This document shows, in pieces, positions 1 through 64,000 of a DNA stretch of 64,000 nucleotides. The DNA comes from Proteiniphilum saccharofermentans (GTDB lineage Bacteria > Bacteroidota > Bacteroidia > Bacteroidales > Dysgonomonadaceae), in assembly GCF_900095135.1 (NCBI RefSeq), contig NZ_LT605205.1:4154001-4218000 (forward strand). The letters are read 5' to 3'. The translations under genes were made by a program, and so were the position numbers. Numbering within the stretch: the first letter of the stretch is position 1; every line of letters begins with the position of its first letter. The notes under the pieces were generated by a model. That model was given only the letters and a program-made list of their open reading frames with translations, did not search any database and was not told where the DNA came from.

Positions 1-598
1 CAATTCCGTCGATCAGGTAGAGAGGGCTGTGGTTTCCGACTGTACCCAAACCGCGGATTACCACCTTCATATTCGAACCGGGTTGTCCGGAGGTAGAGGT
101 GATATTTACCCCGGGAGTTTTTCCTTGCAGGGCCTGCAAGGGACTGATAGTGTTCATTTTATTCAGTTCGTCGCCTTTTACCTGAATGGTTGCCCCGGTA
201 GATAATTTCTTTGCCTGTACGCCATAACCGATTACAATTAATTCCTCGAGGACTTCAGTATCTTCTGCCAGGCTTACATTGATTACATTTTCACGTACGG
301 TCACTTCCTGGGAAATAAATCCGATGTAAGAAAAGACAAGTGTTTGCCCTGTATTTACGTTGATCGAATAGTTCCCATCGATATCGGTTACCGTACCGTT
401 ATTTGTCCCCTTCACAAAAATGCTTACCCCGATCAACGGCTCCCCGTCGGTTGCCGAGACCACCGTACCTGTAATGGTATTATTTTGCAAAGGTTCCGCA
501 TGCAGCGTCACCGGTTTTAACAAGATCAGTGACACACCGATTAATAAACAGTATAAATAATGATTATTTATACTTCGTTTGCAATTCATGTTTATCAT
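1..598 (-). CDS. SusC/RagA-type TonB-dependent outer-membrane receptor, N-terminal part
   Basis: The reverse strand is open from an ATG at 598 (a second in-frame ATG is at 589) to the left edge, so only about 199 residues are seen. After a signal peptide ending near VTLHA comes a carboxypeptidase-regulatory-like domain (ITGTVVSATDGEPLIGVSI, then GTVTDIDGNYSI). The TonB-box-like segment EELIVIGYGVQ follows, then the start of the plug domain (LQALQGKTPGVNI, VVIRGLGTVG, LYLIDGI). This order defines SusC/RagA receptors, which import oligosaccharides across the outer membrane with a SusD lipoprotein; susD would lie beyond the left edge. It is the last visible gene of the leftward GH31-GH2-SusC series and probably imports the glycan fragments those enzymes process. 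No clear TAnnTTTG promoter is seen in the 111-bp gap to the GH2 gene. The substrate is not determined by the receptor sequence. Confidence 0.93.
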   Translation of the reverse strand, partial: MINMNCKRSINNHYLYCLLIGVSLILLKPVTLHAEPLQNNTITGTVVSATDGEPLIGVSIFVKGTNNGTVTDIDGNYSINVNTGQTLVFSYIGFISQEVTVRENVINVSLAEDTEVLEELIVIGYGVQAKKLSTGATIQVKGDELNKMNTISPLQALQGKTPGVNITSTSGQPGSNMKVVIRGLGTVGNHSPLYLIDGI

Positions 599-672
599 AC
601 TTTAATAATTAATTAGTTTAATAGTAAGCGTATTAGTCGTCATTCCCTTTGGCTTGACAACTCAATAAAAAA

Positions 673-684
673 TAATACGTATTA
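673..684. promoter_or_regulatory. Perfect 12-bp palindrome upstream of the SusC gene
   Basis: TAATACGTATTA is a perfect palindrome about 75 bp upstream of the SusC start. A related half (TAATACGC on the minus strand) lies near 625-634, about 45 bp away. Repeated half-sites in the leader of a SusC gene could be an operator for the hybrid regulator encoded upstream. No binding data exist, and AT-rich palindromes of this size occur by chance. Confidence 0.25.
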
Positions 685-709
685 GATTACGAATAGCCGG
701 TCTCCGACA

Positions 710-3229
710 TTACTTCGTCACCTTTATTTCAATGGCATCTTTTATCAATCCATCCGACTCTGCCGCCAGATGAATAACTCCTTCTCTCTTTTCACTTTTC
801 ACAACAACCATGCATTTCCCATAAAATGCTTTCCGTTCCGATGCTTTGAACCGTTCCATACTTGTCGGGTTCCCATTGTCCACACCGACGACCTTTCCGT
901 TACCCGACAGGTTGAAACGGATCAGGTTCTCTGCATTAGGGCAGATAGTGCCCTCTTTGTCCAAAACTTCCACTGTAATAAAACTAAGATCTTGTCCGTT
1001 GCCCCTGATCACACGCCTGTCAGGCGTTAAACGGATCTGCGACGGTTCTCCGGCCGTTTTTATTTCTTTCGATAATACCTCTTTTCCATTTTTCCTGGAA
1101 ATCACTTTTATTGTGCCGGTTTCATAAGCCAGTCGCCAAAAGACATGGTGCTTGCCGCCCTCTTTTCTTTTGATGCCCTGAGAGACGCCGTTCAAAAATA
1201 ACTCCACTTCATCTGCCTTGCTGTAATAGGCCCAGACGTCCACAGTTTCTCCCGGTTGCCAGTTCCAGTGCGGAAAAACATGCAATACCTCTTTATCGGT
1301 CCATTCCGATTGATACATGTAATAGACATCTTTCGGGAACCCCGCCAGATCCACAATGCCAAAATAAGAACTCCGTGCAGGAAACCAGAAAGGGGTCGGT
1401 TCGCCGAGATAGTCAAAACCTGTCCAGATATACATTCCACTAATGAAGTCACTGTTTTTCACGTCGTTCCATGCCTGCTCGTGCGTACATCCCCAAGGGA
1501 CGTGGCAATTATCGTAGGAAGAGCAGGCATAGGAAGGATCGGTAAACGGGATATCCCAACGTACCGGCCAGATATACATGGAGTCGCTTGGCATCCGGTA
1601 ATAACCGCGGGTCATCAGTCCTGAAGTGGTTTCCGCTGCAATAAACGGTTTTCCCGGGAAGTTCTCCGGCACGTTCTTATAGTCATATCCATGATAATTG
1701 AATCCGATCAGGTCGAGCGCTCCCGATCTGAAGAGGTGATTGGCCGGATTGGTTTCATTGTTTCCGGTTGTCACGGGTCGGGTCGGATCCAAACTTTTTA
1801 CGATATCCGCCAGTTTTTTTGTCAGGAGAGCATTCACACTCATCGTCTCCCCATCTGTCCCCGCCAGTGCCGTTTCATCGCGTTTAAGGTTCAACAGGAG
1901 ATTAGCCTGCTGGATATCGAGTGTATCGGCTTCGGCGTGGGTCCATTGTTCAAGGACTTCATTCCCGATGCTCCACATAAATACCGAGGGATGATTACGG
2001 TCACGGAGAATATGGTCTGTGAGGTCTCTTTCGTGCCACTCGTTAAAATAGCGTGAGTAATCGTATGTGGTCTTTCGTTTACGCCACATGTCGAAGGTTT
2101 CATCCATGACAATGAATCCCATCCTGTCGCATAGCCGGAGCAGTTCCGGTGCGGGAGGATTATGCGCAGTACGAATACCATTCACACCCATCTCTTTGAG
2201 TATCTCGAGCTGCCGTTCAATGGCCCTTGTGTTGACGGCCGCACCGAGGCATCCTAAATCGTGATGCAGGCAGACTCCTTTTATCTTCGTCGATTCACCG
2301 TTAAGGAAGAATCCTTTTTCCGCGTCGAACGTGAAATAGCGGATCCCGAGCGGGGTTACATATTCATCGGTCTGTTTGTCGTCCACGAAAATACGGGTGA
2401 CTACCTCGTACAAACAGGGATTTTCAAGTGCCCACAATACCGGCTCCCGCACGGAGAGATCCTGTTCGATCTCTTTGGAAGAGCCGGCAGCCAGTGTGCC
2501 GGAGACCGAAGCCGAAGCGACCTGTTTGCCCGAACCGTCTACAATAGATGTCTCAGTTTTTAGATTCACTTCTTGTGGCATTTCGTTTTTAACGGTTGTT
2601 TTTACATTCACAACGGCATTATCCTCTGTAATCTCCGGCGTCGTTACATATACTCCCCACAGATCAACATACACCGGATCGACACTTGTCAGCCATACAT
2701 TCCTATAAATACCGCATCCCGAATACCAACGGGAATTGGGTTGCTCACTGTTGTCCACCCGTACCGCTATGACATTTTCCGTATCAAATTTCAAATGGGG
2801 AGTCAGGTCATACCGGAACGATATATAGCCAAACGGCCGATGCCCGAGATGGATGCCGTTGATCCATACATCGGAATTCATATAGACTCCGTCGAAATCA
2901 ACAAATATCTTTTTTCCTTCATAGGATTGATCGAGGAAAAACGATTTCCGGTACCAACCGATTCCGCCGGGCAGGGCTCCACCCCCGCTTCCGGAAGGGT
3001 GATCCTCACTGAAATCACCTTCAATCGCCCAATCGTGGGGCAACTCCAGTTCCCTCCAACCGTTATCGTCGAATACAGGATCGCTTGCATCGGAAAGATC
3101 CCCAAGATAAAAACGCCAACCATCGTTGAAACTTTCTGTTTTGCGAGGGTTCCGGTCGACATTCCGGCAGGCATTGAATCCGGTAAAAACAACGCCGAGC
3201 AATAATAGTATGGCAATAGCGTTTTTCAT
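710..3229 (-). CDS. Glycoside hydrolase family 2 lipoprotein, beta-galactosidase-like
   Basis: The 839-residue protein starts with a lipoprotein-type signal whose hydrophobic stretch ends at Cys21, so it is probably anchored to a membrane facing the periplasm. The GH2 order is complete. The sugar-binding jelly roll spans about residues 30-190 (GIGWYRKSF, FDGVYMNSDVWING, SGCGIYRNVWL) and an Ig-like domain about 195-300. The TIM barrel spans about 305-610 and carries the acid/base Glu424 in SIGNE and nucleophile Glu533 in AAETTSG. C-terminal beta domains follow. Family members cleave terminal beta-galactosides or beta-glucuronides; exact specificity cannot be read here. The start overlaps the stop of the GH31 gene in an ATGA arrangement, which implies translational coupling. 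With an alpha-xylosidase-like partner, removal of galactose from xyloglucan side chains is a reasonable guess. Confidence 0.9.
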   Translation of the reverse strand: MKNAIAILLLLGVVFTGFNACRNVDRNPRKTESFNDGWRFYLGDLSDASDPVFDDNGWRELELPHDWAIEGDFSEDHPSGSGGGALPGGIGWYRKSFFLDQSYEGKKIFVDFDGVYMNSDVWINGIHLGHRPFGYISFRYDLTPHLKFDTENVIAVRVDNSEQPNSRWYSGCGIYRNVWLTSVDPVYVDLWGVYVTTPEITEDNAVVNVKTTVKNEMPQEVNLKTETSIVDGSGKQVASASVSGTLAAGSSKEIEQDLSVREPVLWALENPCLYEVVTRIFVDDKQTDEYVTPLGIRYFTFDAEKGFFLNGESTKIKGVCLHHDLGCLGAAVNTRAIERQLEILKEMGVNGIRTAHNPPAPELLRLCDRMGFIVMDETFDMWRKRKTTYDYSRYFNEWHERDLTDHILRDRNHPSVFMWSIGNEVLEQWTHAEADTLDIQQANLLLNLKRDETALAGTDGETMSVNALLTKKLADIVKSLDPTRPVTTGNNETNPANHLFRSGALDLIGFNYHGYDYKNVPENFPGKPFIAAETTSGLMTRGYYRMPSDSMYIWPVRWDIPFTDPSYACSSYDNCHVPWGCTHEQAWNDVKNSDFISGMYIWTGFDYLGEPTPFWFPARSSYFGIVDLAGFPKDVYYMYQSEWTDKEVLHVFPHWNWQPGETVDVWAYYSKADEVELFLNGVSQGIKRKEGGKHHVFWRLAYETGTIKVISRKNGKEVLSKEIKTAGEPSQIRLTPDRRVIRGNGQDLSFITVEVLDKEGTICPNAENLIRFNLSGNGKVVGVDNGNPTSMERFKASERKAFYGKCMVVVKSEKREGVIHLAAESDGLIKDAIEIKVTK

Positions 3230-6090
3230 TTTTCTAAAGGTATCTTTTGTGCCGCACCCGTATAAACGACTTCAATGCCTTTTGCATCGGGGTCTACGGC
3301 CTGCGGTCTGTTTTTATCGACATAGACTACATTGAACCTGCGTTCCTGCAGCATTCCTTCAAACGATCCTTCCCTGTCACCTATTACGAGCGTTTTGGTT
3401 GCATCATCGTAATTAAATCTGATGATCGCATATGCTCCTTTTTCATAGTTGTAATTCACGCCTTCGTCCTCATAAAGCGAAAAAGTTCCATTCTTACCTG
3501 CGAATACATACAATGTGATATGTTCAGGCTTTTTCTCATCGGAATACCGGATTTCAGGGCCGAACGGGATAATAGCCCCTTCTTTCACGAACAGCGGTAT
3601 ACGGCTATACGGTGCATCCACCCGTTGTTTTTGTCCCCCATCAATGAATTTTCCGGTATAGAAATCGTACCAACCGGTGGTAGCAGGGAAATAAACCTCC
3701 CGGCCGGTTGCCTTATATTCATACACAGGGCAAACCATCAACATATCCCCGAACATATACTGGTCGCCGATATCATTTACTTCCGGATCTTTGCCGTGAT
3801 CCATCACCAGTGCGCGCATGATGGTGTAATCGTTGAAATAAGTCATTCCAGCCAATGAATAGATATAGGGCATCAAACGATATCGGAGTTTATTGTAATA
3901 GACCATGGATTGATAGGCGGGATGGTCTTCTGGAGCAATATTAAACACCTCTCTGTAAGGGAATTGCCCATGAGACCTGAATAACGGGACAAAAGCTCCG
4001 AATTGCGACCAGCGGGCATTTAATTCACGCCATTCTTTCAAATCCTCATTTTCAATCCCTGTAGCATTGTAGTAATGCTGTGCCTGCTCATATCTTTTTT
4101 CCACACAAAATCCACCGATGTCCATTGTCCAGTATGGTATGCCGGATAAAGCAAAATTGAGCCCGGCCGAGATCTGCGCTTTCATGTCTTCCCAGCGGGT
4201 ACCGATATCCCCGCTCCAGACCGCGGTTGAATAGCGCTGGATACCGGTAAAACCGGAGCGTGTCAATAAAAATACACGGTCATCCGGGTTTACACTCCGT
4301 TGTCCGTCATAAATGGCTTCGGCGTTTACCAGCGAATAGGCGTTGAAGTATTTTGTGGAAGAACCAAGTGCAGTGGGGCCGCACAGCTTCTTCCGGTAAT
4401 CCATGTCGGTATTATCCTGGATATTTGGTTCGGAAGCATCCATCCACCAGGCATCGATACCCAATGAATATAAGTTTTCTTCGAGCTGTTTCCAGAATAG
4501 TTTGCGTGCACCTTCGGCATATGCGTCATAGAATGAGCCGATATAGCCTTGTCCGATCCAATCACGGATACTGTCTTTTACTGCCTGTTGATACATCCAC
4601 CCGTTTTTGTCGAATTCTTTATAATGGTCGGTATTCATATAAAATTTGGGCCATACCGAGATCATGATCCGTGCGTTCATTTCATGTATTTTGTCGACCA
4701 TCCCTTTTGGATCAGGGAATCGTTCCTTATCGAACTTGTGGCTTCCCCATTCCGCTTCCGGCCAATAGCTCCAATCCTGTACGATATTATCAATGGGGAT
4801 TTCTCGTTTTCTGAATTCAGCAAGGGTTTCCAGCAGTTCATCCTGGGTTTTGTAACGTTCCCGGCTTTGCCAGAACCCCATCGCCCATTTTGGCATGATC
4901 TGCGATTTTCCGGTCAGGGTCCTGTAGCCGCTGATGACGTCATCCATACTGTTCCCCGCCACAAAATAGTAATCGATGCCGTTTCCCATCTCGCTCCAAA
5001 GCGAGAGTTTATTCTGCTCTTCATCGGGAACCGGACTCAACACTTTTAAGGCAATATAGGATACCCCGCCATCGGGTTCCCATTCTATCCGTATAGGCAC
5101 TCTCTCACCTTCCCGGAAGTTATATTCGAATTTATAGCTGTTCGGATTCCATGCGGTGCGCCAACGCTCTTCCACCACCGGTTCATTGTTTACATATACC
5201 CTGGTGTAACCGGCATAATGGAGAAAGAAACGGTATAATCCGCTTTCGGGAGCTTCTATTTCGCCACTCCAGACAACATTGGAATGATTCAGGTCAAAAC
5301 CTTCGGGAAAATTTTTCAGTAGCGGTATAAACTGATAATCAAGCTTGTTTTCTTTACGTACAATTGTTTGACTCGGATCCCTCTTCTTTGAGTAGACGGC
5401 AGTGAGTCCTCCTTCCGACCCATCGGTTCCGTAGAGCCTGAACTGATCCAAATCTGCATAATCGCGTACATCGCCGAATTTACTCAGGGAATAATTATCC
5501 CATACTATTCCATAATTCTTATTGGAAATGACAAAAGGTACCGATACTTTGGTATTGTACTGGAAAAGCGATTCGTTCTTTCCTTTATAATTAAAGTCGT
5601 CGGACTGATGCTGTCCCAGGCCGTAGAAGGCTTCATCGTCAGGCGATTCGAACAACTGATGTACTGTATAGCCCTTTGTTCCCTCTACTTCTATTGGTGT
5701 AAATGTTTTTCCTCCACCTATGTTTTCCCGAAGAATATACTCACCTTTCTTATTGAGGAATATTATCTCCCCGGTAGTTTTGTGAACAGTCACATCCAGA
5801 GAATCGGTGGAAAGGATAAACATCTCCTTTTTCTCTTCTACCTTGAAATTATCCGACATTTTTAATCCGGGTTTTATAATCAGGCTTTTATCGTCAGAGA
5901 ATTTTTTTTCCGGTGTTGCCGAAACATGAATAATTTTCTCGTTGACTACATTCAACCGGATTGTTTTCACTCCCGAACTGTTCTCTTGTTTAATATGGAC
6001 GATCACTCCATTTTGAGTCTTCTCCAAACCGGCTGTTGTGCAGGAGAAAAAAAAGAGGGTACTGAATAATATAAAAAAAATGCGCTCCAT
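3226..6090 (-). CDS. GH31 alpha-xylosidase-like lipoprotein with PA14 insert
   Basis: This 954-residue protein has a short lipoprotein signal with Cys17. The N-terminal GH31 beta-sandwich is interrupted by a PA14-like domain at about residues 225-350 (ESGLYRFFLHYAGYTRVYV, RIEWEPDGG). The catalytic barrel runs from about 395 to 740, with nucleophile Asp551 in WWMDASEP and the acid/base Asp628 in VWSGD. The WWMDxxEP form and the PA14 insertion resemble alpha-xylosidases of Bacteroides xyloglucan loci (the BoGH31A type). I therefore infer alpha-xylosidase rather than alpha-glucosidase, without proof. The gene is followed by GH2 with an ATGA overlap and preceded by the hybrid regulator after a 125-bp gap. 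That gap shows no convincing TAnnTTTG box. Periplasmic trimming of xylosylated oligosaccharides is the likely role. Confidence 0.9.
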   Translation of the reverse strand: MERIFFILFSTLFFFSCTTAGLEKTQNGVIVHIKQENSSGVKTIRLNVVNEKIIHVSATPEKKFSDDKSLIIKPGLKMSDNFKVEEKKEMFILSTDSLDVTVHKTTGEIIFLNKKGEYILRENIGGGKTFTPIEVEGTKGYTVHQLFESPDDEAFYGLGQHQSDDFNYKGKNESLFQYNTKVSVPFVISNKNYGIVWDNYSLSKFGDVRDYADLDQFRLYGTDGSEGGLTAVYSKKRDPSQTIVRKENKLDYQFIPLLKNFPEGFDLNHSNVVWSGEIEAPESGLYRFFLHYAGYTRVYVNNEPVVEERWRTAWNPNSYKFEYNFREGERVPIRIEWEPDGGVSYIALKVLSPVPDEEQNKLSLWSEMGNGIDYYFVAGNSMDDVISGYRTLTGKSQIMPKWAMGFWQSRERYKTQDELLETLAEFRKREIPIDNIVQDWSYWPEAEWGSHKFDKERFPDPKGMVDKIHEMNARIMISVWPKFYMNTDHYKEFDKNGWMYQQAVKDSIRDWIGQGYIGSFYDAYAEGARKLFWKQLEENLYSLGIDAWWMDASEPNIQDNTDMDYRKKLCGPTALGSSTKYFNAYSLVNAEAIYDGQRSVNPDDRVFLLTRSGFTGIQRYSTAVWSGDIGTRWEDMKAQISAGLNFALSGIPYWTMDIGGFCVEKRYEQAQHYYNATGIENEDLKEWRELNARWSQFGAFVPLFRSHGQFPYREVFNIAPEDHPAYQSMVYYNKLRYRLMPYIYSLAGMTYFNDYTIMRALVMDHGKDPEVNDIGDQYMFGDMLMVCPVYEYKATGREVYFPATTGWYDFYTGKFIDGGQKQRVDAPYSRIPLFVKEGAIIPFGPEIRYSDEKKPEHITLYVFAGKNGTFSLYEDEGVNYNYEKGAYAIIRFNYDDATKTLVIGDREGSFEGMLQERRFNVVYVDKNRPQAVDPDAKGIEVVYTGAAQKIPLEK

Positions 6091-6215
6091 GTATTATAAT
6101 TATTTTTTGTAAAATTAATCATGATATACATGTGGACGCCTTCTCTGTGTTAGCGCTTGATATTGTTTTTGATAACAGAGGGGGTGGTTTTGTTTCTGTA
6201 AAGGATGTTAAATGT

Positions 6216-9200
6216 TTACAGGGGTGTTTCGGGTTTATTATCGGAGTATAAGGATGGGTTATTTTGGTATTGAGAGGGTAAAATATCAAACTCTTCTTTG
6301 AAGTATTTGCTGAAGCTTTTAGGATTGTTGAATCCCACCTGGTATGCTATTTCGGAGATATTTAACTGGCTTTCCCTTAATAATTGAGCCGCCCGTTTAA
6401 GACGGATGATACGGATAAACTCAATGGGGCTTTTTCCGGTGACGGATATCATCTTCTTATAAAGATGTACTCTACTTATCCCCAGATCTTTACTTAACCT
6501 TTCCACCGAAAACTCACTGTCGTCAATATTATCCTCTACCAATTTTATGGCATTCTTAATTAATTTTTCATCCAACGGAGTGATGGTTATTTCAGCAGGT
6601 TCGATTTTTATTTGATTTTTGAATCTGTTTTGACGATAGGATCTTAACTCCAGTATTTTATTAATCCTCAGCAATAAAATATCAAAATTAAACGGTTTTG
6701 TAATATAATCGTCGGCACCGGTTTCAAGTCCCCGAAGTTCCTGTTCCTGGGCTGTATGTGCCGTGAGTAGAATGAGGGGAATATGCGATGTGCGTACGTC
6801 ATTTTTTACTTTTTCGCATAGTTCGTATCCATCCATTTCGGGCATCATCACATCGCTGATAATGATGTCAGGAGAAAATTCAAGAATTTTTTCCCATGCT
6901 TCTTTCCCGTTGGATGCGTCGAGTAGCGAAAATTCTGTTTTCAACGTATCTTTCATAAAATAGCGGAAATCATCGTTATCGTCCACTAAAAGGATCCGTA
7001 TTTCATTCCTTTCCGGGGCTTCGTCATTTTCCCCGGTACTTACCACATCTCCCGGGTTTTCTATCTGTTTCTCTTTAGTTACTTCGGGTTGTGAAACAAT
7101 ATATTTCAGCCTGTCAACCGGAAATTGAAGAACAAACATACTTCCTTTGGGCGCGTTGTCGTATACGTGAATGGTTCCTTTACAAATAGAAATAAATTCT
7201 TTTACGATATGTAATCCGATACCGCTTCCGGGAAAATCTTCGTTTTTTGTTTTTCCCTGATAAAAACGTTCAAAGATCCGCTTTTTCTCGTCGTCTTTTA
7301 TCCCAATACCAGTGTCTATTATTCTTATCTCTATTTGTTCAGGATCGGTCTCTCCGTTTTTAGGTAAAAGTTTTACCAACACATCCACAGTTCCGTTTTT
7401 TTCGGTAAATTTTATCGCGTTAGAGAGAAGATTCATCATTATCTTTCTCATTTTGTCTTCATCGAATACCATTCTCAACTCATCTACCGATGAGAAAAAG
7501 GTCAACCGGATATTCTTCTTTTCCGCATATTCGGTGAAATAGGTGAAGGAGTTTTTCAAAAACGAGATAATGTCTCCATAGGATAAATTCAGGGAATGTT
7601 CATTCACATCGCTTTTTCTGAAATCCAGTAACTGGTTCACCATATTCAACAGTCGTATGGCATTTTTGTGTATCAAAGAAAGCTGGTGTTTTTGATGGTC
7701 ATCGGCAACGGACTTCATCATATTTTCCAACGGAGATATGATCAATGTCAGAGGTGTGCGCAATTCGTGACTGACATTGGTAAAGAAACGAAGTTTCATT
7801 TCATCCATTTCATGTTTCCGTTGTGCTTCCAGTTCTATTTGCTTCATTTTAAACTTCTGTTGTTCGTTTCTTATGATCATATACCGGGCCAGTAACAGGA
7901 TAGAGATCAGAAGAAAAGCATAGAAGATATAGGCGCCGGCAGACAACCAGAATGGAGGTTTTATACGGATTTGCAGCGCCGTGGATTCTTCACTCCAAAA
8001 GCCGTCACTGTTTGCGGCCTTTACCCTAAGAGTGTATTTTCCCGGGGCGAGATTGGTGTAAGTAACACTGTGGACGCCATGGTCGGTTAATAACCAATCC
8101 GTATTAAATCCTTCCAACATATAGGCATAGGTTGTTTTTTCAGGGAGCACATAATTCATGGCGGAAAATTCGACCGAAAAAACATTTTGCCCGTATTTGA
8201 AGGTGACTTCTTCTACCCGATTCAGCTCCGATGACAGGATCTTATTCCCGTTATATTCTACTCCGACCAAAACATCCTCATTGAAAAGTTTCAATCCGGT
8301 AAAAAGGACTTTGGGTTGTGAAGTATTATAGCGGATATTTTTCGGATTAAATATATTGAATCCGTTGGTCCCTCCAAGCAGAATTTCTCCATCGGAAGAT
8401 TTGAATACTGACCGTAAATTAAATTCGTGGCTTTGCAGGCCATCCACTTCACTGTAATTCACAAAAGAAAGATGATATTCATCGGTTTTTGAATCGGTAT
8501 GGATAATAATATTGGATACGCCGTTAGAAGTAGTGATCCACATATTATGCTGGTTATCTTCAATAATTCCTGAGATCACATTATCGGTAAGTCCGTCGCT
8601 TTTGTACAATTGGGTGATTTTATCCTGTTTGGGATCCCAGATATTCAACCCTTCCCGGGTTCCCACCCAAATAAGTCCGCGGCTGTCTTCATACACCTGA
8701 TTCACGTTCAGATTGGTAAAGGACTGATCCCCTTTGCGGTTGCCCATTAAGATCTCTGAATGTCCGGTTTGTATATCGAAGATTGTAATTCCGATGGCTG
8801 TTCCGAGAATTAATTTATCGTTTGTACCCAAAAAAAGTGAGGATATATATTCCGAAGATAGTTGTTGTTGTGTACTGTTATTGAATGTGGTGAATTGCCT
8901 GTTATCCGGATTGAGTTTTTGCAGTCCACTTCCCAATGTCCCGATCCAGATCATTCCGGATCTGTCCTCAACAATTGACCAGACATTATCGTTGGCAAGA
9001 CTGTTCGGGTCGTTTGGATCATGGCGATAGTGAATAAACTCTTTTCCGTCGAAGCAATCCATCCCCGACAGGTAGGTGCCGATCCATAACTTTCCGTTTT
9101 TGGCAGCACACAGGCTGACGATCACATTATTGGTCAGAGAGGAATTGTCGGACGGATCATGGCTGTAAATATGATATGATCCGGTCTTTGTATCTAAACG

Positions 9201-10379
9201 GACCAATCCGCTTCCGTTTGTGCCGACCCAGATACTTCCTTTTTCATCTTTAATAATGGAATTTACATCGGGTTTGAAGTTATCTACCTTTTTGAAATAA
9301 TTGAGATGTTCAATGCCGAATTTGTAAATACTTTCGCTGTAGTAAGATATTCCGTTTTTATAGGTGCCGATCCAGATGATACCTGTATTGTCGGGATAAA
9401 TACAATTAATGCTGTTGTGCGCAATGCTTCGTTTGTCGTAAGGCAGGTTCCGCAAATTTGTCAACGTGTTGGTTTTTTTATCGATAATATCTATTCCCCC
9501 ATGGTCGGTTGCCATCCAGATCAGCCCGTTGGGATCCTGGATAATATCCTGGATCATGTCACTTGACAATAAAAATGGAAAGTCACTTTGTTTTGATCCC
9601 AGATGCTTCCATTCTTTTTGCCGGGAATGGTATAACCAGGTTCCAAGCGGTATATCGGAATAGATCCATACGTCGTTGTCTGCGTCGACAAAGGCCTGAT
9701 AATTATGGGCATTGCCTTTCTGTTGTTGTTGAATGTAGTTGTCTGTATAAGTGATCCGTAAACTGCTTTTGTCCATATATTGAATAAGGCCGGATTGAAA
9801 AACAAACAGATAACTCTCTTCCGCTTCTTTTATATCGGTAATAATCCCGCTGCTTAATTGTCCCGTTTGCCCGTTTTGAGGGAAGAATACCGATTTGCCT
9901 GTATCCGGCTGGTACTTGTAAAATCCGAATGAATTTGCATAACACCACATATTTTTATCTTTATCGATAAAGATAAGATCGACCGGCTTTGTTATGCCCA
10001 TTTCATTTAACAGAATCTGACTCCTTTCGAATTTTTCTTTGTCGGGATTGAACACTACGTATCCATCAGCTGTATGGATCCAAAGCCGTCCGTTTATATC
10101 TTCCTGTACATTGCTGACCCAATTATCCGGTAATGAATAATTGTCACTCGGATTGTGAAAAAACACTTTAAATTTATATCCATCATACCTGTTTAAACCC
10201 GATGCGGTGGAGAACCACATAAAACCTTTACTGTCTTTGAAAATATGATTAATTTGATTATGGGAAAGTCCGTCACGAACCTCCAGTTGTTTAAAGAGAA
10301 ATGAAGATTGTCCCCAAAGAGATGGGTGACACCAGAGAAAAATGGGAAAAAGTAAAATAAGACGGAATAATCTCTTCAT
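6216..10379 (-). CDS. Hybrid two-component system (HTCS) sensor-regulator
   Basis: The 1387-residue protein carries a whole two-component pathway in one chain. A signal peptide (about 1-24) is followed by a periplasmic two-component propeller region with repeated 'W.GT..GL..', 'IWIGT' and 'D..G.IW' units to about residue 740. A Y_Y_Y domain (about 745-805) and one membrane helix (about 812-834) come next. The HisKA domain has His871 in SHELRTPLT, and the HATPase domain has NLLSNAIKF and GSGIGLHIV. A receiver domain with Asp1176 (IIISDVMMPEMDG) and a C-terminal AraC-type DNA-binding domain (about 1270-1365) complete it. HTCS proteins sense a glycan fragment in the periplasm and activate the adjacent utilisation genes, here GH31, GH2 and SusC. 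IS copy 1 sits about 90 bp upstream of its start. Confidence 0.96.
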   Translation of the reverse strand: MKRLFRLILLFPIFLWCHPSLWGQSSFLFKQLEVRDGLSHNQINHIFKDSKGFMWFSTASGLNRYDGYKFKVFFHNPSDNYSLPDNWVSNVQEDINGRLWIHTADGYVVFNPDKEKFERSQILLNEMGITKPVDLIFIDKDKNMWCYANSFGFYKYQPDTGKSVFFPQNGQTGQLSSGIITDIKEAEESYLFVFQSGLIQYMDKSSLRITYTDNYIQQQQKGNAHNYQAFVDADNDVWIYSDIPLGTWLYHSRQKEWKHLGSKQSDFPFLLSSDMIQDIIQDPNGLIWMATDHGGIDIIDKKTNTLTNLRNLPYDKRSIAHNSINCIYPDNTGIIWIGTYKNGISYYSESIYKFGIEHLNYFKKVDNFKPDVNSIIKDEKGSIWVGTNGSGLVRLDTKTGSYHIYSHDPSDNSSLTNNVIVSLCAAKNGKLWIGTYLSGMDCFDGKEFIHYRHDPNDPNSLANDNVWSIVEDRSGMIWIGTLGSGLQKLNPDNRQFTTFNNSTQQQLSSEYISSLFLGTNDKLILGTAIGITIFDIQTGHSEILMGNRKGDQSFTNLNVNQVYEDSRGLIWVGTREGLNIWDPKQDKITQLYKSDGLTDNVISGIIEDNQHNMWITTSNGVSNIIIHTDSKTDEYHLSFVNYSEVDGLQSHEFNLRSVFKSSDGEILLGGTNGFNIFNPKNIRYNTSQPKVLFTGLKLFNEDVLVGVEYNGNKILSSELNRVEEVTFKYGQNVFSVEFSAMNYVLPEKTTYAYMLEGFNTDWLLTDHGVHSVTYTNLAPGKYTLRVKAANSDGFWSEESTALQIRIKPPFWLSAGAYIFYAFLLISILLLARYMIIRNEQQKFKMKQIELEAQRKHEMDEMKLRFFTNVSHELRTPLTLIISPLENMMKSVADDHQKHQLSLIHKNAIRLLNMVNQLLDFRKSDVNEHSLNLSYGDIISFLKNSFTYFTEYAEKKNIRLTFFSSVDELRMVFDEDKMRKIMMNLLSNAIKFTEKNGTVDVLVKLLPKNGETDPEQIEIRIIDTGIGIKDDEKKRIFERFYQGKTKNEDFPGSGIGLHIVKEFISICKGTIHVYDNAPKGSMFVLQFPVDRLKYIVSQPEVTKEKQIENPGDVVSTGENDEAPERNEIRILLVDDNDDFRYFMKDTLKTEFSLLDASNGKEAWEKILEFSPDIIISDVMMPEMDGYELCEKVKNDVRTSHIPLILLTAHTAQEQELRGLETGADDYITKPFNFDILLLRINKILELRSYRQNRFKNQIKIEPAEITITPLDEKLIKNAIKLVEDNIDDSEFSVERLSKDLGISRVHLYKKMISVTGKSPIEFIRIIRLKRAAQLLRESQLNISEIAYQVGFNNPKSFSKYFKEEFDILPSQYQNNPSLYSDNKPETPL

Positions 10380-10433
10380 TGGTTCAATCTTTATACCGAA
10401 CAGTTTTCCTCAAATCACTGATTGTTTTCTTCA

Positions 10434-10441
10434 CAAACATA
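10434..10441 (-). promoter_or_regulatory. Candidate -7 box (TATGTTTG) for the HTCS gene
   Basis: On the minus strand TATGTTTG fits the Bacteroidota TAnnTTTG -7 element and lies about 55 bp before the HTCS start. A weak TTGT about 23 bp further upstream could be the -33 element. The IS copy 1 insertion point (10472) is just beyond it, so the core promoter appears to be spared. Confidence 0.5.
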
Positions 10442-10462
10442 ATAAAAAATTATTTGTTCTTT

Positions 10463-10471
10463 ATACAATTA
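10463..10471. repeat. 9-bp target duplication A (ATACAATTA), outer left flank of IS copy 1
   Basis: This sequence touches the left end of IS copy 1. Its partner is not at the other end of the same element. It is found, reverse-complemented, at 20719-20727 beside IS copy 2. Confidence 0.9.
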
Positions 10472-11782
10472 CACAAGTGTCCACTAAAAATTGGACACGG
10501 TTAAAAGTTGAATAAATTTAGTTCACTCGAACCATAGAGATCTTTGACATCATTGATATTCTTTTTGTCGAACAAGTCCCGCAAATGGGTCTTGTCGGTA
10601 AGCGAGATTCCAAGAATTTGAAGGACTTCGTAGATGCTGCGTTCCAATTTCATGCCGTGTTGAACTATTGCTACAAGGCAATAAGTAATTATTGCACAAT
10701 AGATTTGGACACGCACGGCATTCTCTGATGTACCCCAGAACTTCTTGATTCGGAGATGTTGCTTCACCCATTTGAAGAATAGTTCCACACTCCACCGATT
10801 GCGGTAAAGTTCCGAAATCAGAGAGGCCGTGGCTGTCAGATTATTGGTAAGAAAAATGTATTTGCTACCATCCTCAGGATCGATGCAAATCACCTTTCGC
10901 AGTTCCTCCGGATAAACCTTGGTGCTTTTATACACGGTGAAAGTGCCGACTATGTCGGAAACGATGCCTCGCGCAAGTCGCCTTTTCCAAGTTCTCGGCT
11001 TCATCTGGACGTTGTTTTTGGCTCTCAGAACGAAGAATCCTTTAGTGCGGTGAATAGTGTACAGGTTGCCGTAATCGTTGTAGCCGCGATCGAAAATATA
11101 ATGGGCCCCTGGCTCGTATGGTATCTCAAGCATAGCCTTGGAATCGTGTACGTTTGCCGGAGTAATATGCACGAAAGCAGGAACTTGAGCCTCTATATCG
11201 TAAAGCGTGTGCATCTTGATGCCGCCTTTATGCTTACGGAATTTAGCCCATTCGAACACCGACAGACACAGGTCAATCGTAGTCGAATCGAACGCATAGA
11301 CATGCCCTTCAAGCTCGAAGATTTTGTCAATCCGCCGCTTCCTTGCCTCGTTGATCATGAACTTGGCATAGTCCTCGAATATACGATAGTCGCGCTGCTC
11401 ATTAGCCTTGCTAAGATTGCTTCGGGTCACCGACTTTCCCATTCCAAGATGGTAAAGTTTGCCGCTATGCGCCTCGGTCGCTACAATTAGATCGCGGAGG
11501 CTTTCGCGGTTGGTCAGTTGCCCGAACATCATCGTAAGTAGCTGATTCCAACAGGTAAAGCTCTTGACGTATCTATCACCTTCATACTTGCGTACAAGGT
11601 AATTGAAGTGATTCCTATCCATGAACTGGACTAATTGGGAGAAAACGAATGGGTCTTTATGCATAACGGTCTGATTCTGACCGCAAAGATAAATTCAAAT
11701 CCGTTGACTCGAAAATCGGATACAATAAATTGAATATCAACAATTTCAAAGAACTATTATGATTTTTTAGTGGACACTAATG
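10472..11782 (-). mobile_element. IS4-family insertion sequence, copy 1 (1311 bp)
   Basis: The boundaries come from aligning this copy with the inverted copy at 20728-22038: identity begins and ends sharply and both are exactly 1311 bp. Both ends begin with CA and share the terminal inverted repeat core AGTGTCCACTAAAAA (CACAAGTGTCC at the transposase 3' side, CATTAGTGTCC at the 5' side). A 9-bp duplication and CA termini suit the IS4 family. One transposase gene fills the element. The flanking 9-mers of this copy do not match each other; each matches a flank of copy 2. Confidence 0.95.
10501..11664 (-). CDS. IS4-family DDE transposase (copy 1)
   Basis: The 387-residue transposase has a DUF4372-like N-terminus (FSQLVQFMDRNHFNYLVRKY) and a DDE transposase domain. 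Catalytic residues are Asp126 in YAFDSTTID, Asp192 in FDRGYND and Glu294. Glu294 lies in the IS4 signature Y-(2)-R-(3)-E-(6)-K, seen here as Y287, R290, E294 and K301. It is full length and identical in translation to the copy at 20846-22009. Neither copy shows a frameshift or stop, so both may be active. It catalyses movement of the element. Confidence 0.97.
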   Translation of the reverse strand: MHKDPFVFSQLVQFMDRNHFNYLVRKYEGDRYVKSFTCWNQLLTMMFGQLTNRESLRDLIVATEAHSGKLYHLGMGKSVTRSNLSKANEQRDYRIFEDYAKFMINEARKRRIDKIFELEGHVYAFDSTTIDLCLSVFEWAKFRKHKGGIKMHTLYDIEAQVPAFVHITPANVHDSKAMLEIPYEPGAHYIFDRGYNDYGNLYTIHRTKGFFVLRAKNNVQMKPRTWKRRLARGIVSDIVGTFTVYKSTKVYPEELRKVICIDPEDGSKYIFLTNNLTATASLISELYRNRWSVELFFKWVKQHLRIKKFWGTSENAVRVQIYCAIITYCLVAIVQHGMKLERSIYEVLQILGISLTDKTHLRDLFDKKNINDVKDLYGSSELNLFNF

Positions 11783-11791
11783 TTGTCAGTT
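11783..11791. repeat. 9-bp target duplication B, inner right flank of IS copy 1 (TTGTCAGTT)
   Basis: This is the reverse complement of AACTGACAA found at 22039-22047 on the outer side of IS copy 2. It does not match the left flank of its own element. Confidence 0.9.
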
Positions 11792-11835
11792 GTCAATTGA
11801 TAAAGTCTTGATTCTTGCGTCTAAAATAAAAAAAC

Positions 11836-14223
11836 ATGAATATAGCAGCCATTTTTCGTCGTCTTACGAAAAGTAAGTCTTTGCGCATCGTCAACCTGCT
11901 GGGGTTGTCAGTAATTTTTTCTTGTCTGCTCCTATCATATCAATATATCCGCAAAGAGTTGAGTTATGACCGTTTCAATGAAAACGCCGACCGGATCGTG
12001 CGGCTGTCTATACAATATGGAGACAAACCCATAGATGGACGACTCTATTTACAAGACGTGCAATCGGAACTGGAGAAGATTGCAGAAATTGATCAATTTG
12101 TATCCATCTCCAAAGCCAATACAGGTATATTGATTTATAAGGGCGAGAAACGGGTTATCAATGACTTTTATGCGGTTTCACCCAATTTTTTTGAAGTCTT
12201 CAGCTATTCCTTGATGATGGGTGAGCCTTCACATGTCCTGAAATCACCGGAGAGTATCCTTGTCAGCCAATCATTGGCAGAAGAACTATTAGGTGACGAA
12301 AATCCTATCGGAAAAGAACTCTCTCTGGAAGGACGAAGAGTAGATTCAAAGACTTTTTTTGTGAGTGGTGTTTTCAACGATTTTCCCGAGAACTCCCATT
12401 TTCATACCGATCTACTCTTTCACCGCAGAAATGATGTACCCGAATGGACATATGTTTACCTTTTACTGAATGACAACAACGACCTTTTACAAGTGAAAGA
12501 ACAGATTGAAGTCCACTATGACGCATTCGAAGATCTTCCGGAAAAGGCGACAGTTCATTTTATGCCACTGACCGATATCCACCTCCATAGCCGGGCACAA
12601 CGGGAAATGGAATTCAATGGAAATATCTATTATATCTATCTGATTGCAGGCGCCAATATCTTATTGCTGGTAGTGGTGCTTTTCAACTTATGGCTGAATC
12701 ACAGTCTGTTATTCTCTTATAACAATCGATATTATCAACTATTGAGGTTGAATGGCGCTGATGCTTCTACCATCTTTTATAACGAAGTGATACCGGCCTT
12801 TCTGATCGGGTTGCTCTCTATCCTACTTGGAGGAATGGCAGCCTACTATCTTGCGCCTATACTGCATTTCCCTACATTCAAGTTTTTGTCATATGGGACA
12901 TTAGGATTGACTCTCTGTTTCTTGGGACTAACCTTGTTTGTATCACTTATTCCCGCGCTGGCAAGCATCTCCTCCACGATGTTTATCAGTACCAAAAGTA
13001 GCCTTAGTCCGACACGTTTTTCCTTTACCAATATCCGGTATATGCTTGTGGTACAATACGCGATTGTGATATTTATCGTGATCATTTCATTCGGCATATC
13101 GAAACAGATCAACCTGATAAAAACAACGCAAGTCGGCGGTAAGACTGAGAATATTCTGGTGATTGAGGAACAACCCGAAGATGTAAAAGAACGCTACGAA
13201 CTATTGAAAACAGAACTCCTGAAACAACCTGAGATAGAGCAGGCCACTACTGCTTTTCAGTTGCCCGGCACCGCTATTCGCGATGGTGTCAGAGTTACAG
13301 TAGAAGGTAAAAGTGAACCTGTATCTCTGCCCCTTCTGTTGGTCGGCGAAGATTTTTTCTCTTTTTTCGGGATAAGACCCATTGCAGGAAAGGTGCTCTA
13401 TCCCTATAAAATGACTTATAAGGAAGAATTCGACATGTTGATGGATCACGTCATGGGCAAAGAAATCCCAACCGATTTAACGGAACAATATATGCTCAAC
13501 CGTAAAGCGCTCGGTATGCTGGGATTCAACTCACCGGAAGAGGCAATCGGGAAAACCATCCAATTCTCGCAAGGCACTCTCGATTATATCCACAAAGGCT
13601 CTATCTGCGGCGTAACCGATGATTTTACCTATATCAATATCTACGAAGAGTCCATCCCGCTATTGATCATGCAACGGCAAATGTTCCGGCACTGTTTTAT
13701 GCTGAAATTTGCGCCGGGTAAAGAGGAAGAAGGACTAAAGATATTCAACGAAGTATGGAACAAGGTAAATCCCGACTACCCTGCCAATTACAGTTTCCTA
13801 CAGGATGTATATGGGAAAGTCTATCGAAATGAGTTCAATGCCGGGCGGCTTGTTAACTTGTTCTCACTATTGTGCCTTATTATTGCCAACCTGGGATTGA
13901 TCATCTTTATGGCGTTTATCGTCAAACGGCGACGGAAAGAAATCGCCATCAGAAAAGTGAATGGAGCAGAACCCGGACAGATTATCCGGATGCTGAACAT
14001 GAGTTTCATTTACAGGATCATCATCGCTTTTATCATTGCCTCTCCACTTGCCTGGTGGGTGATGCAGCGATGGTTGGCCAACTTCGCCCATAAAACCACA
14101 CTGGACTGGTGGATATTCGCCCTGGCAGGCATTGCTGTACTGTTATTGTCGGTCGCTTCCGTATCGTGGCAAAGCTGGCGGGCATCCATACAAAATCCTG
14201 CAGAAGTGGTCAAGAGTGAATGA
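11836..14223 (+). CDS. MacB/FtsX-like ABC transporter permease, displaced member of the array
   Basis: The 795-residue protein has the duplicated MacB layout. There is an N-terminal helix (about 18-38), a first periplasmic core domain, then three helices at about 265-285, 315-340 and 355-380. A second N-terminal-type helix follows near 405-425, then a second core domain and three C-terminal helices from about residue 680. The coupling motif KEIAIRKVNGAEPGQI precedes the last helices. The C-terminus (NPAEVVKSE) resembles that of the permeases at 22166-35273. It is separated from them by dnaE and an IS, and only 53 bp part it from IS copy 1. Reversing the inferred inversion places it directly downstream of the 22166 permease on the same strand. 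No TAnnTTTG promoter is visible in its present upstream region, so it may now be poorly expressed. Confidence 0.9.
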   Translation: MNIAAIFRRLTKSKSLRIVNLLGLSVIFSCLLLSYQYIRKELSYDRFNENADRIVRLSIQYGDKPIDGRLYLQDVQSELEKIAEIDQFVSISKANTGILIYKGEKRVINDFYAVSPNFFEVFSYSLMMGEPSHVLKSPESILVSQSLAEELLGDENPIGKELSLEGRRVDSKTFFVSGVFNDFPENSHFHTDLLFHRRNDVPEWTYVYLLLNDNNDLLQVKEQIEVHYDAFEDLPEKATVHFMPLTDIHLHSRAQREMEFNGNIYYIYLIAGANILLLVVVLFNLWLNHSLLFSYNNRYYQLLRLNGADASTIFYNEVIPAFLIGLLSILLGGMAAYYLAPILHFPTFKFLSYGTLGLTLCFLGLTLFVSLIPALASISSTMFISTKSSLSPTRFSFTNIRYMLVVQYAIVIFIVIISFGISKQINLIKTTQVGGKTENILVIEEQPEDVKERYELLKTELLKQPEIEQATTAFQLPGTAIRDGVRVTVEGKSEPVSLPLLLVGEDFFSFFGIRPIAGKVLYPYKMTYKEEFDMLMDHVMGKEIPTDLTEQYMLNRKALGMLGFNSPEEAIGKTIQFSQGTLDYIHKGSICGVTDDFTYINIYEESIPLLIMQRQMFRHCFMLKFAPGKEEEGLKIFNEVWNKVNPDYPANYSFLQDVYGKVYRNEFNAGRLVNLFSLLCLIIANLGLIIFMAFIVKRRRKEIAIRKVNGAEPGQIIRMLNMSFIYRIIIAFIIASPLAWWVMQRWLANFAHKTTLDWWIFALAGIAVLLLSVASVSWQSWRASIQNPAEVVKSE

Positions 14224-14367
14224 TATAGTTAGGAGAAAACATATTTTATTTCCATAACGTTTAATTAATACTTTGGGAGGGAAAGTAAAATTATAAATCG
14301 TAGTATAGGGATTCTTTGTACAGTTTAAAAAAAATATTATCATTACAACCAATTAATTACGGATAAA

Positions 14368-14541
14368 ATGAGACGCCCCGAAATAGTACAGGCTATAAAA
14401 AAGGTTCTACAACGGATTGCTCCCGATGCAGAAGTAATTCTTTATGGCTCAGAAGCACGAGGCACCGCTTATGGGCTACCATATTTCTTCTTAGAATGCC
14501 TGAACCAATTAAAATCCCGGACGACATCAACAGTAGGGTAA
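14368..14541 (+). pseudogene. Minimal nucleotidyltransferase (MNT domain) fragment
   Basis: The 57-codon frame begins MRRPEIVQAIKKVLQRIAP and has the nucleotidyltransferase motif LYGSEARGTA. This matches small MNT-type proteins (antitoxins of HEPN-MNT pairs or solitary copies). The usual D-x-D segment after ARGTA is absent. After 'ARGTA' the reading becomes unrelated and overlaps the next fragment, so the gene was cut here. No HEPN partner is nearby. Confidence 0.6.
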
Positions 14542-14921
14542 TATTATCTACGGATACAAGGGTTTATGAGCTTTCCGCACTTCCCGAGAAAATAAAGGTA
14601 AACATAACAAACAATACAAATGATACAATCTCGACGGGAGCACGATATCATATTGAATTCTTTGATCACGACTAGTGTCTATGGCGAAAATTGTCTTTGC
14701 CGAAATCTGTAACTCATAACAACAAAGAGTATATATTGATATTTACCGACATAGAATACACACTAAATCCAGGTGCGTCGACAAATGTTGAACAAGGACA
14801 CTTCAACCATTGGAATTTCTTTTCAAAAGGTAGACATACAATTGTCATGGAGTACATAAAACCTGATTTTAAGAGAACCAATGAGAAATACAAAACGTAT
14901 GCGGAATTCTATATCGAATAG
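14496..14921 (+). pseudogene. Bacterial Ig-like domain protein remnant with in-frame amber codon
   Basis: One reading frame runs from ATG 14496 to a stop at 14919-14921, interrupted by a single TAG at 14673-14675. On both sides the frame reads like one protein (SALPEKIKVNITNNTND before, WRKLSLPKSVTHNNKEY after). This has the pattern of small Ig-like lipoproteins of Bacteroidota. The signal peptide is missing because the 5' end is fused to the nucleotidyltransferase fragment. A sequencing error or point mutation could explain the TAG. I treat it as a degraded gene; the family assignment is tentative. Confidence 0.5.
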
Positions 14922-14991
14922 CCATATGAAACGAACATGAAAAATGATTGCATTTTTACAAGTTATAAAAATGACCAACCCCGAAATATAG

Positions 14992-15060
14992 GATTATAAT
15001 CGAAAAATTAGGCGTAAATTACAGATTATAATCGAAAAATTAGGCGTAAATTTTCGATTA
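14992..15060. repeat. Tandem 29-bp repeat plus inverted repeat upstream of the AAA ATPase gene
   Basis: Positions 14992-15020 and 15024-15052 are identical 29-mers with a 32-bp period. Each starts with the palindrome GATTATAATC. The second copy also forms an inverted repeat with the following sequence: TAATCGAAAA at 15029-15038 against TTTTCGATTA at 15051-15060. The structure ends 14 bp before a TAnnTTTG box, where an operator would sit. It could equally be a repeat carried with this gene family. Confidence 0.75.
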
Positions 15061-15074
15061 GCAATATTTTTTAT

Positions 15075-15082
15075 TACTTTTG
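15075..15082 (+). promoter_or_regulatory. Candidate -7 box (TACTTTTG) for the AAA ATPase gene
   Basis: TACTTTTG matches TAnnTTTG and lies 20 bp before the ATG at 15103. The -33 region falls inside the inverted repeat at 15029-15060. Confidence 0.6.
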
Positions 15083-15102
15083 AGTCTAAAAAATTATGGA
15101 TT

Positions 15103-16242
15103 ATGACTCACCGGGATTTAGAACAAAATATTTTAGATGCATGCTTTAAAGGTAAGATTATATTACTTTTAGGAGCACGTCAGGTGGGGAAAACAACACT
15201 ACTCAAAGAGATTTTATCTAAAATCGATGTTTCCCATGTCTGGTTGAATGTAGATGAAGCTGATATTTTGCAGGCTTTTGAAACGGCAACTACCAGCACA
15301 CAACTCCTACAACTTATTGGGAAAAAGAACAGACTGGTTGTCATGGACGAAGCCCAACAGATTTCAGATATTGGCAAGAAATTAAAATTGATTTACGACA
15401 CCGACCCTGAGATACAGATTATTGCTACCGGATCCTCCTCTTTTGATTTGCAAAATAAAATGGCAGAACCTCTCACGGGAAGAAAGAGAACATTTTATCT
15501 CTATCCTCTTAGTTATAAGGAGATATCAAGAGGACAATCAATTCTGGAAGCAAAAAGACTCTTAGACACACGACTGATTTTTGGTTCGTATCCTGAAGTA
15601 GTAAACAATCCGGGGGATGAAAAGAGTATACTTATTGAGATAGCTAACAGTTACCTCTACAAAGATATTCTTAAACTGGATAATATCCGTAAACCTACAC
15701 ATATAGAAAAACTCCTACAGGCTTTGGCTTTTCAAGTTGGGAGCGAAGTCAGCTACAACGAACTGTCCAGAATAATCGGTAATATAGATACTGCAACAAT
15801 TGAGAAATACCTTGATTTACTGGAAAAAGCATTTATAATATTTAAATTACCTGCGTTAAGTAGAAACCTGCGCAATGAAATCAAAAAAGGTAAGAAATAT
15901 TACTTTTATGACAACGGCATACGCAATGTACTTATAAACAACTTCGCGGGTATTGATTTTAGGCAAGACAAAGGGGCTTTGTGGGAAAACTTCCTGATTG
16001 CTGAACGGATAAAAAACAATCACTATCAGGGACGATATGCCAATACATACTTTTGGCGTACGCATGATAAAGCGGAAATTGATTATATCGAAGAAGAAGA
16101 CGGAGTGCTAAACGCTTTCGAATTGAAGTGGAGAACACAAAAAGTAAATTTTGCCAACTCCTTTCTGGAAGCATATCCAAATAACAAGACAGAGGTAATC
16201 AGTCGAGAGAATTTTGAAGAATTCGTAATGAACAAACTCTAA
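15103..16242 (+). CDS. AAA-family ATPase with C-terminal DUF4143
   Basis: The 379-residue protein has Walker A GARQVGKTT (residues 24-32) and Walker B LVVMDEA (78-84). An ATP-domain sensor segment (IIATGSSSF) and a C-terminal DUF4143 region (about 200-350, including YFYDNGIRNVL and KAEIDYIEEEDG) follow. The late part resembles a restriction-endonuclease-like fold core. Family members are widespread solitary genes in Bacteroidota and archaea, and their function is unknown. It stands alone, with its own promoter and a peculiar repeat upstream, beside decayed gene fragments. That suggests an accessory insertion between the ABC permease and dnaE. A weak ATCCCG/CGGGAT hairpin follows the stop (16244-16268) but lacks a T-run. 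Confidence 0.9.
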   Translation: MTHRDLEQNILDACFKGKIILLLGARQVGKTTLLKEILSKIDVSHVWLNVDEADILQAFETATTSTQLLQLIGKKNRLVVMDEAQQISDIGKKLKLIYDTDPEIQIIATGSSSFDLQNKMAEPLTGRKRTFYLYPLSYKEISRGQSILEAKRLLDTRLIFGSYPEVVNNPGDEKSILIEIANSYLYKDILKLDNIRKPTHIEKLLQALAFQVGSEVSYNELSRIIGNIDTATIEKYLDLLEKAFIIFKLPALSRNLRNEIKKGKKYYFYDNGIRNVLINNFAGIDFRQDKGALWENFLIAERIKNNHYQGRYANTYFWRTHDKAEIDYIEEEDGVLNAFELKWRTQKVNFANSFLEAYPNNKTEVISRENFEEFVMNKL

Positions 16243-16479
16243 AATCCCGGAATGAAACTTTTCGGGATCTAACGCTATACTTAAACTCCCACCTTTACCG
16301 TAAATATTTCGAGTATGGAAGAAAATTCTTAGTTCTTCGCTCTTAGTTCTGATATTTGGTAATTTACAAAAATAGATGTCATCACCCGTTGATAACTTCT
16401 GACAATAACTCCACTAACCTTGGCCGATTTTCCGTATATTTGTAGAATATAGGATGTGCCTCAGGTAAGCTAAAACAAG

Positions 16480-16511
16480 TTTGGCTTACCTTTCGGCTTT
16501 CGCTATATTTG
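16480..16511 (+). promoter_or_regulatory. dnaE promoter: TTTG, 20 bp, TATATTTG
   Basis: The -33 TTTG (16480-16483) and -7 TATATTTG (16504-16511) are separated by 20 bp, the expected Bacteroidota spacing. A second TATATTTG lies at 16435-16442 without a good -33. The promoter overlaps the 5' extension of the longest open frame, so translation must begin at the ATG at 16547. The 304-bp gap 16243-16546 shows only these boxes and the weak hairpin after the ATPase gene. Confidence 0.7.
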
Positions 16512-16546
16512 CCCTACTCAGATATAAAAATAAATCGACTAAATAT

Positions 16547-19500
16547 ATGTATCCGTTTGTACATCTACACGTTCACTCGCAGTACTCGCTGCTCGACGGG
16601 CAGGCAAGCATACAGCGCCTGATTGATAAAGCCGTGGGAGACGGTATGAAAGCGCTGGCGCTGACCGACCACGGTGCCATGTACGGCATCAAGGAATTCC
16701 TCAATTATGCTGCCAGGAAAAATGCTCCGGTAAACGCAGAAATAAAAAAAATAAAGAGCGAGATAAGCGATCTGGAGAAGAAAGGGGAAAGTGGAGAGAA
16801 GATCGGGCAACTCCGTCAAAAACTCACCGAGACGGAAAACAAGCTTTTTAAACCGATAGTGGGGTGCGAATGCTACGTGGCACGCCGTAACCGCCACCTG
16901 CAGTCGGAGAAGATCGACGGAAGCGGGTGGCATCTGGTCGTGCTCGCCAAGAACCTGCAAGGGTATAAAAACCTTATCAAGATGGTCTCCAAGAGCTGGA
17001 CCGAAGGGTTTTATTACCGTCCACGTATCGATAAGGAACTGTTGGAACAATACCACGAAGGACTGGTCGTCTCCTCAGCCTGCCTTGGCGGTGAAATCTC
17101 CCGGAAAATCGACAGCGGACAGATACAGGAAGCTGAAGAGGCGGTACAGTGGTTCAAAGGCATTTTCGGTGAAGATTACTATATAGAACTCCAACGACAT
17201 AAGACCGACAGGGTTGATGCCGACCAGACCACCTACCCCAAACAGGAGAGGGTGAATCAGGAACTGATCCGTATCGCCAGGAAATATGATGTGAAGATAA
17301 TCGCGACCAACGACGTCCATTTCGTGAATGAAGAAGATGCCGATGCACACGACCGGCTGATCTGTCTGAGTACCGGAAAGGATTTTGATGACCCCAACCG
17401 GATGCGATATACCAAGCAGGAGTGGTTAAAAACTACAGCCGAGATGAACCGTATCTTTGCTGATATCCCGGAAGCGTTGACCAACACGCTAGAGGTAGCG
17501 GCCAAAATAGAGTCCTACTCCATAGACCACGCTGCACTGATGCCTTTCTACCCTATTGACCCTACATTCGGTACCGAAGAGATTTATAAACAAAAATATT
17601 CAGAAAGGGAATTGATCGAAGAATTCGGCGAAGCCAATTTCCATCGCCTGGGAGGCTATGATAAAGTGATTCGTATCAAGTTGGAAGCCGACTATCTTGC
17701 ATATCTTACTAAAAAAGGTGCTCAAAAAAGATATGGAGATACGCTCTCTCCGGAAGTAGAGGAGCGACTCGAATTCGAATTGGAGACCATAAAGACTATG
17801 GGTTTTCCCGGCTACTTCCTGATCGTGCAGGATTTTATCAGTGCGGCCCGGGAAATGGATGTGGCTGTCGGCCCGGGACGTGGATCGGCCGCGGGATCAG
17901 CGGTAGCCTACTGTTTAAGGATCACCGATATCGACCCGCTGAAATATAATCTCCTGTTCGAACGTTTCCTGAACCCCGACCGAATTTCGATGCCTGATAT
18001 CGATATCGATTTCGATGATGAAGGCCGAGGGAAAGTGCTGCGCTGGGTGACGGAAAAATATGGCAGTGAGAAGGTAGCTCATATCATTACCTACGGTACG
18101 ATGGCGACCAAATCGTCTATCCGGGATGTGGCACGTGTACACAAGTTACCTTTGTCCGAATCGAACCGGCTTGCCAAACTCGTGCCCGATAGGATACCTA
18201 ACGTCAAAAAAATCAACCTGAAAGCAGCAATCGAGAATGTGCCTGAGCTGCAAGAGGCCGCCCAAAGTAACGATCCGCTGGTAAAAAGCACTCTGAAGTA
18301 TGCCGGAATGCTCGAGGGGAACGTACGAAGCACGGGCGTGCATGCCTGCGGTGTAATCATCGGCCAGACTGACATCTCTGATGTGGTCCCCATCAGTACG
18401 GCAGAAGATAAAGAGACCAAAGAGAAACTGTTGGTAACACAATATGAAGGGTCTGTGATCGAGGAGACAGGATTGATCAAGATGGACTTCCTTGGATTGA
18501 AAACCCTCTCCATTATTAAAGATGCGGTTTCCATCATCGAACAGAACCGAGGTATAAAAGTGGATATCGATGCCATCGATATGAACGATGAGACTACTTA
18601 CAAGCTTTATTGCAACGGACAGACCACCGGTACCTTCCAGTTTGAGTCGGCAGGTATGCAAAAGTATCTCAAAGAATTGCAACCCAGTAAGTTTGAAGAC
18701 CTGATAGCGATGAATGCCCTCTACCGTCCGGGTCCAATGGACTATATCCCTTCTTTTGTGGCCCGTAAGCACGGCAGGGAGGAGATTGCGTACGACATCC
18801 CTATCATGGAGAAATACCTGGATGAGACCTACGGAATTACTGTCTATCAGGAACAGGTGATGCTCCTGTCCCGTTTGCTCGCCAATTTCACTCGTGGACA
18901 ATCGGATGAGTTGCGTAAGGCGATGGGAAAGAAGCTGATCGACAAGATGACGGCGCTGAAGGAAAAATTCATCGCAGGAGGTACTAAAAATGGGTATGAT
19001 GCCAAAGTGCTCAACAAGATATGGAATGACTGGGAAAAATTCGCATCCTACGCTTTCAATAAATCGCACGCAACCTGTTATTCGTGGGTAGCTTACCAGA
19101 CAGCATGGCTCAAAGCCAATTACCCGTCGGAATACATGGCGGCGGTACTCTCCAATAACCTGAACAACATTACAGAAATCACCAAGTTCATGGATGAGTG
19201 TATGGCGATGGGCATCAAAGTATTACCACCCGACGTGAATGAGTCGATGCTGAAATTCTCTGTCAACGATGCAGGTGATGTCCGTTTCGGATTAGCAGCC
19301 ATTAAGAGTGTGGGACAAAATGCGGTAAACGATATCATTGCAGAACGTAAGCAGAACGGCCGCTATAAAGACATTTTCGATTTTGTGGAACGAGTGAACC
19401 TCTCTTCCTGTAATAAAAAGAATATCGAAGCGTTAGCAATGGCCGGGGCCTTTGACTCTTTCCCGGGCATCCAAAGGGAACAATTTGTAGCGCAGAACAA

Positions 19501-20290
19501 TAAGGGTGAGGATTTTCTGGAGACCCTCATCCGTTACGGCAATAAATACCAACAAGACAAGATTGAAGCAATGAATTCGCTCTTCGGCGACGATACCTCT
19601 TTCCAGATAGCCCGTCCCGAAATACCCCAGGCTGCCCGTTGGTCGGATCTGGAAAGGCTGAACAAAGAACGGGAACTGATTGGTATCTATTTATCGGCAC
19701 ACCCGTTAGATGAATATGAGTTTATTCTCAAGTATGTATGTAATGCCGACACACAGCAATTACAGGATCTCGATTCGCTCAATGGGAAAGATATCACCTT
19801 TGGTGGTATCGTCACAGCAGTACGCGAGGGACAAACCAAAAGAGGCTCGCCTTACACTATCTTCAAACTGGAAGATTATGCCGGTAAGTATGAGATCGCA
19901 CTTTTCAGTGAAGACAGTGTAAACTTCGGCAGATACGCACGTATCGGACTCTCTATCTATATTGAGGGGAAAGTACAACCCAAACGTTACCGGGAGGGAG
20001 AGATGGAAGTAAAAATATCCTCCATTTCCCTGTTATCCGAAGTGAAAGACAAGCTGGTGTCGAAGATCACTCTGCAAATTCCTCTTTCAGAAATAGATGA
20101 CACCTCCGTGGCTGAATTATCGGCACTTGTAAAAAACAATTCCGGAAATTCATTGTTATATTTCCAAATTATTGGTGAAGAACCACACATGAGAATTCAG
20201 CTGTTTTCACGACCAGCCAAAATTCAAGTAAATAAAAGATTCATCGATTACTTAAAGAATAACTTATCTATCGACTTTAAAATCAACTAA
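16547..20290 (+). CDS. dnaE: DNA polymerase III subunit alpha
   Basis: This is the replicative polymerase, 1247 residues from the ATG at 16547. The frame stays open upstream to a TTG at 16481, but that part overlaps the promoter and does not look like DnaE. The PHP domain begins at once (FVHLHVHSQYSLLDG). It carries a charged coiled-coil insertion at about residues 52-95 (KKIKSEISDLEKKGESGEK) before CECYVARR. The polymerase active site includes GPGRGSAAGS and MPDIDIDFDDEGR. Later come the helix-hairpin-helix region and a C-terminal OB fold (ITFGGIVTAVREGQ). The thioredoxin gene follows after 25 bp and probably shares the transcript. In the inferred ancestral arrangement both genes were on the opposite strand. 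Confidence 0.97.
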   Translation: MYPFVHLHVHSQYSLLDGQASIQRLIDKAVGDGMKALALTDHGAMYGIKEFLNYAARKNAPVNAEIKKIKSEISDLEKKGESGEKIGQLRQKLTETENKLFKPIVGCECYVARRNRHLQSEKIDGSGWHLVVLAKNLQGYKNLIKMVSKSWTEGFYYRPRIDKELLEQYHEGLVVSSACLGGEISRKIDSGQIQEAEEAVQWFKGIFGEDYYIELQRHKTDRVDADQTTYPKQERVNQELIRIARKYDVKIIATNDVHFVNEEDADAHDRLICLSTGKDFDDPNRMRYTKQEWLKTTAEMNRIFADIPEALTNTLEVAAKIESYSIDHAALMPFYPIDPTFGTEEIYKQKYSERELIEEFGEANFHRLGGYDKVIRIKLEADYLAYLTKKGAQKRYGDTLSPEVEERLEFELETIKTMGFPGYFLIVQDFISAAREMDVAVGPGRGSAAGSAVAYCLRITDIDPLKYNLLFERFLNPDRISMPDIDIDFDDEGRGKVLRWVTEKYGSEKVAHIITYGTMATKSSIRDVARVHKLPLSESNRLAKLVPDRIPNVKKINLKAAIENVPELQEAAQSNDPLVKSTLKYAGMLEGNVRSTGVHACGVIIGQTDISDVVPISTAEDKETKEKLLVTQYEGSVIEETGLIKMDFLGLKTLSIIKDAVSIIEQNRGIKVDIDAIDMNDETTYKLYCNGQTTGTFQFESAGMQKYLKELQPSKFEDLIAMNALYRPGPMDYIPSFVARKHGREEIAYDIPIMEKYLDETYGITVYQEQVMLLSRLLANFTRGQSDELRKAMGKKLIDKMTALKEKFIAGGTKNGYDAKVLNKIWNDWEKFASYAFNKSHATCYSWVAYQTAWLKANYPSEYMAAVLSNNLNNITEITKFMDECMAMGIKVLPPDVNESMLKFSVNDAGDVRFGLAAIKSVGQNAVNDIIAERKQNGRYKDIFDFVERVNLSSCNKKNIEALAMAGAFDSFPGIQREQFVAQNNKGEDFLETLIRYGNKYQQDKIEAMNSLFGDDTSFQIARPEIPQAARWSDLERLNKERELIGIYLSAHPLDEYEFILKYVCNADTQQLQDLDSLNGKDITFGGIVTAVREGQTKRGSPYTIFKLEDYAGKYEIALFSEDSVNFGRYARIGLSIYIEGKVQPKRYREGEMEVKISSISLLSEVKDKLVSKITLQIPLSEIDDTSVAELSALVKNNSGNSLLYFQIIGEEPHMRIQLFSRPAKIQVNKRFIDYLKNNLSIDFKIN

Positions 20291-20315
20291 TAAATAATAA
20301 CAAAAAAGACAAATT

Positions 20316-20630
20316 ATGGCGCTTCAAATTACAGATGCAACCCTTGACTCAGTATTGGATACAGACAAACTGGTGGTCATAGATTTCTGGGCTGAATGGT
20401 GCGGCCCCTGCAAAATGATCGGACCCATCATCGAAGAGATCGGTGAAGAATACAAGGATAAAGTGGTTGTGGGCAAACTGAATGTGGATGAGAACGACGA
20501 AACTACCGGCAAATACGGAATCCGCAATATCCCTACCGTGCTTTTCATTAAAAACGGAAAAGTGGTGGACAAACTGGTAGGTGCAGGCCCCAAAACCCTT
20601 TTTACTGAGAAAATCGATAAGTTAGTATAA
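20316..20630 (+). CDS. trxA: Thioredoxin
   Basis: The 104-residue protein has the thioredoxin fold and active site W28-C-G-P-C32 (FWAEWCGPCK). The cis-proline region NIPTVLFIKNG is also present. It has no signal peptide, so it is a cytoplasmic disulfide reductant. It lies 25 bp after dnaE and is followed by an intrinsic terminator. The dnaE-trxA neighbourhood makes it a normal housekeeping copy. Confidence 0.97.
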   Translation: MALQITDATLDSVLDTDKLVVIDFWAEWCGPCKMIGPIIEEIGEEYKDKVVVGKLNVDENDETTGKYGIRNIPTVLFIKNGKVVDKLVGAGPKTLFTEKIDKLV

Positions 20631-20650
20631 ATAAACTATTTATATTATTA

Positions 20651-20687
20651 AAAAAATATCCCGGCATAAATTGTCGGGATTTTTTTG
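20651..20687 (+). terminator. Intrinsic terminator after trxA
   Basis: A stem built from ATCCCGGCA and TTGTCGGGAT is flanked by an A-run and followed by seven T, so it could work in both directions. It ends the dnaE-trxA transcript. Confidence 0.8.
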
Positions 20688-20718
20688 TTAATAACAGAGT
20701 CTGTATCAAAATTTTAAA

Positions 20719-20727
20719 TAATTGTAT
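20719..20727. repeat. 9-bp target duplication A' (TAATTGTAT), inner left flank of IS copy 2
   Basis: This is the exact reverse complement of ATACAATTA at 10463-10471, the outer flank of IS copy 1. Together they show exchange of flanks between the two elements. Confidence 0.9.
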
Positions 20728-22038
20728 CATTAGTGTCCACTAAAAAATCATAATAGTTCTTTGAAATTGTTGATATTCAATTTATTGTATCCGATTTTCG
20801 AGTCAACGGATTTGAATTTATCTTTGCGGTCAGAATCAGACCGTTATGCATAAAGACCCATTCGTTTTCTCCCAATTAGTCCAGTTCATGGATAGGAATC
20901 ACTTCAATTACCTTGTACGCAAGTATGAAGGTGATAGATACGTCAAGAGCTTTACCTGTTGGAATCAGCTACTTACGATGATGTTCGGGCAACTGACCAA
21001 CCGCGAAAGCCTCCGCGATCTAATTGTAGCGACCGAGGCGCATAGCGGCAAACTTTACCATCTTGGAATGGGAAAGTCGGTGACCCGAAGCAATCTTAGC
21101 AAGGCTAATGAGCAGCGCGACTATCGTATATTCGAGGACTATGCCAAGTTCATGATCAACGAGGCAAGGAAGCGGCGGATTGACAAAATCTTCGAGCTTG
21201 AAGGGCATGTCTATGCGTTCGATTCGACTACGATTGACCTGTGTCTGTCGGTGTTCGAATGGGCTAAATTCCGTAAGCATAAAGGCGGCATCAAGATGCA
21301 CACGCTTTACGATATAGAGGCTCAAGTTCCTGCTTTCGTGCATATTACTCCGGCAAACGTACACGATTCCAAGGCTATGCTTGAGATACCATACGAGCCA
21401 GGGGCCCATTATATTTTCGATCGCGGCTACAACGATTACGGCAACCTGTACACTATTCACCGCACTAAAGGATTCTTCGTTCTGAGAGCCAAAAACAACG
21501 TCCAGATGAAGCCGAGAACTTGGAAAAGGCGACTTGCGCGAGGCATCGTTTCCGACATAGTCGGCACTTTCACCGTGTATAAAAGCACCAAGGTTTATCC
21601 GGAGGAACTGCGAAAGGTGATTTGCATCGATCCTGAGGATGGTAGCAAATACATTTTTCTTACCAATAATCTGACAGCCACGGCCTCTCTGATTTCGGAA
21701 CTTTACCGCAATCGGTGGAGTGTGGAACTATTCTTCAAATGGGTGAAGCAACATCTCCGAATCAAGAAGTTCTGGGGTACATCAGAGAATGCCGTGCGTG
21801 TCCAAATCTATTGTGCAATAATTACTTATTGCCTTGTAGCAATAGTTCAACACGGCATGAAATTGGAACGCAGCATCTACGAAGTCCTTCAAATTCTTGG
21901 AATCTCGCTTACCGACAAGACCCATTTGCGGGACTTGTTCGACAAAAAGAATATCAATGATGTCAAAGATCTCTATGGTTCGAGTGAACTAAATTTATTC
22001 AACTTTTAACCGTGTCCAATTTTTAGTGGACACTTGTG
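20728..22038 (+). mobile_element. IS4-family insertion sequence, copy 2 (1311 bp, inverted relative to copy 1)
   Basis: It has the same length, termini and transposase as the copy at 10472-11782, in opposite orientation. Inverted repeats are AGTGTCCACTAAAAA near both ends. The left flank pairs with copy 1's left flank and the right flank with copy 1's right flank, both as reverse complements. Confidence 0.95.
20846..22009 (+). CDS. IS4-family DDE transposase (copy 2)
   Basis: The translation is identical to the 387-residue transposase at 10501-11664, with D126, D192, E294 and the YREK signature intact. The lack of any difference suggests recent duplication or gene conversion. The two transposase genes point outward from the 8.9-kb segment between the elements. 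Confidence 0.97.
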   Translation: MHKDPFVFSQLVQFMDRNHFNYLVRKYEGDRYVKSFTCWNQLLTMMFGQLTNRESLRDLIVATEAHSGKLYHLGMGKSVTRSNLSKANEQRDYRIFEDYAKFMINEARKRRIDKIFELEGHVYAFDSTTIDLCLSVFEWAKFRKHKGGIKMHTLYDIEAQVPAFVHITPANVHDSKAMLEIPYEPGAHYIFDRGYNDYGNLYTIHRTKGFFVLRAKNNVQMKPRTWKRRLARGIVSDIVGTFTVYKSTKVYPEELRKVICIDPEDGSKYIFLTNNLTATASLISELYRNRWSVELFFKWVKQHLRIKKFWGTSENAVRVQIYCAIITYCLVAIVQHGMKLERSIYEVLQILGISLTDKTHLRDLFDKKNINDVKDLYGSSELNLFNF

Positions 22039-22047
22039 AACTGACAA
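22039..22047. repeat. 9-bp target duplication B (AACTGACAA), outer right flank of IS copy 2
   Basis: It pairs with the reverse-complemented copy at 11783-11791. Joined to the sequence upstream of the 11836 permease it regenerates a continuous intergenic stretch of TTGACAA/CTGACAA words, like those elsewhere in the array. Confidence 0.9.
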
Positions 22048-22165
22048 TGGATAATTGACAATGAATTGCAAATCGGCGTTGTCAAATCTTGACTTCTTCA
22101 CTTCTCAACTTCAGACTTCTCTTCTAATTAGTCTCATTGGCATATTGATCCATTGGCACATTGAA

Positions 22166-24493
22166 CTACTCTCCCTTCAATGATTCCACGGGGTTGGCAC
22201 GAGCAGCTTTCCACGTCATATAGCTTACCGAAACCAGTGTGAGTAAAAGCACTGCCAGTCCGGCAACGACAAATACCCACCATGAAAGTTCAATCTTATA
22301 GGAGAAATCTTCGAACCACTTCGTCATCACATAATAAGCGACGGGGCAGGCGATCACAAAAGCGATAGCCACTCTCTTCAGAGAATCCCGGTTAAGCAAG
22401 AGCATCACCTCCTCTTCGGTAGCGCCATTGATCTTACGCAAGGCGATTTCCTTCTCCTTCTGTCGGATCAGGTAAAGCGACATGGCGAATACCCCCATTA
22501 CCATAATGATAATGGTCAGTAAGGTAAAGGCACTCATGATAGATGACATTTTCAGTACGCTTTCATAATTCTGCTGAATTCCCTCATCTACAAACCGGGC
22601 ATTGAACAGTTCGCCCTCGGTATACTGGATATATTCTTTTTCGACACGTTTTGCGGTAGCGTAATAATCGGTTCCCGGTGTCATCTTTACGATGATATGC
22701 TGTGGTTCTTCATTCCATAGTCGCCACCGTATCCGGAGTTGGCTATAATCCCTATAGAGGTTTCGTATCTTGAAATCGCTAAAGATGCCAGCGATCTCCA
22801 CTTGATTCTCATTACCCCAAGGGCGGAATGTTTGTGTGACAGAATCCACTTCTACGGCCTTGTAGCCGCTTCTGTTCAACCAGTAGAAGATGTTTTTCGA
22901 GGGTGTAATTCCGGTCGGCTCAATTGTGATTCCATATATCTGCAGAAAGGCAGAGTCGATACGAAATTCTTGGAAGCTATAGTGCTGTTCGTTATCGGTG
23001 TATGAGTAATTCTCTCCGCCGTTGAGAGGTGTACCGCTTGAGAATGACACCAACTCCACCCCCGGAATTCCCAAAAGTTTTGATTTAAAGCCATCTATCT
23101 GCTTTACACCCAATCCCGTATTGGATATTTCCAGAATGCCCTCACGGTTGTAACCCATGTCGTAGTTGATCAGAAAAACGGATTGCTGCTGGATAAAGAT
23201 TGCACAGATAAGCAATGCTGTAGCGACTGTATATTGAAATATGATTAGTCCTTTTGAGTAGGACGATTTTACTTTTCTGGAGAAGGTTCCTTTCACCACT
23301 TCGAGTGGGTTGAAGTTGGAGATGATCAGGGCCGGGATGATACCTGCCAAGAACGAAACAATAAGTAGAAACAGGATAGATGCCGCTATCATGGACGGGG
23401 TAAACTGATGCGCCAGATCGAGTGTGGTGTTCAGTACGTTGTTGAAGAATGGCTCTGCAAGGAACGCCAGCAGTAGGCCCGCCAGAAAGGTGATAGTGGT
23501 TATCAGCAGTGATTCGGCAAGCAATTGGGATACCAGATTGGCTTTGCTGCTTCCCAATAGCTTTTTGATGGCAGACTCCTTTCCACGGAATCCTGCTTGT
23601 GCTACCGTGAGGTTGATATAATTCAGGAGGGCAATCACCAATACTAGAATGGCGATAGCCATATAGATGGTGATAGTGCTCCTACTATTCAAATGCAGAT
23701 CATTGAACCCCGACCTTTCTGCTTTGAAATAGGCCTCTTTGAGCGGCATAAATTCCAGGTCGTCGGAATAGCCATCTCTGAAATACCAGAACTCCTCTTT
23801 GAATAACTTGAGCAACATCGGGGCTTTTGAAGGAAGATCCGTTCCAGGCCTTGTCAGGAAGAACATGTTAAATCCGAAATTGTTGGGCGTTTCGAGAATC
23901 TGATCATCCCAAAAGATCGTGATGGAGTTATAGTTTGCGACAAAATCGGCTTTGAGCAGGATGGAGTTTACCGGCATATCCTCCATAATGCCGGTAATGG
24001 TATGCTCTTCGTCGCTGATGAACAGGCTTTTGCCAACCGGATTTTCCGAGCCGAATATTTTGGCGGCGAAAGTCCGGGTTATCACCACGCTCTTACGAGC
24101 TTCCAACACCCGCTCCGGATCTCCTTCGATAAGCGGGAAAGAAAAAATGCGGAAGAAGGTGGAATCGGCAAACAGTGCCTGTGCCTCAACCTTATCATTC
24201 CCTTTCTGTCCTATCGCCAGGGAACGGGAGTGTATCCGCGCAAAAGATTCCACCTCCGGTGCATTGTCCCTCACGTACTGTGCTATCGTATTTCCGAAGG
24301 GAGCCTGCTTGTCGTGTGTCATCAGGAAGATACGGTCTTTGTTTTCTTGAAAATCATCAGTCGATAATTCCTGCTTGACGTACAATCCCAGAATGATGAC
24401 GAACATCAACGAGATGGAAAAGCCTACGATCGAAACAAACGTGTAGAGTTTGTTTCGCGACAGGAATTTCAGATAGGTTTTTAAGTTGGGCAT
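22166..24493 (-). CDS. MacB/FtsX-like ABC transporter permease
   Basis: The 775-residue protein has the duplicated MacB plan. A first helix (about 15-36) and periplasmic core domain lead to helices near 275-297, 325-345 and 370-395. A second half follows, with a core domain and final helices near 665-690, 715-735 and 745-765. The coupling motif KEIALRKINGATEEEVM would contact an ATPase. Such proteins form mechanotransmission-type ABC systems rather than classic pores. The C-terminus is NPVESLKGE. It lies 101 bp downstream of the only ATPase of the array. Before the inversion the permease at 11836-14223 followed it. The substrate is unknown. Confidence 0.92.
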   Translation of the reverse strand: MPNLKTYLKFLSRNKLYTFVSIVGFSISLMFVIILGLYVKQELSTDDFQENKDRIFLMTHDKQAPFGNTIAQYVRDNAPEVESFARIHSRSLAIGQKGNDKVEAQALFADSTFFRIFSFPLIEGDPERVLEARKSVVITRTFAAKIFGSENPVGKSLFISDEEHTITGIMEDMPVNSILLKADFVANYNSITIFWDDQILETPNNFGFNMFFLTRPGTDLPSKAPMLLKLFKEEFWYFRDGYSDDLEFMPLKEAYFKAERSGFNDLHLNSRSTITIYMAIAILVLVIALLNYINLTVAQAGFRGKESAIKKLLGSSKANLVSQLLAESLLITTITFLAGLLLAFLAEPFFNNVLNTTLDLAHQFTPSMIAASILFLLIVSFLAGIIPALIISNFNPLEVVKGTFSRKVKSSYSKGLIIFQYTVATALLICAIFIQQQSVFLINYDMGYNREGILEISNTGLGVKQIDGFKSKLLGIPGVELVSFSSGTPLNGGENYSYTDNEQHYSFQEFRIDSAFLQIYGITIEPTGITPSKNIFYWLNRSGYKAVEVDSVTQTFRPWGNENQVEIAGIFSDFKIRNLYRDYSQLRIRWRLWNEEPQHIIVKMTPGTDYYATAKRVEKEYIQYTEGELFNARFVDEGIQQNYESVLKMSSIMSAFTLLTIIIMVMGVFAMSLYLIRQKEKEIALRKINGATEEEVMLLLNRDSLKRVAIAFVIACPVAYYVMTKWFEDFSYKIELSWWVFVVAGLAVLLLTLVSVSYMTWKAARANPVESLKGE

Positions 24494-24594
24494 ATCCTTT
24501 AATTGACAATTGACAGTTGACAGTTGACAATGAAGGAGTATTATCCCTTGTGCAAGGAGATAACTTGTCGACTGCCGGTTGCCATAGGTTTATA

Positions 24595-25269
24595 TTACAT
24601 CTGCACCTCAGTGACGATTTGTCCGTCGAACAGATTGACGATGCGGTGTGCGAACGAGGCATCGTGTTGTGAGTGGGTTACCATCACGATGGTGGTTCCT
24701 TCCCTGTTGAGTTCGGTGAGCAGATCCATCACATCCTTCCCGTTTTTCGAGTCGAGGTTACCGGTTGGCTCATCGGCAAGAATCAGCTTGGGATTAGCGA
24801 TGACGGCGCGGGCAATGGCTACACGTTGCTGCTGACCACCCGAAAGCTGGTTGGGAAAATGTCCCGCACGGTGGCTGATATTCATGCGACGAAGCACTTC
24901 CTCCACCCGTTTCTTGCGTTCCGATGCTTTTACTTTGAGATAGGTAAGCGGTAACTCCACATTTTCATATACGGTCATCTCTTCGATCAGGTTAAAACTT
25001 TGGAACACAAAACCAATTTTGCCCTTACGGGTCTGCGTGCGTTCTTTTTCTTTAAGATGCCCTACCTCCTTATTGTCGAGCCAATATTCGCCCGATGTGG
25101 GATTATCCAGTAGCCCGAGGATATTCAGCAGGGTGGATTTACCACAACCCGACGGTCCCATGATGGCCACAAATTCACCCTCTTTTACTTCCATTGAGAT
25201 ATTGTTCAACGCGATGGTTTCTACCTCTTCCGTACGGAATACTTTTCTTAAATCGTTAATCTTAATCAT
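24595..25269 (-). CDS. ABC transporter ATP-binding protein, MacB/LolD type
   Basis: The 224-residue ATPase has Walker A GPSGCGKST, the signature LSGGQQQRVAIARA, Walker B LILADEPTGNLDS and the switch His in VTHSQHD. It is a stand-alone nucleotide-binding domain of the LolD/MacB/FtsE group, which pairs with FtsX-like permeases. It is the only ATPase among the permease genes here, so it probably serves several of them. The 244-bp gap upstream (25270-25513) holds a purine-rich stretch and one TCCCGATTTATCGGGA palindrome, but no obvious promoter. Confidence 0.95.
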   Translation of the reverse strand: MIKINDLRKVFRTEEVETIALNNISMEVKEGEFVAIMGPSGCGKSTLLNILGLLDNPTSGEYWLDNKEVGHLKEKERTQTRKGKIGFVFQSFNLIEEMTVYENVELPLTYLKVKASERKKRVEEVLRRMNISHRAGHFPNQLSGGQQQRVAIARAVIANPKLILADEPTGNLDSKNGKDVMDLLTELNREGTTIVMVTHSQHDASFAHRIVNLFDGQIVTEVQM

Positions 25270-25475
25270 AATTGCTGCTTTTTTATTTTAGAAATTATTT
25301 GTTGGAATTTTCTTAAGAACGAGAACAAAGTCAAGTCTGAAGTGAAGAAGTGGGAAGGTGGGAGAGTGGGAAAGTAAGAAAGTAGAGTAGAGAAACCCAA
25401 CTCTCCAACCCAATATCCCAAATTCTTCACATTATATATTTTCATCATTAACCACATTAAGCACTACACTACTTG

Positions 25476-25491
25476 TCCCGATTTATCGGGA
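25476..25491. repeat. REP-like palindrome TCCCGATTTATCGGGA, copy 1
   Basis: It has a 7-bp stem and 2-nt loop. It is embedded in ACTTG-palindrome-TTGGCACATTAGTC, a composite also found near 30382 and 32914. It lies between permease gene and ATPase gene. Confidence 0.8.
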
Positions 25492-25513
25492 TTGGCACAT
25501 TAGTCTTATTAGT

Positions 25514-27856
25514 TCACTCTTTCTTCAACGCATTCACTGGATTCTGGTGCAAAGCCCACAGCGTCACTCCGGATGTAGCCAGAATGGCAATGATGCATTG
25601 GATCAATATGGGAATCACGAACATTGTCCAGTTCAATGAAGTATGATTGCTGTATTCATTTAGCATGTTGGTTGCCATATAATAGATAATGGGGACGGCT
25701 ACGATTCCGGCAATCACAATCCATTTGACAATATCACCTGTCAATAAATTGAATATCGATGAGGAGTTGGCCCCGTTGATCCTGCGGATTCCTATTTCTT
25801 TTGTCCTACGAACCGTCGTATATAAGTGTATGGCTACCAGTCCCAACATAGCAATAAATATCGAAAGCAATGATGCCAATGTGATTACCTTAGAAGTGGT
25901 GGTGAAGGTCTCAAACTTTCCGGTATAGATATCTTCACTCCATGTTGAGTTCAGAATAAAATCGGGATCGAACTGATGAAATACAGCCAATGTTTTTTCG
26001 ATTGCCTCTTTACGGTCTGTTCCCTCCCTGAAACGGATATATATCAAATTGCCTCCGCTTGTTTTACTCAAAGCCATTGGCTCAATTTTATCGGCTGGAA
26101 ATGCATAACAAAAATCTTTTGCAACCCCAACTATTTCGGTAATCCCTCCTGTATACATCACAGATTTCCCGGCAACCGGGTATGATAGCCCCAGCATCTT
26201 GACGGCAGCTTCGTTCAGCACGATCTGATTGACGCTGTCGGGAGCGTTTTCCTTGAAAAAATCACCTTCAAGCAATTGCAGTTCCATCAACTCACATATT
26301 CCCGGCATGATCCGGTATTCTCCGATGCCATGTCTCTCCTCTTTGTTGTCGAGCAGGCTGATCCGCTGTCCGCTGTATCCCCCTCCGAAAGTATGTTGCG
26401 CAGCACTTACCTGTTTTATTTCAGGCACGGAAAGCAATTCCTGTCTTATCGCATCAAAACTATTGTAGATTGTTCTGTTCAGGGGAACAGTCACTACATT
26501 TTCAGGATTATATCCGAGGGGAATATTTTTGAGATAATTGGTCTGGCTGTTGACGATCATGATAAAAGACACAAGCACAATGGTAATGATGGATTGAAAA
26601 ATCACTACGCCCACCATCAACCTGCGTTTTGAAAACCGGATTCTTTTACCCAGGATATCGAGCGGACTGAAGCGACTGAGATATAGCGCAGGATAAAATG
26701 CCGAAGAAACAACGGTCATGATGAAAAGGCCAATGGCCGACAGGATAAAAGAGGGATTCCATAGCTGGGCCATATCAATCTCCCTGTGGATCAATTCCGA
26801 AAAATAGGGAGCAAGTATGATCGTAAGGATCACACCGATGATAAAGGCGATCAATACGATACCTGATACCTCGGAAAAGAACTGACGGACAATATCAGCG
26901 ATAGCCGCACCGTTAGTCTTACGGATACCAATCTCACGCATACGGGTTTCACCCTGCGCGATAAATAGATTGATGAAGTTGCTGACGGCGAGCAGCAATA
27001 TAAACAGTGATAGTCCCGACAGGAGCCAGACGAGGCGTATGTCACCCATCCTTCCAATATTGCCGCTGAATCCATCGGAATGTAAATAAACATCAGTCAG
27101 TTTATCTGTTTTGCCATAAATTTTCGCATTGAATGCTTCGCCGAAAGCAGCAGTGATAGAGGAATATTCTTTCTCGATAGCGATCCTGACATCGCCGGGC
27201 GATGCATCCGGACTGATCAGGTAGTAGGTCAGAAATTCCAATCCCTGCATACCTTCCATCCAATGACTGATGGATTGCATGGGAAGTAATGCATCGAATG
27301 AGAAGTGGGTATTGGCCGGGAGATTCTCAACTACTGCCGAAACAGTATAATCCTGGTCGCTGATTTTGAGTATTTGATTGATCGCACTGTGACTATCTCC
27401 AAAAATTATATCGGCTTGCCGGCGTGTCAGCACAATTGAATTGGTATTGTCCAATGCCGTCTGGGCATTTCCTTCCACAAACGTCATCTGAAATACGTTG
27501 AAAAATTCAGGGTCAACGCATAAAGTACGGACATTCTGAAAACGCTCCTTTTCACGAGTTACCTCTAATGTTCCTCTCCGATAGAGTTGTACAGCTGTTT
27601 CCACCCCAGGAATTTTTGCCGGTAGTTCCGTGTAAGCTTTGCGCATATTGATGGCATAGTTAGTAGTCTGGTCTTTTCCTTCCCAGACGGTAATCAATCG
27701 CACAATCCGTTCGCTGTTCGCAAAATGCTTGTCGTAACTCAATTCATTTACCACGAATAGGATTAGCATAATAGAAACCGCCAATCCGATGGCTAATCCG
27801 GTAATATTCACCCATAAGAAAAATCGGGTACGCTTGTAAGATCTTAGAATGTTCAT
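25514..27856 (-). CDS. MacB/FtsX-like ABC transporter permease
   Basis: The 780-residue protein has the same two-half architecture as its neighbours: a first helix (about 14-36), a core domain, helices near 280-300, 330-350 and 380-400, a second core domain, and three C-terminal helices from about 660. Coupling motifs are REIGIRKTNGAAIADIV in the first half and KEIGIRRINGANSSSIF in the second. The C-terminus is NPVNALKKE. It is 49 bp downstream of the next permease gene. These proteins transmit ATP hydrolysis to the periplasm, and what this set moves is unknown. Confidence 0.92.
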   Translation of the reverse strand: MNILRSYKRTRFFLWVNITGLAIGLAVSIMLILFVVNELSYDKHFANSERIVRLITVWEGKDQTTNYAINMRKAYTELPAKIPGVETAVQLYRRGTLEVTREKERFQNVRTLCVDPEFFNVFQMTFVEGNAQTALDNTNSIVLTRRQADIIFGDSHSAINQILKISDQDYTVSAVVENLPANTHFSFDALLPMQSISHWMEGMQGLEFLTYYLISPDASPGDVRIAIEKEYSSITAAFGEAFNAKIYGKTDKLTDVYLHSDGFSGNIGRMGDIRLVWLLSGLSLFILLLAVSNFINLFIAQGETRMREIGIRKTNGAAIADIVRQFFSEVSGIVLIAFIIGVILTIILAPYFSELIHREIDMAQLWNPSFILSAIGLFIMTVVSSAFYPALYLSRFSPLDILGKRIRFSKRRLMVGVVIFQSIITIVLVSFIMIVNSQTNYLKNIPLGYNPENVVTVPLNRTIYNSFDAIRQELLSVPEIKQVSAAQHTFGGGYSGQRISLLDNKEERHGIGEYRIMPGICELMELQLLEGDFFKENAPDSVNQIVLNEAAVKMLGLSYPVAGKSVMYTGGITEIVGVAKDFCYAFPADKIEPMALSKTSGGNLIYIRFREGTDRKEAIEKTLAVFHQFDPDFILNSTWSEDIYTGKFETFTTTSKVITLASLLSIFIAMLGLVAIHLYTTVRRTKEIGIRRINGANSSSIFNLLTGDIVKWIVIAGIVAVPIIYYMATNMLNEYSNHTSLNWTMFVIPILIQCIIAILATSGVTLWALHQNPVNALKKE

Positions 27857-27905
27857 ATTTTTATTTTAGGGCTCATTATTCTCATTGGCACATTGACACA
27901 TTAAT

Positions 27906-30272
27906 TCACTCTTTCTTCAGCGAATCGACAGGATTCTGGTTGGCTGCTTTCAGACAATTCATACCCACAATCAATTCGATAAACAATACCACAATGACTC
28001 CGCATCCGATAAATAAAAACGGAGACAATCCGATTTTCTCAGTAAAATTCTCCATCCATTTAGATGCCACCAAGGCAGCTGCAACTTCTCCTACCGCGCA
28101 GGCCAACAGAGCAATAACAAGGATATTTTTCATGAATAATCTTAATATCTCGCTCAGGTTTGCCCCATTGATTTTTCTGATCGCAATTTCGGCCCTACGC
28201 CGCAACATTTCACTATTGATGTAACCAATTAACCCTATAAGCGTAATGAGTACGGTAATTAATCCCCCGATAAAAATAGCATCACGGAATCGCCGTTCAC
28301 CCGAATACATCTTTATCATACTGTCGCTGTAAGGCGAAAGTGTGACTTCTTTTTCGGACATGGTTTCCTGCAGGATATCATATACCTGTTCGATGTTCTC
28401 ACCTGTCATTCTTTTGAGCTTGACGATCAACTTGCTATTTGGAGTACCTCTGAAAAACAGTACCGACGGGCGCATATCCTGATCGGAAATTGAACCCAGC
28501 CGGATGTCCGGATATACCCCCACGATTCGGCTCAACCCATGCCAAGTAATAATTATATCCTTCCCAACCACATCGTTCCATCCGGCTATTGCTTTCATTT
28601 TTTCTTTGAATGACCGGCTGACAATCACTTCATTGGGGCTACTGTCAACGTCGAATGATTTCCCTTCGATAATGAGTATTTCCATCAATGGAACGTAATG
28701 CTCGTCTGCCCAGTACATATCGGCAATATTGAACAGTTCACGCTCCTCGCCGGGTATAACCACATTATTACCAGATATACCCTCGAACGGGAGAGTGCTC
28801 GCTGTCGCCACGGATGCCACCTGTGGCAATTGACGTAACCGGTCTATGGCCGTCTGGACAGTACTTTGCGGTACACCGGTAGCATCTGCATGTAAGACGT
28901 TCTTATAAGAGTAACCCGGGTTATCATTGGTCATCAGATTATATTGTTTGCTGACAATGACTAACAACGAAAAAAGGAATGCTGCCGCAGCGAATTGCAC
29001 CGAAAGTAATATCAGTTTCCATCTTGCCCGGATCTGTCCTGTACCCCGAAAAATGCTTGCCACAGGAATACGGGATAAAATATAAGCGGGAGCAAATGCG
29101 GTAAATAGAAAGATGAGAATGGCAATTACCGCCAGATAGAGGGAAGAACGGAGACTAAACAATGAAACCAATGATGCAGAAAGCATATTCTCTATCGTTC
29201 CCCTGAAACTGAATACAAGTAAACCGGCAAGCAGCAGGGATAAGACAAAATGAAGTAATGTCTCGGTCATTATTAAACTACCCACATTCCGGTTTTCAGC
29301 CCCATAACATTTATATACTGCTATCTCCCTTGAACGGCCTACCAATGCGGTGATCACAATCAGTACATAATTCAGGATAGCGGTAAGAATCAGTGCGAAA
29401 GCTATAATTGTAAGCAGTAGTGTCATCCTCTTGACCTCGGGAGAGCCGCTATGAATTGATTTTAATGGCTGAAAAGCATAGGTGAGAGTCCAACCGTTTT
29501 TAGCCTCTACCGACTCTATGTCCTGATGTTTCTTTTGCATACTCCGGACGGCAAGAGCCAGTTTTGTGGGATCAGTCCCCGGATGCAGTTTCACATACGC
29601 CCGATAGCGGTCATTTCCCAGCCAATTTTCCCGTCCGTCTAAACTGAAAAAAGAGGGTAGCGAATTGAGTGACACAATCACATCATAACGTTGATGGGAG
29701 TTTTCAGGGACATCCCTGTATATCCCTCCTATGATCAATTCTCTACCGGGATAGGTTTCTAATTGTATCTGTTTTCCCATTACATCACCTCCCATCTTTT
29801 CTGCTATGGACTTAGAAACCATAGCGTACATCGGTCGGGACAGTATCTCCTTTGCATTACCTGTGACCACCGGACGGGGAAGCACATCAAAGAAACAGCT
29901 GTCAGCCATGATAAAGGTTCCTTTGTACCGTTTTTTATCAGATGTGGAGAAAACAGCATCTTCATCGGTCAAAGGTGTAAACCGCGTTGCCATTTCAACT
30001 TCCGGGAGCTCTGCTTTCATGCCGAGAGCTATTGCGCCACTGACTTGCCCCCATTGATCCAGTCCTGTCTCATTCGTTCTTCCTGATAAGATTGACCAAA
30101 TCTGATAAATACGGTCTGCATCGGGATAAAAATCGTCATAATTGCGCTCAAAACTTACCTTTGAGAGAAGTACCAGTCCGACTGCCAAACCAAATCCCAA
30201 CGAGAGAATCTTTATCAGGTTGTTTTGCTTCTTTCGGAACAGGTTACGATATGCTAGTTTTAGGTTGTTCAT
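27906..30272 (-). CDS. MacB/FtsX-like ABC transporter permease
   Basis: The 788-residue protein has a first helix (about 20-42), a periplasmic core, helices near 285-310, 340-360 and 375-400, a second core, and last helices from about 675. The first-half coupling motif REIAVYKCYGAENRNVG is more divergent than in its neighbours. The second-half motif is AEIAIRKINGANLSEIL. The C-terminus NPVDSLKKE is shared with the array. A duplicated MacB-like permease is certain; partner and substrate are not. Confidence 0.91.
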   Translation of the reverse strand: MNNLKLAYRNLFRKKQNNLIKILSLGFGLAVGLVLLSKVSFERNYDDFYPDADRIYQIWSILSGRTNETGLDQWGQVSGAIALGMKAELPEVEMATRFTPLTDEDAVFSTSDKKRYKGTFIMADSCFFDVLPRPVVTGNAKEILSRPMYAMVSKSIAEKMGGDVMGKQIQLETYPGRELIIGGIYRDVPENSHQRYDVIVSLNSLPSFFSLDGRENWLGNDRYRAYVKLHPGTDPTKLALAVRSMQKKHQDIESVEAKNGWTLTYAFQPLKSIHSGSPEVKRMTLLLTIIAFALILTAILNYVLIVITALVGRSREIAVYKCYGAENRNVGSLIMTETLLHFVLSLLLAGLLVFSFRGTIENMLSASLVSLFSLRSSLYLAVIAILIFLFTAFAPAYILSRIPVASIFRGTGQIRARWKLILLSVQFAAAAFLFSLLVIVSKQYNLMTNDNPGYSYKNVLHADATGVPQSTVQTAIDRLRQLPQVASVATASTLPFEGISGNNVVIPGEERELFNIADMYWADEHYVPLMEILIIEGKSFDVDSSPNEVIVSRSFKEKMKAIAGWNDVVGKDIIITWHGLSRIVGVYPDIRLGSISDQDMRPSVLFFRGTPNSKLIVKLKRMTGENIEQVYDILQETMSEKEVTLSPYSDSMIKMYSGERRFRDAIFIGGLITVLITLIGLIGYINSEMLRRRAEIAIRKINGANLSEILRLFMKNILVIALLACAVGEVAAALVASKWMENFTEKIGLSPFLFIGCGVIVVLFIELIVGMNCLKAANQNPVDSLKKE

Positions 30273-30381
30273 ATTGTTTCTTAAGAATCAAGAGCCAAGA
30301 ATCAAGACATGAAAGTAAAATTTTCACTTTTCCTTATATTAGTCTCATTATTCACTACTTCACGAAGATCGGGACAAGTTG

Positions 30382-30397
30382 TCCCGATTTATCGGGA
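30382..30397. repeat. REP-like palindrome TCCCGATTTATCGGGA, copy 2
   Basis: This is identical to the copy at 25476. It overlaps a second palindrome (ATCGGGACAAGTTGTCCCGAT, with one central base unpaired) at 30368-30387. It sits in the 187-bp gap between two permease genes, followed by the same GGCACATTA word. Confidence 0.8.
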
Positions 30398-30459
30398 TTG
30401 GTATATTGGCACATTAAGTTCATTATCATATCATCACATCAGTAAATCATCACTTCAAT

Positions 30460-32793
30460 TTACTCCGTTTTCAGAGAATTCACCGGATTAGCGATAGCGG
30501 CACGCCAACTCTGACCGCTTACGGTCAGTACCACGATAAACAAGACAATAATTCCGGATAACGGGAAAATCCACCAATGTAAAGGTACTTTATAGGAGAA
30601 GTTCTCCAACCATTTCATGATTGCGTAGTATGCCACCGGTGTCGCTATGAGAAATGCGATGCACAGTTGTAGTAAAACCGTACGATTCAGCATGAACAGG
30701 ATCTCTTTCTCGGTTGATCCGTTGATTTTCCGGATGGCTATTTCCTTTGATTTGGATTTCGCGTCAAACAGTATCAGGCCATAAACCCCCATAACGGCTA
30801 TTGCTACGATGACTAATCCGAAAATAGCAATCAAGGAGGCCATATTTGTTTCGGTCTTGTATAGCTTATCCATCTCCCCATCCAGAAAATGCACCTCGAA
30901 CGGGTCTTGACTGAACTTTTTCCAGGTACTTTCAATATAATCCAAGCTCCCTTTCACGTCATTGCCCGAAAGTTTAATCATAAAAGTATTGAAATTCTGC
31001 CATCTGCTAAGCACACCGAAAGCCATTGGAGAGATGCTTTCGTGCAGCGTCTCGAAATTGATATCTTGGGCAATTGCCTGTATGCGCCCCGGCCCGAACG
31101 CGTCGAAATCTTTCCCTACTATATCGCCTGTAAATTCATATTTCTTCAGGAACGTTTCGTTGACTACGATCTGCGATACCACCGAATCCATCTGTTCCGG
31201 TTTGCGTCCTTCAAGGATCTTGATATCGAAGAAATCGAAAAACCTGTTATCGACCGACCATACCCTGAGATTGATCTGTTTCCCTTCAAACTCCCTTCCC
31301 CACGACATGCCTATTCTTCCGGGTATGTCGCGCGTAATAGTATAGTCCTTTATACGTGAATCACGTAGCAGCTCCTGCCCGAAAGTCTGCGCTTCACGGC
31401 CAAGCCCGGAAAGGGGGACATACACCACGTTCTCTTTGGATATTCCCCAGTCGTAGCGCAGCATATAGTCGTTTTGTTGCTTTATGAACATGGTTACACC
31501 GATCAGGCTGATGGCCGTGGCGAACTGGAAAACAATCAGTGTGTTGCGCAGTTTTACACTTCGCTTATTCAACGAAAAAGACCCTTTCAGTGCTTCCGAT
31601 TCGTCAACCGAGGTGCAGTAACGCATCGTATAAAGTCCTATAAGAAAGGATGCGATGAGTAAAATCAGGGATACGGCTATCAGCAAGGGAAGATGGTGCC
31701 CAAATGACAGATCGGCAGCGAATATCTCTTTTGCGAATGTGGTGGTTCTGAGGTAGAATATCGCGATCAGGGCGATAATGATTGAAATCAGGGTAAAGAA
31801 CACGCTTTCCGTTGCCACCGTTAATTTCAACTTCGTTTTGTCAACCCCCAGAATCTTACGGATATTGATGCTGCGTACGCGGGCGGGTGCCATCGCTACA
31901 GACAGGTTCACAAAGTTTACAAATGCGATAAAAACCGTAATTATTCCTATCGCCAGCAACGTATAGGTTGTGTTGATGCGTTTGCTGCCTCCTTTTCCGG
32001 CATTGTTCAGATACAGATCGCCGGGAGGAGTCAGTCGTAATTCGATTCTCTTGTCTGGGTTCTCTTCATTGTGTTTGGCCCATCCTTCACCGAGGATCTC
32101 TTTATTGTTCAGCTTTTCCTGAATGGCTGTATGATCCCCCTTGCTTACCAGGAAATAAGAGTTGAAACTCCATTCCGTCTCATCATTTTCAGGCAGGTGG
32201 GTAAACAACCCGTTCGGCAGGCTGCTGTTGTCGGGGAAATCTTTATAGACGGCAGCGATCATCAGTTCATTCTTATTATACCGGAAACGCATGGTTTTTC
32301 CGACCGGATTTTCATCTCCGAACACGCGTAGGGCCGTTTTTTCGGAAATCATCGCCTTGCCGGGTTGTGAGAAAAGGGCGGTTGTGTCGCCGGATAGAAT
32401 CTCAGGGGTGAATATGTCAAAGAATCCGGGCGTTGTGCGGGAGAGGTATATTGAATAGGTTTCCGGCGACGTAACACCCTTGTCAATATCGAATTTCTGC
32501 TCTCCCCAAAATGCTGCCATACAATAATTTTCAATCTCGGGAGCAGCCTGCGCGATCCGTGCCGGGATCTGAAAGTTTACGTTTGTAGCCGCCGCTCCTG
32601 TGTTTACATTGTATTGGTTGAATTGAAGCAGCTTATCCGTGTTTTTATATGACCTGTCATAGGTAAAGTCATAATGTACCTGTATGGCTACAATAAAGAA
32701 TACGATCAACGCCACGGACAGCCCGACAATATTGATCAGGGAGGATGACTTGAAAGTCTTCAGCAGGCCGAAAAAGTTTTTAAAGATATTCAT
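30460..32793 (-). CDS. MacB/FtsX-like ABC transporter permease
   Basis: The 777-residue protein follows the common plan: first helix (about 18-40), core domain, helices near 275-300, 325-350 and 365-390, second core, and C-terminal helices from about 660. The segment RINTTYTLLAIGI followed by MAPARVRSINIRKILG is nearly shared with the gene at 32961-35273. These two are therefore the closest pair and probably a recent duplication. The second-half motif is KEIAIRKINGSTEKEIL and the C-terminus NPVNSLKTE. It lies between two repeat-filled gaps. Confidence 0.92.
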   Translation of the reverse strand: MNIFKNFFGLLKTFKSSSLINIVGLSVALIVFFIVAIQVHYDFTYDRSYKNTDKLLQFNQYNVNTGAAATNVNFQIPARIAQAAPEIENYCMAAFWGEQKFDIDKGVTSPETYSIYLSRTTPGFFDIFTPEILSGDTTALFSQPGKAMISEKTALRVFGDENPVGKTMRFRYNKNELMIAAVYKDFPDNSSLPNGLFTHLPENDETEWSFNSYFLVSKGDHTAIQEKLNNKEILGEGWAKHNEENPDKRIELRLTPPGDLYLNNAGKGGSKRINTTYTLLAIGIITVFIAFVNFVNLSVAMAPARVRSINIRKILGVDKTKLKLTVATESVFFTLISIIIALIAIFYLRTTTFAKEIFAADLSFGHHLPLLIAVSLILLIASFLIGLYTMRYCTSVDESEALKGSFSLNKRSVKLRNTLIVFQFATAISLIGVTMFIKQQNDYMLRYDWGISKENVVYVPLSGLGREAQTFGQELLRDSRIKDYTITRDIPGRIGMSWGREFEGKQINLRVWSVDNRFFDFFDIKILEGRKPEQMDSVVSQIVVNETFLKKYEFTGDIVGKDFDAFGPGRIQAIAQDINFETLHESISPMAFGVLSRWQNFNTFMIKLSGNDVKGSLDYIESTWKKFSQDPFEVHFLDGEMDKLYKTETNMASLIAIFGLVIVAIAVMGVYGLILFDAKSKSKEIAIRKINGSTEKEILFMLNRTVLLQLCIAFLIATPVAYYAIMKWLENFSYKVPLHWWIFPLSGIIVLFIVVLTVSGQSWRAAIANPVNSLKTE

Positions 32794-32913
32794 ATCACTG
32801 TTTTTTTAAGAGCCAAGACTGTTAGAACCCGGAACCTAAGCTAATGTGCTAATCTATTAATGTGGCAATATGCCAATTAAATCGCAAATGATTAAATTAT
32901 TAGTCGCTACTTG

Positions 32914-32929
32914 TCCCGATTTATCGGGA
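32914..32929. repeat. REP-like palindrome TCCCGATTTATCGGGA, copy 3
   Basis: This is identical to copies 1 and 2, in the gap between the permease genes at 30460 and 32961. It is again preceded by CTACTTG and followed by a GGCACATTAGTCT word. Confidence 0.8.
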
Positions 32930-32960
32930 TTAGGCACATTAGTCTCATTGGTACATTGGT

Positions 32961-35273
32961 TTATTCCGTTTTCAGTGAATCCACAGGGTTGGCGATTGCG
33001 GCCCTGTAGCTTTGCCAGCTTACGGTTACAACCGAAATAAGCAGCACAAGAAGACCTGAACCAACAAAGAGCCACCAGGGAATCTGTGCTTTGTAGGCAA
33101 ATCGATCCATCCAGTTGTTGATAACCAGAAGTGATACTGGAACTGCCACCACAAAAGAGACCAACAACAGCCGAAGCATATTCCGGTTGAGTAATTGTAA
33201 TATCTCACCTTCGTCTGCTCCATTGATTTTCCGGATAGCAATTTCTTTTGTCTTGTAGCGTGTATTGAACAATACCAGACCATATACGCCCATCATAGCA
33301 ATAAGTACTGAAATAAGCCCGAAAGCACTGATTAAGTTGCCTGTATTGATCTCATTTTTATATAAGTTATCCATTGTAGTATCCAGAAACCTCAGGTTGA
33401 ATGGCCTGTAGCTGAATTTTTTCCATGTTTGCTCTATCCGCGTGATATTGGCAGGAAGATCATTACCGGAAAGTTTTAGGTAAAGGTACTGGTAGTTGCT
33501 TTTTTCAGGGAAAACAACAAACGCCATCGGTTTTATCGGTTCATGCAGCGATTCGAAGTTGATATTTTCCACTACACCGAGAATATTGGAGGGGCTGAAT
33601 CCCTCGAACTCCTTCCCAATAATATCTTCGGTAAAATCATTTACTCTCATGAATTCCTGATTGAAGATGATCTTTTCCCGATCCCTCTCTTCTGGGAAAT
33701 TATCTCCCGCGACCATTTTCACCCCGAAGAAATCGAAGAAATTGGGTGTTACAGGCCAAATATGAAAGTAGTCTATGTATTTTCCTTCAAAATTCCGGCT
33801 CCAACTCATACCGATCCTGCCGGGCAAATTCCATGATAACGTGTAATCGATGACGGAGCCGTTTTGTTTCAGTTCGTCTCCCAACAGTTCGAGGTCGATA
33901 CTGGGGTTACCCTCGTGGAGATAAGCAATGTTCTCCTTCTGAAATCCCCACGAGTAGTTTTGCATGTAATCGTTCTGCATCTTTATCATCCCCGAGATGC
34001 AGATCAACGCGATGGAGGCTGTAAACTGGAATAAGATCAGTGAATTCCTAAGTATCACGCCTTTAGGTGAAAGGAAGAAAGACCCTTTCATGGCGAATGC
34101 TTCATTAAAAGAGGTGGTATAAATGGCCGGATAAATACCGATAATTAATGAGAGGCAGAGAATTGAAGCTGAAATGACGGTGATAAGCTGCCGGTTGTTT
34201 TCAATGGAGAGGTCGGCCACAAAATTGGATGCCAATCCTGATCCTTTGAAATAGTGCAGGCAGACCAGGGAAAGGGCGAGGGAAAAGAGGGTAAACAGTA
34301 CTGCCTCTGCCGCGATGGCCAAACGAAGCCGCATAGGATCTATTCCGAAAATCTTATGGATATTGACGTTTCTTATTCTGGCTGGTGCCATAGAAATGGC
34401 AAAATTAGTGTAGTTGATAAATGCAATCAACAAAAGGATGATTCCGATAGCCAACAGTGACAGGGTGGTATTGATTCGTTTATTGTATCCGTACAGGTAA
34501 ATATTTTTCAGCGCCGGAAGCTGGTATTCGATTTTCTCCTCAGGATTTTCACTGAATTTACGAAACATCTCTTCGCCCCAAATGTCTGCACTGTTAAGCT
34601 TCTCCATCACGCTGTCGATACTTCCCGGCTCAATAAGAAAATAACCTTGGTAGTTCCAGTTGGAAGGATTATTCGGGAACATATAACTAAATATGCCGTT
34701 GCGGAGCGTACAATTCTCAGGGAAATCCTTATAGACAGCCGCAATGGTAAATGTCGACTGTCCGGATTGGAGTGTTTGTCCCAACGGATTCCTATCTCCA
34801 AAAATTTGTTTGGCAGTTTCCTCTGATATCAATGCCTTACCTTGTACATCAAATATTTTTTCGATGCTACCGGAGATTATTTCGGGTGTAAAAACATCGA
34901 AAAATCCTTGTGTAGCCTGTGCATACCACGTGGTATGCACACTTCTTTCTCCGTCCACTTCGGCGGTCACTTCCATTCGATTCGTTTGCTGCAGCAGACA
35001 ATAGGCTTTCACCTCGGGGATCTTATCCTTTATTTCTTCGGGCAACACTTGGTTGATGGTCCAGAAGCTACTGCCATTGGCATGATGATAGCGGATGAAC
35101 TGGTGTATTTCATTGGAATGTTCAAAGTTTTTATTGAAACTGAAATCATAATACACCTGAATCGCAATCACAAAAAAGGCGGTGAATGCCACGGTAAAAC
35201 CTGCAATATTGAAAAAGAATACCGCTTTTGATGATTTTACAAATTGCTTGAAATTATTGATAATTAGCTTCAT
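32961..35273 (-). CDS. MacB/FtsX-like ABC transporter permease
   Basis: The 770-residue protein has a first helix near 18-40, a core domain, helices near 270-295, 320-345 and 360-385, a second core, and C-terminal helices from about 655. RINTTLSLLAIGI and MAPARIRNVNIHKIFG tie it to the 30460 gene. The coupling motif is KEIAIRKINGADEGEIL and the C-terminus NPVDSLKTE. It lies 30 bp downstream of the truncated membrane-fusion gene and is the first intact gene of the leftward array. Confidence 0.92.
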   Translation of the reverse strand: MKLIINNFKQFVKSSKAVFFFNIAGFTVAFTAFFVIAIQVYYDFSFNKNFEHSNEIHQFIRYHHANGSSFWTINQVLPEEIKDKIPEVKAYCLLQQTNRMEVTAEVDGERSVHTTWYAQATQGFFDVFTPEIISGSIEKIFDVQGKALISEETAKQIFGDRNPLGQTLQSGQSTFTIAAVYKDFPENCTLRNGIFSYMFPNNPSNWNYQGYFLIEPGSIDSVMEKLNSADIWGEEMFRKFSENPEEKIEYQLPALKNIYLYGYNKRINTTLSLLAIGIILLLIAFINYTNFAISMAPARIRNVNIHKIFGIDPMRLRLAIAAEAVLFTLFSLALSLVCLHYFKGSGLASNFVADLSIENNRQLITVISASILCLSLIIGIYPAIYTTSFNEAFAMKGSFFLSPKGVILRNSLILFQFTASIALICISGMIKMQNDYMQNYSWGFQKENIAYLHEGNPSIDLELLGDELKQNGSVIDYTLSWNLPGRIGMSWSRNFEGKYIDYFHIWPVTPNFFDFFGVKMVAGDNFPEERDREKIIFNQEFMRVNDFTEDIIGKEFEGFSPSNILGVVENINFESLHEPIKPMAFVVFPEKSNYQYLYLKLSGNDLPANITRIEQTWKKFSYRPFNLRFLDTTMDNLYKNEINTGNLISAFGLISVLIAMMGVYGLVLFNTRYKTKEIAIRKINGADEGEILQLLNRNMLRLLLVSFVVAVPVSLLVINNWMDRFAYKAQIPWWLFVGSGLLVLLISVVTVSWQSYRAAIANPVDSLKTE

Positions 35274-35303
35274 TAGTCTTATTATTCATATTGGCACATT
35301 AAT

Positions 35304-36296
35304 CTATTTCAAAATCAATTCTTCGGCGGTACCGAATGTTTCGTAGCTGGAAGTGATCACTTTTTCACCCGGCTCGAGTCCGCTTGTTACCTCGTAATAG
35401 TTGGGATTTTGCCGTCCGATGGTGATCCTGCGTTTCACGGCTTTCTTTCCGTCGGGTGTGACGACGAAGATCCATTGTCCGCCGGTGGTCTGATAGAACG
35501 GCCCGCGGGGTATCAGGACTGCTTCCACCGGCTGTCCCAATTGCAGGCTGATATAATAGGTTTGTCCGGCACGGATATTGTCGGGACGCTCACCCTCGAA
35601 CATGAATTCGGTTCTGAACTGCTTGTCGCGCACTTCAGGGAATACTTTCCGGACACGTAGTGCGAAGTTTTTATCCTGCCGTTCAAACGTGGCATCCAAT
35701 CCGGCTCTCACCCGGTCGATATAATGTTCATCGATCATGGCTTCTACTTTGAAGTCGGACAATACGCTGATCTGTCCGATACGCCCTCCTGTAGGGATAT
35801 TTTGTCCGATCTCCACATCCAGCAGGCCTAACTGGCCGTCTACCGGTGCCTTGATATTCAGGTTCTCGCTCCGTTGGCGAATCAACATCAGGTTCTGGCG
35901 CATATTGTGCAAACTCTCCTCCATCTGGTCGATTTGTACGGTGCGGTAGAGAGAGTCCTGCTTCTGCCGTTCCACGACCAACTGTCGCCCGTCTACGGCA
36001 AATTCATAGTCCTCTTTTGCCTGTAGATAGTCTTCTTTGGAAGCCAACTCCTCTTCGTATAGTTTTTTGTATTGTTCATATTTGCGCTGTTTGCGGGTAA
36101 CGTCCAAGTCGAGTTGTAGTTTTTCCTTTTTCAGTGTCAGTCGGTCCTGCTCCATAGCTACCTGTGTGTTACGCAGGAAATTCTGCTTCTCGGCCAGTTG
36201 AGCCTCGCTGTCGAGTATATTCAGGCTCAGCATCGGGTTGCTCAGACGGACAATCACATCACCTTTATGCACGTTGGCACCCTCTTCCACATTCAA
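35304..36296 (-). pseudogene. Periplasmic adaptor (HlyD/RND-type membrane-fusion protein), 5'-truncated
   Basis: The readable part (330 residues) begins inside a biotinyl-lipoyl half motif (VEEGANVHKGDVIVRLSNPML). It continues through a long alpha-hairpin (about 25-120), the second lipoyl half (LNIKAPVDGQLG), a beta-barrel and the membrane-proximal domain. Intact relatives carry about 85 further N-terminal residues with an inner-membrane helix. Here an in-frame TGA (36300-36302) lies two codons before the only possible start, a TTG at 36296. Upstream is intergenic word sequence (TTTGAATCTTGAAT), not coding. I therefore call it a 5' deletion. Without an anchor or export signal the product should not work. 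No outer-membrane TolC-like gene is present either, and the deletion may have removed it. Confidence 0.75.
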
Positions 36297-36487
36297 GATT
36301 CAAAATAGAGAAAAGTGAAAAATTCGGGATATTGGAATTGGGATCTCGGAAATAGAATGTGTAATTTCTGTTATATTGATTCATTGGCAATTAGTCATTG
36401 ATAATTGGGAATTGAACTTATGGACTTCTCCATCTCTTCCCTTCTTGATTTCCGACTTCTTAGTTCTGACTTCTAATTTCAAACAAA

Positions 36488-37858
36488 ATGAAACAAGGAA
36501 AAATTCTTGTCGTTGACGACAACAAAAATGTGCTCAGCGCACTTAAAATTTTGTTGAATGCACATTTCGAAGAAGTTACACTACTCTCTTCACCCACCAC
36601 ATTATTGGCAATGTTGAAAGAGAAAAATCCTGATGTGGTGTTGCTCGACATGAATTATTCGGCAGGGATCAATACCGGCAATGAAGGGCTATTCTGGCTT
36701 TCGGAAGTAAAGAGGGTAAATCCCGACCTGCCGATAGTACTCTTCACTGCTTATGCTGATATCGATCTGGCAGTAACGGCCTTAAAAGAAGGTGCCACGG
36801 ACTTTGTGGTAAAACCATGGGATAATGCCAAACTGTTGGCTACATTGCAATCGGCGTTGGAACTGCGGCTATCTCGAAAAGAGGTGGTCAAACTGAAAGA
36901 GAAGCAGGATGTACTTAATTCCCAACTGAACAGGGAGAGCGATATTTATTGGGGTGAGTCGCAAGCAATGCGGGAGTTGTTGCGACTGGTAGAGAAAGTG
37001 GCAAAAACGGATGCCAATGTCTTAATTACCGGTGAAAACGGGACAGGGAAAGAGGTGATTGCACGCAGAATCCATCAACTCTCTCCACGTGCCAATGAGT
37101 CGCTTGTGACAGTAGATATGGGGGCCGTTACAGAAACGTTGTTCGAGAGTGAGCTTTTCGGCCATGTAAAAGGCTCTTTCACTGATGCACATAATGACAG
37201 GGCCGGAAAAATAGAGGCGGCAGATAAAGGGACACTCTTCCTCGATGAGATCGGAAACCTTGGTTACCCGCTTCAGGCAAAACTGCTGAATGCGTTGCAG
37301 TCGAGGCAGATTATACGTGTGGGTAGCAATAAACCTGTAGCAGTAAACATTCGGTTAATCTGTGCTACCAATCATAATTTATTCCTCGATGTGGAGAACG
37401 GACTTTTCAGGGAAGACCTGCTTTATCGGATCAACACCATCCAGATTGAGGTGCCGCCGTTACGTGACAGGAAAGAGGATATTCCGGGGCTGGCATCATT
37501 TTTTCTACACCGTTTTGCTGCAAAGTATAATAAAACAGGGGTGAAGTTAAGCAAAGATGCCATTGCAAAAATGCAGGAATATAACTGGCCCGGCAATGTG
37601 CGTGAATTAGAACACACTATGGAAAAAGCACTTATTTTATCGGATAACCGGGTAATAGATTCTTCAGACCTGTTCCTCCGTCCCCAGGGAGGTAGTGAAA
37701 AGGGCAAGGATCTTGAAAATGTCACTCTGGAAGAAATGGAACGGGTGCTTATTGAACGGGCTATGTCCAATTATGGAAGCAATATTTCCGCTATTGCCAA
37801 AGAACTCGGTGTTTCCCGTCCTACACTCTACAGCAAGATCAAGAAATACGGGCTTTAA
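36488..37858 (+). CDS. NtrC-family response regulator (REC, sigma-54 AAA, Fis-type HTH)
   Basis: The 456-residue regulator has a receiver domain (D10, D11, phospho-acceptor D54, K109). The sigma-54-interaction AAA domain has Walker A GENGTGKE at 182-189 and Walker B GTLFLDEIGN at 248-257. A Fis-type helix-turn-helix is at about 430-454 (ISAIAKELGVSRPTLYSKI). The loop that contacts sigma-54 reads GSFTDA (229-234) instead of GAFTGA. The kinase gene follows after 11 bp. The pair is divergent from the ABC array, so it probably senses envelope stress or the exported molecule and controls the array. The 191-bp gap upstream of it shows only intergenic words and no good -24/-12 site. Confidence 0.93.
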   Translation: MKQGKILVVDDNKNVLSALKILLNAHFEEVTLLSSPTTLLAMLKEKNPDVVLLDMNYSAGINTGNEGLFWLSEVKRVNPDLPIVLFTAYADIDLAVTALKEGATDFVVKPWDNAKLLATLQSALELRLSRKEVVKLKEKQDVLNSQLNRESDIYWGESQAMRELLRLVEKVAKTDANVLITGENGTGKEVIARRIHQLSPRANESLVTVDMGAVTETLFESELFGHVKGSFTDAHNDRAGKIEAADKGTLFLDEIGNLGYPLQAKLLNALQSRQIIRVGSNKPVAVNIRLICATNHNLFLDVENGLFREDLLYRINTIQIEVPPLRDRKEDIPGLASFFLHRFAAKYNKTGVKLSKDAIAKMQEYNWPGNVRELEHTMEKALILSDNRVIDSSDLFLRPQGGSEKGKDLENVTLEEMERVLIERAMSNYGSNISAIAKELGVSRPTLYSKIKKYGL

Positions 37859-37869
37859 TCGTTGGCACC

Positions 37870-39207
37870 ATGTTTAAATCGATCGAATACAAGCTATACA
37901 TCTACATGATCCTGCTGATCGGAGCAGTGGTGATGAGCACCTATCTTGCCATACAAGCCGAATATGTTTATATGGTATTGTCCATTCTTCTGGGCATTTT
38001 CCTGCTTCATAATATGCGCCGGAGTTATAATCAGTTCAACAAGAATATTATTTTTCTGCTCAACGCTTTGGATAATGGCGATTACTCTTTCAATTTTGCC
38101 GAAACTAAACTCTCGCGGAGGGAAAAGGAGTTGAACCAGATGATGAATCGTATCAAGGAAATCCTGTCCAGAGCGCGTAAAGAGGTGATTGAGAATGAAA
38201 AATTCTTAAGTGTTATCATGGAGAGAGTCTCCACCGGCATCATCATCCTGAACGAAGAGAATGTAGTAATACAGATAAACCGCACTGTCAATCAGCTATT
38301 GGGACTTCCGGTTTTCACACATATTAATCAACTGGCGAATATCGATAAGTCGTTTCCCGACCTGTTCCGCAATCTGGATTCGTCGGACACCAAAACCATT
38401 AAAATCGCCAACGAGCGGGAAGAGATGCAGCTGAGCCTCAGAGCTTCTGAGATCATACTACAAGGAAGACGGCTGAAAATCATCACCCTGAACAATATCG
38501 GCAGTGAACTCGACTATAAGGAGATGGATTCATGGATACGCCTGATCCGTGTGATGACACATGAGATCATGAACTCCATTGCACCTGTCACTTCTCTGAC
38601 CGACACGTTGCTATTTGCTTTTCGCAAGGACGAACCCTATGAAGAGGACTCTTTGATGCAGAATACCGTAGAGGCACTACAAACAATCAATTCGACGGCT
38701 AAGGGTTTGATAAGTTTTGTCAATTCCTATCGCCGTTTCACGGGAATCCCCAAGCCTCAGTTAAACCCCGTTTCATTGCAGTCCGTTATCGAGCGGGCAA
38801 TAGTACTGGAAGCTGCCGTACTTCAAGAGAAAGGAATATCAGTAACACTACATCTACCCGATGAATCCACCGTGAGACAGGTGGATGAGTCCCAGATCAT
38901 GCAGGTGTTGCTCAACCTTTTAAAAAACGCTTCGGAAGCCATCCCGGGAGAAAAAGGACAGATCAGGATAGAATTGATGGAAGAGAATGAGAAAATATAC
39001 CTGGATGTATGTAATAACGGGCAACCCATCGCAGAAGATATGCTGCCAAATATTTTTGTACCCTTTTTCACAACCAAACATACCGGTACCGGAATAGGAC
39101 TGAGCGTATCACGATATATTATGCGTCTGCATGGGGGCACGCTGACACACTTCAACAGGGAAGGGTGGACGGTATTTCGGATGGCCTTCTATCATTCCTC
39201 AAAATAA
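37870..39207 (+). CDS. Sensor histidine kinase, partner of the NtrC-type regulator
   Basis: The 445-residue kinase has two close N-terminal helices (about 9-27 and 31-47) with almost no periplasmic loop. A HAMP-like linker, a PAS domain (about 108-215), a HisKA-type helix with His231 (VMTHEIMNSIAP) and an HATPase domain (NLLKNASEAI, GTGIGLSVSRYIM) follow. The tiny external part suggests it detects a membrane or cytoplasmic cue rather than a periplasmic ligand. It is translated just after the regulator and is followed by a weak hairpin (39212-39237) before the convergent peptide transporter gene. Confidence 0.93.
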   Translation: MFKSIEYKLYIYMILLIGAVVMSTYLAIQAEYVYMVLSILLGIFLLHNMRRSYNQFNKNIIFLLNALDNGDYSFNFAETKLSRREKELNQMMNRIKEILSRARKEVIENEKFLSVIMERVSTGIIILNEENVVIQINRTVNQLLGLPVFTHINQLANIDKSFPDLFRNLDSSDTKTIKIANEREEMQLSLRASEIILQGRRLKIITLNNIGSELDYKEMDSWIRLIRVMTHEIMNSIAPVTSLTDTLLFAFRKDEPYEEDSLMQNTVEALQTINSTAKGLISFVNSYRRFTGIPKPQLNPVSLQSVIERAIVLEAAVLQEKGISVTLHLPDESTVRQVDESQIMQVLLNLLKNASEAIPGEKGQIRIELMEENEKIYLDVCNNGQPIAEDMLPNIFVPFFTTKHTGTGIGLSVSRYIMRLHGGTLTHFNREGWTVFRMAFYHSSK

Positions 39208-39262
39208 AAAAGGAGGAAAGCAATACTACTTTCCCCCCTATCCGACCGGAATCGTATAATGA

Positions 39263-40795
39263 TTATTTTGCTATCCTTTCTAACCATTTGAGCATGCCCA
39301 ACATGGTGAACATCGAGATCACACATGCTGACACAAATACCAACCATGTGGCTGTCATCGAAATGTTGGCATAGAAGATAGCTCCGATAAACAACAGACT
39401 GTTACCGATTGCCGTTGCACCTAACCAGGCTCCCTGCATGATTCCCTGCAATTTCGGGGGAGCGACTTTCGACACGAAAGAGATACCCAATGGACTGATA
39501 AAGAGCTCAGCTACAGTAAGGATAAAATAAGTACCGATCAACAGCCAGGGAGTCACACGTGCCGAGTCGGCCAATCCACCCATAGCATCCACTTCCGATT
39601 TAAGGGGAAGTCCTACCGACCCTATCGCCATAACCACATAAGCCAGTGCGGCAATTCCCATACCGATCGCTATCTTACGGGGGGTAGATGGCTCTTTCCC
39701 TTTAGCCCTGAGCCATCCGAAAAATCCTACTATAATGGGAGTAAGGAAGACCACAAAGAAAGGATTGATAGACTGGAATATTTCGGCCCCCTGCAAAGTG
39801 ACAAATCCCAAGTTGAGCTTTATCTGGCTCAGGTCGGTGTAATCCTTGGCAAAATAAGTGAGAGTCAACCCGTTCTGGTGAAACGAGAACCAAAAGAAAA
39901 TAACAACGGCAAATACGGCGAAAAGGGCATAAAGGCGCTGTTTCACCTCTTTGATATCCATCTCTTCCACAGCGGCATTGGCACTGTCGATCTGTTTATT
40001 GGCGGGATCGGGGAATCTGTTCTTATTGAAGAGGTATATCACCAATGAAACAAGCATCGCCACGATAGCCACCGCAAAAGCGTAATGGAACCCGGTAGTA
40101 AACACGTTCAGATATCCACTACTGAAAGTCGCAAGGTCGGTACCGGCAAATCCGGCTTCCGATGCCAGACTTTGTAACCGGGCCGTACCTTCAGAAGTAA
40201 TGGTATTTCCCAGATATTGGTGAGCAAGCGTAGGAAGGTCGGCATTATACAGATATCCGTTCTTCTCTACCCACCAGTTCCTTACACCAACTGCAAGGAA
40301 GGGTGCGAAGATAGCACCCACATTGATAAACATGTAGAACAACTGGAAACCGGAGTCACGCATTTTGCTGTACTGCGGATTATCGTACATCTGCCCCACC
40401 AACGCCTGGAGATTACCTTTGAACATCCCGTTACCAAACGCGATAATAAGAAGTCCAAAACAACTTAAAGCCAACAGAATCCCGAATTTGTCCGATGGAA
40501 CGGGTGTAGCCGTAGGAATAGAGATAATCACATATCCCAGTGTCATCAGGAGTAGACCGAGCAGAATGATCCCTTTATAGTTCCGGGTCTTATCGGCAAT
40601 AAGACCACCTACCAGTGCTAACAGATAGATGGAAGCATAAAAGACTGAGTAAATAATTCCGGCATTCGTCTCGTTAAGACCAAACTTCGTCATTAAGAAA
40701 AGTGAGAGGATAGCCATCATGGTATAAAAACCAAAACGTTCTCCCATGTTCGCCAGTGAGGCGGCGAGCAACCCTTTAGGATGATTTTTGAACAT
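39263..40795 (-). CDS. POT-family proton-dependent peptide transporter
   Basis: The 510-residue membrane protein has about 12-14 helices. The POT signature is near the N-terminus (ANMGERFGFYTMMAILSLFL, the ERF motif), followed by GLIADKTRNYKG after the second helix. These inner-membrane symporters take up di- and tripeptides with protons. It faces the kinase gene convergently and the aromatic operon divergently, with no functional link evident. A TATTTTTG box lies about 55 bp upstream of its start. Confidence 0.93.
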   Translation of the reverse strand: MFKNHPKGLLAASLANMGERFGFYTMMAILSLFLMTKFGLNETNAGIIYSVFYASIYLLALVGGLIADKTRNYKGIILLGLLLMTLGYVIISIPTATPVPSDKFGILLALSCFGLLIIAFGNGMFKGNLQALVGQMYDNPQYSKMRDSGFQLFYMFINVGAIFAPFLAVGVRNWWVEKNGYLYNADLPTLAHQYLGNTITSEGTARLQSLASEAGFAGTDLATFSSGYLNVFTTGFHYAFAVAIVAMLVSLVIYLFNKNRFPDPANKQIDSANAAVEEMDIKEVKQRLYALFAVFAVVIFFWFSFHQNGLTLTYFAKDYTDLSQIKLNLGFVTLQGAEIFQSINPFFVVFLTPIIVGFFGWLRAKGKEPSTPRKIAIGMGIAALAYVVMAIGSVGLPLKSEVDAMGGLADSARVTPWLLIGTYFILTVAELFISPLGISFVSKVAPPKLQGIMQGAWLGATAIGNSLLFIGAIFYANISMTATWLVFVSACVISMFTMLGMLKWLERIAK

Positions 40796-40849
40796 TGATC
40801 AATTTGTTTATGGTTGTAAATATTAGTCTTCTCGGTCCTTTTTAATGTG

Positions 40850-40857
40850 CAAAAATA
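40850..40857 (-). promoter_or_regulatory. Candidate -7 box (TATTTTTG) for the peptide transporter gene
   Basis: It fits TAnnTTTG on the minus strand. A TTGC 18 bp further upstream (40876-40879) could be the -33 element. Confidence 0.55.
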
Positions 40858-40937
40858 ATGAAAACTGATAGATTTGCAACTGTTTTATAGTGGTTTTATC
40901 CTACATTTTTTAATTATTCGCTACATTTTTTCTTCAT

Positions 40938-40971
40938 TTTGTTTGTCGAGAAGAAAAAAATAGTACTTTTG
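40938..40971 (+). promoter_or_regulatory. Promoter of the aromatic amino acid operon
   Basis: The -7 box TACTTTTG is at 40964-40971. Two TTTG elements (40938-40941 and 40942-40945) lie 22 and 18 bp upstream and bracket the usual spacing. Transcription would start near 40978, about 45 nt before the leader peptide and 210 nt before pheA. Confidence 0.7.
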
Positions 40972-41024
40972 CACTCATTATCGATATGATATTTTTGTCA
41001 TATCCACTTTATAGAAAAAATACA

Positions 41025-41081
41025 ATGATTGGTTCTGTTTTTGCATTTGATTTCTGGTTTTACTTTTACTTTAGTAGGTAA
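41025..41081 (+). CDS. Phenylalanine-rich leader peptide of the pheA operon
   Basis: ATG to TAA encodes 18 residues, MIGSVFAFDFWFYFYFSR: six Phe, two Tyr and one Trp, with Phe at every second position from 6 to 16. It lies between the operon promoter and an intrinsic terminator that precedes a phenylalanine biosynthesis gene. This is the layout of an amino-acid attenuator. If charged tRNA-Phe is scarce the ribosome stalls in the Phe run; if plentiful it reaches the stop codon and covers 41083 onward. The peptide itself need not have a function. The case rests on sequence logic and has not been tested. Confidence 0.88.
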   Translation: MIGSVFAFDFWFYFYFSR

Positions 41082-41082
41082 A

Positions 41083-41146
41083 GGCAGGATTTTATATGCA
41101 GAATGAGAAGAATTTAAAAGTCATATCAGAATAATAAAGTCCTGTC
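41083..41146 (+). promoter_or_regulatory. Antiterminator helix of the Phe attenuator
   Basis: GGCAGGATTTTAT (41083-41095), starting one base after the leader stop codon, pairs along all 13 positions with ATAAAGTCCTGTC (41134-41146), using two G-U pairs. The second arm includes most of the 5' side of the terminator stem, so the two structures exclude each other. A ribosome at the stop codon would mask the first arm and allow termination. Confidence 0.82.
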
Positions 41147-41168
41147 GATTACACGATAGGACTTTTTT
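41136..41168 (+). terminator. Attenuator terminator before pheA
   Basis: AAAGTCCTGTCG (41136-41147) pairs with CGATAGGACTTT (41154-41165) across a 6-nt loop, with one G-U pair, followed by a T-run. It lies 20 bp before the pheA start, so it cannot be the end of another gene. Confidence 0.9.
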
Positions 41169-41188
41169 CATATAAATAATTAGATCAG

Positions 41189-42040
41189 ATGAAACGAATA
41201 GCCATTCAAGGGGGAGAAGGTTCATTCCACGAAATTGCAGCCCGCGAATATTTCAAAGATGAAGAACTGGAAATTGTTCCGTGCAGCACTTTTCGTGATA
41301 TCTTCACTGAAACAAAAAAAGACCCTGATTTGATAGGCCTGATGGCGATTGAGAATACTATTGCCGGAAGCCTGCTACAAAACCACGACCTACTGAAAAT
41401 GAGTGACGTGCAGATCGCAGGAGAGCATAAATTGCGTATCTCGCATTCATTGGTGGTACTTCCCGGCAAGCCGATAGAAGGGATTAAAGAGGTGATGTCG
41501 CATCCTATTGCTTTAATGCAATGTGAAGCGTTTCTCGATACTTTACCAAATGTAAAAATTGTAGAGCACGAAGATACGGCTTTGGCTGCACGTGATATCC
41601 GGGATAAGCAACTGGTGTCGACTGCGGCTATCTGCAGCACGTTGGCTGCTGAAAAGTATGGCCTGGAAGTGCTTGCCCATGGTATCGAGACAAATAAAAG
41701 GAATTTTACCCGCTTCCTTATCCTGGCACAAGGTGAAATGCTGCGTGAAGTACAGAAAGAAAACCATATCAATAAATCGTCACTGGTTTTTGTACTTCCA
41801 CATAACGAAGGAAGCCTCTCCCAGGTACTTTCTGTATTGTCATTCTATAATATCAACCTGACCCGTATCCAGTCACTTCCTATTATTGGAAGGGAATGGG
41901 AATATCAATTCTATATTGATCTAACCTTCACCGATTACAATCGTTACCGGCAATCTATAGATGCTATTATGCCTCTGATAAGCAGACTGAAGGTGTTGGG
42001 AGAATACAGGGAAGAGAAGCATAAGTTCCGTGAAGAGTGA
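41189..42040 (+). CDS. pheA: Prephenate dehydratase
   Basis: The 283-residue enzyme converts prephenate to phenylpyruvate. The catalytic domain (about 3-180) has IAIQGGEGSFHEIAA at the start, AIENTIAGSL, and the TRF motif at 174-176 in NFTRFLIL. An ACT domain follows (about 197-275). The Phe-binding motif, usually ESRP, reads QSLP here (RIQSLPIIGREWEYQF), so feedback inhibition may differ from the enterobacterial type. It is a stand-alone enzyme; chorismate mutase is supplied by the fusion two genes later. It is first in the operon, directly after the Phe attenuator. Confidence 0.95.
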   Translation: MKRIAIQGGEGSFHEIAAREYFKDEELEIVPCSTFRDIFTETKKDPDLIGLMAIENTIAGSLLQNHDLLKMSDVQIAGEHKLRISHSLVVLPGKPIEGIKEVMSHPIALMQCEAFLDTLPNVKIVEHEDTALAARDIRDKQLVSTAAICSTLAAEKYGLEVLAHGIETNKRNFTRFLILAQGEMLREVQKENHINKSSLVFVLPHNEGSLSQVLSVLSFYNINLTRIQSLPIIGREWEYQFYIDLTFTDYNRYRQSIDAIMPLISRLKVLGEYREEKHKFREE

Positions 42041-42141
42041 AGAGTACTTAAGTGGAAAGGAGGAAAAGAGGGAAGGTGCCCCAATGTAATAATGGTAATT
42101 GGTAATTCATAGTTTATAACTTACAATTCATAATTAAAAAA

Positions 42142-43314
42142 ATGGTACAACCAGCCGAACATATCAAGTCGATATCCGAATACTATTTTTCGGTAAAACT
42201 GGCGGAAGTGGCCCGCATGAATGCCGAAGGGAAAGATGTGATCAGTCTTGGAGTAGGCGCACCCGACCGCATGCCGTCGGAAGAGACTATCCGCACACTC
42301 TGTGAAACAGCCCAGCGTCCAGATACACATGCTTACCAGCCCTATACAGGTATTCCCGAGTTGAGAAGAGCTTTCGCACAGTGGTATGGCAGGATATATC
42401 ATGTGGAATTAGCGGAAGACGAAGTATTACCGCTGATTGGTTCAAAAGAGGGAGTACTACATATCTCAATGGCCTTCCTCAATTTTGGAGATGGTGTTTT
42501 GATCCCCGACCCGGGCTACCCCACTTACAGTTCCGTGTCGGGCCTGCTGAGGGCAAATGTAATACCCTACGATCTGTTGGAAGACAATAATTGGGAACCC
42601 GATTTCGAGGCATTGGAGAAAATGGATTTGTCGAATGTGAAACTGATGTGGGTCAATTATCCCAATATGCCTACAGGAGCCAATGCTTCGGTAGAATTAT
42701 TCGAAAAACTGGTAGAGTTCGGGAAAAAGCATAGTATTATTATTTGCCACGATAACCCTTATAGTTTTATACTGAATGATAAGCCGATGAGTATTTTGTC
42801 AGTTCCTGGCGCTAAAGATATCTGTATTGAACTGAACTCATTGAGTAAATCTCATAATATGTCGGGGTGGCGTATGGGGATGTTGGCATCCAATCCGCAA
42901 TTTGTAAAATGGGTCCTCAGGGCAAAAAGTAATATCGACAGTGGACAGTTCAAACCGATGCAATTGGCGGCTATTGCCGCATTGTCAAATACGGACGAAT
43001 GGCACACCGGAATGAACAAGTTATACGCGGAACGCCGCGTATGGGCGGAGAAGATTATGGATCAGTTACAATGCAGTTACGACAAACGCCAAGTGGGGCT
43101 TTTCGTATGGGGAAAGCTTCCTGATGATGCTCCCGACAGCAAAACATTTGTCGACAATATACTGTACAATGCAAGGGTTTTCATTACACCGGGTGCCATC
43201 TTTGGAAAGAACGGGGACCGGTTTATCCGGATCTCGCTTGGATCGCCAGTGGAAAAACTGGAGGAAGCGTATAAGAGGGTAGAAAGGTGCCTAAGTGCCT
43301 ATCTGAATAAATAA
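42142..43314 (+). CDS. PLP-dependent class I/II aminotransferase, probably aromatic
   Basis: The 390-residue enzyme has the fold-type I pattern. PLP-binding residues include Asn in WVNYPNMPTGA and Asp in CHDNPYSFI, and the Schiff-base Lys236 is in NSLSKSHNMSGWRMG. It lacks a signal peptide. Its place between prephenate dehydratase and DAHP synthase suggests transamination of phenylpyruvate and hydroxyphenylpyruvate, or of prephenate. Sequence alone does not exclude a wider specificity such as aspartate or LL-diaminopimelate. It follows pheA by 101 bp of intergenic words (TAATTGGTAATTCATAG). Confidence 0.85.
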   Translation: MVQPAEHIKSISEYYFSVKLAEVARMNAEGKDVISLGVGAPDRMPSEETIRTLCETAQRPDTHAYQPYTGIPELRRAFAQWYGRIYHVELAEDEVLPLIGSKEGVLHISMAFLNFGDGVLIPDPGYPTYSSVSGLLRANVIPYDLLEDNNWEPDFEALEKMDLSNVKLMWVNYPNMPTGANASVELFEKLVEFGKKHSIIICHDNPYSFILNDKPMSILSVPGAKDICIELNSLSKSHNMSGWRMGMLASNPQFVKWVLRAKSNIDSGQFKPMQLAAIAALSNTDEWHTGMNKLYAERRVWAEKIMDQLQCSYDKRQVGLFVWGKLPDDAPDSKTFVDNILYNARVFITPGAIFGKNGDRFIRISLGSPVEKLEEAYKRVERCLSAYLNK

Positions 43315-43339
43315 ACAATAAAACAACAATTAAAATAAT

Positions 43340-44419
43340 ATGGAATTTGAATCAATCTTGTTACCAGGCATTGACGACAAGAGGCCTCTTGTGATCGCTG
43401 GCCCTTGTAGTGCGGAAACAGAAGAACAGGTGACGGCCACTGCCCGCCAGTTGGCAGATAATGGAGTAAAAATATACAGGGCAGGCGTGTGGAAACCAAG
43501 AACCAAACCGGGTGGATTTGAAGGAATAGGCAGTCCGGCTCTTGGATGGATGATGCAGGCCAAGAAGGAAACCGGCATGTATATGTCGACCGAAGTAGCC
43601 ACCGAAAAACATGTCTATGAATCCTTAAAATATGGGATCGACATGTTATGGATTGGCGCCAGGACAGCAGCAAATCCTTTTGCAGTACAGGAAATTGCTG
43701 ATACGCTCAAAGGGGTGGATATCCCCATATTGATAAAAAATCCAGTCAATCCCGACCTGGAATTGTGGATCGGTGCTTTGGAACGATTGTACAACGCAGG
43801 GATAAAAAGACTGGGAGTAATCCACCGAGGATTCAGCACTCCTGATAAAACCATCTATAGGAACCTGCCTCAATGGCATATTCCTATAGAACTGAAGCGG
43901 CGATACCCTACACTGCCCATTATATGTGATCCAAGCCATATCGGTGGTGCCCGTAATCTCATCGCTAAAATCAGCCAACAGGCGATGGATCTTAATTTCT
44001 CGGGATTGATCATAGAGTCGCACTGCTCTCCCGATGAGGCATGGAGCGACAAGGCACAACAGGTTACACCTGACGCCTTGAAAGAAATTCTCGACAACCT
44101 TGTAATCCGGGATACGGTACAGACCACCGAAGATCTTTCCGACTTGCGTGAGCAGATCGACGAACTGGACAATGAACTATTACAACTGCTGGCCAAACGG
44201 ATGCGGGTATCAAGGGAGATCGGACAATACAAACTGGAACACCATATGCCGATCTTGCAGACACAACGGTATGACCAGATACTGACTGATCGGGCAGCGC
44301 AGGGCGAACGGATGGAAATGTCGGGCGACTTTGTCAAAAAAGTTTTGGAAGCCATCCACTCAGAATCAGTCCGTCAACAGATGGTAATTATGGAGAGAGC
44401 GAAAAAAAATAAAGATTAA
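43340..44419 (+). CDS. Bifunctional DAHP synthase / chorismate mutase
   Basis: The 359-residue fusion has a type I-beta 3-deoxy-7-phosphoheptulonate synthase (about 10-265). Its landmarks are IAGPCSAE, KPRTKPGGFEGIG, GIKRLGVIHRGF and CDPSHIGGARNL. A C-terminal AroQ-type chorismate mutase domain (about 272-355) has LREQIDELDNELLQLLAKRM. It catalyses the first committed step of the shikimate pathway and the chorismate-to-prephenate step that feeds both neighbours. This domain order is common in Bacteroidota. It lies 25 bp after the aminotransferase gene. Confidence 0.95.
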   Translation: MEFESILLPGIDDKRPLVIAGPCSAETEEQVTATARQLADNGVKIYRAGVWKPRTKPGGFEGIGSPALGWMMQAKKETGMYMSTEVATEKHVYESLKYGIDMLWIGARTAANPFAVQEIADTLKGVDIPILIKNPVNPDLELWIGALERLYNAGIKRLGVIHRGFSTPDKTIYRNLPQWHIPIELKRRYPTLPIICDPSHIGGARNLIAKISQQAMDLNFSGLIIESHCSPDEAWSDKAQQVTPDALKEILDNLVIRDTVQTTEDLSDLREQIDELDNELLQLLAKRMRVSREIGQYKLEHHMPILQTQRYDQILTDRAAQGERMEMSGDFVKKVLEAIHSESVRQQMVIMERAKKNKD

Positions 44420-44492
44420 TAAGACTAATATACCAATGCGACTAATGTAATTAATTGGTAATTAGTAATTAGTAATTGGTAATTTCAATAGT

Positions 44493-45266
44493 ATGAAGAT
44501 ATTAATTCTCGGAGCCGGCAAGATGGGATCGTTTTTTGCCGATGTGCTTAGTTTTGACCACGAAGTGGCGGTACTGGATCCCGATCCTCTAAAATTGAGA
44601 TTCATCTATAATACGCAACGGATGACCGACGCTACCGAAGTAAAAGATTTTGCACCGGAACTGGTGATCAATGCCGCTACGCTGAAGTATACCATTCCGG
44701 CATTCCATAACGTATTGCCATATCTGCCGGAGACTTGTATCCTGAGCGATATCGCTTCGGTGAAAACAGGATTAGAGGAGTTCTACAGGGAACGTACCCG
44801 CCCGTATGTTTCCACCCATCCCATGTTCGGCCCTACTTTTGCGAGCCTTAACGACCTGAGTAGAGAAAGCGCCATCATTATTTCGGAGTCGTCACACATG
44901 GGAAAGGTCTTTTTCAGGGATCTGTACCATCGACTGAAGCTCAACGTGTTTGAATATTCGTTCCAGGAACATGACGAAACCATTGCCTACTCTCTCTCTA
45001 TCCCCTTTGCTTCGACATTGGTGTTTGCTTCCGTAATGAAACATCAGGATGCGCCGGGGACGACCTTTAAAAAGCATATGAATATTGCACAGGGCTTACT
45101 CTCGGAAGACGATTACCTCCTAACGGAAATCCTTTTTAATCCGCATACATCGAAGCAACTGGAAAATATCAGGATGAAACTGCGCGAATTGCTCGATATT
45201 ATAGGGGAGAAAGATTCCGATAAAATGAAAGCATTTCTGACCGGGGTAAGGAAGAATATTGAGTGA
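44493..45266 (+). CDS. tyrA: Prephenate dehydrogenase
   Basis: The 257-residue protein starts with an NAD(P)-binding Rossmann motif (ILILGAGKMGSFFADVL). It continues with the TyrA pattern: DIASVKTGL, STHPMFGPTFAS, and a helical C-terminal domain. It oxidises prephenate to 4-hydroxyphenylpyruvate for tyrosine. It lacks an ACT domain and is shorter than many bacterial TyrA. It is the last gene of the operon. Tyrosine synthesis is thus under the same Phe-rich leader, whose two Tyr codons could add sensitivity to tyrosine supply. Confidence 0.92.
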   Translation: MKILILGAGKMGSFFADVLSFDHEVAVLDPDPLKLRFIYNTQRMTDATEVKDFAPELVINAATLKYTIPAFHNVLPYLPETCILSDIASVKTGLEEFYRERTRPYVSTHPMFGPTFASLNDLSRESAIIISESSHMGKVFFRDLYHRLKLNVFEYSFQEHDETIAYSLSIPFASTLVFASVMKHQDAPGTTFKKHMNIAQGLLSEDDYLLTEILFNPHTSKQLENIRMKLRELLDIIGEKDSDKMKAFLTGVRKNIE

Positions 45267-45340
45267 TTGCAGCTTGTTGAGGGACTATGAGGAGATATTC
45301 CCATACCGGTAAGAGATACGTTGAGTAATCCTGCGCAGGC

Positions 45341-46150
45341 TTACTCTATATAAATCCTTATAATCTTGGCATCAGTTTTGGGACGACTGTTTTCATCGAC
45401 CGGCAGGGCTGCGATCTTATCGATCACTTCAAGTCCTTCGGTCACCTCTCCAAAGACAGTGTAGGAACCATCCAGACGATCTATGCCGCCAAGGGTGGTA
45501 TATGCCTCTTTCAACTCCTGGGGGAGGAAGAATTTTCCGGGAGCTATCGCATAGAGGGAATCCACCACGTTTAACAGTGAATCTAAAAGGGCATTGAAAC
45601 CACTGGCATCGTTTGCCGCTTTCAATTCATCGAGTTTCTCTTTATGCGGCAGATAATGGGTACGGATAATTTCGTTCCTGATAGGTACATTCACAGCCAT
45701 CTCCATTGAGTCGAGCCGTCCCTGTGTATAGACCCTTCCTTGTACGATATAGATCTGCGAAGCATCCGATTTTTTCTGCGGATTTTCGTTGTCACCTCTT
45801 CTTGGAGCAGCGAGCGCCCCTTTTTTATGAAACCTGTTTTCGCGAAATTCAGGCATCAACTCCATATCGGTACGTCCACCTCCAATCCGGGCACCTGACG
45901 GGGCATCACGGGAATCCTGTGCCCCTCCCTGTATTACAAAATCCTTTACTACCCTGTGAAAGAGGGTACCATCGAAATAACCTTCCTTTATCAGTTTCAG
46001 ATAATGATTGCTATGTACGGGCGTATCATCATATAGCATTGCTTTCATTGTCCCATAATTGGTCTCAATGACAATGATCGGATAGTTTGCCTGTGCATTG
46101 GACTGCCATGCCACTGCGATTAAAATAAAAATCAGTATGTTACGTATCAT
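45341..46150 (-). CDS. Periplasmic cyclophilin-type peptidyl-prolyl isomerase
   Basis: The 269-residue protein has a signal peptide (MIRNILIFILIAVAWQSNAQA). The cyclophilin fold is split by an insertion. The first part has GTMKAMLYDDTPVHSNHYL, FHRVVKDFVIQGG and ENRFHKKGALAAPR. A helical insert of about 90 residues (about 140-225) follows, then the final part has GSYTVFGEVTEGLEVIDKIA. Cyclophilins catalyse cis-trans isomerisation at proline; this one would assist folding of exported proteins. It is transcribed after the LptG gene, with 92 bp containing a TCCCGACTTGTCGGGA palindrome between them. Confidence 0.92.
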   Translation of the reverse strand: MIRNILIFILIAVAWQSNAQANYPIIVIETNYGTMKAMLYDDTPVHSNHYLKLIKEGYFDGTLFHRVVKDFVIQGGAQDSRDAPSGARIGGGRTDMELMPEFRENRFHKKGALAAPRRGDNENPQKKSDASQIYIVQGRVYTQGRLDSMEMAVNVPIRNEIIRTHYLPHKEKLDELKAANDASGFNALLDSLLNVVDSLYAIAPGKFFLPQELKEAYTTLGGIDRLDGSYTVFGEVTEGLEVIDKIAALPVDENSRPKTDAKIIRIYIE

Positions 46151-46218
46151 AATTTCAGTAAACTAACAACTAAAAGTGGAAAATTTTAATCATCACATTG
46201 TTAAATCATTACTACCGG

Positions 46219-46234
46219 TCCCGACTTGTCGGGA
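46219..46234. repeat. REP-like palindrome variant TCCCGACTTGTCGGGA
   Basis: It has the same 7-bp-stem, 2-nt-loop form as the three copies in the ABC array, with two compensating base changes that keep the stem. It lies between the LptG and cyclophilin genes. Confidence 0.7.
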
Positions 46235-46242
46235 TCAACAAA

Positions 46243-47343
46243 TCAATTCGGCGCTCTCTTATACAGATACAACGCGATACCGGTAAAAATAATATTTGGA
46301 ATCCAGGCAGCAATAAACGGGCTCATTCCCCCTTTCACGGCAAAAGTGGAACTCACAGTCATGAAAAGGATATAAGCCATGCTCAGCGCCAGCCCGATAC
46401 CAATATTAAGTCCCATTCCCCCTTTTACTTTCCTCGCCGAGATCGCTGCGCCGATAATGGTGAGGATAAATGCCGAGAATACAGAGGCTATCCGTGAGTG
46501 ATACTCTATCTGGAATGCCTGTATATTTCCAAATCCCCGTTCCTTTTGACTCTGGATGTAACTGCGTAGTTGAGGCGAAGTCATCATTTGCTGGTCTGTC
46601 TTGGCAATAATAAAATCGTTGGGTACAATCTGTAAAGTGGTGTCTATAGACGTACCTTTGGTAATTATCTCTTTCAATCCTTCGAAACGCCTGATCTGGT
46701 AATTGCTGATAGTCCAGTGATAGGCAGAGTCGTAACGGATAGATTGTGCTGTGAGCCTTGATGTTAATTGAAGGCTGTCGAAATGATCCATAGAGAAATT
46801 ATATCCCGTGTTGGTGGTCATGTCAAAATTACCAAAATAAACGATGGTTTGCGGTCCTATCCTGAACTGGATATCGTGATCGCCCGTCACCTTGCCCCGC
46901 GGATTCACATAGGTTTGTTCAAATTCAATACGTGTGGCATTGGCAGGAGGGATAATATAACTCCCGAAGACAAAAGAAAAAACAGCAATCACTAAAGCAG
47001 ACACCATATAGGGTTTCATCAACCGCTTAAAACCTATACCGTTTGAAAGGATAGCAATGATCTCGGAATTATTCGCCATCTTGGAAGTAAAAAAGATTAC
47101 GGCGAGGAAGACGAACAGTGGGCTGAACAGGTTAGTATAGTAAGGGATGAAATTGAGATAATAATCGAAGACAATGGCTTGCAGCGATGCGTTGTTGGTC
47201 ATGAACTTATCGATCTTCTCGTTGATGTCAAACACCACTGCAATAGAGATGATCAGGACAATCATAAAGATATAAGTACCCAGAAACTTTTTAATGATAT
47301 ATCTGTCGAGTCGTTTTAACTTAAGAAATTCTATATTACTCAT
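46243..47343 (-). CDS. LptG/LptF-family (YjgP/YjgQ) permease
   Basis: The 366-residue protein starts at the ATG at 47343 (MSNIEFLKLKRLDRYIIKKFLGTY). That ATG overlaps the tgt stop as ATGA; a longer frame to 47382 lies inside tgt. It has three N-terminal helices (about 15-120), a periplasmic beta-jellyroll (about 125-270) and three C-terminal helices (about 285-360). This family forms the inner-membrane part of the lipopolysaccharide exporter. The tgt-lptG pairing is common in Bacteroidota. Which of LptF or LptG it represents is not clear from one gene. Confidence 0.9.
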   Translation of the reverse strand: MSNIEFLKLKRLDRYIIKKFLGTYIFMIVLIISIAVVFDINEKIDKFMTNNASLQAIVFDYYLNFIPYYTNLFSPLFVFLAVIFFTSKMANNSEIIAILSNGIGFKRLMKPYMVSALVIAVFSFVFGSYIIPPANATRIEFEQTYVNPRGKVTGDHDIQFRIGPQTIVYFGNFDMTTNTGYNFSMDHFDSLQLTSRLTAQSIRYDSAYHWTISNYQIRRFEGLKEIITKGTSIDTTLQIVPNDFIIAKTDQQMMTSPQLRSYIQSQKERGFGNIQAFQIEYHSRIASVFSAFILTIIGAAISARKVKGGMGLNIGIGLALSMAYILFMTVSSTFAVKGGMSPFIAAWIPNIIFTGIALYLYKRAPN

Positions 47344-48470
47344 AATCTTCTGGTTACATTTTGGAGTATCATCGGCTTCCATTCCGAAAAATCACCGGCG
47401 ATGATATGTTTCCTTGCCTCCTGTACCAGCCATATATAGAAAGCCAAGTTGTGGATAGATGCAATTTGCAATCCCAATATCTCGTTGACATTGATGAGAT
47501 GTCGCAGATAGGCTTTGCTGTACAGGGTATCTACAAACGATGCGCCATCTTCTTCGATAGGAGAGAAATCATTCTTCCACCGTTCGTTACGCATGTTCAT
47601 CACTCCCTGTTTAGTGAAGATCTGACCATTGCGTCCGTTACGTGTCGGCATGATGCAGTCAAACATATCTACACCCCGCTCAATGGCTTCCAGAATGTTC
47701 TCGGGCTTTCCCACCCCCATCAGGTAGCGCGGCTTGTCCTTGGGTAAGATCTCATTGACCAGTTCTACCATCTCGTACATCTTTTCGGTGGGTTCACCGA
47801 CCGCTAATCCTCCGATAGCATTCCCATCCGCACCTTTAGCTGCCACATTTTCAGCGGCACGGCGCCTCAGGTCGGGATATACACAACCCTGTACGATGGG
47901 AAAAAGGGCCTGCCGGTGTCCGTAGGGACATTCCGTCTCCCGGAAACGAGCCAGACAGCGGTCGAGCCACCGTTCTGTGAGATCGAGTGACTTTTTCGCG
48001 TAATCGTAATCGGCATCCCCCGGAGTGCATTCATCGAACGCCATCATGATATCGGCTCCGATGATCCGTTGGATGTCGACTGCCTTTTCTGGTGTGAAGA
48101 AATGTCTTGAGCCATCGATATGTGATTGGAACTCTGCTCCTTCTTCCGAGAGTTTCCGGTTCTCGGTCAACGAGAACACTTGAAATCCACCACTGTCAGT
48201 AAGCATGGGCTTGTTCCAGCTGTTGAACCGGTGTAGTCCCCCCGCCTGTTGCAGGATATCAAGCCCCGGACGCAGATAAAGATGATAGGTATTGCCCAGG
48301 ATAATCTGTGCTCCAATATCCTCTTTCAGTTCACTGACATGAACAGCTTTTACACTCCCTACAGTACCTACCGGCATAAATACCGGGGTCTCCACCTCTC
48401 CATGGTCAGTGGATATAATACCCGCCCGGGCACTTGATCCGGGATCTGTATGTAATAATCGAAAATCCAA
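47340..48470 (-). CDS. tgt: tRNA-guanine transglycosylase, without the usual zinc cysteines
   Basis: The 376-residue enzyme exchanges guanine for a queuine precursor at tRNA position 34. Asp92 (TDSGGFQVFS) and the nucleophile Asp271 in DCIMPTRNGRNG are present. The C-terminal zinc site normally uses a CxCxxC group and a His. His340 (IASIHN) is there, but the stretch where the cysteines should be (FSPIEEDGASFVDTLYSKA, about 302-320) contains none. The start is a TTG at 48470; no in-frame ATG exists upstream and the next ATG would remove core residues. A TATCTTTG box lies 30 bp upstream. The stop overlaps the lptG start. Confidence 0.94.
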   Translation of the reverse strand: MDFRLLHTDPGSSARAGIISTDHGEVETPVFMPVGTVGSVKAVHVSELKEDIGAQIILGNTYHLYLRPGLDILQQAGGLHRFNSWNKPMLTDSGGFQVFSLTENRKLSEEGAEFQSHIDGSRHFFTPEKAVDIQRIIGADIMMAFDECTPGDADYDYAKKSLDLTERWLDRCLARFRETECPYGHRQALFPIVQGCVYPDLRRRAAENVAAKGADGNAIGGLAVGEPTEKMYEMVELVNEILPKDKPRYLMGVGKPENILEAIERGVDMFDCIMPTRNGRNGQIFTKQGVMNMRNERWKNDFSPIEEDGASFVDTLYSKAYLRHLINVNEILGLQIASIHNLAFYIWLVQEARKHIIAGDFSEWKPMILQNVTRRL

Positions 48471-48499
48471 TATAATCCGCTCTAGCTGAGTTTAGGGGA

Positions 48500-48507
48500 C
48501 AAAGATA
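48500..48507 (-). promoter_or_regulatory. Candidate -7 box (TATCTTTG) for tgt-lptG
   Basis: It matches TAnnTTTG on the minus strand and lies about 30 bp before the TTG start of tgt, supporting that start. No strong -33 element is seen. Confidence 0.5.
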
Positions 48508-48654
48508 AAAAATTAATCTTTTAGTTTTCAGTTTTTAGTTTAAACAGTCTTGGTTCTCTTAAGAAACAAAAGTTTCAACGCATTTTTTGAACGGCGACAA
48601 TGTTCTGGAATGCTTGGTCCTAAAAATAATTTAGCAAATACCCGAATAAAATAG

Positions 48655-48662
48655 TATTTTTG
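48655..48662 (+). promoter_or_regulatory. Candidate -7 box (TATTTTTG) for lipA
   Basis: It fits TAnnTTTG about 95 bp before lipA. The rest of the 288-bp divergent gap 48471-48758 is AT-rich, with no further structure that I recognise. Confidence 0.5.
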
Positions 48663-48758
48663 TTTTCTGTATAACATTAAAAAAAATCACTTTTTCATTG
48701 TATCGCAGAAAAATATGATTTTAGTCTGCCTGGTACGACGAATGAAATTAATAAAAAT

Positions 48759-49622
48759 ATGGATAGCAAGCCTGAATTAATGACTAGAAAGCCTGATTGG
48801 CTCAAAATATCGCTTCCTCAGGGGAAGCAATACCTGGATGTAAGAGAGATCATTGCAAGGAAGGGATTGCATACAATTTGCGTAAGCGGAAAATGCCCTA
48901 ACTTGTCGGAATGCTGGGGCAGAGGAACCGCTTCTTTTATGATCCTCGGCGATGTCTGTACCCGTGCATGCAGATTCTGTTCTGTGAAAACGGGAAGCCC
49001 ACAGGGAATTGTGGATTGGAATGAACCTGATCGTCTGGCAGAGAGTATTGAGAAGATGAACCTGAAGCATTGCGTGATCACAAGCGTGGATAGGGACGAC
49101 CTTCCCGACCTCGGGGCGGAATTTTGGGCGACCACAATCAGACGTGTCAAAGAAAGAAATCCGGACGTGACACTCGAAACACTCATCCCTGATTTCAACG
49201 GGATTGAGGAATTGATTTATAAAGTGATCGATACGTGTCCCGAAATCATTTCGCATAATATGGAGACGGTAAGGCGACTCACACCGAAGGTGCGTAGCCG
49301 TGCCAAATATGATGTCAGCCTCAAAACGATAGAAACCATTGCTAAAAGCGGTAAGGCCAAGCCCAAGTCAGGGATCATGGTGGGTCTGGGAGAGACCGAA
49401 GAAGAAATACTGGAGACGATGGACGACCTGATCAACGTAGGATGCCAGGTGCTCACTATCGGACAGTATCTGCAACCTACCAGAAAACATCTGACGGTGA
49501 AAGAATTTGTAACGCCGGAGCAGTTCCGGAAATACAAGGTTATAGGCCTGGAGAAAGGATTTAAGTTCGTGGAAAGTGGACCATTGGTGCGTTCTTCCTA
49601 CCATGCGGAGAAACATGTTTGA
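48759..49622 (+). CDS. lipA: Lipoyl synthase
   Basis: The 287-residue radical-SAM enzyme inserts two sulfurs into protein-bound octanoyl groups. It has both cluster motifs. The auxiliary cluster has C41, C46 and C52 (C-x4-C-x5-C in CVSGKCPNLSEC). The SAM cluster has C67, C71 and C74 (CTRACRFC). RSSYHAEKHV at the C-terminus carries the RSSY serine ligand. It precedes lipB by 78 bp, so the two steps of lipoate assembly are encoded together. ATG 48759 is chosen; a second ATG seven codons later is possible. Confidence 0.97.
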   Translation: MDSKPELMTRKPDWLKISLPQGKQYLDVREIIARKGLHTICVSGKCPNLSECWGRGTASFMILGDVCTRACRFCSVKTGSPQGIVDWNEPDRLAESIEKMNLKHCVITSVDRDDLPDLGAEFWATTIRRVKERNPDVTLETLIPDFNGIEELIYKVIDTCPEIISHNMETVRRLTPKVRSRAKYDVSLKTIETIAKSGKAKPKSGIMVGLGETEEEILETMDDLINVGCQVLTIGQYLQPTRKHLTVKEFVTPEQFRKYKVIGLEKGFKFVESGPLVRSSYHAEKHV

Positions 49623-49700
49623 TGTGCCGATGATTCAATGAGACAATGAGACTAACGTGGTTAAACGATTTGATAACCTCAAAATCTTGATTTTTGAATA

Positions 49701-50399
49701 ATGAATAAAGTGATATTTGAAAATCTCGGATCGGGCCGTTACAAGGAAACGTGGGATTATCAGGAAAAGCTGTTCGAATCGGTAGTCCGGGCGAAATCGG
49801 AAAAGAAGGAAGAGAAAGAACAGTACCTCCTTTTTTGCGAGCATGAACATGTGTACACCCTGGGGAAACATGGCGATAAACAGAACCTGCTTATCGCCAA
49901 CCACGTCTGTAAGAGTAAAAATATCGACCTGCATACTATTGACCGGGGCGGGGATATCACCTACCATGGTCCGGGACAGTTGGTCGTTTACCCGATCATC
50001 GACCTGGAGGCATTCGGAATGGGAATAAAAAAATATATATCCACACTGGAGGATGTGGTAATCGATATGCTGGACACCTACGGTATCAAAGGAGAAAAGG
50101 ATGATAAGGCAATGGGGGTATGGATTGATGCTGCCGATCGGGCCAAATCGAGGAAGATCTGTGCCATTGGTGTGCGGGCAAGCCATTTCGTGACGATGCA
50201 CGGCCTGGCGCTTAACATCAATACCGACCTCTCCTATTTTAATTATATCAATCCCTGCGGTTTCAGGGATCGGGGTGTGACCTCCATACAGAAAGAGCTG
50301 GGGCATGAAGTCGACTTTGAAGAGGTTTCCGACCGGATGAAAGAAGCTTTCGTCAATCGCTTCGAAATGGAGTTATCCTACAGGCTTAAACATTTTTAA
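49701..50399 (+). CDS. lipB: Lipoyl(octanoyl) transferase
   Basis: The 232-residue enzyme moves octanoate from acyl carrier protein to lipoyl domains. Landmarks are GGDITYHGPGQLVVYP (83-98), catalytic Lys152 in RKICAIGVR and catalytic Cys186 in NPCGFRDRGVTS. It works just before LipA, whose gene is directly upstream. No signal peptide is present, consistent with a cytoplasmic enzyme. Confidence 0.96.
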   Translation: MNKVIFENLGSGRYKETWDYQEKLFESVVRAKSEKKEEKEQYLLFCEHEHVYTLGKHGDKQNLLIANHVCKSKNIDLHTIDRGGDITYHGPGQLVVYPIIDLEAFGMGIKKYISTLEDVVIDMLDTYGIKGEKDDKAMGVWIDAADRAKSRKICAIGVRASHFVTMHGLALNINTDLSYFNYINPCGFRDRGVTSIQKELGHEVDFEEVSDRMKEAFVNRFEMELSYRLKHF

Positions 50400-50432
50400 C
50401 CCCTAAACTGTAAGAAACCTCTTTAACATTTC

Positions 50433-50440
50433 TAATTTTG
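50433..50440 (+). promoter_or_regulatory. Candidate -7 box (TAATTTTG) for the moxR-bat operon
   Basis: It fits TAnnTTTG, 41 bp before the moxR start, in the 82-bp gap after lipB. The -33 element is not clear. Confidence 0.55.
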
Positions 50441-50481
50441 TAAGTCGAAAAAAAAAATCTACCTATCAATAATAAAAAAAT

Positions 50482-51477
50482 ATGAGCCAAGTTGTCGATA
50501 TTAAGGAGCTAAATGAGAGAATAGAGCAAAAGAGCGGCTTCGTCCAGACACTCGTTACCGGGATGAATCAGGTGATCGTGGGACAGAAGCACTTAGTGGA
50601 GTCGCTGCTGATCGGATTATTATCAGACGGGCATATCCTTCTGGAGGGGGTGCCCGGATTAGCAAAAACACTGGCTATCAAAACGCTGGCTCAACTGATC
50701 GATGCAAATTACAGCCGGATCCAGTTTACTCCCGACCTGTTGCCTGCCGACGTGATCGGAACCATGATCTACAGCCAACGCAATGAAGAGTTCCAAGTAA
50801 AACACGGTCCCATCTTCGCCAATTTCGTGTTGGCAGATGAAATAAACCGTGCTCCCGCCAAAGTGCAGAGTGCATTGCTCGAAGCGATGCAGGAACGCCA
50901 TGTTACCATTGGCGAGCAGACCTATAAATTACCAAATCCTTTTCTGGTAATGGCTACCCAGAACCCTATCGAACAGGAAGGGACCTATCCTCTACCTGAA
51001 GCGCAGGTAGACCGTTTTATGCTGAAGGTGATCATTTCTTATCCTTCGAAAGAGGAGGAGAAGCAGATCATCCGGCAAAATATTTTCGAGCCGGTTGCCA
51101 TCGATAAAGCAGTCATCTCTACTGAAGCCATCTTAGAGGCACGGAAAGTGGTGAGGGAGGTGTATATCGATGAAAAGATCAGTAAGTATATTGTAGATAT
51201 TGTGTTTGCCTCCCGTTTCCCCGACCAGTTCGGCATGGCAAACCTGAAAGAGATGATCGGGTTTGGGGCATCACCCCGTGCCTCCATCAACCTGGCGTTG
51301 GCCGCCCGTGCCTTCGCCTTCATCAAACGCCGCGGCTATGTGATCCCCGAAGATATCCGTGCGGTGTGCCATGATGTACTTCGTCATCGTATCGGCCTTA
51401 CCTATGAAGCGGAAGCCAACAACATGACTTCCGAAGAGATTGTCAGCGAAATTCTGAACAGGGTAGAGGTGCCGTAA
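50482..51477 (+). CDS. moxR: MoxR-family AAA ATPase
   Basis: The 331-residue AAA+ protein has Walker A GVPGLAKT, Walker B FVLADEINRAPAK and sensor I MATQNPIEQEG. It ends with the small helical lid (GFGASPRASINLALAARA). MoxR proteins act with von Willebrand factor A proteins as chaperones or metal-insertion machines. Here it heads the cluster containing DUF58 and the Bat VWA proteins. The next gene starts 21 bp after its stop. Confidence 0.95.
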   Translation: MSQVVDIKELNERIEQKSGFVQTLVTGMNQVIVGQKHLVESLLIGLLSDGHILLEGVPGLAKTLAIKTLAQLIDANYSRIQFTPDLLPADVIGTMIYSQRNEEFQVKHGPIFANFVLADEINRAPAKVQSALLEAMQERHVTIGEQTYKLPNPFLVMATQNPIEQEGTYPLPEAQVDRFMLKVIISYPSKEEEKQIIRQNIFEPVAIDKAVISTEAILEARKVVREVYIDEKISKYIVDIVFASRFPDQFGMANLKEMIGFGASPRASINLALAARAFAFIKRRGYVIPEDIRAVCHDVLRHRIGLTYEAEANNMTSEEIVSEILNRVEVP

Positions 51478-51498
51478 AGAATAAAGGCAGGAGACTAA

Positions 51499-52368
51499 AT
51501 GGAGACGACCGACCTACTTAAAAAAGTACGACATATAGAGATAAAGGCGCGGGGCCTTTCGCGGAATATCTTCGCGGGAGAGTACCATTCCGCGTTCAAG
51601 GGGCGTGGTATGGCTTTCTCTGAGGTTCGGGAGTACCAGTACGGGGACGATATGCGTGATATCGACTGGAATGTGACGGCCCGGTACAACCGACCCTATA
51701 TCAAAATATTTGAAGAGGAACGGGAGTTGACCGTGATGCTGCTGATCGATGTGTCGGAAAGTCTTGGCTTTGGCTCACAATCACTGTTGAAACGTGATAT
51801 AGTAGCGGAAATCGCGGCAACGCTGGCATTCTCTGCCATCCAGAACAATGATAAGATTGGAGTGATTTTCTTTACCGACAAGGTAGAGAAATTTATCCCT
51901 CCCAAAAAAGGAAGAAAACATATCCTTTATATTATTCGTGAAATCCTGGGCTTTAAACCTGAAGGGAACGGTACAGACCTTAACGTGACCCTGCGCTACA
52001 TGACCAACGCTATCAAGAAGCGGTGTACCGCTTTCCTGATATCGGACTTCATTGATGCAGGCGATTATAAACAAGCACTTCGGATTGCAGCCAGGAAGCA
52101 TGATGTGGCGGCTATCCAGGTGTACGACAAACTGAGTACCGAATTACAACCGGTCGGCCTGATGAAAGTCAGGGATCCCGAAACGGGAGAAGAGCGATGG
52201 ATCAACACATCCTCAAAAAAGGTAAGGGACCGCTACCGTTCCTGGTGGAGCGACCTGCAGGTGTCGATGAACAATGCCTTCCGGCAGAGTGGTGTAGACA
52301 GTGTGTCGGTCTCTACTGAAAGCGATTATGTGAAATTGTTACTGCAATTATTTAAACAAAGAAAGTAA
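51499..52368 (+). CDS. DUF58 protein with VWA-like fold
   Basis: The 289-residue cytoplasmic protein has the DUF58 pattern GRGMAFSEVREYQYGDDMRDIDWNVTARY at about 36-64. A VWA-like region follows with a MIDAS-type start LLIDVSESLGFG. DUF58 proteins regularly accompany MoxR ATPases. It probably links MoxR to the membrane VWA proteins encoded further on. Only 2 bp separate it from the next gene. Confidence 0.92.
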   Translation: METTDLLKKVRHIEIKARGLSRNIFAGEYHSAFKGRGMAFSEVREYQYGDDMRDIDWNVTARYNRPYIKIFEEERELTVMLLIDVSESLGFGSQSLLKRDIVAEIAATLAFSAIQNNDKIGVIFFTDKVEKFIPPKKGRKHILYIIREILGFKPEGNGTDLNVTLRYMTNAIKKRCTAFLISDFIDAGDYKQALRIAARKHDVAAIQVYDKLSTELQPVGLMKVRDPETGEERWINTSSKKVRDRYRSWWSDLQVSMNNAFRQSGVDSVSVSTESDYVKLLLQLFKQRK

Positions 52369-52370
52369 CT

Positions 52371-53444
52371 TTGATACGGAAAAAACTACATATCATCCCG
52401 ATCCATAGGGCAGCCGCGGTTGCCCTATGCCTTATATCCATCACTTCCCTTGTTGCACAAAAGGCTTCGGTACAGGCAACAGTGCAGCCTACTGAAATTA
52501 TGATCGGCGAACAGGCGTTAATCAACCTTAAAGTAATTACCCCAAAAGATAAGGTCATCCATTTTCCGGTGTATGAAAAGGAGATAGTGCCCGGTATTGA
52601 AGTAATTACTATGTTGCCTCCCGACACCATCATCGAGAACAACGTGATGACACTCAACTTCAAGTACGTGGTCACTTCATTTGATTCTACCTTGTACCAT
52701 ATACCCCATATTCCCTTTTTCGATGGAACGGATACCATTTACTCCAACTCATTCGGATTAAAGGTTACTTCTCCGGAACTCTCCGATTCCACATTGGCTT
52801 ATCTGGAAAAGATTAACACGGGAGAAACGGACTCCATCGATTTCAAACAATTACAACTTAATGATATAAAACCGGTACGAAAAGCTCCGTTCGTATGGAC
52901 AGATTATCTGTGGATACTCTGGATTGCGATGGGAGCAATACTGGTACTTGGGCTAATTGGTTTTATCATCTATCTTGTACTGAAGAAAAAGAAAAAAGGG
53001 TATTTCTTTAAACCGCCGCAAGTGTTGCCGGCACATGTGCGTGCGCTCTCTGAACTGGACAAACTCAAAACTGAAAAAATATGGCAACAAGGCAGGGAGA
53101 AAGATTTTTACAGCAAGCTGACGGATGTCCTTCGTACTTATATCTATGAAAGGGAAGGAATCAACGCAATGGAGATGACTTCCGGAGAGATCCTGAATGA
53201 GATTCGCAAAACCACGGATATAGAATCGACGTATGATAACCTCAAGCAGATCCTGTCGACTGCCGATCTGGTAAAATTTGCAAAGTATAAACCCTATCCT
53301 GATGAAAATGACCTGAGTCTGGTGAACGCCTATTTCTTTGTGAATCAGACCCGGGAACCCGATCCTGTTGAGAAAGAAGAGGAGCCTGAGAATGATAAAG
53401 AGAGAGGAAACAGTCCGGATAACAGTATTAAAAAAAGTAAGTGA
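52371..53444 (+). CDS. BatD-like membrane protein of the bat cluster
   Basis: The 357-residue protein starts with a TTG at 52371; this is needed to include the signal peptide (AAAVALCLISITSLVAQ). The periplasmic part (about 32-175) resembles the N-terminal beta domain of BatD (VQPTEIMIGEQALINLKV). One helix at about 183-205 (LWILWIAMGAILVLGLIGFI) leads to a Lys-rich turn and a helical cytoplasmic domain (about 215-325), then an acidic tail. It is found between DUF58 and batA in many Bacteroidota and probably forms part of the same membrane complex. Its exact job is unknown. Confidence 0.85.
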   Translation: MIRKKLHIIPIHRAAAVALCLISITSLVAQKASVQATVQPTEIMIGEQALINLKVITPKDKVIHFPVYEKEIVPGIEVITMLPPDTIIENNVMTLNFKYVVTSFDSTLYHIPHIPFFDGTDTIYSNSFGLKVTSPELSDSTLAYLEKINTGETDSIDFKQLQLNDIKPVRKAPFVWTDYLWILWIAMGAILVLGLIGFIIYLVLKKKKKGYFFKPPQVLPAHVRALSELDKLKTEKIWQQGREKDFYSKLTDVLRTYIYEREGINAMEMTSGEILNEIRKTTDIESTYDNLKQILSTADLVKFAKYKPYPDENDLSLVNAYFFVNQTREPDPVEKEEEPENDKERGNSPDNSIKKSK

Positions 53445-53446
53445 GA

Positions 53447-54430
53447 ATGGAATTTCTGCATCCTGAATATCTATATCTGTTGTTGCTGATTATCCCACTG
53501 AGTGTGTGGTACGTGCTGCGCCTGTCAAAGACACAGGCTTCCTTTAAGTTGGCCTCTACCAGCGCTTTCGGGGGAATGAAATCCGACTTTAGGGTTTATA
53601 TGCGGCACCTTCCGTTTGTATTGAGGATGATCTCTGTGGCGTTGATTATCGTTATAATTGCCCGGCCACAATCAGTTAACAGCTGGGAAGAGACAGAAAC
53701 ACAAGGCATCGATATTGTACTGGCATTGGATGTGTCAGGATCCATGCTTGCACAAGACCTACAGCCTGATCGTCTGCAGGCTGCAAAAAAAGTAGCTTCT
53801 GAATTTATTGCAGACCGTCCTAACGATAATATAGGTTTAGTGATTTTTGCCGGTGAAAGCTTTACGCAATGTCCGCTCACAACTGACCATAAGATATTAT
53901 TGAACCTGCTCAACGAGGTAGAGTACGAAATGATAGAAGACGGTACAGCTATTGGACTGGGACTGGCTACTTCTGTCAACAGACTGAAAGATAGCCAATC
54001 CGAATCACGTGTGGTAATCCTGCTGACCGATGGGACAAATAATAGAGGACAGATCGCTCCACTTACCGCTGCCGACCTGGCGCGTTCTTACGGTATCCGC
54101 GTCTACACGGTGGGAGTGGGAACCAAAGGGATGGCCCTGACACCTATGAACACGCCATACGGGGTCAGGATGCAAAATATGCAGGTGGACATCGACGAGA
54201 AGACACTGACTGAAATTGCCGCGATGACCGGGGGGCAATATTTCCGTGCGCAGGATACCGAAGGGCTCCGCCAGGTATATGATGAGATCGACGAGATGGA
54301 GAAGTACCTGATCAGTGTGCAGAATGTGACGCGCCGTAAGGAATTGTTCCTCCCCTTTGCACTGGCGGCCCTGGGATTGATACTGTTGGAATTGTTATTA
54401 CGAAGGACGTGGTTGAGGAGCGTGCCTTAA
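53447..54430 (+). CDS. batA: BatA: membrane-anchored VWA protein
   Basis: The 327-residue protein begins at the ATG at 53447, two bases after the previous stop; a GTG at 53441 is less likely. Two N-terminal helices (about 5-20 and 50-72) precede a VWA domain with MIDAS motif DVSGSM and the later LLTDGTNNRG. A C-terminal helix (about 300-320) completes the topology. In Bacteroides fragilis the bat genes were named for aerotolerance, but the molecular activity is unsettled. It pairs with BatB, a paralogue encoded next. Confidence 0.93.
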   Translation: MEFLHPEYLYLLLLIIPLSVWYVLRLSKTQASFKLASTSAFGGMKSDFRVYMRHLPFVLRMISVALIIVIIARPQSVNSWEETETQGIDIVLALDVSGSMLAQDLQPDRLQAAKKVASEFIADRPNDNIGLVIFAGESFTQCPLTTDHKILLNLLNEVEYEMIEDGTAIGLGLATSVNRLKDSQSESRVVILLTDGTNNRGQIAPLTAADLARSYGIRVYTVGVGTKGMALTPMNTPYGVRMQNMQVDIDEKTLTEIAAMTGGQYFRAQDTEGLRQVYDEIDEMEKYLISVQNVTRRKELFLPFALAALGLILLELLLRRTWLRSVP

Positions 54431-54542
54431 GGGAGTGAAAAAGGAAAAGTGAATAGTGAAAAGAGGGTTTGCCGAACGGGAATGGATTCCGCGAAGCGAA
54501 ACAATTGATTGATAATAGTGAGATACAATATAAAAATAGGAA

Positions 54543-55565
54543 ATGTTTAGATTCGGAAATCCGGAATATTTATGGTTGTTCTTCGCCATGCCCCTGTTGC
54601 TGGCGGTATACATCTATCTGAACATCAGGAAGCGTAAGGATGTCCAAAAATTGGGTAATCTCTCCACGCTTAAGATGATGATGCCCGAACTATCCCTGAA
54701 ACGTTCCTACCTGAAATTCTGGTTGATCTTTGCAGCATTATGCGCCGGCATATTTATGATTGCCCGGCCTCAATTCGGCACAAAGGTGGAAACAGTTGAG
54801 AAAGAAGGGATTGAATTGGTAATCGCCATTGACGTATCCAATTCGATGTTGGCTGAAGATGTGTCACCGAATCGACTCGCACGGGCTAAACAGATCCTGT
54901 CGAGACTGATCGACCTGCGCAGGAATGATAAGGTAGCACTGATCGTATTCGCAGGAGAGGCGTATGTACAAATGCCGCTGACATCGGATACCCAGTCGGC
55001 AAAAATTTTCCTCAATACCATCGATCCGAACCTTGTCCCGATACAGGGCACTGCGATTGGGCAGGCAATCAGCCTCGGTATGAGCTGCTTCTCCGGTGAC
55101 CAGGAGATGAGTAAGGCGATGGTGATCATTACCGATGGTGAAGATCATGGGGGAAGTGCCGTCGATATTGCCGCAGAAGCGGCAAAAGCAGGAGTGATGA
55201 TTAATCTGGTCGGGATCGGTTCCCCGGACGGTTCGCCGATACCTGCCACTGAATATGGAAGCAATTTTATGACCGATTCAGAAGGCAATGTAGTGGTTTC
55301 CCGTCTGAATGAACAGATGGCGATGGAGATAGCACAGAGCGGAGGAGGATTTTATGTCCGCGCCGATAATTCAAACAGTGCTGTCCGGGCGTTGGAAACA
55401 CAACTCGATGAGTTGCAGACAGGCAAGACTACCAGCCTCACCTATTCGGAGTATGATGAGAAATTTTCAATGCTCGCCTGGATAATACTTGTGATTCTGG
55501 TATTGGAGATACTTTTTTATGACAAGAAAAATCCGCTGTTCAGGAATGTGAGGGTTTTTAAGTGA
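54543..55565 (+). CDS. batB: BatB: membrane-anchored VWA protein
   Basis: The 340-residue paralogue of BatA has N-terminal helices (about 8-25 and 58-75), a VWA domain with DVSNSM and ITDGEDHGG, and a C-terminal helix (about 312-330, MLAWIILVILVLEIL). MIDAS Ser and Thr positions are kept. The 112-bp gap before it has only low-complexity sequence. It probably assembles with BatA and is acted on by MoxR. Confidence 0.93.
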   Translation: MFRFGNPEYLWLFFAMPLLLAVYIYLNIRKRKDVQKLGNLSTLKMMMPELSLKRSYLKFWLIFAALCAGIFMIARPQFGTKVETVEKEGIELVIAIDVSNSMLAEDVSPNRLARAKQILSRLIDLRRNDKVALIVFAGEAYVQMPLTSDTQSAKIFLNTIDPNLVPIQGTAIGQAISLGMSCFSGDQEMSKAMVIITDGEDHGGSAVDIAAEAAKAGVMINLVGIGSPDGSPIPATEYGSNFMTDSEGNVVVSRLNEQMAMEIAQSGGGFYVRADNSNSAVRALETQLDELQTGKTTSLTYSEYDEKFSMLAWIILVILVLEILFYDKKNPLFRNVRVFK

Positions 55566-55642
55566 AAGGTGGATGTGATGATTTGATAATTAGTAATTGG
55601 TAATTAGCAATTAGTAATTTTTAATCTACAAAGAATAATAGA

Positions 55643-56374
55643 ATGAGCAGGTTTATTATAAGATATATATTGTTTCTTGTGGCGGGGGTGATGCTGCCAA
55701 TAGCTGTCTCCGCACAAAAAGATGTCCGGAAGAACATCCGCAAAGGGAATAAGGAGTACCGGCAGGAAAAATTCTCCGACGCGGTCAAATTCTACGAAAA
55801 TGCGGTGGAAGAAAATGCTGCATCCAAAGAAGCGAATTTTAACCTTGGGAATGCCCTTTACCGGCAGAAAGAGTGGGATCAGGCTATTGAGAAGTATAAC
55901 CATTACACCTCTTTAGAACAGGAAAAACCGGAGGAAGCCTCTGCTGCATGGCATAACATAGGGAATGCGATGCTGCAAAAGAAAGAGTTGCAAGGTTCAA
56001 TGGAGGCCTATAAAATGGCATTGCGATTAAATCCCCAGGATGATGAGGCCCGCTATAACCTGGCAGTGGTACAGAAGATGATCCGGGATGAAGAGGAGCA
56101 GGGCGGCGGAGAACAGGATCAGCAGGAGGATCAGCAGGAACAACAACAAGAACAGCAACAACAGGAACAACAACCGCAACAGAATGACCAGAATCAGGAG
56201 AAACGTGCGGAACAACCCGACCAACCGGAACAGATGTCACGCGATAATGCCCGACAACTGCTTCAGGCGATAGAACAGGATGAAAGAGAGACCCAGGAAA
56301 AGGTCCAACAGATAAAGGCTAAGGAAAGAGAGGAGCAGGCTGAGAATAACAGGAGGAACAATAAGAATTGGTAA
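55643..56374 (+). CDS. batC: BatC: TPR protein with glutamine-rich tail
   Basis: The 243-residue protein has a signal peptide (about 1-25), then three TPR units (about 30-150; NFNLGNALYRQKEWDQAIEKY and similar). A Gln/Glu-rich stretch (about 153-200) is followed by a charged, helical C-terminus. The low-complexity tail is encoded by CAA/CAG/GAA repeats and is likely to vary in length between strains. It is probably a periplasmic scaffold for the BatA/BatB complex. Confidence 0.9.
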   Translation: MSRFIIRYILFLVAGVMLPIAVSAQKDVRKNIRKGNKEYRQEKFSDAVKFYENAVEENAASKEANFNLGNALYRQKEWDQAIEKYNHYTSLEQEKPEEASAAWHNIGNAMLQKKELQGSMEAYKMALRLNPQDDEARYNLAVVQKMIRDEEEQGGGEQDQQEDQQEQQQEQQQQEQQPQQNDQNQEKRAEQPDQPEQMSRDNARQLLQAIEQDERETQEKVQQIKAKEREEQAENNRRNNKNW

Positions 56375-56498
56375 AAAAATAATTGATGAATATGCTAATA
56401 TGCCAAACAACGTTCAACGGAGTGAAGCGTAGTTAATGTGCCAATGAGTCGATATATTGATAAATTAAAAGTGAAGAATGAAAAATGAAATAAGCCCT

Positions 56499-58337
56499 AT
56501 GAAGCGTATCTATATATTTTTTCTTCTTTTCGCTGTGTTGCTTACCGGTGCCGGAAAGGTGTCCGCCCAGGTAACATTCAAGGCTTCTGCTCCGGCGACT
56601 GTGGTTGAAGGGGAGCAGTTCAGGTTGAGCTATATCCTGAACAAGGAAGGGAAGGATATTCGCCTTCCGGAGATTCCCGATTTTGATGTATTGTTCGGTC
56701 CCAGTATATCCACCAGCTTCAGCCAACGGACGGTGAACGGCAAAACCACCTCTGAGAGTTCGGTTACTTATACCTATATCCTGATGGCAAAAAAAACGGG
56801 AACATTCACTATCCCCTCTGCCTCTATCAGGGTAGATGGGAGTAATTATGAATCCAATTCACTGCAAATAAAAGTGCTTCCTCCCGATGAATCATCATCG
56901 CAAGAGCCTGCCGCCGGCGGGGGAAGGGGTGAGGATCGCTCTTCCGGCACAGGGACTGCGACTGTCTCAGCCGATGATGCATTTATCAGGGCTATTGTCT
57001 CCAAGAACGACCCTTATGAACAGGAGGGATTCACTGTTACATTCCGGCTCTATACTATATTGAATCCGATCAATTACGGGAAAATACAGTTTCCCGAATT
57101 CGAAGGTTTTATGGTAGAAGAGATCGATCTACCGGCGAATCAGCAACTACAACTGGAGCGGTATAACGGAAGAAACTATTATACGGCCGATCTTCGTAAA
57201 ACATTGCTGTTCCCTCAGCGGTCAGGACAGATCTCTATCCCGCGCGGAAGCCTGGAGATGGTCTTTTCTGTTCCGTCAGGGAGGAGGGTTTCCACCTTCT
57301 TCGGCACCCAGGAGGTGATGGTGGATGTAAAAAAAGAGTTGATCACCAATCCTTTGTCAATCAACGTAAAACCCCTCCCGGCCAACAGGCCTCCCAGCTA
57401 CGCCAATGCGGTAGGTACTTTCACATTGAAATCCGGGATCAATTCTACAGCAGTAAAAGCCAATGAGGCGATCACCATTACATTGGAAATATCCGGGACA
57501 GGAAATATGAAACTGATCCGGAATCCTGAAATAGAATTCCCCAATAATTTTGAAGTATATGATCCTACAGTTACAAACTCCCTGAATGTAACTACTAACG
57601 GATTAACCGGAATCAGGAAGATAGAATATATGGCTATCCCCCGTTACGAAGGATCCTATACCCTACCTGCAGTAGAATTTACCTATTTTGACCCGGGCAA
57701 AAACAGGTACGAAACACTCACAGCACCGGAACAGAATTTGCAGATAGCAAAAGGAGATCCGGGTAGTAGTACGACCAGCACTTTTGTGAATCGCCAGGAG
57801 GTAAAGGTGGAACAGGATATACGCTTCTTGAAGACCGGTGAACCATCCTATCTTTCCGCCACAACCTTCTTCGTCGGCTCATTAAATTACTGGTTATGGT
57901 ACCTGATCCCTCTACTGGTACTGATTGTGCTTTATATAATAAACCGGAAGCAGGCACGGGAAAATGCCAATGTGGCGTTGATGCGCACCCGGAAAGCGAA
58001 TAAAATGGCTATCAAGAGGTTAAAAACAGCCAATAGGTATCTGAAAGAACAGGATAAAGAGCATTTTTATGATGAGGTGTTACGTGCAATATGGGGGTAC
58101 TTCAGCGATAAACTTTCCATTCCGGTGGCACGCCTGTCAAAAAACAATATAGAAGAAGAACTGTCACGAAAAGGCATCAGTGAACAGGTGGCGGGTAAGT
58201 TTATTGAAATCCTCGACACCTGCGAATTTGCACGGTATGCCCCTGCCGAAAGTAACGCCGAGATGGACCGTATCTACAACGATACGATGAAAGCGATTGA
58301 AGAGATGGAAAACAAACTACGGAAAGCGGGAAAATAA
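56499..58337 (+). CDS. batD: BatD: large membrane protein with periplasmic beta domains
   Basis: From the ATG at 56499 it has 612 residues with a good signal peptide (MKRIYIFFLLFAVLLTGAGK). An in-frame ATG at 56478 would add seven residues. Periplasmic beta-sandwich repeats follow (ASAPATVVEGEQFRLSYIL and later VKANEAITITLEISGTG). One helix lies near residues 462-482 (WLWYLIPLLVLIVLYII). The cytoplasmic helical domain at the end (about 490-610) resembles that of the 52371 gene. The order batA-batB-batC-batD-batE is complete here. Confidence 0.91.
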   Translation: MKRIYIFFLLFAVLLTGAGKVSAQVTFKASAPATVVEGEQFRLSYILNKEGKDIRLPEIPDFDVLFGPSISTSFSQRTVNGKTTSESSVTYTYILMAKKTGTFTIPSASIRVDGSNYESNSLQIKVLPPDESSSQEPAAGGGRGEDRSSGTGTATVSADDAFIRAIVSKNDPYEQEGFTVTFRLYTILNPINYGKIQFPEFEGFMVEEIDLPANQQLQLERYNGRNYYTADLRKTLLFPQRSGQISIPRGSLEMVFSVPSGRRVSTFFGTQEVMVDVKKELITNPLSINVKPLPANRPPSYANAVGTFTLKSGINSTAVKANEAITITLEISGTGNMKLIRNPEIEFPNNFEVYDPTVTNSLNVTTNGLTGIRKIEYMAIPRYEGSYTLPAVEFTYFDPGKNRYETLTAPEQNLQIAKGDPGSSTTSTFVNRQEVKVEQDIRFLKTGEPSYLSATTFFVGSLNYWLWYLIPLLVLIVLYIINRKQARENANVALMRTRKANKMAIKRLKTANRYLKEQDKEHFYDEVLRAIWGYFSDKLSIPVARLSKNNIEEELSRKGISEQVAGKFIEILDTCEFARYAPAESNAEMDRIYNDTMKAIEEMENKLRKAGK

Positions 58338-58402
58338 TGTGATGATGTAATGATTTGTTGATGAGCTGACGCCCGGTTATAATCAGCTAATCAGCAAATT
58401 AG

Positions 58403-58434
58403 TTAATCAGTTAATCAGTTAATCAGTTAATCAG
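58403..58434. repeat. Tandem 8-bp repeat TTAATCAG, four perfect units
   Basis: Four exact copies are preceded by decayed ones (TAATCAGC) from about 58379. They lie in the gap between batD and batE, ending 22 bp before batE. Unit number may vary by slippage. Confidence 0.9.
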
Positions 58435-58456
58435 TTAATTTGCAAATCGAAATGAT

Positions 58457-59350
58457 ATGGTACGGAATATATTCAATTTCATTAGGCGTTTTCCACGCTC
58501 GGCAAAACAAAGAAATTTGATAACGAAAACGTTAATTTTTATATTGACCCTATATTGTGGCGTGGAGATGGTGTCGGGACAAGAGATAGTCGGCGATACG
58601 GTCCCGAATCCGGCCAATACAGCAGTAGAACTATCTGCACCGGCATCTCAAGATATGCCGGAGGCTGCCGCCCAGGCATATCGCAGCCAGAACTATAAAG
58701 AGAGTATAGCGCTTTATGAAGAACTTATTGCGCAGGGAATGGCTGACGACAAAGTATCAGCACAACTCTATTACAATCTGGGTAATGCCTACTTTCGGGA
58801 TAACCAACTGGGAAAAGCAATCCTCTGTTACGAAAGGGCATTGCTCCTTGATCCGGGTGATGGTGATATCCGGCATAATCTCCGGTTTGCACAGAATCGT
58901 ACCGTAGACCGTATCGACACAGCAGCCAATCTCTTTCTTACCAACTGGTTCAGAGGTATAAGGAATGTGTTCAGTTCCAACCAGTGGGCTATCACAGGTA
59001 TTATACTCTTTATCCTGTTCCTGGCTTGTGTGGCTGTTTATCTTTTCATACGCCTGCTCTGGGCAAGGAAGACTGCTTTTTATACAGGTATCGTAATTCT
59101 TCTATTGATGATTGGGGCAAATATTTTTGCATTTAGCCAAAAAAGTGAGCGTACACGCAAGGACTCCGCCATCGTAATGGTAGGGGCTGCTGCAGTCAAT
59201 GCTTCGCCCGACACCAATAGTAATCAACTTTTTGAATTGCATGAAGGCACGAAAGTAAAAATCAGAAATAGGGATGGCAATTGGTTTGAAATTCAGATTT
59301 CCGACGGCAGCATAGGTTGGATTCGCCAACAGGATGTGGACGTAATATAG
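58457..59350 (+). CDS. batE: BatE: TPR-SH3 membrane protein
   Basis: The 297-residue protein has a signal or anchor helix (about 23-40) and TPR units at about 70-150 (LYYNLGNAYFRDNQLGKAI). Two membrane helices (about 176-200 and 212-232) follow, then a C-terminal bacterial SH3 domain (about 240-297; ELHEGTKVKIRNRDGNWFEI, SIGWIRQQDV). SH3 domains of this kind often bind peptidoglycan or peptides in the periplasm. It ends the bat series. Confidence 0.9.
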   Translation: MVRNIFNFIRRFPRSAKQRNLITKTLIFILTLYCGVEMVSGQEIVGDTVPNPANTAVELSAPASQDMPEAAAQAYRSQNYKESIALYEELIAQGMADDKVSAQLYYNLGNAYFRDNQLGKAILCYERALLLDPGDGDIRHNLRFAQNRTVDRIDTAANLFLTNWFRGIRNVFSSNQWAITGIILFILFLACVAVYLFIRLLWARKTAFYTGIVILLLMIGANIFAFSQKSERTRKDSAIVMVGAAAVNASPDTNSNQLFELHEGTKVKIRNRDGNWFEIQISDGSIGWIRQQDVDVI

Positions 59351-59451
59351 TGGAAAGGAGCCTGGGTGGTTAGGTGGGATGAGAATTGAAAGTCGAAAAT
59401 GGAAAATAGATTGATATGGAACTTTGAATCTTGAATTTGAAATTTAAAAAT

Positions 59452-60150
59452 ATGAAAGATTTTATAGAAGGGCTACTTCCCGCGGAACGCGATCTCTTTT
59501 TTGCCATGAATGGCAGCGATTCGCTGTTTCTGGATAATGTGATGTGGACAATCAGTGGCCGGTTCATCTGGATTCCGGTATTCCTTTTCATCCCCTTCAT
59601 CTTTTTTTACCGTGCACGCCGTAACGAAGCGATTTTAGTCTCCCTCTTCCTCATCCTTGTATTTGTTGCCACAGACCAGATCTCATCCTCCTTTTTCAAA
59701 CCCTTCTTTGAACGCTTTCGGCCTACCCATCATCCCGACTTCAGGGATATGGTAGACATTATGAACGGCTACAGGGGCGGCAGATATGGCTTTATTTCAG
59801 GACATGCTACCAACAGTTTTGGATTGGCCGTGTTTCTTTCGTTAGTGTTCCGGAACCCTTTAGTGACATTCAGCACACTGCTATGGGCTACAATTAACAG
59901 TTATACCCGTATCTACCTGGGTGTACATTTTATTTCGGATATCCTGGCCGGAATGATTGTAGGGACGTTTGTCGCCTTACTCTTATATGCGATCTATGCA
60001 GCGTTGAGAAAAGCCATTATCCACCCGCCACTATCCCGGAGGGTGAGTGCTTACGGTAAGAAAGAGGGTACAACACTAGCCGCTTTCGTCATCTTATATC
60101 TGGCCATTATTACTATTTTTAGTCCTTTTTTAGCAACTTTACCCCATTGA
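59452..60150 (+). CDS. PAP2-family membrane phosphatase
   Basis: The 232-residue protein starts at the ATG at 59452; a TTG seven codons earlier lies in intergenic words. The three phosphatase motifs are present: K-x6-RP in FKPFFERFRP, SGH in ISGHATNSFG, and R-x5-H-x3-D in RIYLGVHFISD. About six helices are predicted. These enzymes dephosphorylate lipid pyrophosphates such as undecaprenyl pyrophosphate, or lipid A precursors. The substrate here is not determined. It follows batE by 101 bp and may be co-transcribed. Confidence 0.9.
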   Translation: MKDFIEGLLPAERDLFFAMNGSDSLFLDNVMWTISGRFIWIPVFLFIPFIFFYRARRNEAILVSLFLILVFVATDQISSSFFKPFFERFRPTHHPDFRDMVDIMNGYRGGRYGFISGHATNSFGLAVFLSLVFRNPLVTFSTLLWATINSYTRIYLGVHFISDILAGMIVGTFVALLLYAIYAALRKAIIHPPLSRRVSAYGKKEGTTLAAFVILYLAIITIFSPFLATLPH

Positions 60151-60285
60151 AGATGTTATAAGAATAAGGACAGGATATTTTCGCAAAGATTTTAATACAA
60201 AAAATTTGCTTTCTCTGTTTTTTTGTGTATGTTTATGGCAGAAATAGATTACCAAATGTATTATTAATATAAAAAATAAAAAGCC

Positions 60286-60576
60286 ATGGCAAGAACAATC
60301 ACTTTTAACGAGTTAAGAGAACTGAAAGACAAACTGCCTGACGGTAGTATCCACCGGATAGCCGAGGAATTGGATATGAAACCCGAAACCGTGAGGAATT
60401 ATTTTGGTGGATACAACTACAAGGAAGGCAGAAGTGTGGGAATACATATTGAACCAGGGCCCAATGGCGGCATTGTGGTGCTTGATGATACTACCATCTT
60501 TGACAAGGCACTGAGCATTCTCGGCCTTAAGGATTATCCCGAACCCGACTCGGTAGAAACAGAAGAGGTAGAATAA
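60286..60576 (+). CDS. Small conserved Bacteroidales protein with HTH-like start
   Basis: The 96-residue protein begins with a helical segment that reads like a helix-turn-helix (LPDGSIHRIAEELDMKPETVRNYFGG, residues 16-41). A short beta-rich part follows (SVGIHIEPGPNGGIVVLDD) with a helical, acidic C-terminus. The HTH-like part suggests DNA binding; the rest has no match I know. It stands alone, with 135 bp upstream and its own terminator. I do not assign a function. Confidence 0.8.
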   Translation: MARTITFNELRELKDKLPDGSIHRIAEELDMKPETVRNYFGGYNYKEGRSVGIHIEPGPNGGIVVLDDTTIFDKALSILGLKDYPEPDSVETEEVE

Positions 60577-60582
60577 AATGTA

Positions 60583-60625
60583 AACCCATTATTGATCACT
60601 TACCGGTGCAATATTGGGTTTTTTT
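60583..60625 (+). terminator. Intrinsic terminator after the small HTH-like gene
   Basis: AACCCATTATTG (60583-60594) pairs with CAATATTGGGTT (60609-60620) except for one central pair, and a T-run follows. Confidence 0.85.
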
Positions 60626-60692
60626 ATCTTTAGATTATTAACACAGGTATTTGTGGGAATTGACATCCTTGAATACCTAAAACGATGACAGT

Positions 60693-61838
60693 ATGGGAAA
60701 GGATAAAAAAGACAGCAGTTCATACGACGAAAAGCTGGTTACCGTTGCCATCCATACGTATGATAAAGCGCATATATTAAAATCAATCCTTGAGTCAGAA
60801 GGAATTCCGGCGGTCATTCACGGTATAAAATTGATCGATCCGGTAATCCCTGGCAATGTGCGGGTACGGATCAATGAGAGCGACCTCCCCAGAGCACTAC
60901 AAATTATTGAAGATGTCGATTTCTCATCGGGTATGGAAAGTGAGAATCAGAAAAAAACAAAGAAGGAGATTCTCATTCCAGTGGATTTTTCCGATTATTC
61001 GCTGGTTGCATGTGAATTCGGGTTTCGGCTGGCACGTGATATGGATTGTAAAGTAAAATTACTTCACGCATTCTTTACTCCCTTTTATCCTGCATCAGTT
61101 CCTTTTGGAGATACTTTCACCCTACAGACAACCGACAAAGATCTGTTTCAGGATGTTAGAAACAGGACAGAGAGAGAGATGCAGAATCTGGTAGAGAAGA
61201 TTGAAAACAGGATTGCTTCCGGTGCCATACCCCAGATATCCTACAGTACTGCCCTGGTGGAAGGACTACCTGAAGAGGAGATCATCACTTATTCCAAAAA
61301 GATACGTCCGACTGCCATAGTAATGGGTACCAGAGGAAAAAATGCCAAGGAACTGGATCTTATCGGCAGCGTGACTGCAGAAGTGATGGAGGGCTGCAGG
61401 ACACCTGTTTTTGCAATTCCTGAAGGAGCTAAGATAAGAAGTATTTCAGAAATGAAAACCATTGTCTTTCTTACCAACTTCCAGGAACGTGAGTTCAAGG
61501 CGTTCGATATCATGATGAAATTTTTGAAACCCTATCCGGTAAAAGTCTATCTGGCACATATTGCCAAGAAGGAGGATGTGTGGAACGAAATCAAGTTATC
61601 GGGAGTACAAAAGCGTTTTTCCGACCTTTATCCACATTTGCAGATCGAATATAAACTGATCGACCAGAATGAGGGACTGGAGGTAACACTCGATAAATTC
61701 GCGGAGACAAATAATGTTGATATGATATCCCTATCGAGTTCACGCCGCAATATCTTTGCAAGGATATTCAACCCCGGAATCGCGAGGAGAATGATATTCC
61801 ATTCCGATACACCACTACTGGTGATCAAGGGGATGTAA
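60693..61838 (+). CDS. DUF2007 domain fused to two universal stress protein domains
   Basis: The 381-residue protein starts with a DUF2007-like (PII-like, putative signalling) domain at about 15-80 (AIHTYDKAHILKSILESEGIPAV). Two USP domains follow at about 88-240 and 245-381. The first keeps the ATP motif G-x2-G-x9-G-S (GTRGKNAKELDLIGS). The second has SLSSSRRNIFARIFNPG in place of it and probably does not bind ATP the same way. No membrane segment is present. The fusion suggests that a signal sensed by DUF2007 is passed to the USP pair. Its ligand and targets are unknown. Confidence 0.88.
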   Translation: MGKDKKDSSSYDEKLVTVAIHTYDKAHILKSILESEGIPAVIHGIKLIDPVIPGNVRVRINESDLPRALQIIEDVDFSSGMESENQKKTKKEILIPVDFSDYSLVACEFGFRLARDMDCKVKLLHAFFTPFYPASVPFGDTFTLQTTDKDLFQDVRNRTEREMQNLVEKIENRIASGAIPQISYSTALVEGLPEEEIITYSKKIRPTAIVMGTRGKNAKELDLIGSVTAEVMEGCRTPVFAIPEGAKIRSISEMKTIVFLTNFQEREFKAFDIMMKFLKPYPVKVYLAHIAKKEDVWNEIKLSGVQKRFSDLYPHLQIEYKLIDQNEGLEVTLDKFAETNNVDMISLSSSRRNIFARIFNPGIARRMIFHSDTPLLVIKGM

Positions 61839-61844
61839 GTAACC

Positions 61845-61879
61845 AAAAAAGGGTTCCTCGTACTGAAGAACCCTTTTTT
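61845..61879. terminator. Bidirectional terminator between the USP gene and the Skp gene
   Basis: AAAAAAGGGTTC and GAACCCTTTTTT form a perfect 12-bp stem with an 11-nt loop. It lies between convergent genes and can serve both strands. Confidence 0.93.
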
Positions 61880-61904
61880 AGGCTATTTACCTTATCTAAC
61901 CTTA

Positions 61905-62411
61905 TCAGATACCCAATTTCGTTTTTACCTGTGCCGTAACATCCACAGCCGAAGGGGTAAAATAAACGATGGGAGATTGCATGGCAGAGATGTCGTAAAC
62001 GAACGAATATTTGTTCTCATCTCCTACTGCCTTGATAGCATCAAATATCTTTTTATTTACGGGTTCGAGCAGTTTCTGCTGTAGTTGCTGCAATTCCTGT
62101 TGGCCATTCTGCATATAAGTCTGATATCTCTCATACAACTGGGTTATTTGCTTTTGCTGGTCTTGCTTTCCTGCATCTGATGCAGCCGGATTTTTCTCAA
62201 ACTCTTCCTGTTTCTTTGAGAATTCATCTTCTAACGCCTGGAGGTTTTTTCTAATCTCTTCCTGTTTGCCGGAAAGTTGGGTCTCAATACCGGAGAGTTC
62301 GGGCATAGCAGCAAAAATCTCCTGTACATTCACGGTGGCGATTTTCACTTCTTGTGCCATGGCCGCCAAAGGAGCCAAAGCAATAAACAAAATCAATAAT
62401 TTCTTTAACAT
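61905..62411 (-). CDS. Skp/OmpH-family periplasmic chaperone
   Basis: The 168-residue protein has a signal peptide (MLKKLLILFIALAPLAAMAQ), a short beta part (KIATVNVQEIFAAMPEL) and long coiled-coil arms rich in Gln, Glu and Lys (about 45-125). The C-terminal beta strand segment (YSFVYDISAM, SAVDVTAQVKTKLGI) closes the body of the trimer. Skp holds unfolded outer-membrane proteins on their way to BamA. It is the second of two adjacent paralogues, 67 bp after the first. Confidence 0.92.
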   Translation of the reverse strand: MLKKLLILFIALAPLAAMAQEVKIATVNVQEIFAAMPELSGIETQLSGKQEEIRKNLQALEDEFSKKQEEFEKNPAASDAGKQDQQKQITQLYERYQTYMQNGQQELQQLQQKLLEPVNKKIFDAIKAVGDENKYSFVYDISAMQSPIVYFTPSAVDVTAQVKTKLGI

Positions 62412-62478
62412 GATTACTATTTCTATTTTTTAGTTGGTAATTCGATAAAAAATCGGTTACAAAGATAATCTATTTATT

Positions 62479-62991
62479 TTAATAACCTAACCTTGAGAGT
62501 ACCTGATCACTGATATCGATACTGGGGGAAGCAAAAATGATCGATGTAGCTGAAGCCCTGTCCACTACGATAGTATATCCCGATTCTGTAGAAACTGCTT
62601 TCACAGCCTCATAGATATCATCCTGTATAGGCTTGATAAGCTCTTCCTGTTTTTTGAATAACTCACCCTGTGGCCCGAAATATTTATTTCTGAGTTCCTG
62701 AATAGCATTTTCTTTTGCCACAATTTCGTTTTCCCGTTTCGTTTTTTCATTTCCGCGCAGGGTTGCTAAATCAGCTTGGTATTTCTTATACATGGCATCG
62801 ACAGTCTCCACCTCTTTATCTATCTCACTCTGCCACTGCGTTGAGAAAGACTCAAGCTGCTTGTTTGCACTTTCATAAGAAGGAATTCTCTTCAGAATAT
62901 ACTCCATATCGATCAGTGCATACTTCTGGGCATAAGTGTTCCCCACTGCTAACGCCATAAATATTCCTATTAAAAAAAATATTTTCTTCAT
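62479..62991 (-). CDS. Skp/OmpH-family periplasmic chaperone
   Basis: The start is the ATG at 62991 (MKKIFFLIGIFMALAVGNTYAQ, a clear signal peptide); a frame to 63015 adds eight unlikely residues. The mature protein has KYALIDMEYILKRIPSYE, then coiled-coil arms (about 45-120) and the end VDRASATSIIFASPSIDISDQVLSRLGY. It lies between bamA and the second Skp gene in the order bamA-skp-skp common in Bacteroidota. Confidence 0.92.
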   Translation of the reverse strand: MKKIFFLIGIFMALAVGNTYAQKYALIDMEYILKRIPSYESANKQLESFSTQWQSEIDKEVETVDAMYKKYQADLATLRGNEKTKRENEIVAKENAIQELRNKYFGPQGELFKKQEELIKPIQDDIYEAVKAVSTESGYTIVVDRASATSIIFASPSIDISDQVLSRLGY

Positions 62992-63179
62992 ATGATTCTG
63001 TTTTTTATTCCACATTCCAAATCTCAGATCTCAAATCCAATCTCTATGTTCTTTTCTAAAGACGGTCTTATAGATGAAACGTTTACAGGTATCTTAATAA
63101 ATTATGTTAAACGCCGCCATGTCATACCGGGTTTCAACAAGCCTTTCAGCTATTTTATCCCAATCCTTCAGGTAGCCGG

Positions 63180-64000
63180 TTAAAATTCCTGCCCGATAAT
63201 AAAGTGGAACTGGCTCCCTCCTCTCTCTCTTGAACCCCGACCGTATACCGTATCAAATCCATATGCCCAGTCAATCCCCATCAAGCCGATCATCGGAAGG
63301 AAAATACGTGCTCCTACGCCGGCAGAACGTTTTAGGTCGAAAGGATTGATATCTTTCACTTGCCACCATGCATTTCCCGCTTCGAGGAATGCTATCCCGT
63401 AGATAGTGGAATTGGGTTCCAGGATAAACGGATAGCGTAATTCCAGGCCGAGACGTGTATAAGCACGTGCCTGCTGGGCAATTGAGTTATTTTCATATCC
63501 ACGCAATGCTATATTCTCGGTAGCGAAGGTAGTGGTATAACCCGTCATTCCATCACCTCCCACATCGAATGTTTCAAATGGAGTCTGCTTGTTTTTGTTA
63601 TAGTGCCCCAATATTCCGAACTCGACCCTGGTGGCCATTACCGGTGTTCTTTTAACTGTCAGGGGGGTCAGTGGAGTGAAAGTACGCACTTTCAATTTCC
63701 ATTTATGATACTCGTTCCATCTGTATTTTACCGGATCGGAGTCAGACATCTTGGTGTAGTCATTGCCATCCCACAATGAGAAAGGAGGCGTAGCACTGAC
63801 ATTTAAAGTGAATTGGGAACCAACACGTGTATAGATAGGGCTGTCGGTAGAGGTACGCGAAAGCGTTAATCCCAGTGTTATACTATTACTGTTTCCTGTC
63901 TGGAACGGGAAATAGTTGTATCTCCAGTTTTTCAGTGCGTAAAGCTGGTACCCTAATTCCGCCATAAACTGGAAATAATCGTCCGGCCATTCAAGCCGTT
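63180..64000 (-). CDS. bamA: BamA outer-membrane assembly factor, C-terminal part
   Basis: The frame is open to the right edge of the window (RLEWPDDYFQF precedes MAELGYQLYAL), so the visible 272 residues are the C-terminal barrel portion. Alternating strands and aromatic belts are seen, ending in FHFIIGQEF with a terminal Phe as in outer-membrane barrels. VGARIFLPMIGLMGIDWAYGFD matches the barrel end of BamA/Omp85. The following Skp genes support the identity. The POTRA domains lie beyond the window. The 188-bp gap 62992-63179 shows no gene. Confidence 0.92.
   Translation of the reverse strand, partial: RLEWPDDYFQFMAELGYQLYALKNWRYNYFPFQTGNSNSITLGLTLSRTSTDSPIYTRVGSQFTLNVSATPPFSLWDGNDYTKMSDSDPVKYRWNEYHKWKLKVRTFTPLTPLTVKRTPVMATRVEFGILGHYNKNKQTPFETFDVGGDGMTGYTTTFATENIALRGYENNSIAQQARAYTRLGLELRYPFILEPNSTIYGIAFLEAGNAWWQVKDINPFDLKRSAGVGARIFLPMIGLMGIDWAYGFDTVYGRGSRERGGSQFHFIIGQEF

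Follow-up and report, generated by a model that had tools for sequence, protein, structure and literature searches.

Exchanged target-site duplications at two inverted IS4-family elements bounding dnaE and trxA in Proteiniphilum saccharofermentans

Overview

We found two identical 1311-bp insertion sequences (IS) in opposite orientation around dnaE and trxA in a 64,000-nucleotide stretch of the Proteiniphilum saccharofermentans genome (4,414,963 bp in all), here called the window. The two copies have exchanged halves of their 9-bp target-site duplications exactly, one of the two insertion sites is present in empty form in the closest relative, and the genes between them have the uninverted order in the relatives that retain the neighborhood. 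Our preferred explanation, to which we assign a probability of about 0.7, is that two ordinary insertions were followed by homologous recombination between the IS copies in the cell. A recently acquired IS4-family (IS4Sa-like) element would have inserted twice by cut-and-paste, in opposite orientations, once at site A in the HTCS-trxA interval, duplicating ATACAATTA, and once at site B in the permA-permB interval, duplicating TTGTCAGTT/AACTGACAA. The identical 1311-bp copies would then have undergone homologous recombination and so inverted the intervening 8945 bp, and by that step each IS would have been left with one half of each duplication. The exchange of the duplications, the identity of the copies, the empty site A and the gene order of the relatives are observed; from them we infer that the step was recombination between the two copies, and that it took place in the cell rather than during assembly. 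If so, this is a clean IS-bounded inversion in which the duplications identify the copies that took part in the exchange, and one empty site is visible at the base level in a close relative. The features are collected in Table 1.

Table 1. Features at and around the inverted segment, in window coordinates
Feature	Position	Strand	Remark
HTCS, hybrid two-component regulator	6216..10379	-	ancestral trxA neighbor in G021 and G007
Target-site duplication A, outer copy, 9 bp, ATACAATTA	10463..10471	+	abuts IS copy 1; single copy at the G021 joint
IS4-family element copy 1, transposase 10501-11664, 387 aa	10472..11782	-	identical to copy 2
Target-site duplication B, inner copy, 9 bp, TTGTCAGTT	11783..11791	+	abuts IS copy 1
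Inverted segment: permA, DUF4143 ATPase, dnaE, trxA	11783..20727	.	dnaE and trxA opposed to the transporter array, unlike 4/4 informative relatives (16 examined)
permA, MacB/FtsX-type permease severed from its array	11836..14223	+	
AAA ATPase with DUF4143	15103..16242	+	no match near dnaE among 16 relatives
dnaE, DNA polymerase III alpha subunit	16481..20290	+	
trxA, thioredoxin	20316..20630	+	
Terminator-like stem 3' of trxA	20658..20680	+	
Target-site duplication A, inner copy, 9 bp, TAATTGTAT	20719..20727	+	abuts IS copy 2
IS4-family element copy 2, transposase 20846-22009, 387 aa	20728..22038	+	
Target-site duplication B, outer copy, 9 bp, AACTGACAA	22039..22047	+	abuts IS copy 2
permB, array permease	22166..24493	-	ancestral permA neighbor in G021 and G007

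Exchanged target-site duplications

A preliminary description of this DNA had reported two 1311-bp IS4-type copies in opposite orientation, neither with a direct repeat of its own, and four flanking 9-mers that make up two exchanged duplications; all of this was reproduced, down to the coordinates. The 1311-nt arms are inverted, 100% complementary and 8945 nt apart. The outer left 9-mer, ATACAATTA, pairs as a reverse complement with the inner right one, TAATTGTAT, and the inner left 9-mer, TTGTCAGTT, pairs in the same way with the outer right one, AACTGACAA. From the base composition, a single pair of 9-mers would match as reverse complements by chance with probability 4.4e-6, and two pairs with 1.9e-11; a draw of 200,000 random 9-mer pairs from the window gave no match.

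The genome contains 14 matches to the IS, of which five are full-length and all 100% identical, and nine are partial, at 66-71%. As a control, the five full-length copies were oriented alike and every left 9-mer was compared with every right 9-mer (n=25). Four comparisons gave 9/9 matches. Two of them are the exchanged pairs, and the other two come from the copies at 960321 (L004) and 854071 (L005), each of which still has its own 9-bp duplication intact. The other 21 comparisons reached at most 6/9. By their sequences, L004 and L005 look like simple insertions, the usual product of this IS.

A gene-bearing segment bounded by two inverted copies of one IS also has the look of a composite transposon, in which the 8.9-kb segment would have arrived together with both copies. 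Such an arrival is excluded because the outer flanks, ATACAATTA and AACTGACAA, are unmatched as direct repeats, and synteny likewise refutes it, dnaE-trxA lying between the same neighbors in two relatives (G021 and G007, described below); we give it next to no chance.

The remaining full-length copy, L003 (G000 3581235-3582545), is without a target duplication, and its flanks match those of none of the other four full-length copies. L003 was ruled out as a partner in the window inversion on account of these unlike flanks. The right flank of L003 resembles G021 at 96%. For the left flank, three of four relatives have no match and G021 has one of only 27 bases; the 2 kb upstream in G021 has one partial match in this genome, of 385 bases at 69%. 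The sequences make an adjacent deletion or replacement likely at this copy.

Site B (11783-11800 and 22039-22064) falls within a degenerate TTGACAAT-type tract. Short TTGACAAT-like stretches were seen at eight other places in the genome, among the 40 of 52 candidates that were scored.

The two sites in related genomes

Among 40 relatives compared by dnaE, the closest is G021, whose DnaE protein is 98% identical. Window positions 1-10471 align forward to 4806-15275 of the G021 locus L045, and window positions 16526-20727 align in reverse to 19466-15267 of the same locus, so that the two alignments share exactly 9 bp, which is the target. When the IS is removed and the site A flanks of the window are joined, they match G021 over 617 bp at 96%, with one ATACAATTA at the joint. 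The G021 joint is the empty site A at the base level. The same joint in G007 aligns at 79% over 662 columns and retains 8/9 target bases. HTCS adjoins trxA in only these two of the 16 relatives examined for gene order. Flipping the segment had been predicted to join the trxA terminator to the HTCS upstream region, and in G021 the 3' side of trxA and that region are contiguous across one 9-bp target, as they are in G007 at 79%. The terminator-like stem stays with trxA.

The 16 relatives comprised 15 of the 40 dnaE relatives and locus L057, from the best 80 of 590 matching stretches in a scan of genome contigs. Matches with E >1e-20, those shorter than a quarter of the query length and weaker overlapping ones were dropped; the HTCS match of G007 was absent after this filter and was taken from the direct alignments instead. 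The transporter array lies beside dnaE in four of the 16 (G021, G007, G012 and G010), each time with dnaE, trxA and the array on one strand. The other 12 showed trxA-dnaE only and are uninformative for the orientation of the array. None of the four informative relatives has the order now found in the window, where dnaE, trxA and permA are turned against both sides. Because dnaE, trxA and the array share a strand in 4/4 informative relatives, the present orientation is, on this comparison of sequences, the derived one. Alignment with relatives, which had been suggested as a check on the inversion, has come out with the uninverted order in every informative genome (4 of the 16) and with joint A at the base level in G021 and G007.

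In G021 and G007 permA adjoins permB on the same strand, with spacers of about 245 and 131 bp, respectively. The further claim that a flip returns the permease at 11836 to its array is borne out by these neighbors, by gene order only, and the ancestral joint at site B is supported to the same extent. Divergence of the permA-permB spacer in G021 and G007 is too great for an empty site B to be shown at the base level, and in seven scanned stretches of G021, G007, G012 and G010 TTGTCAGTT occurs once, elsewhere (L051 10650). At the array position G012 is without permB, and G010 is without permA and permB.

The IS is at neither site in G021 and G007, as judged from the bases of joint A and from the permA-permB spacers, and no IS match was found near dnaE in G010 or G012, with up to 10 candidates scored per genome.

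The interval between permA and dnaE (14224-16480) is variable. Here it contains the gene for the AAA ATPase with DUF4143, along with two tandem repeats of 32 bp (14992-15055). Its length is 2.3 kb in G021, 3.5 kb in G012 and only about 75 bp in G007, with no DUF4143 gene match in these three. In G012 (L051 3435-5433) permA was matched in two pieces, as if frameshifted or misassembled. In the array itself (window 22166-39207), MacB/FtsX-type permeases are accompanied by an ATPase and an adaptor protein, together with a sensor kinase paired with a sigma-54-type regulator; the array's matches to darobactin-exporter models were under the cut-offs of those models.

Identity of the element and the route to the inversion

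As set out in the parts of PMC2266710 used here, IS4-family elements have a single-ORF DDE transposase with D(60-110)D(100-150)E spacing and a YREK motif and are described as cut-and-paste; subgroup IS4Sa (table 1 of that paper) has ends of the form CA......T, a length of 1150-1750 bp and a duplication of 8-10 bp. Each copy in the window has a single 387-aa ORF on the transposase strand. A Pfam scan of the copy 1 transposase gave DDE_Tnp_1 and DUF4372, and the copy 2 transposase matched the NCBIfam IS4 family model NF033592 with 248.8 bits against a cut-off of 115. Residues D126, D192 and E294 are separated by 65 and 101 residues, inside the range for the family, and the YREK motif, Y(2)R(3)E(6)K, is found as YRNRWSVELFFKWVK at residue 287. 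The target duplication is about one helix turn, being 9 bp at L004, at L005 and in the exchanged pairs, with none at L003. The IS ends, CATTAGTGT and CACAAGTGT, fit the CA......T ends of IS4Sa. By family model and motifs, the element is a member of the IS4 family, and its length, ends and duplication size fit an IS4Sa-like element.

Some match to the IS was found in 16 of 39 genomes of the genus, this genome counted, with up to 10 candidates scored per genome. At the same depth of scoring, the best full-length match in the 38 other genomes was 68% identical, and partial matches outside this genome reached 88% over 40 bases. The arrival of the IS looks recent, since the copies in the genome are fully identical and no close full-length copy was found outside it.

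The preliminary description had placed two mechanisms side by side: two insertions followed by recombination between the copies, or one intramolecular replicative transposition. Both do yield the observed pattern, but the first is the likelier one, since cut-and-paste is the mode described for the IS4 family (PMC2266710). In the second route, a single IS at one site would have attacked the other site in trans, so that one duplicative intramolecular transposition would have produced a second, inverted copy and inverted the DNA between. The trace would be the same as that of an IS6 inversion, which is bracketed by two inverted copies that each have one original and one target flank (PMC7986276, in the part relevant here), and after the first insertion one event would be needed rather than two. 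However, this route is described for replicative elements, whereas the present IS belongs to the IS4 family by model, YREK motif and 9-bp duplication, and the simple appearance of the insertions at L004 and L005 also speaks against it. To our knowledge, a cut-and-paste element could reach a duplicative inversion only by joining the ends of sister copies. We regard this route as quite unlikely. Recombination and duplicative transposition are not separable by sequence alone since no intermediate was found: no relative or strain turned up with both insertions in the uninverted order, nor with a single IS at one site.

Assembly of the identical repeats

The exchange pattern is exact, as had been claimed, but its description as proof of an inversion was too strong, because a wrong join by the assembler leaves the same duplications and the same conflict with relatives. 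The chromosome could truly be ancestral in orientation, or mixed, if the assembler had joined unique pieces through the wrong copies of an identical 1311-bp repeat. According to the portion of PMC5684752 drawn on here, the probable source genome, P. saccharofermentans M3/6T (LT605205), was assembled from short-read 8-kb mate-pair Illumina MiSeq data with GS de novo Assembler and in silico gap closure, which leaves room for such an error, and the identity of the five full-length copies is what a collapsed consensus would also yield. On the other hand, a 1.3-kb repeat is short enough to be spanned by 8-kb mate pairs, so that the order should be resolvable from the data described, PCR-based gap closure is mentioned for the genomes of that paper in general, and two further copies of this IS were joined with perfect duplications. 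We rate an assembly error as unlikely because mate pairs of this size can cross the repeat. No second assembly of the same species was present among the best 80 of 590 matching stretches, from which the window's own records may be excluded.

What the pattern establishes is that an exchange inside the IS separates the two orientations, and not that the exchange happened in a cell. This is a warning for other genomes, in that exchanged duplications by themselves do not reveal whether a segment is truly inverted or was misjoined across identical repeats.

Replication direction and possible consequences

GC skew was summed over 41 unevenly spaced stretches, 40 of 20 kb and the window, and had its minimum at the 4.32 Mb stretch and its maximum at the 2.25 Mb stretch. 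This coarse skew suggests an origin near the record start; the minus strand would therefore be co-directional with replication in the window, and dnaE, trxA and permA perhaps head-on. On such a reading the inversion may have turned these three genes from co-directional to head-on. Against it, the skew tracks the coding strand from one stretch to the next, its sign is reversed in several of them, and dnaA is at 0.51 Mb. Five DnaA-family model matches with identical scores and 270-aa frames were also seen (G000:C1:1447186, 1767292, 2051624, 3623920 and 3884289), which we presume to be IstB-like ATPases of another IS. Local GC skew is positive in the inverted segment and negative in parts of the flanks. 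It was set aside as evidence of a flip because skew follows the coding strand in the window.

G021 and G007 have permA after permB, at the array end. Insertion at site B alone already separates permA from permB, and inversion adds the change of strand. With the essential gene dnaE turned, possibly to head-on, and a permease parted from its array, the arrangement could carry a cost. We think it quite unlikely that living cells go on inverting the 8.9-kb segment, so that they would alternate between dnaE co-directional with replication (permA at the array end) and dnaE head-on. If it did, the IS pair would be an accidental, recombination-driven switch of the orientation of an essential replication gene.

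Comparison with known systems

A full-text literature search gave no report of an IS-linked inversion in Proteiniphilum, so this instance may be unreported. In kind the inversion is ordinary and of the textbook type. Recombination between identical ISs is a recognized cause of missing duplications (PMC11708052), and the cases of that paper's own, in the portion considered here, are deletions and one duplication, with no inversions.

The element resembles IS4Sa in its 1311-bp length, CA......T ends, 9-bp duplication and YREK motif. The duplicative inversions of IS6/IS26 end in the same arrangement, in which the copies are inverted and each has one flank from either of the two sites, and differ in that the IS6 duplication is 8 bp (PMC7986276, as far as that source was used), whereas this element is of the IS4 family and has 9 bp. 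The closest likeness in process, under the preferred explanation of two insertions and recombination, is to inversions by IS-IS recombination, which have inverted identical copies at both ends and duplications that are lost from each copy and exchanged between them; the present case differs from these in the host, the IS and the genes carried only, and the mechanism is the same.
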